21,049 nucleotides of DNA. Source: a virus. Positions within the stretch are counted from its first letter, which is position 1. The number at the start of each line of letters is the position of its first letter. Both the position numbers and the translations under genes were made by a program. Of the stretch, positions 1 through 21,049 are shown piece after piece. A model generated the notes under the pieces. It saw only the letters and a list, made by a program, of their open reading frames with translations. It was not told where the DNA came from and ran no database searches. The stretch is from positions 1-21,049 of IMG/VR virus record IMGVR_UViG_3300023084_000163; one strand, written 5' to 3'.

Positions 1-135
1 TACAACCCGTGTATCTTCAGTTACTGGATCACCTAAATCTACTACACTAAAGTTATCATTATGATTTCTATAACGCTCTTTTAGTGTTGTACCTCCTGTT
101 TTAGGACAGTGCGGAAAGACAATCATATCTTTCAT
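1..135 (-). CDS. Sulfotransferase family protein, N-terminal part (runs off left edge)
   Basis: Only the first 45 codons are in the window. The ATG at 135-133 overlaps the stop of the preceding gene in a TAATG junction, and a strong purine-rich ribosome site (AAGGAAGG) lies about 8 bases upstream, which supports this start; another ATG is at codon 4. Residues 5-18 read IVFPHCPKTGGTTL. This matches the 5'-phosphosulfate-binding loop of sulfotransferases (typical form H-x-PKTGGTSL), which in that family binds the donor PAPS. Known for the family: transfer of sulfate from PAPS to hydroxyls or amines of sugars and other acceptors. The catalytic and 3'-phosphate-binding parts are outside the window, so substrate and length are unknown. 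It ends a run of glycosyltransferase and radical SAM genes, which fits sulfation of a glycan or modified protein (inference). Confidence 0.7.
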   Translation of the reverse strand, partial: MKDMIVFPHCPKTGGTTLKERYRNHNDNFSVVDLGDPVTEDTRVV

Positions 136-683
136 TACATGTTCCTTCCTTGCAATCTCATCTTTATATGATTGATAAGATCATAGTCCAAGCTGTTCCA
201 ACTTGCAAAGTCAGCACGTAAACTGGTGTCCAGCATGTTGCTTTCAAATCTCGTGTTTACACTAATATTTCTATCTTCTACATCTAAAAACTCAGAAAGT
301 TTTTGATTAACCGTTTTCATATTATACGATTCATGATTAACAGTTTGTTCTTTTGGATACAAGTCTAATGCACTGATTTTAGGCCAAGTAATATAACTGC
401 TGAACCAAACAAAATCTCTAGTTTTAACAAATTCTCTGATATCTCTGATTCGTTCCAGACCCAATTGTTTAGTCATGTTGTTCTTTTCAATGAACAAATG
501 TTCTTCAATAGTTAGATTCTCTGGATTTCCTTTTTCGTCGAGACGATCAACCAACTGTTCAAACGCAGCATCAAACGGATCTCTAACTATTAAAATATTA
601 CCATCATCTTTTACCAATTCAAGATCATATGCATTGGCGATTGTTTCGTGATAATTGTAAGGAAAATGTATCAGTTTGTTCAT
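135..683 (-). CDS. Short sulfotransferase-like protein lacking a canonical PAPS loop
   Basis: A 182-residue protein. Residues 30-45 (ILIVRDPFDAAFEQLV) resemble the 3'-phosphate-binding segment of sulfotransferases (typical form FxR(D/E)P-x-(D/E)RxxS). The C-terminal WNSLDYDLINHI (about 162-173) resembles the NxLDYELY motif common near the end of that family. The loop that should carry PKTGGTS is absent: the N-terminus reads LIHFPYNYHETI, and the R-D-P motif follows after only about 20 residues, where family members usually have 60 or more. It could be a non-catalytic or divergent relative, an N-terminally shortened sulfotransferase, or a partner of the next gene, which does have the loop. The ATG overlaps the preceding radical SAM gene's stop (ATGA); the upstream ribosome site is weak, suggesting translational coupling. 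Assignment is by eye and moderate at best. Confidence 0.45.
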   Translation of the reverse strand: MNKLIHFPYNYHETIANAYDLELVKDDGNILIVRDPFDAAFEQLVDRLDEKGNPENLTIEEHLFIEKNNMTKQLGLERIRDIREFVKTRDFVWFSSYITWPKISALDLYPKEQTVNHESYNMKTVNQKLSEFLDVEDRNISVNTRFESNMLDTSLRADFASWNSLDYDLINHIKMRLQGRNM

Positions 684-1705
684 ATTTTTAACTTACTCAA
701 TATTAGATCTGTGTTACAGAAACAACTTTCTTTTTGACAAATGTACGGTTCTGTAGGCATTGTAAAATTCTCTGATTGATCAATTCTGCCAAGCCACCAA
801 ATACGTCCATGTTCATCTCTTTCCTCAGGAAGGCATGCTGCACCCGCAATCAATCCACGTTCATTTACAAATAGTCCGTCAATTCCTGCATTGCATTGCC
901 AGCCTTTAAATTGATTTTTTTGACTTGCGTACAATCCGTTTGTGTCAAAGATACTTTCTTCTTTGTATCTACCATCCAGTAACTGGTAGATAGCTGTAGC
1001 ATCAATAGGCATTGTGTACTGTTCATAACTCACATCAGGGTTGGCAGTTTTACGTTTGAAAGCAATTTTTTCATCTATCAAGGCTTGCTGCTCTGGAGTG
1101 TAAACATGTGGTTTTTCATTTTCAGTTAGCCAATCTGAGACAATAGGAACTTTTTCAACAAAAAACTGTCCCATCCTAGGCTCTGTTTTAAGTACATTAA
1201 AAAACTCAATACACTTGTCAAAATATTCTTGTTTTGGATGCATCATAATACGTACACCCAATAGTGTGTAAGGCCATAGTGTATCGATCACTTTAACACA
1301 GTGAGGAATACTTGTTTTTTCACTGTGAAAACTAAAACTTACCCAACGAAAACTTTTTTTGTGCTTTTCCCAGAACTTGATACTCTTACTACCGTTTGTA
1401 GTAAGTCCTACTTGCACACCTTGCTCAACTAGCCATGTTAAGAAGTCATCAAATATAGGCAGTGCAGTAGGTTCGCCACCAGTAAAGCTAATAATAAGTT
1501 CTTCGTCATCATTGAGATAACTTTTAACTTTGGACACAAAATCAATATAGTGTTGTAATTCAAATTGAGGACTTGTTCCTGCATAATTGTATGGATGACA
1601 ATACTCACAACTAAAGTTACACTTGTTGGTCAAGTTCCAATTGATGTGAAAGTAATTGTTATACTTTTGTTTGATTTCTACTAGTTCTGCACTATCCGAT
1701 AACAT
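680..1705 (-). CDS. Radical SAM protein with C-terminal SPASM/twitch-like Cys domain
   Basis: A 341-residue protein. The radical SAM motif CNFSCEYC places the [4Fe-4S] ligands at Cys29, Cys33 and Cys36; the SAM-contacting GGEP motif is at 76-79, followed by a TTNG motif. Such enzymes cleave S-adenosylmethionine to a 5'-deoxyadenosyl radical. The C-terminal fifth holds Cys271, Cys291, Cys323, Cys328 and Cys330 (C-x4-C-x-C at the end), a layout like SPASM/twitch domains that bind an auxiliary cluster, although it does not match the classic SPASM spacing exactly. Family members with such domains often modify peptides or proteins, for example by forming thioethers or C-C bonds; substrate here is unknown. 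It overlaps the preceding orphan gene by 14 bases, with a modest AAGGTAG ribosome site. It differs in architecture from the two radical SAM genes upstream, whose extra cluster domain is N-terminal. Confidence 0.85.
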   Translation of the reverse strand: MLSDSAELVEIKQKYNNYFHINWNLTNKCNFSCEYCHPYNYAGTSPQFELQHYIDFVSKVKSYLNDDEELIISFTGGEPTALPIFDDFLTWLVEQGVQVGLTTNGSKSIKFWEKHKKSFRWVSFSFHSEKTSIPHCVKVIDTLWPYTLLGVRIMMHPKQEYFDKCIEFFNVLKTEPRMGQFFVEKVPIVSDWLTENEKPHVYTPEQQALIDEKIAFKRKTANPDVSYEQYTMPIDATAIYQLLDGRYKEESIFDTNGLYASQKNQFKGWQCNAGIDGLFVNERGLIAGAACLPEERDEHGRIWWLGRIDQSENFTMPTEPYICQKESCFCNTDLILSKLKI

Positions 1706-2681
1706 TGTAATCTACTACCTTGTTGTATCCTGGCTTTGGCACAACATCAAATGATCCTATTTTCATCATGCCCCAGGTTAGCATGTTGTATCTATTTCTA
1801 ATGTCTGTTTTTTTAATTTTGTAGCCTCCCCAATAATTGTTGAGACTGTACTCTAAATGCTCCCATGTAGTATCATGATATCTAGAATCTCCACACCAAA
1901 ACAATAACTCTCCTGTATAACAACACTGTTGTTCTATCAAGTCAAAACTGTTACTGGTCATTTTTACAGCATTAAATTCTTCGTTATCATATATGTCTAC
2001 CATAATGCTGTCATAGTCATATCCTATCTGTGTAGGATATAAAAATATCTCTCCAGGATGACGTTCAAAACTAAATCTATCAACCCACTCGTCGTCTAGC
2101 AAGTGAAAGTTGTCGTGAAACTTTAAACCAAAGTTTTGTAAATTTTGATCCTGTGTTAATGAACTAGCAATCTCTCTCAGTAACTTCAGTGTATAAAATA
2201 TATCAACCAATTGATCGATGTGTTCTATTAAATGTTGATCATTGAGAACACGATAAATTGTAATGATCTGTGTTTGCATAGGATTGAGTATTTCTTGATG
2301 CACATGAAATCCCCAAGCACTGCTCATTGTTCCACTAAAAAGATTTAAATCTTCCATTCTAGGAATCAAGTTATCAATAGTACAGTAAGCGTTGCCGCTT
2401 GCCATCACAGTGTAACCTAATATATCACTGAGTTTAAAATTACCAACATCGTACTTTTTGGCTACTTTATTCCATTGATTGACTTTTTGATCTAGTTCTT
2501 TACTAACAAGGATAAACTTATTAAACGCTTCATTTTTGCTGTACACATTGTATTTGGTAACTTGAGGCAGTTCAAACATTTTCAGTTTGTCAATACCCAA
2601 GTCGAACCAATCAGTCCAAACATCGCATGTAACTTTTACTTGTTCATCTAATAGATTAGCCAGTGTTACTTCAAACTTCAT
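1692..2681 (-). CDS. Orphan 329-residue protein between radical SAM genes
   Basis: I do not recognise this family. It is soluble-looking, with no signal peptide or membrane segment visible. It is rich in Asp, Tyr, Trp and His, with short acidic/aromatic stretches such as FHVHQEIL and GDSRYHDTTWEHLEY (near residue 270), which could be metal or substrate contacts, but no named motif fits. Its ATG overlaps the stop of the radical SAM gene before it (ATGA) and its end overlaps the start of the next radical SAM gene by 14 bases. This wedge between two radical SAM genes with coupled translation suggests a partner, such as a substrate-binding scaffold or a second modifying enzyme (inference). No other function can be argued from sequence. 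Confidence 0.75.
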   Translation of the reverse strand: MKFEVTLANLLDEQVKVTCDVWTDWFDLGIDKLKMFELPQVTKYNVYSKNEAFNKFILVSKELDQKVNQWNKVAKKYDVGNFKLSDILGYTVMASGNAYCTIDNLIPRMEDLNLFSGTMSSAWGFHVHQEILNPMQTQIITIYRVLNDQHLIEHIDQLVDIFYTLKLLREIASSLTQDQNLQNFGLKFHDNFHLLDDEWVDRFSFERHPGEIFLYPTQIGYDYDSIMVDIYDNEEFNAVKMTSNSFDLIEQQCCYTGELLFWCGDSRYHDTTWEHLEYSLNNYWGGYKIKKTDIRNRYNMLTWGMMKIGSFDVVPKPGYNKVVDYNVIG

Positions 2682-3967
2682 TCATAGTGTCTCCACAATT
2701 GATAAAGTTCTGGAAAACTGTCAACAAAGCTGGTTTTTCTCATACGATCAATACTGCCAATATATCTATTGAGAGCATCCCACTTGTCGCTCCAATCCTC
2801 GCTGTTCATAAAGTCTACTACACTTCGCAATTCTTGTACTTTGTTTTTATCAGGATACTTTTCAATAAACTTGAGTAGTTTAACTGTGACTTGTTCTTTG
2901 ATTTCTTTGGGCAATACTTTGCTGCACAGATACTGCGGAAAGTGTAGTATGCCTGGATGGAACATGCCTTGATGATCATGTATGCCAATCTTTTTATAGT
3001 CTTTGGCAAATAACCATTCTGCAAAGTCTGGCAAATACCAAATATTAAGTGCGCTCACTGTACACAAGACTTTGCCAACAATGTGTGGGGGAGCATTTTC
3101 TACTTTGTCTAATGTTTTTTCAACTGTTGACCAATCTGTAGGATAACGTAGCCAATGGTTTTGATCACCCATGCCATCAATACTCAGCATAAGTTCTACA
3201 AATTTAAAGTTACTCCACAGCTCGATAATATCATCTGGCATGATAGTACCGTTGGTGTGATAACGCAATTCAATATTTTGTGCGTGTCCACTTTCTACAC
3301 ACTTTTTCAAAAAGCGTTTGTGATTTTTTAGATACAGTGGCTCGCCGCCTGCAAAAATAAAGTGACGCATGTTAGGCAACAATGGTTCGATTTCGTCAAT
3401 CCAAAACTCATCATCAGCTGCCCACTCAAAACTGTTTTGTTTGTGATCTTGAATTTTCCATTCCCAATCGTGCTTGACTTCGCCTTCGCTGTCAGCAGCA
3501 ATTGTTTCAGCAGCCTTGACCCATTTGCTTGAATCTGTAGGTCTACACATCACACACTGTACATTACAGGTATTACCCAAACGCAAATCCAATGTGATAA
3601 CTCCTTGGTCTAAGTGTCCATCTTCTCGAGTACTGGCAATGAGATTGTCAATGTATTCTCTGCCTAGTTTTTTACTCCAGAGATTGTTTTCATTCATTCT
3701 ATGACTGCGAATACCACTGGCTTCTTCTTTCCAACAATGTCTACAAGCAGGAAGTGCTTTGCCTGCTATCATGTCTTTGCGAGCGTTTTTAAAATAGTAA
3801 CTGTTCCAAACAGCGTCAATGGTAGCATTGTTTAGATTGAGTCTGTCATCGTCTGTTGGCTGCGCTAAACAACACAACAAACTTTTACCATTGGTATATG
3901 TTGCCATGTGTATCCACGGAAGTATACAAAATTTACTTCCGTGATCTTCTAGAAAATCTTGAGCCAT
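2678..3967 (-). CDS. Radical SAM protein with N-terminal twitch-like cluster domain (copy 2)
   Basis: A 429-residue protein. An N-terminal Cys domain comes first: Cys14 in FCILPWIHM, Cys32/Cys33 after a T-x-G turn, and C-x2-C at Cys75/Cys78, the order seen in SPASM/twitch auxiliary-cluster domains. The radical SAM core follows, with CNVQCVMC (Cys134, Cys138, Cys141), GGEP at 207-210, an HTNG motif and SIDGMG later in the barrel. The match to twitch-containing radical SAM proteins seen in phage genomes is good. Reaction and substrate are unknown; the family chemistry is radical modification started by SAM cleavage. It is a clear paralogue of the gene just upstream, with the same domain order and motifs but strong divergence, so an old tandem duplication. 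Its ATG sits in a TAATG overlap with that gene. Confidence 0.87.
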   Translation of the reverse strand: MAQDFLEDHGSKFCILPWIHMATYTNGKSLLCCLAQPTDDDRLNLNNATIDAVWNSYYFKNARKDMIAGKALPACRHCWKEEASGIRSHRMNENNLWSKKLGREYIDNLIASTREDGHLDQGVITLDLRLGNTCNVQCVMCRPTDSSKWVKAAETIAADSEGEVKHDWEWKIQDHKQNSFEWAADDEFWIDEIEPLLPNMRHFIFAGGEPLYLKNHKRFLKKCVESGHAQNIELRYHTNGTIMPDDIIELWSNFKFVELMLSIDGMGDQNHWLRYPTDWSTVEKTLDKVENAPPHIVGKVLCTVSALNIWYLPDFAEWLFAKDYKKIGIHDHQGMFHPGILHFPQYLCSKVLPKEIKEQVTVKLLKFIEKYPDKNKVQELRSVVDFMNSEDWSDKWDALNRYIGSIDRMRKTSFVDSFPELYQLWRHYE

Positions 3968-5307
3968 TAAATCATCTTTCTTATTGCTTGATATAAGTCA
4001 TCGTCAACAATACTAAAATTAGTATTGCGCTGTCTGTCCCATACTTCAGTCATCTTAACAAAGTCTGTTAGATTTTCTTTCCAGTTGTCCAACTGTTCTT
4101 GGTCCAAATAACCAATGATACCATCTACACTGTTTTTGATAAGCCAACTCTTTTCATATAACATACTACATTCGTTTTTGAATTCAATCAATCTATTTTT
4201 AGCATCTTGTCTCATTTCAACAGGCAAGTTTCTAACATCTAAATAATTAGGATGTGTGTTAATCAGTATGTCAACTCCTATGTGTTTCCAGTCGCTATCT
4301 GAATAGTATTCGTTTGTAAGATCATTTGCTAGATACAATATCTCGTGTATACGATTTAGATTGTAGATTTGCAGTACAGGAGTAATATTACTGTTTACAT
4401 TTGGCAAATCCAGCATACTGCGATAGTTACGTTGAATAATATCCCAACTCTTTGTGCCTCTGATGAATTCATTTACAACACCAACACCATCTAAACTTGC
4501 ATTGAGATCAACACTTTCAAATTTGCTGATACTGTCCAAAAACTTTTGATTTGCGTTTGTGCAGTTTGTGTTCATAAACACATTGATGTGACTACTGTGT
4601 CCTTGTTCTGCTGCTAGATTCAAAAACTCCATGTTGTTTTTGATCATAGTAGGCTCGCCACCAGTCATGTAAACTTTTCTTAGATTAGGCATCCATTCGT
4701 AAATGTTATCCCAAAAATCATCAGCATCAAACTTTTCTCTATACTCAGTACTGTTGATCCAGTCTGGGCGTTTGCCATATGTTTTTTCTTGGATGCGAGT
4801 ATAATCTTCTTCTACATCTGTTAGTTTGGAATCTTCTTTGGCAATAGTACTACTGTTAAAACTGTTGCACATTCTACAACTGAGGTTACACAAGTTGCCT
4901 AATCGCAAATCCAAGTACAACGGATCGTGTTCTTCCAATGCAAAATCATTAGCATAGCTAGCTTCTATACGTTCATGAATAGCTTCTTCACCAATTCGGC
5001 GTTCCCACTCGTCATTGTGCATTTGCCTAAAACTTTTTTTGCCGACTTCTTCTTGCAAGTAACAGTGCTTACAACTTTCAACACGCTCACCTTGCAACAT
5101 TGCCATGCGAATGTCACGCATGTCTTTGCCGTTCCATGCTTCTTTTAGTGTTGTTTTGCTGATGTCTAATATTTTACCGTCGTCGCCTCTGAGCACACTG
5201 GGTTTTGCGATACAGCAAAAATCAATGCTACCGCTGGTATTAACCATCATACTTAACCAAGGGTAAACACAAAATGTTTCCCCGTAAATTTCATCCCATT
5301 CAGCCAA
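3967..5307 (-). CDS. Radical SAM protein with N-terminal twitch-like cluster domain (copy 1, TTG start)
   Basis: A 446-residue protein. The N-terminal auxiliary-cluster domain has Cys13 (FCVYPWLSM), Cys31/Cys32, Cys79 and Cys82 (SCKHC). The radical SAM core has CNLSCRMC (Cys140, Cys144, Cys147), GGEP at 216-219, an NTNC segment where many relatives have TNG, and a SLDGVG motif. The start is the TTG at 5307-5305: no in-frame ATG occurs before codon 20, which would cut into the conserved FCxxPW motif, and a GGAAGA ribosome-site-like stretch precedes the TTG. The first 8 bases overlap the preceding glycosyltransferase gene. An ATG at 5300 overlapping that gene's TGA stop is in another frame. It is paralogous to the next gene. 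Likely a cytoplasmic peptide/protein- or sugar-modifying enzyme; substrate unknown. Confidence 0.87.
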   Translation of the reverse strand: MAEWDEIYGETFCVYPWLSMMVNTSGSIDFCCIAKPSVLRGDDGKILDISKTTLKEAWNGKDMRDIRMAMLQGERVESCKHCYLQEEVGKKSFRQMHNDEWERRIGEEAIHERIEASYANDFALEEHDPLYLDLRLGNLCNLSCRMCNSFNSSTIAKEDSKLTDVEEDYTRIQEKTYGKRPDWINSTEYREKFDADDFWDNIYEWMPNLRKVYMTGGEPTMIKNNMEFLNLAAEQGHSSHINVFMNTNCTNANQKFLDSISKFESVDLNASLDGVGVVNEFIRGTKSWDIIQRNYRSMLDLPNVNSNITPVLQIYNLNRIHEILYLANDLTNEYYSDSDWKHIGVDILINTHPNYLDVRNLPVEMRQDAKNRLIEFKNECSMLYEKSWLIKNSVDGIIGYLDQEQLDNWKENLTDFVKMTEVWDRQRNTNFSIVDDDLYQAIRKMI

Positions 5308-6280
5308 TTGAATCTTCCACTTGGTCTTCTCTTACCATTGCACCCAGTCTTGCTGGATTTTTGTAAACTCTTTTAAAGAACTTACTACCGCTTTTTCCCA
5401 AGTCACTGATTTCTAAGTCTAGTACACCTTTGATCTCTTCTCCAAGTTCAACTGTTTTAGCTTTGAGTTTATCGTAGTCCCACATCATTCCAGTGTTGAC
5501 ACACATTTCAGTACCGCCTTCGAACTCAGGAAACAGTTCTTCTTTGAAGTAATTGCTGAGCCAATCAAAGTCACGTACATTTTTCCAATCCCAACTGTGA
5601 CGATCAATATTTGTCATTTTAGCACCAAGTCTAGCACCATAAACTGCCCAAAGACCATTGGTAACATCTTCGCCTACACTCATCCAAACCAACAAACGTT
5701 TGTAGTTTTCATGATGAATTTTTTTAAGTTCTTTTGGATCAACTACATCACCGCCTTCTAATCCCATCTTAACGCCTTCACGGAACCCAGCCCGCCATGC
5801 TTGTAGAGGCGAACCATTGTTCATCACATCACAGTATACATTGTTCATTTGTACATAGTGAATATTCCAGCAAAAATCTACTTGAGCACGTTTATCACTT
5901 TCAGGTGCTGCTTCATGTGTACGCATACGCTCAACAACATGTTTAGGCCAACATTTGATACCACCATTGCCATACACCAATCCGTTGATTGTGTTTTTAC
6001 CTGCCCAACTTATAACATCGTCTTGTCTTATACGATCCATATCAACTTCAATATTGAAAAAATCTTCTCTGACAATATTGTCTGCATCAATGGTCACAAA
6101 TCTGTCAGTTTCACTGAGTTCTGCAGCGGCCTTGTGTGCTGCATCACTGCCCCATACTCCGTGACTGCGTTTAGCCCAAGGGCATTTTTCTAATAGATCA
6201 TTGTAATTGTGTTCAGCATTAGGCTCGTCATAACTGATAAAAACAATGTCAAATTCATTTATTGGTACTAGGTTAGACAT
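5300..6280 (-). CDS. Putative GT-A-fold glycosyltransferase
   Basis: A 326-residue protein. The N-terminus (DIVFISYDEPNAEHNYNDL, residues 11-29) looks like the first strand and nucleotide-binding turn of a GT-A glycosyltransferase. The segment FVTIDADN places a D-x-D-type metal/nucleotide-sugar motif at Asp65-Ala66-Asp67. A Gly/Trp-rich segment (NGGIKCWP, about 125-132) could be the acceptor side. I recall similar proteins from marine T4-like phages, but cannot run a search. Known for the fold: transfer of a sugar from a nucleotide-sugar donor; donor and acceptor are not predictable here. The start overlaps the preceding gene by 8 bases with an AGAGGA ribosome site. Its sequence differs clearly from the two GT8-like genes upstream, so it is probably a different family and step. 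Confidence 0.7.
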   Translation of the reverse strand: MSNLVPINEFDIVFISYDEPNAEHNYNDLLEKCPWAKRSHGVWGSDAAHKAAAELSETDRFVTIDADNIVREDFFNIEVDMDRIRQDDVISWAGKNTINGLVYGNGGIKCWPKHVVERMRTHEAAPESDKRAQVDFCWNIHYVQMNNVYCDVMNNGSPLQAWRAGFREGVKMGLEGGDVVDPKELKKIHHENYKRLLVWMSVGEDVTNGLWAVYGARLGAKMTNIDRHSWDWKNVRDFDWLSNYFKEELFPEFEGGTEMCVNTGMMWDYDKLKAKTVELGEEIKGVLDLEISDLGKSGSKFFKRVYKNPARLGAMVREDQVEDSIG

Positions 6281-7283
6281 TTAATAAGTCCTCTTCGATT
6301 ATGTCAAATGTGATATTTCTATTATCACCGACTGCTATAAAGTTACAGTTTTCTAAGTTACTATTTGTTGTAAGATAGAATTCATTGTTAAACCCTACAT
6401 CAGTTATTGGGATATGCAATGGTTCCATCAATTGATTTGGATTGTTTTTCTTAACCACATACAGTTTTAAGTTTGTGTAAATTCTATGTTCATGCGGATT
6501 TAAGAAATTGCTTTTTAACCAGTAGTGTTCATCACGTTTGATAATAGTAAACGTAGTGTTCACTTCTTGTTGTTTTTTACTTATCACAAGTTCATTTCTG
6601 CGTTTATCGCCTCGACTTGTAAAGTCAGCATTTACAAAATGACTTTTACGTTTTATACCATAGTTTTTGAAAATCTTTTTAGTTAGTATGTTTACTTCGC
6701 CTAGTCCGCAAACATTGCGCACATCACTTAGATCATACATAACAAAACCTTTTACGATCAGTTCTGCTGGATCAAGTTCTACAGTGTCTATCAGAAAGTT
6801 AGGATCGTTTTCTTTAATGAGATACAGTACAATCTTATCGTACTTTCCACCTTTTTCAGGGTTAATACTAACATCTCTAAACTGCCTTTTACCTGTCATT
6901 TTGTACAGTGTTTCTTGGCTAAAGTTTACTTCCATCTTCCAACTGTTGATGTAAAAAACAATGTTAACATCACTTTGTTTATCTGTAACAGGAACACTTG
7001 TTAAAAAGTTTTCACTGTCTCTGATACGCAGTACATCACCTCTTTTAATAAGTTTGTATCCTTCACTCAGTTCAACAACTGAATACTTTTTAGGATCTAC
7101 AACACCCATTAAAATTTGTCTAGCATCTTCATCTTCTGTTTTAAGATAAGGATGACGTATACGTTCCTTGGGCTTATTGGTTACAGTAATAATGTCGCCT
7201 GTTTCTTCATCGAAGTACACGCACCATTTTACTTTACGTTTAGCCTCTTTCTTGTCTTTCAGTAAGACGGGTTCTAAAGACAT
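6273..7283 (-). CDS. Unknown protein with internal duplication, within the glycosyltransferase run
   Basis: A 336-residue protein that I do not recognise. It is rich in Lys, Asn and short beta-type segments. Two parts of about 100 residues look like copies: KIVLYLIKENDPNFLID (about 151-167) matches LKLYVVKKNNPNQLMEP (about 273-289). Similar strand patterns occur before and after (a charged strand about 45 residues earlier; a Leu/Val strand, an Asn and a Gly-x-Gly-like turn after). This suggests two beta-sandwich-like domains, which could bind sugars or proteins (inference). The ATG at 7283 gives a 44-base overlap with the preceding glycosyltransferase gene; an AAAGAG ribosome-like site lies 6 bases upstream and the next in-frame ATG is about 58 codons later, so I keep this start. 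It lies between glycosyltransferase genes, so an accessory or acceptor role is plausible. Confidence 0.72.
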   Translation of the reverse strand: MSLEPVLLKDKKEAKRKVKWCVYFDEETGDIITVTNKPKERIRHPYLKTEDEDARQILMGVVDPKKYSVVELSEGYKLIKRGDVLRIRDSENFLTSVPVTDKQSDVNIVFYINSWKMEVNFSQETLYKMTGKRQFRDVSINPEKGGKYDKIVLYLIKENDPNFLIDTVELDPAELIVKGFVMYDLSDVRNVCGLGEVNILTKKIFKNYGIKRKSHFVNADFTSRGDKRRNELVISKKQQEVNTTFTIIKRDEHYWLKSNFLNPHEHRIYTNLKLYVVKKNNPNQLMEPLHIPITDVGFNNEFYLTTNSNLENCNFIAVGDNRNITFDIIEEDLLNV

Positions 7284-8109
7284 CTATTACTCTTTGATTT
7301 AAAAAATTTTCATCGCTGTAATGGATAATTCCATTATTCATCACGCTGTTTTCAATTTGTATTTTACCGTTATCACTGATCCAGACGTTCAATAGATCAG
7401 TCCAGCCTTCTGGCATTTCTTCGTGCCACACTCCTTGATTCTGTGTGTTAATATCATAATGATTTCCTAGAAAATACTTAACTTCGTCTTCCATGTCAAC
7501 ACAATGCGTTATCAAGTTACACAGTATATTTTTGTTAAATGATTCTGGCTTTTTTTCTGTAAAAAATTTGTTATAAACACTGCGCCAATTTTGCATCACA
7601 GGGTCTGCCATTTTAAACCATTCTGCTGCTTCTTTTGTTTCACTGCGCCAATAAATCATGTTGTTGTAATTTTTAGGCAATTTATATGCATCTTCGAAAT
7701 CAAACTTAGGCCAAGGAGCAGCTGGTAAATTTCTAAATGTAAACGCATTACCGGGCATAGCAATATCGTAACTTTCTAAACTTTCCCAAAGATCGTCAAC
7801 GTCAACGTTGTGTAATATTGTATCAGCATCTAAATAAATTGTGCGCTCAAAAGGAGTACAATGATACAACTGCCAAAGATTCATGCCATGAAAGCCATCT
7901 TTGTATGCTGTATTACCGTATGGTAGTTCAACAATATAATCAAATGCATGATGGTATTCTTCAGGAACAGTGTCGCTTTTTTCTTGGTCAACTACAAGGC
8001 AAAATTCTGCTTCAGGATCTGACAATTTCAAACTTAGTGCAAGTCCGTAACAGTATTTGATTCTATCTTTTTCAGTGTTGATCCCTAGTGAAATAAATCC
8101 TCTATTCAT
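7240..8109 (-). CDS. GT8-like glycosyltransferase
   Basis: A 289-residue protein. Residues 85-97 (TPFERTIYLDADT) carry the strand plus D-x-D motif (Asp94-Ala95-Asp96) typical of GT8/glycogenin-like enzymes, where it binds the divalent metal and the nucleotide-sugar donor. A late GIIHYSDE segment (about 263-270) fits the conserved H-x-metal-binding end of the GT-A domain. Family role: retaining transfer of a hexose or similar sugar from a nucleotide-sugar. Acceptor unknown; virion fibre or surface glycan is plausible from context. The ATG overlaps the preceding gene's stop (ATGA) and is preceded by AAGGAG at 7 bases, a strong site. The TPFERT-strand-DxD segment is shared with the gene upstream, so the two are paralogues. 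Confidence 0.82.
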   Translation of the reverse strand: MNRGFISLGINTEKDRIKYCYGLALSLKLSDPEAEFCLVVDQEKSDTVPEEYHHAFDYIVELPYGNTAYKDGFHGMNLWQLYHCTPFERTIYLDADTILHNVDVDDLWESLESYDIAMPGNAFTFRNLPAAPWPKFDFEDAYKLPKNYNNMIYWRSETKEAAEWFKMADPVMQNWRSVYNKFFTEKKPESFNKNILCNLITHCVDMEDEVKYFLGNHYDINTQNQGVWHEEMPEGWTDLLNVWISDNGKIQIENSVMNNGIIHYSDENFLNQRVIDVFRTRLTERQERG

Positions 8110-9023
8110 GAAGTTGCTCCTTCAAAACTCTGTCTGATAAAATCAATTTGTCTATCAAATGCACGTTTATTCATAAGATGTAAATTATCTCCACTGTACT
8201 TCATAAGTATGTTTTTCCATGGTTCTTGTCTATTGTGTTTTAAAAATATAACGTCATCTAAATTGTTAAACTTAACAATGTCATCTTTTTGATCCATGTT
8301 CAATAAAGGTGTACCTAAAAAGTCATGTACAAAATCGTCGTTGTTTAATCCATTGAACAAGTGTGCAGCGATACTTACACAAAAGTCTGTTCTAAACAGT
8401 GCTGGTGGGAATTGATACAACAAACTGTAGTATTCCCAATTGTCTTTTACATGTGCCCATATATCAAAGAACAATTTACTAAGAGGACTTTGATCAAAAT
8501 AAACCACTGTACTCCACCAATGATTGATTCCACTGGTGTTCAGTGTTACTTCACTTTGATAAGGTATTTCGCCACCCAAGTATTCTGCATATCTATGCAA
8601 TCCAACTTCGAAATCACTATCAAACACATAGTCATAAAAATCATTCATAACTAAGAAATCTGTATCGATCAATAGTGTGCGTTCAAACGGTGTGTTATTA
8701 AATACTCGGTGTTTATTAGTGTTTGTAAACTTTGCATTAAAATCAGTCCACGGACTATCGTGATGATTTCGTATGTTTCTATCTGCTTCACTACCTGGAT
8801 CGTCGATAACAACATAATCAAATACAGCATCAACATTTTTTTCGCCAATGCTTTGTTTCATCCATCCATACGAACCATCGTCAGTTATTAAAGCTACTTG
8901 ATTGTTTTTCATATTTCGTTTAACAAACTGAGCACATACATAAGCAAACTTTACATAATCCAACTGTTCGTTGTTGTAGGCAAACATACATATACCATTG
9001 CCTTTTTTAAGTGTCTTTGCCAT
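8106..9023 (-). CDS. GT8-like glycosyltransferase (first of two)
   Basis: A 305-residue protein. The segment TPFERTLLIDTDF (residues 111-123) has the D-x-D motif at Asp120-Thr121-Asp122. The N-terminal GICMFAYNNEQLDYVKFA reads as the first beta strand and helix of a GT-A fold, and the late NLHLMNKRA segment holds a His where GT8-like proteins place a metal ligand. Predicted role is sugar transfer from a nucleotide-sugar donor; donor and acceptor are unknown. The start ATG is in a TAATG overlap with the preceding 115-residue gene, with only a weak GGA-type ribosome site, so it is probably translated by coupling. It shares the TPFERT segment with the next gene but is well diverged elsewhere, suggesting an old duplication and different acceptors. 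Confidence 0.8.
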   Translation of the reverse strand: MAKTLKKGNGICMFAYNNEQLDYVKFAYVCAQFVKRNMKNNQVALITDDGSYGWMKQSIGEKNVDAVFDYVVIDDPGSEADRNIRNHHDSPWTDFNAKFTNTNKHRVFNNTPFERTLLIDTDFLVMNDFYDYVFDSDFEVGLHRYAEYLGGEIPYQSEVTLNTSGINHWWSTVVYFDQSPLSKLFFDIWAHVKDNWEYYSLLYQFPPALFRTDFCVSIAAHLFNGLNNDDFVHDFLGTPLLNMDQKDDIVKFNNLDDVIFLKHNRQEPWKNILMKYSGDNLHLMNKRAFDRQIDFIRQSFEGATS

Positions 9024-9370
9024 TACCAGTCCATTAAACTTTTAATATTTCTTGCTTTTTTAATTTTATCCAACTGAACTTTGTATTCATTAGCTGCTTC
9101 TGTATAAGAACTCAACAGTGTATCTAACAAATCATTCAAATCTTCAATTTCAATGGGGTTTTCTTTAGTATCTAAAATAATACTAGATTCTTTACCACTG
9201 TCTACTAATGCCTTAACAAAAGAAATAGTTTGTGGATTTGCGTGGAATACTCCGCTTTTATAGTGTATTGTGGTTAGTACTGACATACGTTGTCGTACTG
9301 TTCTCTTCTGGTTACTCAAAGTAATTCGATAGTTTGCGAATTCTAGAGCACGTTCGAGTCTCTCATCCAT
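9023..9370 (-). CDS. Conserved small protein at the head of the modification cassette
   Basis: A 115-residue protein, charged and helical-looking. It has a middle beta segment (GVFHANPQTISFVKALVDSG, residues 40-59), an acidic stretch with the NPIEIEDL motif, and a Lys-rich C-terminal helix ending in LMDW. I recall small proteins of this type from marine T4-like phages, always without known function. It could be a virion or assembly factor rather than part of the cassette. It is the first gene after the 59-base gap, has a clear GGAG ribosome site 8 bases before the ATG, and follows a late-promoter-like element and a sigma-70-like promoter. No enzyme motif or membrane segment is visible. Confidence 0.8.
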   Translation of the reverse strand: MDERLERALEFANYRITLSNQKRTVRQRMSVLTTIHYKSGVFHANPQTISFVKALVDSGKESSIILDTKENPIEIEDLNDLLDTLLSSYTEAANEYKVQLDKIKKARNIKSLMDW

Positions 9371-9396
9371 ACGAGTTTCTCCTATAATTATATGCT

Positions 9397-9426
9397 ACTA
9401 TAACTTATTTATGTAGGGTTTGTCAA
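9397..9426 (-). promoter_or_regulatory. Sigma-70-like promoter
   Basis: On the minus strand a perfect -35 box TTGACA (9426-9421) is followed after 18 bases by TATAGT (9402-9397), five of six matches to TATAAT. It lies just upstream of the 115-residue gene, with transcription expected to start around 9388-9390. It overlaps the late-promoter-like octamer, so one or both may be used at different times. Read by eye. Confidence 0.5.
9406..9413 (-). promoter_or_regulatory. T4-type late promoter-like element
   Basis: Minus-strand octamer CATAAATA, one mismatch from the T4 late consensus TATAAATA. It is in the only sizeable gap between the virion genes and the 9.4-kb modification cassette, about 35 bases before the 115-residue gene's ATG. 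In T4, late promoters are read by RNA polymerase with gp55, gp33 and the sliding clamp. I found no other octamer of this kind by eye downstream in the cassette, so this may serve the whole run. Confidence 0.5.
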
Positions 9427-9429
9427 CGA

Positions 9430-10611
9430 TTAAAAATCGTTTGGACTTGTTAAATTATCGAGAATTGTTAACACAGGATCTGGACTAACATCAAATGTTG
9501 CTCCGCCTTGTGTGATTACATCTGGCATCAAATAGCTGCATGATGCAGCAATGCTACCGTCGATAAAATTGTAGTGTTGACTATCATCAAGTATAAACTT
9601 CAGATGCACATCAGCACCGTTGTTAGCATACTTTCCATAAATTCTAAACTTCAATTGCTGATAGCTGCTATAAATGCTGTATGCACTAGCATATACACTG
9701 TTGCTGTATGTACCGCCTATTATAGCAGGATCTGCCCATTGATACCAAGTGCCCGGACCTTGTATGTATCCGTATGCTGTACCGTATCCGTATCCATATC
9801 CATATCCATATGATCCTACTTGTCTACTCAGTGTAACACCACTACTAGTAAACAACAAACCTTCATCTGGCGTTCCGGCATCACTACCATCGCCAAAATA
9901 TTCTGTTAGATCGTAGAAACCTTTACCTTCACTAGTGCCAAGTGTAATTGAATTACTCTGAAAGAAGTTATCCCATGTCATGTTTAGCACACCCATTTCA
10001 TTGATAACATCTGCCCAGTTGTAATATCCAGCAGTTGAACCGTTAGTCATCTCTAACGCAAGGCGTACTTGTCCACCGCCGTTAAAGAAATATCTCGCAT
10101 CGTTATAACTGTTCCAACTCCACACATGTTCGCCTATTAGTCTGTTATCCCAAAGTGCGCTTCTAGTATATGGTCCGCCACTAGTTGGTGTCGCAGGCAA
10201 TGCACTAGCATCAGCTGGATCAACTGTAGCGTGATTATTGTTTACAAGTATTGTGTTTGTAAATTTGTTTTCAATTAAATTTAAATCTTCTGCACGTATC
10301 GGTGTTTGTGCTGTTACGTCTGTTCTATTAACAGGTGTTGCAAATACCAATACACTGTCAGTTACATCAATGTGATTAATACTTACATTTGTACGTTCTA
10401 CTAGGTCTTGTAATCTTTCCGCAGTAATTAGTGTGCCAGGACTTAAATTATCAGTGACATTGATTGCACCCCACCCGTACTTGTGAGTGTCTTTTCTATT
10501 AACATCCGTCACAGCCGCAGAAGGATATTTGTCACCGAAGACTAAATTTACATCTTCCGCTACTGTGTTATAATGTGTGGCTTCTGCTAACTGGCCCACG
10601 TTCTGCGGCAT
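9430..10611 (-). CDS. Virion structural protein with Gly-Tyr repeat
   Basis: A 393-residue protein with no catalytic motif. It has a T/N/V-rich N-terminal half with repeated short strand motifs (ITAERLQDLVER and IRAEDLNLIENK, two helix-like copies) and a Gly/Ser/Tyr-rich C-terminal half. It includes SYGYGYGYGYGT at about 266-277, a low-complexity run encoded by a hexanucleotide repeat. The composition, length and position after a fibre-like gene suggest a tail-fibre or baseplate-associated structural protein of a marine T4-like phage. Its ATG overlaps the preceding gene's stop (TAATG) and is preceded by AGGAG at 7 bases. The gene ends at the promoter gap. The exact virion location is unknown. 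Confidence 0.7.
   Translation of the reverse strand: MPQNVGQLAEATHYNTVAEDVNLVFGDKYPSAAVTDVNRKDTHKYGWGAINVTDNLSPGTLITAERLQDLVERTNVSINHIDVTDSVLVFATPVNRTDVTAQTPIRAEDLNLIENKFTNTILVNNNHATVDPADASALPATPTSGGPYTRSALWDNRLIGEHVWSWNSYNDARYFFNGGGQVRLALEMTNGSTAGYYNWADVINEMGVLNMTWDNFFQSNSITLGTSEGKGFYDLTEYFGDGSDAGTPDEGLLFTSSGVTLSRQVGSYGYGYGYGYGTAYGYIQGPGTWYQWADPAIIGGTYSNSVYASAYSIYSSYQQLKFRIYGKYANNGADVHLKFILDDSQHYNFIDGSIAASCSYLMPDVITQGGATFDVSPDPVLTILDNLTSPNDF
9783..9812 (-). repeat. In-frame hexanucleotide repeat (Gly-Tyr)
   Basis: Five tandem 6-base units of the form C(A/G)TAT(C/G) on the plus strand, coding on the minus strand for alternating Tyr-Gly in the 393-residue structural protein. The units are in frame, so gain or loss of one would change protein length by two residues without a frameshift. 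A degenerate partial copy lies just left (about 9765-9775). Confidence 0.75.
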
Positions 10612-11528
10612 TACTTCGCTCCTACTACTACTTCAATTATACCTTGATCATCGGTATCTTTTGATTCAAGAGCTCTACCAATTATCTTTCTGTAATCATC
10701 TAATTCTGAGGGATCAGCTCGTCTAGCTGTTCCTGCATATGCACTAGAAACTAGTCTATCCCCTTTTGTAATTTGTCCTACAACTTTGCAAGGAACACGC
10801 CCTGCTAGTGCTACAAATGGATGTGTAGCATCAGTACCTGCGCCTGCATTCATTTCAAAACCTGGTGCTGTACTAACAATACCAAATACATCTGGATCTC
10901 CTGTTTGTAGAGTTTGTGTAATTTCATGTGTGCCGCCTAAGCGCACAACTGTACCTGCTTCGTATGCTTCATCAGCTTCGTAACGTTCTGCAAGGTCAGC
11001 ATATTCAGCACTAGTAGCAGTACCTCTAAATTTGTAATCAGTTGTGGTATTCATATTGATGCCTGCTTGAATAGTTGGAAACTGAGTACTTAGAGCTGTA
11101 ACACCATCTTCTAAAAATTCTGTTGGTGCTGGTATCCAGGCTGTTGTGTCATCTACAATAATACTAACAATGTTATCATCCACAATAGTTTCAATTGTCC
11201 AGTGATATACTCCAAGTGTATCTAATCTTTGTCTATACTCGATACGTGTAGTTCCAGCTGGCGCACCAATTGGATACCATTGCCCATTATCATAAAGCAT
11301 TAAACGACTTGTACTTGTGTCGTACCAAAGTTGTCCTTCAGTTGGATTGTTTGGTGCTGTGCCGTCAGCAAAATTTTCTAACAGTGACAGCAGGTTTTCG
11401 TTTAGGATTTCACCAAATCTTGTGTAGTTTTTACCTATCAGAGAAAGACTAGTACTAGTATCTACTGTACCATCATTTACTACTATTGGTGATTTTCCTG
11501 GATCATTATAATCTATTGTATATGGCAT
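10611..11528 (-). CDS. Tail-fibre-like virion protein with peptidase-G2-like C-terminus
   Basis: A 305-residue protein. The N-terminal 80 residues (TIDYNDPGKSPIVV, then SLIGKNYTRFGEILNENLLS, then GQLWYDTSTSRLMLY) match the conserved beginning of fibre-associated proteins of marine T4-like phages. The second half starts with AEYADLAERYEADEAYEAG near residues 173-191, followed by Gly-rich strands (LGGTHEIT, GIVSTAPGFEMNAG, VGQITKGDRLVSS). This resembles the peptidase-G2/IMC-like self-processing trimer domain of phage fibres. Role inferred: assembly or trimeric tip part of a fibre. The ATG is preceded by a TAGGA site at 7 bases and sits 12 bases after the previous stop. Its stop overlaps the next gene's ATG (TAATG). 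Confidence 0.72.
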   Translation of the reverse strand: MPYTIDYNDPGKSPIVVNDGTVDTSTSLSLIGKNYTRFGEILNENLLSLLENFADGTAPNNPTEGQLWYDTSTSRLMLYDNGQWYPIGAPAGTTRIEYRQRLDTLGVYHWTIETIVDDNIVSIIVDDTTAWIPAPTEFLEDGVTALSTQFPTIQAGINMNTTTDYKFRGTATSAEYADLAERYEADEAYEAGTVVRLGGTHEITQTLQTGDPDVFGIVSTAPGFEMNAGAGTDATHPFVALAGRVPCKVVGQITKGDRLVSSAYAGTARRADPSELDDYRKIIGRALESKDTDDQGIIEVVVGAK

Positions 11529-11540
11529 CTTATTTTCCTA

Positions 11541-12140
11541 TTATAAGTCCGAGAACGAACTTCTTATCCTTAGTGTGTATACTACTTGAATTTTTCTGTT
11601 TGCGCTTTTTTGCACTGGGTGAAAAATCACATGAGTCAACAAATCGTTGTTGGCTGTATAGAGAGCTAGTTCATCAAAGACGTATGTGTCATCCATGTTA
11701 GTTGCAGTGTCTGTTAAATCTTGACCTGCTGGAATACTATAGTCTAGTGTACACGTAGTTGTAACATCGCTATAGTTACTTGGGCTAGAATGACTAGCTA
11801 AAACTTGGTTGTCACTAGAAGCTGTAATAGCATCGTCTACTACTTGAGTGTGTGTTTCGTTATAAAGTGCTCCACTTGCACTGTTAGTGTTGGTTGCTTT
11901 GTATGTGACTGCGCCTAAGCCGTCAATACTAGTTCCGCCGTTGCCAAAACGCATAGTACTAATTTCGTAAGTACCGGTACTGCCACTGCTATTGGCTAAC
12001 AAATTAGCAATAGCAATGCTCATGTTTTCAAAGTTCACAGCATTACGTCTGCGAACCAGCACCTCACCTGAATCAGGATCCCAAATTTTGATATGCCCTT
12101 CAATTTCAACTAGTGGTGTTTCAATTTTGTTTAAACTCAT
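11541..12140 (-). CDS. Small virion structural protein (199 residues)
   Basis: I place the start at the ATG at 12140-12138 and not at the longer upstream ATG at 12233. The longer frame would begin inside the giant gene and precede the late promoter, whereas translation from 12140 gives MSLNKIETPLVEIEGHIKIW, the expected start for this kind of phage protein. A GAG-type ribosome site lies a few bases upstream. Conserved-looking segments are IKIWDPDSGEVLV with RRNAVNFENM near the N-terminus, a Gly/Ser/Thr-rich middle, and LTHVIFHPVQKSANRKIQVVYTLRI at the C-terminus. These recall small conserved structural proteins next to large fibre genes in marine T4-like phages. Exact role unknown. It is the first gene after the late promoter. 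Confidence 0.72.
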   Translation of the reverse strand: MSLNKIETPLVEIEGHIKIWDPDSGEVLVRRRNAVNFENMSIAIANLLANSSGSTGTYEISTMRFGNGGTSIDGLGAVTYKATNTNSASGALYNETHTQVVDDAITASSDNQVLASHSSPSNYSDVTTTCTLDYSIPAGQDLTDTATNMDDTYVFDELALYTANNDLLTHVIFHPVQKSANRKIQVVYTLRIRSSFSDL

Positions 12141-12159
12141 AGCTCTTTTCCATTTGTAG

Positions 12160-12167
12160 TATTTATA
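12160..12167 (-). promoter_or_regulatory. T4-type late promoter (perfect octamer)
   Basis: Minus-strand TATAAATA at 12167-12160 matches the T4 late promoter consensus exactly. It overlaps the stop codon (TAA at 12165-12163) of the giant gene and lies 19 bases before the ATG of the 199-residue gene, leaving a short leader with a GAG-type ribosome site. This is a good reason to choose that start. Confidence 0.7.
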
Positions 12168-15100
12168 TCGATCCTTGCCCTGCATTTCTAATGAAAGCAT
12201 GTTCTGGGGTAATCCCCCCAGCTGGATCAGCAAGGCTTACACCACTATCATTGTAAGCCAGTCTTAAATTATCTTCGTAGTGTGCAAATCTGTCTAATGT
12301 TGGAATACGACTGTTAGCTTCTGCTACTACACTACCTGAATCATGGTCTTGTGCAGGTGTTCCTAGTGTTCCTCTTTGTACAAACAACAAATTATCAGAA
12401 TCTTTAGCATTGTATTCGATACGTTCACTTCCTATCCATGCTACACCATAATCAGCAAAGTTTGCTAAGTTAACTGCATCAACTGGAACAGTTGTATCTG
12501 TTGCTAGAATATTCGCAGTAGTGGTAGTTTTCTTATTGTCTTCAATTACTGTGCTTCTTTGAATATTCTGTGGCATATACATATTAATTCTAAATGATCT
12601 CGTGTTTGGATTTTCGATTAAGCTAACGTTGTTAGTCTGTACAAGAATACTAATATTTTCTGTATAGTCAACTGGATAAAGCTCGTCACCCCAGCCTTCT
12701 TCATGGGGTTGATCAAAATTATTACCATTATATATGTATTCTATATCATTGTCAATAGTTGTGAATTCCATACTATCAGTATTGCCAACGCCTAGGCTTA
12801 TCGAACTGAAGTCTCCACCTAGCAATACTATATCACCTTCCCATTCTCTAAAGCTATGATCATTGTATCGCATTTCGATATATGTATTGCGTTCTGTTTC
12901 TTCTACTTCTATTAAATTAGCTTCAGTATGATCTACACTTCTAACACTGGTGTGTAATTTTGTATGGAAAGGTTTAATATCGCTGAAGAAATCTTCTACA
13001 GGCGTAATGTCATAACTTTCATACGTATCTCTGTTCAATAGCATAGGATGACTTACTTTTAATTTAACGTAAGTAGTTTTGAATGCAAAGTCATCTGTTG
13101 TATTTTGTACCACTGCTTGATGTAAACAACTGAACCAAAGTTTATTGTATTTGTACAGTAGATCTCCTACAAATACTTTTGTTCTCAACAAGTCAAACAG
13201 TTTACTGATAATATTGCTGCTTCCTGTGTCCCAAGGCATAATATCAAAGCCTGTTGCATCAAAGCCGTGTCCAAACTTGCTTTGATTCCACATTTCTTCA
13301 CTTAGTTTTACAGTTGCTTTGGCTTTCCAAACCAATGTTGGCGTTCCATTTTCGTAGTAGTACATTTCTGGTCTGTTGATACCGTCGCTGTGTACTATGT
13401 TTCTTACATACACATAAGTTCCGTCAGGTTCGCTTTGTATCTCTAGCAATTCTGTCATGTCGTTCAGTGTTTTATCAGCTACAGTTCCTTTTTGATAAGT
13501 TGGAACACTCCAGTCTACCCAACTCCAATATGGCTTCATACTATAAGTTACTGTGCCTTCTACGAAAGTATAGTTAAACACACTATCCCAATTGATAACT
13601 TCATTGACTACAGCAATATCTGCTAGCAGTCTGTTCACTGTGTCAACCCAGTTTTGTCTTGCTTGTTCTAGATCTCTATACAAACTCTGTCTTGGTCTTA
13701 CTAAATGACCGTATCTGTTGTATGGATGTAAATCTAAATCCGGAACCATTTGTCCTCTCCACACATCAATGTCATCTTGTTGTGTTTCGGGAGGCAATGT
13801 GTAGTTGTAAATTTTACTCCAATAGCTTTGTGCAGTGTCAAGGCTTGGTTGATTGCCTTGATTGTTACTTGTCAAACTAATGTAATAATCTGCGCCTTCT
13901 TGTACAACTGCATCTTTACTGTAAGCAGTAACGGTTGCCCAAGTAGTGTAACTATATCTTTGTCTATAGTTGTCAAATCCAGCTAGACTATCACGCATCT
14001 TAATGTGCATGTATTCTGGAATAACATCATCCGGATCGTTTTCAGAAATCAATGTCCATTCGTTAAGAGGATTACTGTTGCTTTCGTATATACGATTTAT
14101 TTGAACCACACTGTCTGTAGTAATGTATTTGTTTACGTTACCTAACAACAACAAATCCTTACCACTGGCAGCTGCCCAACTTACATCAAACGCAGTTGGA
14201 TCTTCAATTAACACAGCCAGTTGTTTGGTGTTGTAAACACGTTGCCCAGCAAAAGATTCTTTGTTCTTAACCCAGAAGTAGTAGTATGTTTCTGTGCGTT
14301 TAGTACTGTTGTTGTAATAAGTTTCTTCGCACCAGCTGTAGAATGCTTCTCCATCGATCAATTCGTAATACACTTCGCCAGAAGCAGCTACACCGTCAAC
14401 TATTGTTTTACTGTTGATTGCTTCTTGCCATTGTTCAGGCAGTACTGGACTGCGAGTCCATTCATAAACATCAATACTACTACCATCAAACAATCTTCCC
14501 CAGTTGTTTTGCTGATAGTCATCACTGCCTTGTTCGTAGTCTAGCCAAATACTGGTGTTGAGATTCCACCAACGCTTGCCAACTTGTGCAGCACCCCAGG
14601 CATGAGTAGTAGTTGATTCTCCGTCTATGGTGTTGTAATTGTAAGTTGCAACGTCAGCAGTAACAATGAAATCTATTTCATCTTTGATAATTCCTAGTAC
14701 AACACCTTTAGCAGGATCCCATGTTTCCAATTGAGCAATAGTGCTTTTGCGTTTTGCATCATAAACTTTAATATTTTCTATCAATCTAGTTTTAGCTTGT
14801 CTAATGCCATTGCGTTTCAGAACCCATTGTCCTCCGGTGTGTCCTGTTGCATCATTCCAAGTACCTGACCAATAGTAAACTCCAGGAACTCCAGTACCGT
14901 CATTATCAACAAATGCGTATATTGGTGAGTGTGTCTGGTTTTGCCTAATTCCTGAAAAGTTGTAATAGTACATGCCAGTATCAGAATCTTGAAGAGTTGC
15001 TGCGTTGAGCAATGCACTGTAACTTGGGAATCTAACATTTCTCATAGGATAAATGTTTCCTGTACCGCCTTCTTGCTCAATAAATTCATCAATATAAATG

Positions 15101-18100
15101 TGAGATGAGTCTGTGTCTACAACTTTGTGAATACCGTCTATATTAGGAACAGTGGTACTTCCTCTGATAAACACATAATCTCCAACTTGAAGATTGTGTG
15201 CTTGTATATCACCGTCTTGTCTTGCAATAGTAATCTGCGCATTGTCAGTTGATGTAATACCTGCACATGCATTGGTAATGTGCATGCCAAAGTCCATGGT
15301 TTGGAAAACAGCATACCCTTGGTTAAAATTATTTTGTTCACTGTTGTCTGCTACCCAAATACTAAAGATGTTAGGATCATTATCCATTTTGATAAAGCTA
15401 GGATTGCCTTGTGCATCTACCAGTGCATCAAACACGTTTCTAATAGTTGTTTGTGTAGCACTGTATGTTTGAGCAGTTAAACCAACAGTACTATTAGCTG
15501 TTCCTGCACCAATTACCATTGTTGGCTGTGTGCTGGTCAACTGCAATTTGTTATTACTGTTGTTGGCTGTTACACCAGTAATACCAGCAGCGTTGATTTG
15601 TGTAATAATATCTGTAATAGTTAGTACCACAGCTACTTGACTGGTTGTTGTACCAGCAAGTGTGATACCTGTTGTTAAACCTATTGTACTGTTTGCAGTA
15701 CCTGTTCCTACATACAATTGATCTAAATTACAGTTAATTTGTAATAGTGTTGTGTTTAAAGCATTGACTTGCGCAGTAATACCAGTAATACCAGCAGCGT
15801 TGATTTGATTAACAACTTCAACAATAGTCAAGTTTGGTGTAGTAATTGTGCTTTGTGGATTACTGTTGATAGTTTCAGTTGTTGCTCCAAAGCCAACATC
15901 ACTGTTGTTTACCGCAGCACTGATTGTTAAACTAAACGGATTGCTAGGCGTTGTAGTTGTTTTAGTAATCTTTAGTCTATTAGCATCTGCACTAGCTGTG
16001 ATGTTTGGTATACCAGCACTTGTAATTTTGTTAACGATATCAGTAAGGGTATACTGTTGGAATGTAGTGCCGCTTTGTGTTGCAACAATAGTGTTGATAG
16101 TAAACGGAATACCAGGATTGTTAACAAGCCAATTTTTAATATCTGTTATAAACGTTCCGTTAGCCAAGCTGCTTTGCGCACTTGAAATTTGTGCAGGTGT
16201 AATTGTTTGTGTTCCAGCAATAACTTGTGCAGCATCAAAATTAGTTCCCAATATGTTATTGATAATAGTAACATCATTTGTGATGACACCTTCTAACTGT
16301 GCAGCATAACTTGGACTTGTATTGTATTCAGTTAGCAGTACACTTATTTCTAATCCACTGTCACTGTTGCTAAAGTAGTTGTTTAAGAAAGATACCCATT
16401 GTGCGCTTGTTTGTACACCTAAGAATCCAAGTCTCAAACTTTCCCAGGCAGCAATTCTATTAACTGCTTCTGCACTTATGTTAGCAGTGTTTTGTATCCA
16501 ACTAGCATTAAACGCATTTTCAAATGCTGCTTGGGCTGTGATATTTTGAGTAGTTCCCACAGTATCATTGAATACCACTGTAGTGCCATCAATTGTGAGT
16601 TCAGCACTGTTACTACCTTGTATGGTTGGATTAACCACAGTACCAATTTTATCAATGTCAGGATATGTAATAGTTGTGACAACATTATCAAATGTAACGG
16701 TTTGAGCTGAACTTTGACTTTCGCCTAGTATCAGTGTTGTTCCGTGTGCCACTACATTTGTACTAGCGATATCGTTTGTAGCAACCAAATTGATCACATT
16801 CAAGTTTGTTGATGTTGATGTTTTGGTTAAATTAACTGTAGTACCGTCAATAATAATTGTTTCACCTGAACTTGGCACTGTCGGTAGTGTAACTGTTCCT
16901 GTTACAACAATAGGATCATTAGGTCTAGTAAGTCCTGTTGTTCCATCAGGATCTAACATAGCCCATGCACGACCTTTGTGTAGAACTTTATCATTGTACT
17001 TGTAGGCTGTTCTATTGTCCCAATTAGTGATGTTTTGCCATTCTCCAGCAAAGTTATAATCTTCTTTAGCTGGCTCTGGGAAAACAAACAGATCCTGTCT
17101 GTTGATAACTCTATAATCAGTTTCGCTAGTTAGCGGTAGTCCTGCTGTAATAAAGTCATCTGCAAACTCTTTTTCTTCGTCAATATTGAGCAGTGTACTA
17201 GAATATGTTTTAGGATTTCTAGTATCAAACACATCTACTGTGCTGCCCGTTACTAGTAAATTACTGTTGCTGTCAATGTCTACAGTGATATCAGTTAAAA
17301 CATCGTTTACTTCTTCTTCGTGGAATCTAACAAGTTGTGGACTTGTAATTAACAAATCTTTAGTCAACTCAAATTCAACTGTGTCTCTACTGCGAATATC
17401 ACCGTAGTCTGCTGTTCTAACAGCCCATTGTTCGTAAAGTTCCGCTGTACTAGAAGCACCAAACAGTTGGTTATTTCTCATAAAGGCTTCTAGTGCAAAA
17501 CGTGTGCCTCTGTATTTTTTAGTGCCTTTAACAAATTCAAAAGCAGTATCGTCGTCTAGTTTAAGATCAGTTGCCCAGTCTGGTTTATTGTACCCGCTGT
17601 TAAATCTTGCAACATTTACAATGCTTTGATTGCCCAATGCATTTGCAGATCCGTAATATTGATCCAGTTCTCTAGCTGTAGTGTCAAAGTTTTGTACAAT
17701 TGTATTGTCTGTAATCAAGTATCCTGGAGAATATAATTTACCATTCCAATCTTTTGTTCTACTACCTTTCCACTTGATTCTTGTGTGTAGTTGTCCCAAC
17801 TCTGGTTTGTAAATTACATCGTCAAAGTTTGTGCTGTTATCAAAAACAACAGCATGCTCGATTTCAACTTTGTACAATCTTAGTCCGTACAAGCTGTCTT
17901 CACTGTCAGTGATTTGTACACTGGTTTTAGGATTATCTGTGTTCATTAATTCTCTGTTGATAAGAACACGATTAGGAAGTATTTGTTTTCCGTTGGCTCC
18001 GACAATGTTATAAACTCCATCATAACGATTGTTCAGTGTATCGTAATAACCTCTGTCACCGTCTGCAATTTCAATTTTTTGTGTATCTGGCATCAGTGTA

Positions 18101-21039
18101 ATTTCTGTACCAGTGCCGTCGACAGCAGCCCAGTAAACAAATTGGCTAGCTACGCTTCTCCAATCAGTCTGCCATCCTTGAGTTTGAAGATAGTTACTGT
18201 AACCATGAATGAAATCATAAACATCTTGTTCGGTGTTTAGTGTACTTCTATAACTTAAAACTGTTTCTGTTGTTTCAAAAGTTTTATATCTGATCATAGG
18301 AATTTCTTCACTAACAGTTACACTTGGACCGCTCTTAATTGGCTTGTTGTACTTGAAATACTGATTGCTGTTGTCAAAGCCTTCAACAACAAAGCGTCCG
18401 CTATCTTTGGTAATTTTTACCCCACCAAAGAACACTTCTAAATTAGGTTTACTTGTGTAAAGAATACTGCTATAGTTTTCTTCTGGTATAACAGTGGAGC
18501 CTTTGTCTTGACTGCTCTCTAGTACAAATTTTTGATTATTAATATTGATAAAGCCGCCAGCTTTAATCATCGGATTGTAATCTAAATTTTCAAATCTTTC
18601 TTTCAGTTGATCAATGGTAGTATTATTGTACTGAGCAAACTCTACTATAGCGTTACTCAAACCAATAAAATACTTTTTAGCATCATTGCCTAATATTGCT
18701 TCAAGAACAGGAGTTCCAGTATTAGCTATTAAGCTAGGTTTATTATAGTATTCTTTACCCGGATTATTAACACTTACACCTGTAATTGTTCCGTTATTAA
18801 TAAAAGCAGTTACTTCAGCTCCTGAGCCAAAGTTATCATACACAGTAATATTAGGAGCACTGGTGTATCCGCTGCCGCCATCTACTACTCTGACACTTTC
18901 TAAAATACTGTCTTCATATTTTGTAGAACTTAGTCTTGGCTGTGTGTGATCTCCTAAGAACTGTGTATTTGTATAAATCCACTGTGTGTCATCGTATCCT
19001 ACTTCGCTCAGCAAAGCACGTTTATTGCTTGTGAAGAAAGTGTTTATAGTCCATAATGGTCTGGTTCTCATCAATGCAACAAACTGTGTAATTTTATATT
19101 CACTGCTTCTACGCCATTCTGCTTCTACAGGACCCCAATCTCCAAATTCAAAATCTTTTGCAGCAAAAGTAACATTTGGTGCAGGCACTAGATCCGCTGT
19201 AACTGGATCATTTAGTACACCAGTAGTTGTTACCAATATGTTGTTGCCGCCGTCATCAAAATCGTAAATCAGTCTAGTAATTGCCAAGTCTCTACTGTAC
19301 TTGGGAACAGCATCTGCTGGATCGTTGTAGTGACCTTCTCTGAGTGCTTGAATAAGTGCTGTACGTTCAGCAGGCACTGTCCAGCTGTAGTTTGCATCCC
19401 ACCAACCTGGCTTAGTGTTGTGTCCTAGCATCTCCCAAGGATGTGTGTGAGGCCTGTCTGTGTTAAAATAATAAGTGTAAAGACCTCTCCAGCCTCCAAT
19501 TTGCGGGCCTACAGTTTTATAATTGTAAGTGAAATAGTCAGCAACATCAAAGTATGTTGAACTTTGGAAATCTAATTTGTTGTTGCGAACTTTCCATTTA
19601 TTATATTCTGGTAACAGAGCTTGTGTCATGTCATCCCAACTGTTAGGCGACTTTCTACTTGCATTTGGCATAGCACTTTGATATGTCCAGATGTTGTTAA
19701 ACTCGCTTAATAAGTTGTTGTAAATTCTAAGTTCTAAATCCCACAGGGCAGCATCCACAGCATCAAAACCTGCTGCGGCTCTATTGTATAGCTCTGTACC
19801 TCTGCGTTTGTGTACACTACCGTCGTGTCCAATAATAACATTGTCAGTAGCAGTGCTTGTACTATCAAGACTGTAATCTGATCTTATTTCAGGTGTGTAA
19901 GGACGAACCAAGCCCAACTTAACTGCACTGCTAGGTATAAAACTTACAGCATTTTGCGGATACCAACGAACATGAATACGTGCCTGCCCACTACTCGGGA
20001 ATACAACTGTTTTGTTAACAGTAATCTGTGTTTCAGTTAATGTATAATCAACATCATTGATCATTGATTTCCAAACGTCTGTTCCAGAACCATTGTCTTC
20101 TAGTAACCAAACTTGTAAATGATTTTTTGCATCGTCATATGTGTTGATAGTTTCTGGCAGTGTAAACACTGGCGTAGTGCTATTGGTCCAATAAAAGTCT
20201 TCACTTTCATAATCTCTGTACATTGCCATGTTACTATTAGCAAAGCTACTGTCTGCATTTTTACCAACATTGATATCTTTTAGTACACGATCTACAAGTT
20301 CATGTACCGGAATACTGATATCCAAGCTATTGTTTAGTTGCTGTGCTTTGAGTGCAAACTGACTTTTAAATGCTCTGTACTGTTGCGCACTAAATTTTAA
20401 AGCACTGAATACATCTGTATCAATATCTAAACTTGTTTGACCTAGTAATTCAGTACTAAATGCTTGCTGTCTAATAGTACCACCAAATTGGTGTACATGA
20501 GGAAGCATGTCATAATTGTTGTCACCAAAATATTCACCTTCAAATCCTGGAATGTTTTGCATTTGATCTTTCATGTGAGCAACCAAATCGCCAAAACTAC
20601 CTTCACTTAGAATTTTATTTTGTGGATTGTAAACATGAGTATCCGCATGTAAAAAATGTCCATCTTTAGCAGGACCTTCTAGTTTACTGTCACTGTAATA
20701 GGTAATGTCGTATACATCGCCTTCTGTTAATCCACTAGTGATGCTTAGTAAATTATTGTTCAGTGTATAAGCTGTGAATTCTTCATTGTTTTTTGTGACT
20801 TTTATATTGGTAGTAACAGTGTCGTCATCAAAATAAATTACACCTTCTCTGTCAGGAAAGTCTGTGTGATAATACTTGATTGCATTGTATGTTGGAGCAT
20901 TGATCTGTAAATCAAAATGGTTAATTCCTGTCCCTACTCTCACAACGTCTGCTGCAATACTAGAACCGTCAAAGCTGAAGAATCTCAATTTAATTTCGTC
21001 AAAATAAGTTTCAATTTGATATGTAGTATTTCTACTCAT
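12163..21039 (-). CDS. Giant mosaic virion/tail-fibre-like protein (2958 residues as seen)
   Basis: Modules by eye: a Trp/His-rich segment near 530-553 (RPHTHPWEML...); a GSGYTSAP beta motif at about 716-785 of the kind found in phage fibres; CBM5/12-like segments at about 1334-1375 (WDNRTAYKYNDKVLHKG) and 2361-2407 (TTWATVTAYSKDAVV, ending in W); repeated IDGTTV and IN-motif-like units at about 1390-1870 with an Ala/Asn-rich helical insert near 1503-1643; and an (I)GSERIEY...RGTLGT module at about 2861-2895. Such huge mosaic proteins are known from marine T4-like phages as virion structural or fibre proteins. Role inferred: host recognition, probably of surface glycans. The ATG at 21039 has no ribosome site and the frame is open to the window edge (ACA CTG TTT precede it), so the true N-terminus may lie outside. 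The stop lies inside a late promoter. Confidence 0.85.
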   Translation of the reverse strand: MSRNTTYQIETYFDEIKLRFFSFDGSSIAADVVRVGTGINHFDLQINAPTYNAIKYYHTDFPDREGVIYFDDDTVTTNIKVTKNNEEFTAYTLNNNLLSITSGLTEGDVYDITYYSDSKLEGPAKDGHFLHADTHVYNPQNKILSEGSFGDLVAHMKDQMQNIPGFEGEYFGDNNYDMLPHVHQFGGTIRQQAFSTELLGQTSLDIDTDVFSALKFSAQQYRAFKSQFALKAQQLNNSLDISIPVHELVDRVLKDINVGKNADSSFANSNMAMYRDYESEDFYWTNSTTPVFTLPETINTYDDAKNHLQVWLLEDNGSGTDVWKSMINDVDYTLTETQITVNKTVVFPSSGQARIHVRWYPQNAVSFIPSSAVKLGLVRPYTPEIRSDYSLDSTSTATDNVIIGHDGSVHKRRGTELYNRAAAGFDAVDAALWDLELRIYNNLLSEFNNIWTYQSAMPNASRKSPNSWDDMTQALLPEYNKWKVRNNKLDFQSSTYFDVADYFTYNYKTVGPQIGGWRGLYTYYFNTDRPHTHPWEMLGHNTKPGWWDANYSWTVPAERTALIQALREGHYNDPADAVPKYSRDLAITRLIYDFDDGGNNILVTTTGVLNDPVTADLVPAPNVTFAAKDFEFGDWGPVEAEWRRSSEYKITQFVALMRTRPLWTINTFFTSNKRALLSEVGYDDTQWIYTNTQFLGDHTQPRLSSTKYEDSILESVRVVDGGSGYTSAPNITVYDNFGSGAEVTAFINNGTITGVSVNNPGKEYYNKPSLIANTGTPVLEAILGNDAKKYFIGLSNAIVEFAQYNNTTIDQLKERFENLDYNPMIKAGGFININNQKFVLESSQDKGSTVIPEENYSSILYTSKPNLEVFFGGVKITKDSGRFVVEGFDNSNQYFKYNKPIKSGPSVTVSEEIPMIRYKTFETTETVLSYRSTLNTEQDVYDFIHGYSNYLQTQGWQTDWRSVASQFVYWAAVDGTGTEITLMPDTQKIEIADGDRGYYDTLNNRYDGVYNIVGANGKQILPNRVLINRELMNTDNPKTSVQITDSEDSLYGLRLYKVEIEHAVVFDNSTNFDDVIYKPELGQLHTRIKWKGSRTKDWNGKLYSPGYLITDNTIVQNFDTTARELDQYYGSANALGNQSIVNVARFNSGYNKPDWATDLKLDDDTAFEFVKGTKKYRGTRFALEAFMRNNQLFGASSTAELYEQWAVRTADYGDIRSRDTVEFELTKDLLITSPQLVRFHEEEVNDVLTDITVDIDSNSNLLVTGSTVDVFDTRNPKTYSSTLLNIDEEKEFADDFITAGLPLTSETDYRVINRQDLFVFPEPAKEDYNFAGEWQNITNWDNRTAYKYNDKVLHKGRAWAMLDPDGTTGLTRPNDPIVVTGTVTLPTVPSSGETIIIDGTTVNLTKTSTSTNLNVINLVATNDIASTNVVAHGTTLILGESQSSAQTVTFDNVVTTITYPDIDKIGTVVNPTIQGSNSAELTIDGTTVVFNDTVGTTQNITAQAAFENAFNASWIQNTANISAEAVNRIAAWESLRLGFLGVQTSAQWVSFLNNYFSNSDSGLEISVLLTEYNTSPSYAAQLEGVITNDVTIINNILGTNFDAAQVIAGTQTITPAQISSAQSSLANGTFITDIKNWLVNNPGIPFTINTIVATQSGTTFQQYTLTDIVNKITSAGIPNITASADANRLKITKTTTTPSNPFSLTISAAVNNSDVGFGATTETINSNPQSTITTPNLTIVEVVNQINAAGITGITAQVNALNTTLLQINCNLDQLYVGTGTANSTIGLTTGITLAGTTTSQVAVVLTITDIITQINAAGITGVTANNSNNKLQLTSTQPTMVIGAGTANSTVGLTAQTYSATQTTIRNVFDALVDAQGNPSFIKMDNDPNIFSIWVADNSEQNNFNQGYAVFQTMDFGMHITNACAGITSTDNAQITIARQDGDIQAHNLQVGDYVFIRGSTTVPNIDGIHKVVDTDSSHIYIDEFIEQEGGTGNIYPMRNVRFPSYSALLNAATLQDSDTGMYYYNFSGIRQNQTHSPIYAFVDNDGTGVPGVYYWSGTWNDATGHTGGQWVLKRNGIRQAKTRLIENIKVYDAKRKSTIAQLETWDPAKGVVLGIIKDEIDFIVTADVATYNYNTIDGESTTTHAWGAAQVGKRWWNLNTSIWLDYEQGSDDYQQNNWGRLFDGSSIDVYEWTRSPVLPEQWQEAINSKTIVDGVAASGEVYYELIDGEAFYSWCEETYYNNSTKRTETYYYFWVKNKESFAGQRVYNTKQLAVLIEDPTAFDVSWAAASGKDLLLLGNVNKYITTDSVVQINRIYESNSNPLNEWTLISENDPDDVIPEYMHIKMRDSLAGFDNYRQRYSYTTWATVTAYSKDAVVQEGADYYISLTSNNQGNQPSLDTAQSYWSKIYNYTLPPETQQDDIDVWRGQMVPDLDLHPYNRYGHLVRPRQSLYRDLEQARQNWVDTVNRLLADIAVVNEVINWDSVFNYTFVEGTVTYSMKPYWSWVDWSVPTYQKGTVADKTLNDMTELLEIQSEPDGTYVYVRNIVHSDGINRPEMYYYENGTPTLVWKAKATVKLSEEMWNQSKFGHGFDATGFDIMPWDTGSSNIISKLFDLLRTKVFVGDLLYKYNKLWFSCLHQAVVQNTTDDFAFKTTYVKLKVSHPMLLNRDTYESYDITPVEDFFSDIKPFHTKLHTSVRSVDHTEANLIEVEETERNTYIEMRYNDHSFREWEGDIVLLGGDFSSISLGVGNTDSMEFTTIDNDIEYIYNGNNFDQPHEEGWGDELYPVDYTENISILVQTNNVSLIENPNTRSFRINMYMPQNIQRSTVIEDNKKTTTTANILATDTTVPVDAVNLANFADYGVAWIGSERIEYNAKDSDNLLFVQRGTLGTPAQDHDSGSVVAEANSRIPTLDRFAHYEDNLRLAYNDSGVSLADPAGGITPEHAFIRNAGQGSI
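15440..16060 (-). repeat. Tandem IN-motif-like protein repeats in the giant gene
   Basis: Three copies of a unit with the pattern TL/IxDIVxxIxxAGIxxITA...N...L. They sit at about residues 1662 (TLTDIVNKITSAGIPNITA), 1737 (TIVEVVNQINAAGITGITA) and 1806 (TITDIITQINAAGITGVTA). The last two are 69 residues apart. Each is followed by a GTANSTxGLT-type strand in the later two copies. It resembles the flagellin/FliD hook IN motif and similar repeats in phage fibres. The repeats probably extend the fibre; the last two are close at the DNA level as well. Confidence 0.7.
15574..15807 (-). repeat. 27-base direct repeat pair
   Basis: Positions 15574-15600 and 15781-15807 are identical over 27 bases (beginning accagtaataccagcagc on the plus strand), 207 bases (69 codons) apart. 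They encode the INAAGITG core of two tandem repeats. The identity implies recent duplication, gene conversion or a recombination-prone site in the giant gene. Confidence 0.85.
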
Positions 21040-21049
21040 AAACAGTGTA

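Follow-up and report, generated by a model that had tools for sequence, protein, structure and literature searches.

A conserved gene core of putative glycosyltransferases and an exchangeable radical SAM island behind phage fibre genes

What might a phage build with glycosyltransferase (GT)-like, radical SAM and sulfotransferase genes in one operon directly behind its fibre genes? The question is raised by the window analysed here, a 21,049-nucleotide stretch of viral DNA (IMG/VR record IMGVR_UViG_3300023084_000163, positions 1 to 21,049). The answer we favour, and to which we give about even chances, is a glycan locus in two parts, encoded by marine relatives of Rak2-like jumbo phages, in which a fixed fibre-linked core is joined to an exchangeable biosynthetic island and which probably decorates the virion fibres.

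Operon layout and structural neighbours

1..135, minus: first part of a sulfotransferase gene that extends beyond the window (PF03567 match and motifs)
135..683, minus: 182-aa island protein of unknown function (ORF; position kept in relatives)
680..1705, minus: 341-aa radical SAM protein, island (PF04055, E 5.2e-9)
1692..2681, minus: 329-aa orphan, island (without family match)
2678..3967, minus: 429-aa N-twitch radical SAM protein, island (NF033640, 393 bits; PF04055 and PF13186)
3967..5307, minus: 446-aa N-twitch radical SAM protein, island (NF033640, 359 bits)
5300..6280, minus: GT326, predicted GT-A type glycosyltransferase, core (predicted fold; Foldseek; DAD motif)
6273..7283, minus: 336-aa tandem beta-sandwich protein, core (predicted structure)
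7240..8109, minus: GT289, GT8-like by motif only, core, missing from one lineage (YLDADT motif)
8106..9023, minus: GT305, GT8-like by motif, core (DTD motif)
9023..9370, minus: 115-aa conserved core protein (ORF; between fibre gene and GT305)
9371..9429, minus: 59-bp gap ahead of the operon that holds sigma-70-like and T4-late-like motifs (motif scan)
9430..10611, minus: 393-aa fibre- or adhesin-like protein with a Gly/Tyr-rich stretch (position and synteny)
10611..11528, minus: 305-aa fibre-type structural protein (PHROG 6427, 15511, 22593, weaker structural families)
11541..12233, minus: 230-aa structural protein (phrog_11259, E 6e-58)
12163..21039, minus: 2958-aa giant virion structural protein (phrog_10938, virion structural protein, E 3e-208)

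The first-pass annotation had described eleven coupled minus-strand genes behind one promoter region. In the ORF list of the window, ten complete ORFs (115, 305, 289, 336, 326, 446, 429, 329, 341 and 182 aa) run head to tail on the minus strand from 9370 to 135, with overlaps of 1, 4, 44, 8, 8, 1, 4, 14 and 4 bases between successive members, whereas the eleventh gene, for a sulfotransferase, begins at 135 and is truncated by the window edge. It is complete (276 aa) in the 99.9% identical contig L003, and in near-identical contigs the operon continues with a second sulfotransferase, two methyltransferases, three further radical SAM genes, an aminotransferase, a kinase and a carbamoyltransferase. 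A single promoter region in the gap at 9371-9429 is plausible and remains putative: a TTGACA-18-TATAGT match there scored highest in the scan, although hits overall were about as numerous as in shuffled sequence. The T4-late-like motif CATAAATA lies in the same gap at 9413. An Rfam search gave no match and a tRNA search found none.

Upstream of the operon, the 393-aa fibre- or adhesin-like protein had no match in family searches. The 230-aa structural protein, whose true start is probably downstream of 12233, shares up to 46% identity with proteins of Rak2-like jumbo phages, and three of these phages (CBB, GAP32 and Atu_ph07) have the structural neighbours s3 and s2 in common with the window. 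In Atu_ph07, s3-s2 are followed by three radical SAM genes; the stretches of CBB, Atu_ph07 and Vibrio phage 2.275.O that were read showed no GT core.

The fibre-linked core

The core gene set comprises the 115-aa gene, GT305, usually GT289, the beta-sandwich protein and GT326. Its order and strand do not vary among the environmental phage loci (84 of 84; 40 of 40 after redundancy was removed), fibre genes precede it in every one, and an order so conserved is far beyond chance. Where a locus extends that far, the 115-aa gene almost always sits between fibre gene and GT305. Conserved order beside fibre genes, the check proposed with the annotation, is thus borne out for the core. Searched by tblastn against 50,697 deposited phages, GT305, GT326 and the 336-aa protein gave no match; GT305 has 132 relatives in viral contigs.

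The annotation had named two GT8-like enzymes and one other GT-A enzyme. None of the three putative GTs receives a name from Pfam, PHROGs or NCBIfam, nor do GT305 and GT289 have a significant match in these collections to a profile of GT8 or another GT family, and we assign all three less firmly than the other enzyme classes of the locus. GT326 carries an invariant D-x-D motif (DAD, 24 sequences), its predicted fold is of good quality (pLDDT 84.8, pTM 0.85), and its best 50 PDB matches in Foldseek are all glycosyltransferases, TarP, TarS, SunS and WrtF among them (best E 4e-4, with TM scores only near 0.3). A GT-A fold in the model together with the D-x-D motif identifies GT326 as a predicted GT-A type glycosyltransferase. 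GT305 may be called GT8-like from its motif, a D-x-D invariant in 33 sequences and DTD here, and GT289 is a candidate GT by one D-x-D motif and its conservation. Profile searches of the PDB returned nothing for GT305 or GT326. The fast-evolving 336-aa protein, found in almost all loci, is predicted to consist of tandem beta-sandwich domains with weak FN3-like matches, and is probably not an enzyme.

The constant attachment of the core to fibre genes bears on two other uses of such enzymes. Known phage GT modules alter host O-antigen, and genes related to those of the window occur in bacterial chromosomes, so that the cassette might instead remodel the surface glycan of the infected cell, for receptor masking or superinfection exclusion, or make an extracellular product. 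We consider this quite unlikely, given the invariable link to fibre genes and a core without any recognisable membrane flippase, polymerase or bactoprenol GT. Known phage base modifications also involve GTs, PLP enzymes and radical SAM enzymes, and the GTs and radical SAM proteins could in principle modify bases of the phage genome. This seems highly improbable for a locus that sits with fibres and not with replication genes; a search with one hypermodification family, PF18724 (ADDT), gave nothing, but its control was silent too, and it carries no weight either way.

Island enzymes and their exchange

That the window holds three radical SAM genes, as first annotated, is confirmed by Pfam matches in all three proteins (E 5e-9, 1e-10 and 8e-8), but the auxiliary clusters ascribed to each of them are supported for two. 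The 429- and 446-aa proteins are members of NCBIfam NF033640, 'twitch domain-containing radical SAM' (393 and 359 bits; curated cut-off 170 bits), a family whose phage copies form large arrays and for which we found no established function. Their auxiliary-cluster domain is N-terminal, and the cysteines of the CxxxCxxC motif (C140/C144/C147) are invariant across four sequences, as are the N-terminal auxiliary cysteines C13, C31, C32, C79 and C82. The 341-aa protein is not a member (29.8 bits) and has no auxiliary domain by Pfam; its best phage matches are in Campylobacter phage CP220 and Pelagibacter phage HTVC008M. Its identity as a prokaryotic viperin was rejected (NF038283, 54.9 bits against a required >180).

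One or two PAPS-dependent sulfotransferases had been proposed in the window, and one is upheld. The cut gene matches PF03567 (Sulfotransfer_2) just under the cut-off (E 2.9e-4, 21.5 bits against 22), the same family exceeds the Pfam cut-off in four records of relatives, and the gene carries PKTGGTT and RDPxxRxxS motifs. The 5'-PSB P-loop-like and 3'-phosphate-binding motifs are conserved across eight sequences of this gene and the next, the second sulfotransferase, which lies outside the window (L003:15979-16734); by these motifs both are predicted PAPS-dependent sulfotransferases. Their PDB matches are weak (heparan sulfate 2-O- and 6-O-sulfotransferases, E 0.02-0.03). The 182-aa gene, which keeps its place in relatives, was rejected as a second sulfotransferase, having neither a significant family match (Pfam, PHROG) nor a P-loop-like motif.

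In full, the island of the window type encodes six radical SAM proteins, two sulfotransferases, two methyltransferases, an aminotransferase, a carbamoyltransferase and a kinase/nucleotidyltransferase pair. Whether this pair might supply PAPS, as APS kinase and ATP sulfurylase, is ambiguous from sequence: the kinase matches PF01583 above its cut-off (30.0 bits) against 30.9 for AAA_33, and its partner, below all family cut-offs, carries an ISATKIR motif that we take to be typical of other nucleotidyltransferases. Across islands, enzymes of sugar type include a NodU-type carbamoyltransferase, an FkbM methyltransferase, a GDP-mannose dehydratase/epimerase, a ribulose-phosphate epimerase and a SIS domain.

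About six distinct phages have the radical SAM/sulfotransferase block in the same gene order, and among them the 446-aa protein is 85-87% identical and the 329-aa orphan, without family match in Pfam or PHROG, 56-61%. Other phages, whose backbone is just as similar, have unrelated islands in which radical SAM genes are again numerous (14 in 37 kb; 18 in 87 kb). Such numbers are, to our knowledge, far beyond those usually reported for phages. Contig L027 is closer to the window in backbone than L017 is (GT326, 82 vs 78% identity; s3, 80 vs 69%), yet the window shares its island (56-87% identity) with L017 and not with L027. The island is thus swapped between similar backbones.

The core also occurs without radical SAM genes nearby. 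In a second phage lineage such genes lie near the core in 0 of 13 cases, against 16 of 18 in the other lineage, an absence that holds within the reach of the contigs, which are fragments. The core therefore does not need radical SAM chemistry and, with unrelated islands on similar backbones, core and island are linked but separable. The presence of GT289 is associated with radical SAM genes (p = 5e-7), an association confounded by lineage. Among 16 records, Sulfotransfer_2 was found only in the window's island type. Of the single pathway with three enzyme types that had been postulated, the order of the core (84 of 84, behind fibres) and of the island in about six phages supports one fibre-linked functional unit, while the enzyme types themselves come apart.

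In the literature available to us we found no paper on a joint radical SAM/GT/sulfotransferase phage cassette, and the annotation had been unable to name one. A near precedent does exist: the Campylobacter phages CP220 and CPt10 carry interchangeable clusters of five radical SAM genes and an amidinotransferase (PMC2853527), and the CP220 module also has two GT-A (nucleotide-diphospho-sugar transferase) genes. In these phages, unlike the window, no GT305/GT289/GT326 core was detected in the stretch examined, and no sulfotransferase is annotated there. The CP220 amidinotransferase family is also present in one marine island. The authors of that study termed the 11 radical SAM genes of CP220 highly unusual and suggested a metabolic benefit of the interchangeable module (PMC2853527). 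Extended to the window, their suggestion would have the island supply the host cell or release a bioactive small molecule, the site behind the fibres being a recombination hot spot only. The high variability of the islands would suit this; a fixed, co-oriented GT core and the tracking of radical SAM genes with GT289, subject to the confounding noted above, make it very unlikely.

Sugar or protein as substrate

In the glycan locus that we favour, the core (the 115-aa protein, two or three GT-A glycosyltransferases and the beta-sandwich protein) would be tied to the fibre genes, and the island enzymes would make or tailor unusual sugars by radical SAM C-H chemistry followed by amination, methylation, carbamoylation and sulfation. 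The GTs of the core would then attach these sugars to an acceptor made by the phage, the likeliest being the fibre proteins whose genes lie just upstream, and an island swap would alter the outer surface, much as with bacterial O-antigen or capsule clusters. Enzyme classes, operon structure, gene order and island exchange can be read from the sequences; the sugar substrate, the unity of the pathway and the virion as its target are inferred. The invariant core order, the GT326 fold, the D-x-D motifs of GT305 and GT326, the collinear yet exchangeable island, its sugar-type enzymes, the radical SAM and GT-A genes of CP220 and the neighbours of GT326 in Bdellovibrionota (see below) argue for such a locus; the lineage without radical SAM genes, the three GTs unnamed by known families and five roseobacter genomes with GT326 and without the N-twitch radical SAM subfamily weaken it. 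Virion decoration has been proposed or shown for GTs of mycobacteriophages and of moraphages, which have four core GTs (PMC12619734), and the sections of that account available to us describe no radical SAM or sulfotransferase islands in virion glycosylation systems.

Peptides are the substrates of many SPASM/twitch radical SAM enzymes, most of the characterised relatives being peptide maturases, and the one PDB profile match obtained here is SkfB. Asp/Asn hydroxylase-like (Asp_Arg_Hydrox) genes recur in the phage islands and in Bdellovibrionota arrays, so that protein modification would fit too: the radical SAM enzymes would act directly on fibre residues (epimerisation, cross-links, or hydroxylation with the Asp/Asn hydroxylases) in a RiPP-like manner, and the GTs and sulfotransferases would add to the modified residues. 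The adjoining fibre genes, a JmjC/cupin gene alongside the radical SAM genes of Atu_ph07 and the peptide S-glycosyltransferases SunS/ThuS among the GT326 fold matches agree with this. We nevertheless hold it to be unlikely, since the carbamoyltransferase, epimerase, aminotransferase and nucleotidyltransferase of the islands suggest sugar or small-molecule synthesis, and a search that was not systematic turned up neither a short precursor peptide nor a RiPP recognition element.

If it is indeed a virion sugar that the radical SAM enzymes make, phages would possess a serotype-like system based on new sugar chemistry, and a function open to testing could be proposed for the N-twitch radical SAM family. 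A bolder form of the glycan reading, which we offer tentatively and with the balance of probability against it, is that jumbo phages keep a fixed fibre-linked GT core and swap large radical SAM islands, using genes from a toolkit that predatory Bdellovibrionota and Campylobacter phages also possess, giving a self-made, serotype-like virion glycan that is built by radical chemistry and diversifies by block replacement. The Bdellovibrionota link offers a second, cellular system for testing. Of 8 Bdellovibrionota genomes examined, 6 have relatives of GT326 within 5 kb of N-twitch radical SAM genes, in arrays that, unlike the window, are apparently chromosomal and have neither fibre genes nor GT305/GT289. 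In a radical SAM array of this group 17 of 29 ORFs are radical SAM genes, and one locus adds two GT2 genes, a flavin amine oxidase-like gene and QueC- and hydroxylase-like genes.

Extent of the operon and its enzymes

In this 21,049-base virus record, ten complete minus-strand ORFs run from 9370 to 135 with overlaps of 1 to 44 bases, and an eleventh ORF of the operon is cut by the window edge. The coupled gene run described in the first-pass annotation is thus borne out, but its limit of eleven genes is not: contigs 99.9% identical to the window occur in other samples, and one of them, 32 kb long (loci L003 and L015), carries the operon further and brings its radical SAM genes, window and extension together, to six.

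Operon genes on the 32-kb contig, in order past the window edge
Sulfotransferase, 276 aa, the complete form of the window's cut gene
Second sulfotransferase, directly after the first
MORN-repeat methyltransferase-like protein
FkbM methyltransferase
Radical SAM protein, 448 aa
Aminotransferase
Two further radical SAM proteins
Two small proteins, SGNH-like by eye
179-aa protein
Small kinase
Nucleotidyltransferase-like protein
NodU-type carbamoyltransferase

The phage gene at L003:16731-18155 fuses a MORN repeat to a methyltransferase-like domain (Pfam), and inspection by eye alone suggests that the one at L003:18820-20166 joins MORN-like repeats to a radical SAM protein.

Two of the window's radical SAM proteins belong to the N-twitch family NF033640, with an N-terminal auxiliary Fe-S domain, and the third lies outside it; no cysteine of either cluster site differs between the paralogues. 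The three putative glycosyltransferases, GT305, GT289, and GT326 (named for their lengths in residues), found no match in family searches. A DxD motif is invariant in GT305 and in GT326, the confidently predicted fold of GT326 matches GT-A enzymes in the PDB at low TM scores, and GT289 is assigned from its motif. The sulfotransferases possess both PAPS-binding motifs and give weak but specific family scores. Of the one or two originally proposed, only the cut gene, partly inside the window, stands; the 182-aa gene was rejected as a sulfotransferase. The 336-aa "orphan" is predicted to form tandem beta sandwiches and is therefore more likely to be structural or carbohydrate-binding than an enzyme.

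A 230-aa neighbor of the operon has its matches among Rak2-like jumbo phage structural proteins, a 2958-aa neighbor matches a virion structural family, and contigs related to the window are as long as 192 and 285 kb, so the window probably comes from a relative of this phage group. As listed, the 230-aa gene begins at a TTG and shares 71 bases with the giant gene (12160-12233); the TATAAATA motif at 12167, with an ATG beyond it, points to a later start. The 393-aa fibre-like protein contains a Tyr-Gly repeat (YGYGYGYGYG; window 9740-9800, minus strand) that is absent from its homolog in locus L004 and could be a variable loop.

A core of fixed order and an exchangeable island

Viral contigs were scanned with three proteins (GT305, the 336-aa protein, and the 446-aa radical SAM protein), which yielded ~85 distinct loci, in which core genes were called with profiles built for this analysis. 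Conserved order beside the fibre genes is found for the glycosyltransferase core: all 84 loci holding GT305 have, on the same strand, structural genes, the 115-aa gene, GT305, (GT289), the 336-aa gene, and GT326, and order and strand are kept in 40/40 loci once near-duplicates are removed. Because core genes served to collect the loci, their presence is biased by sampling; order and strand are not.

Radical SAM genes lie within 7.5 kb in 16 of the 18 non-redundant loci with GT289 and in none of the 13 without it, which instead have two or three copies of GT326 (p = 5e-7 for GT289 against nearby radical SAM genes, a value that overstates independence because the difference is essentially one between two lineages). 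The core can therefore occur with no radical SAM chemistry next to it. Most of L053-L057, L059-L063, L066, and L068-L101 make up the second lineage, in which the core lacks GT289, GT326 has two or three paralogs, and no radical SAM gene is nearby.

Downstream of the core, islands rich in radical SAM genes are exchanged. The window's island type is collinear up to each contig's end (at least 11 genes in long contigs) and is carried by the window group, L004 (cut by the contig end), L017/L018, L019/L020, L021, and L126 (from a MAG). Locus L027 is closer to the window than L017 in its structural and core genes (GT326, 82% versus 78%; structural gene s3, 80% versus 69%), yet its island differs, with radical SAM genes only 28-31% identical to the window's, whereas L017 has the window's island type at 56-87% identity. 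The island thus moves as a block, and its last genes (carbamoyltransferase, kinase, and nucleotidyltransferase) recur in other island types too. Of the single cassette of three enzyme types first envisaged, gene order is kept within the island type and within the core, but the glycosyltransferase part is separable from the radical SAM/sulfotransferase part.

The islands of four phages (99 ORFs) give 45 Radical_SAM and 38 NF033640 matches; Radical_SAM matches number 18 on one 87-kb contig and 14 on one 37-kb contig. Sulfotransfer_2 occurs only in the window's island type among the 16 records searched. The main rival to a glycan pathway is that the radical SAM enzymes modify protein directly. 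A glycan pathway is the simplest account of the locus: GT-A enzymes occupy fixed places, the island supplies sugar-tailoring kinds of enzymes, and its block exchange recalls bacterial surface-polysaccharide loci. The analysis itself establishes the operon structure, the gene order, the island exchange, the tie of GT326 to the radical SAM family in phages and bacteria, and, as far as graded above, the enzyme classes; we infer the unity, substrate, and target of this pathway; the virion fibre is the likeliest acceptor, since the core's link to fibre genes is fixed.

Relatives in bacterial assemblies and known phages

Bacterial assemblies contain GT326 relatives. Contigs L126-L130, L132, L135, L145, L148, and L150, found in MAG bins, are plainly phages because they carry core and fibre-type genes. 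Together with L151, they were assigned to MAGs of bacteria and archaea (Gammaproteobacteria, Rickettsiales, Bdellovibrionales, and others), which may reflect either hosts or binning errors.

GT326 is associated with the N-twitch family in bacteria as well as in phages. In six of eight Bdellovibrionota genomes without a core-plus-fibre phage locus, GT326 has an N-twitch radical SAM gene no more than 5 kb away, and N-twitch matches in these genomes, up to 33, form dense arrays; in the same scan 0/14 control genomes rose above the cut-off, and five roseobacter genomes have GT326 alone. The L139 neighborhood, the sole one inspected end to end, looks chromosomal by eye. Asp/Asn hydroxylase-like, QueC-like, and amidinotransferase genes are common to the Bdellovibrionota arrays and the phage islands. 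A 917-kb contig of a Bdellovibrionia MAG has ~14 N-twitch genes in 30 kb (L153:5471-17992, L154:1242-16895), and its amidinotransferase-like gene scores 365 bits against a marine phage island gene (L120:11444-12505).

The first-pass annotation could name no such joint cassette, but one phage module combining two of the three classes of enzyme had been described before. This known module of Campylobacter phage CP220 (L156:20691-29274) comprises, besides five radical SAM genes and an amidinotransferase gene, two of GT-A type (nucleotide-diphospho-sugar transferases); its authors described the module as interchangeable and could offer no more than a guess about what it is for (PMC2853527). Some 10 kb beyond it is a protein distantly related to the 305-aa fibre-type protein (42.5 bits). 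The deposited 255-kb Vibrio phage K566 has six NF033640 matches, two above the cut-off (L006:9325-26692); the glycosyltransferase core was not found within a 41-kb stretch. The structural genes s3-s2 of a cultured jumbo phage, Agrobacterium phage Atu_ph07, are directly followed by three genes for radical SAM proteins and one of the JmjC/cupin type (L110:11909-18647).
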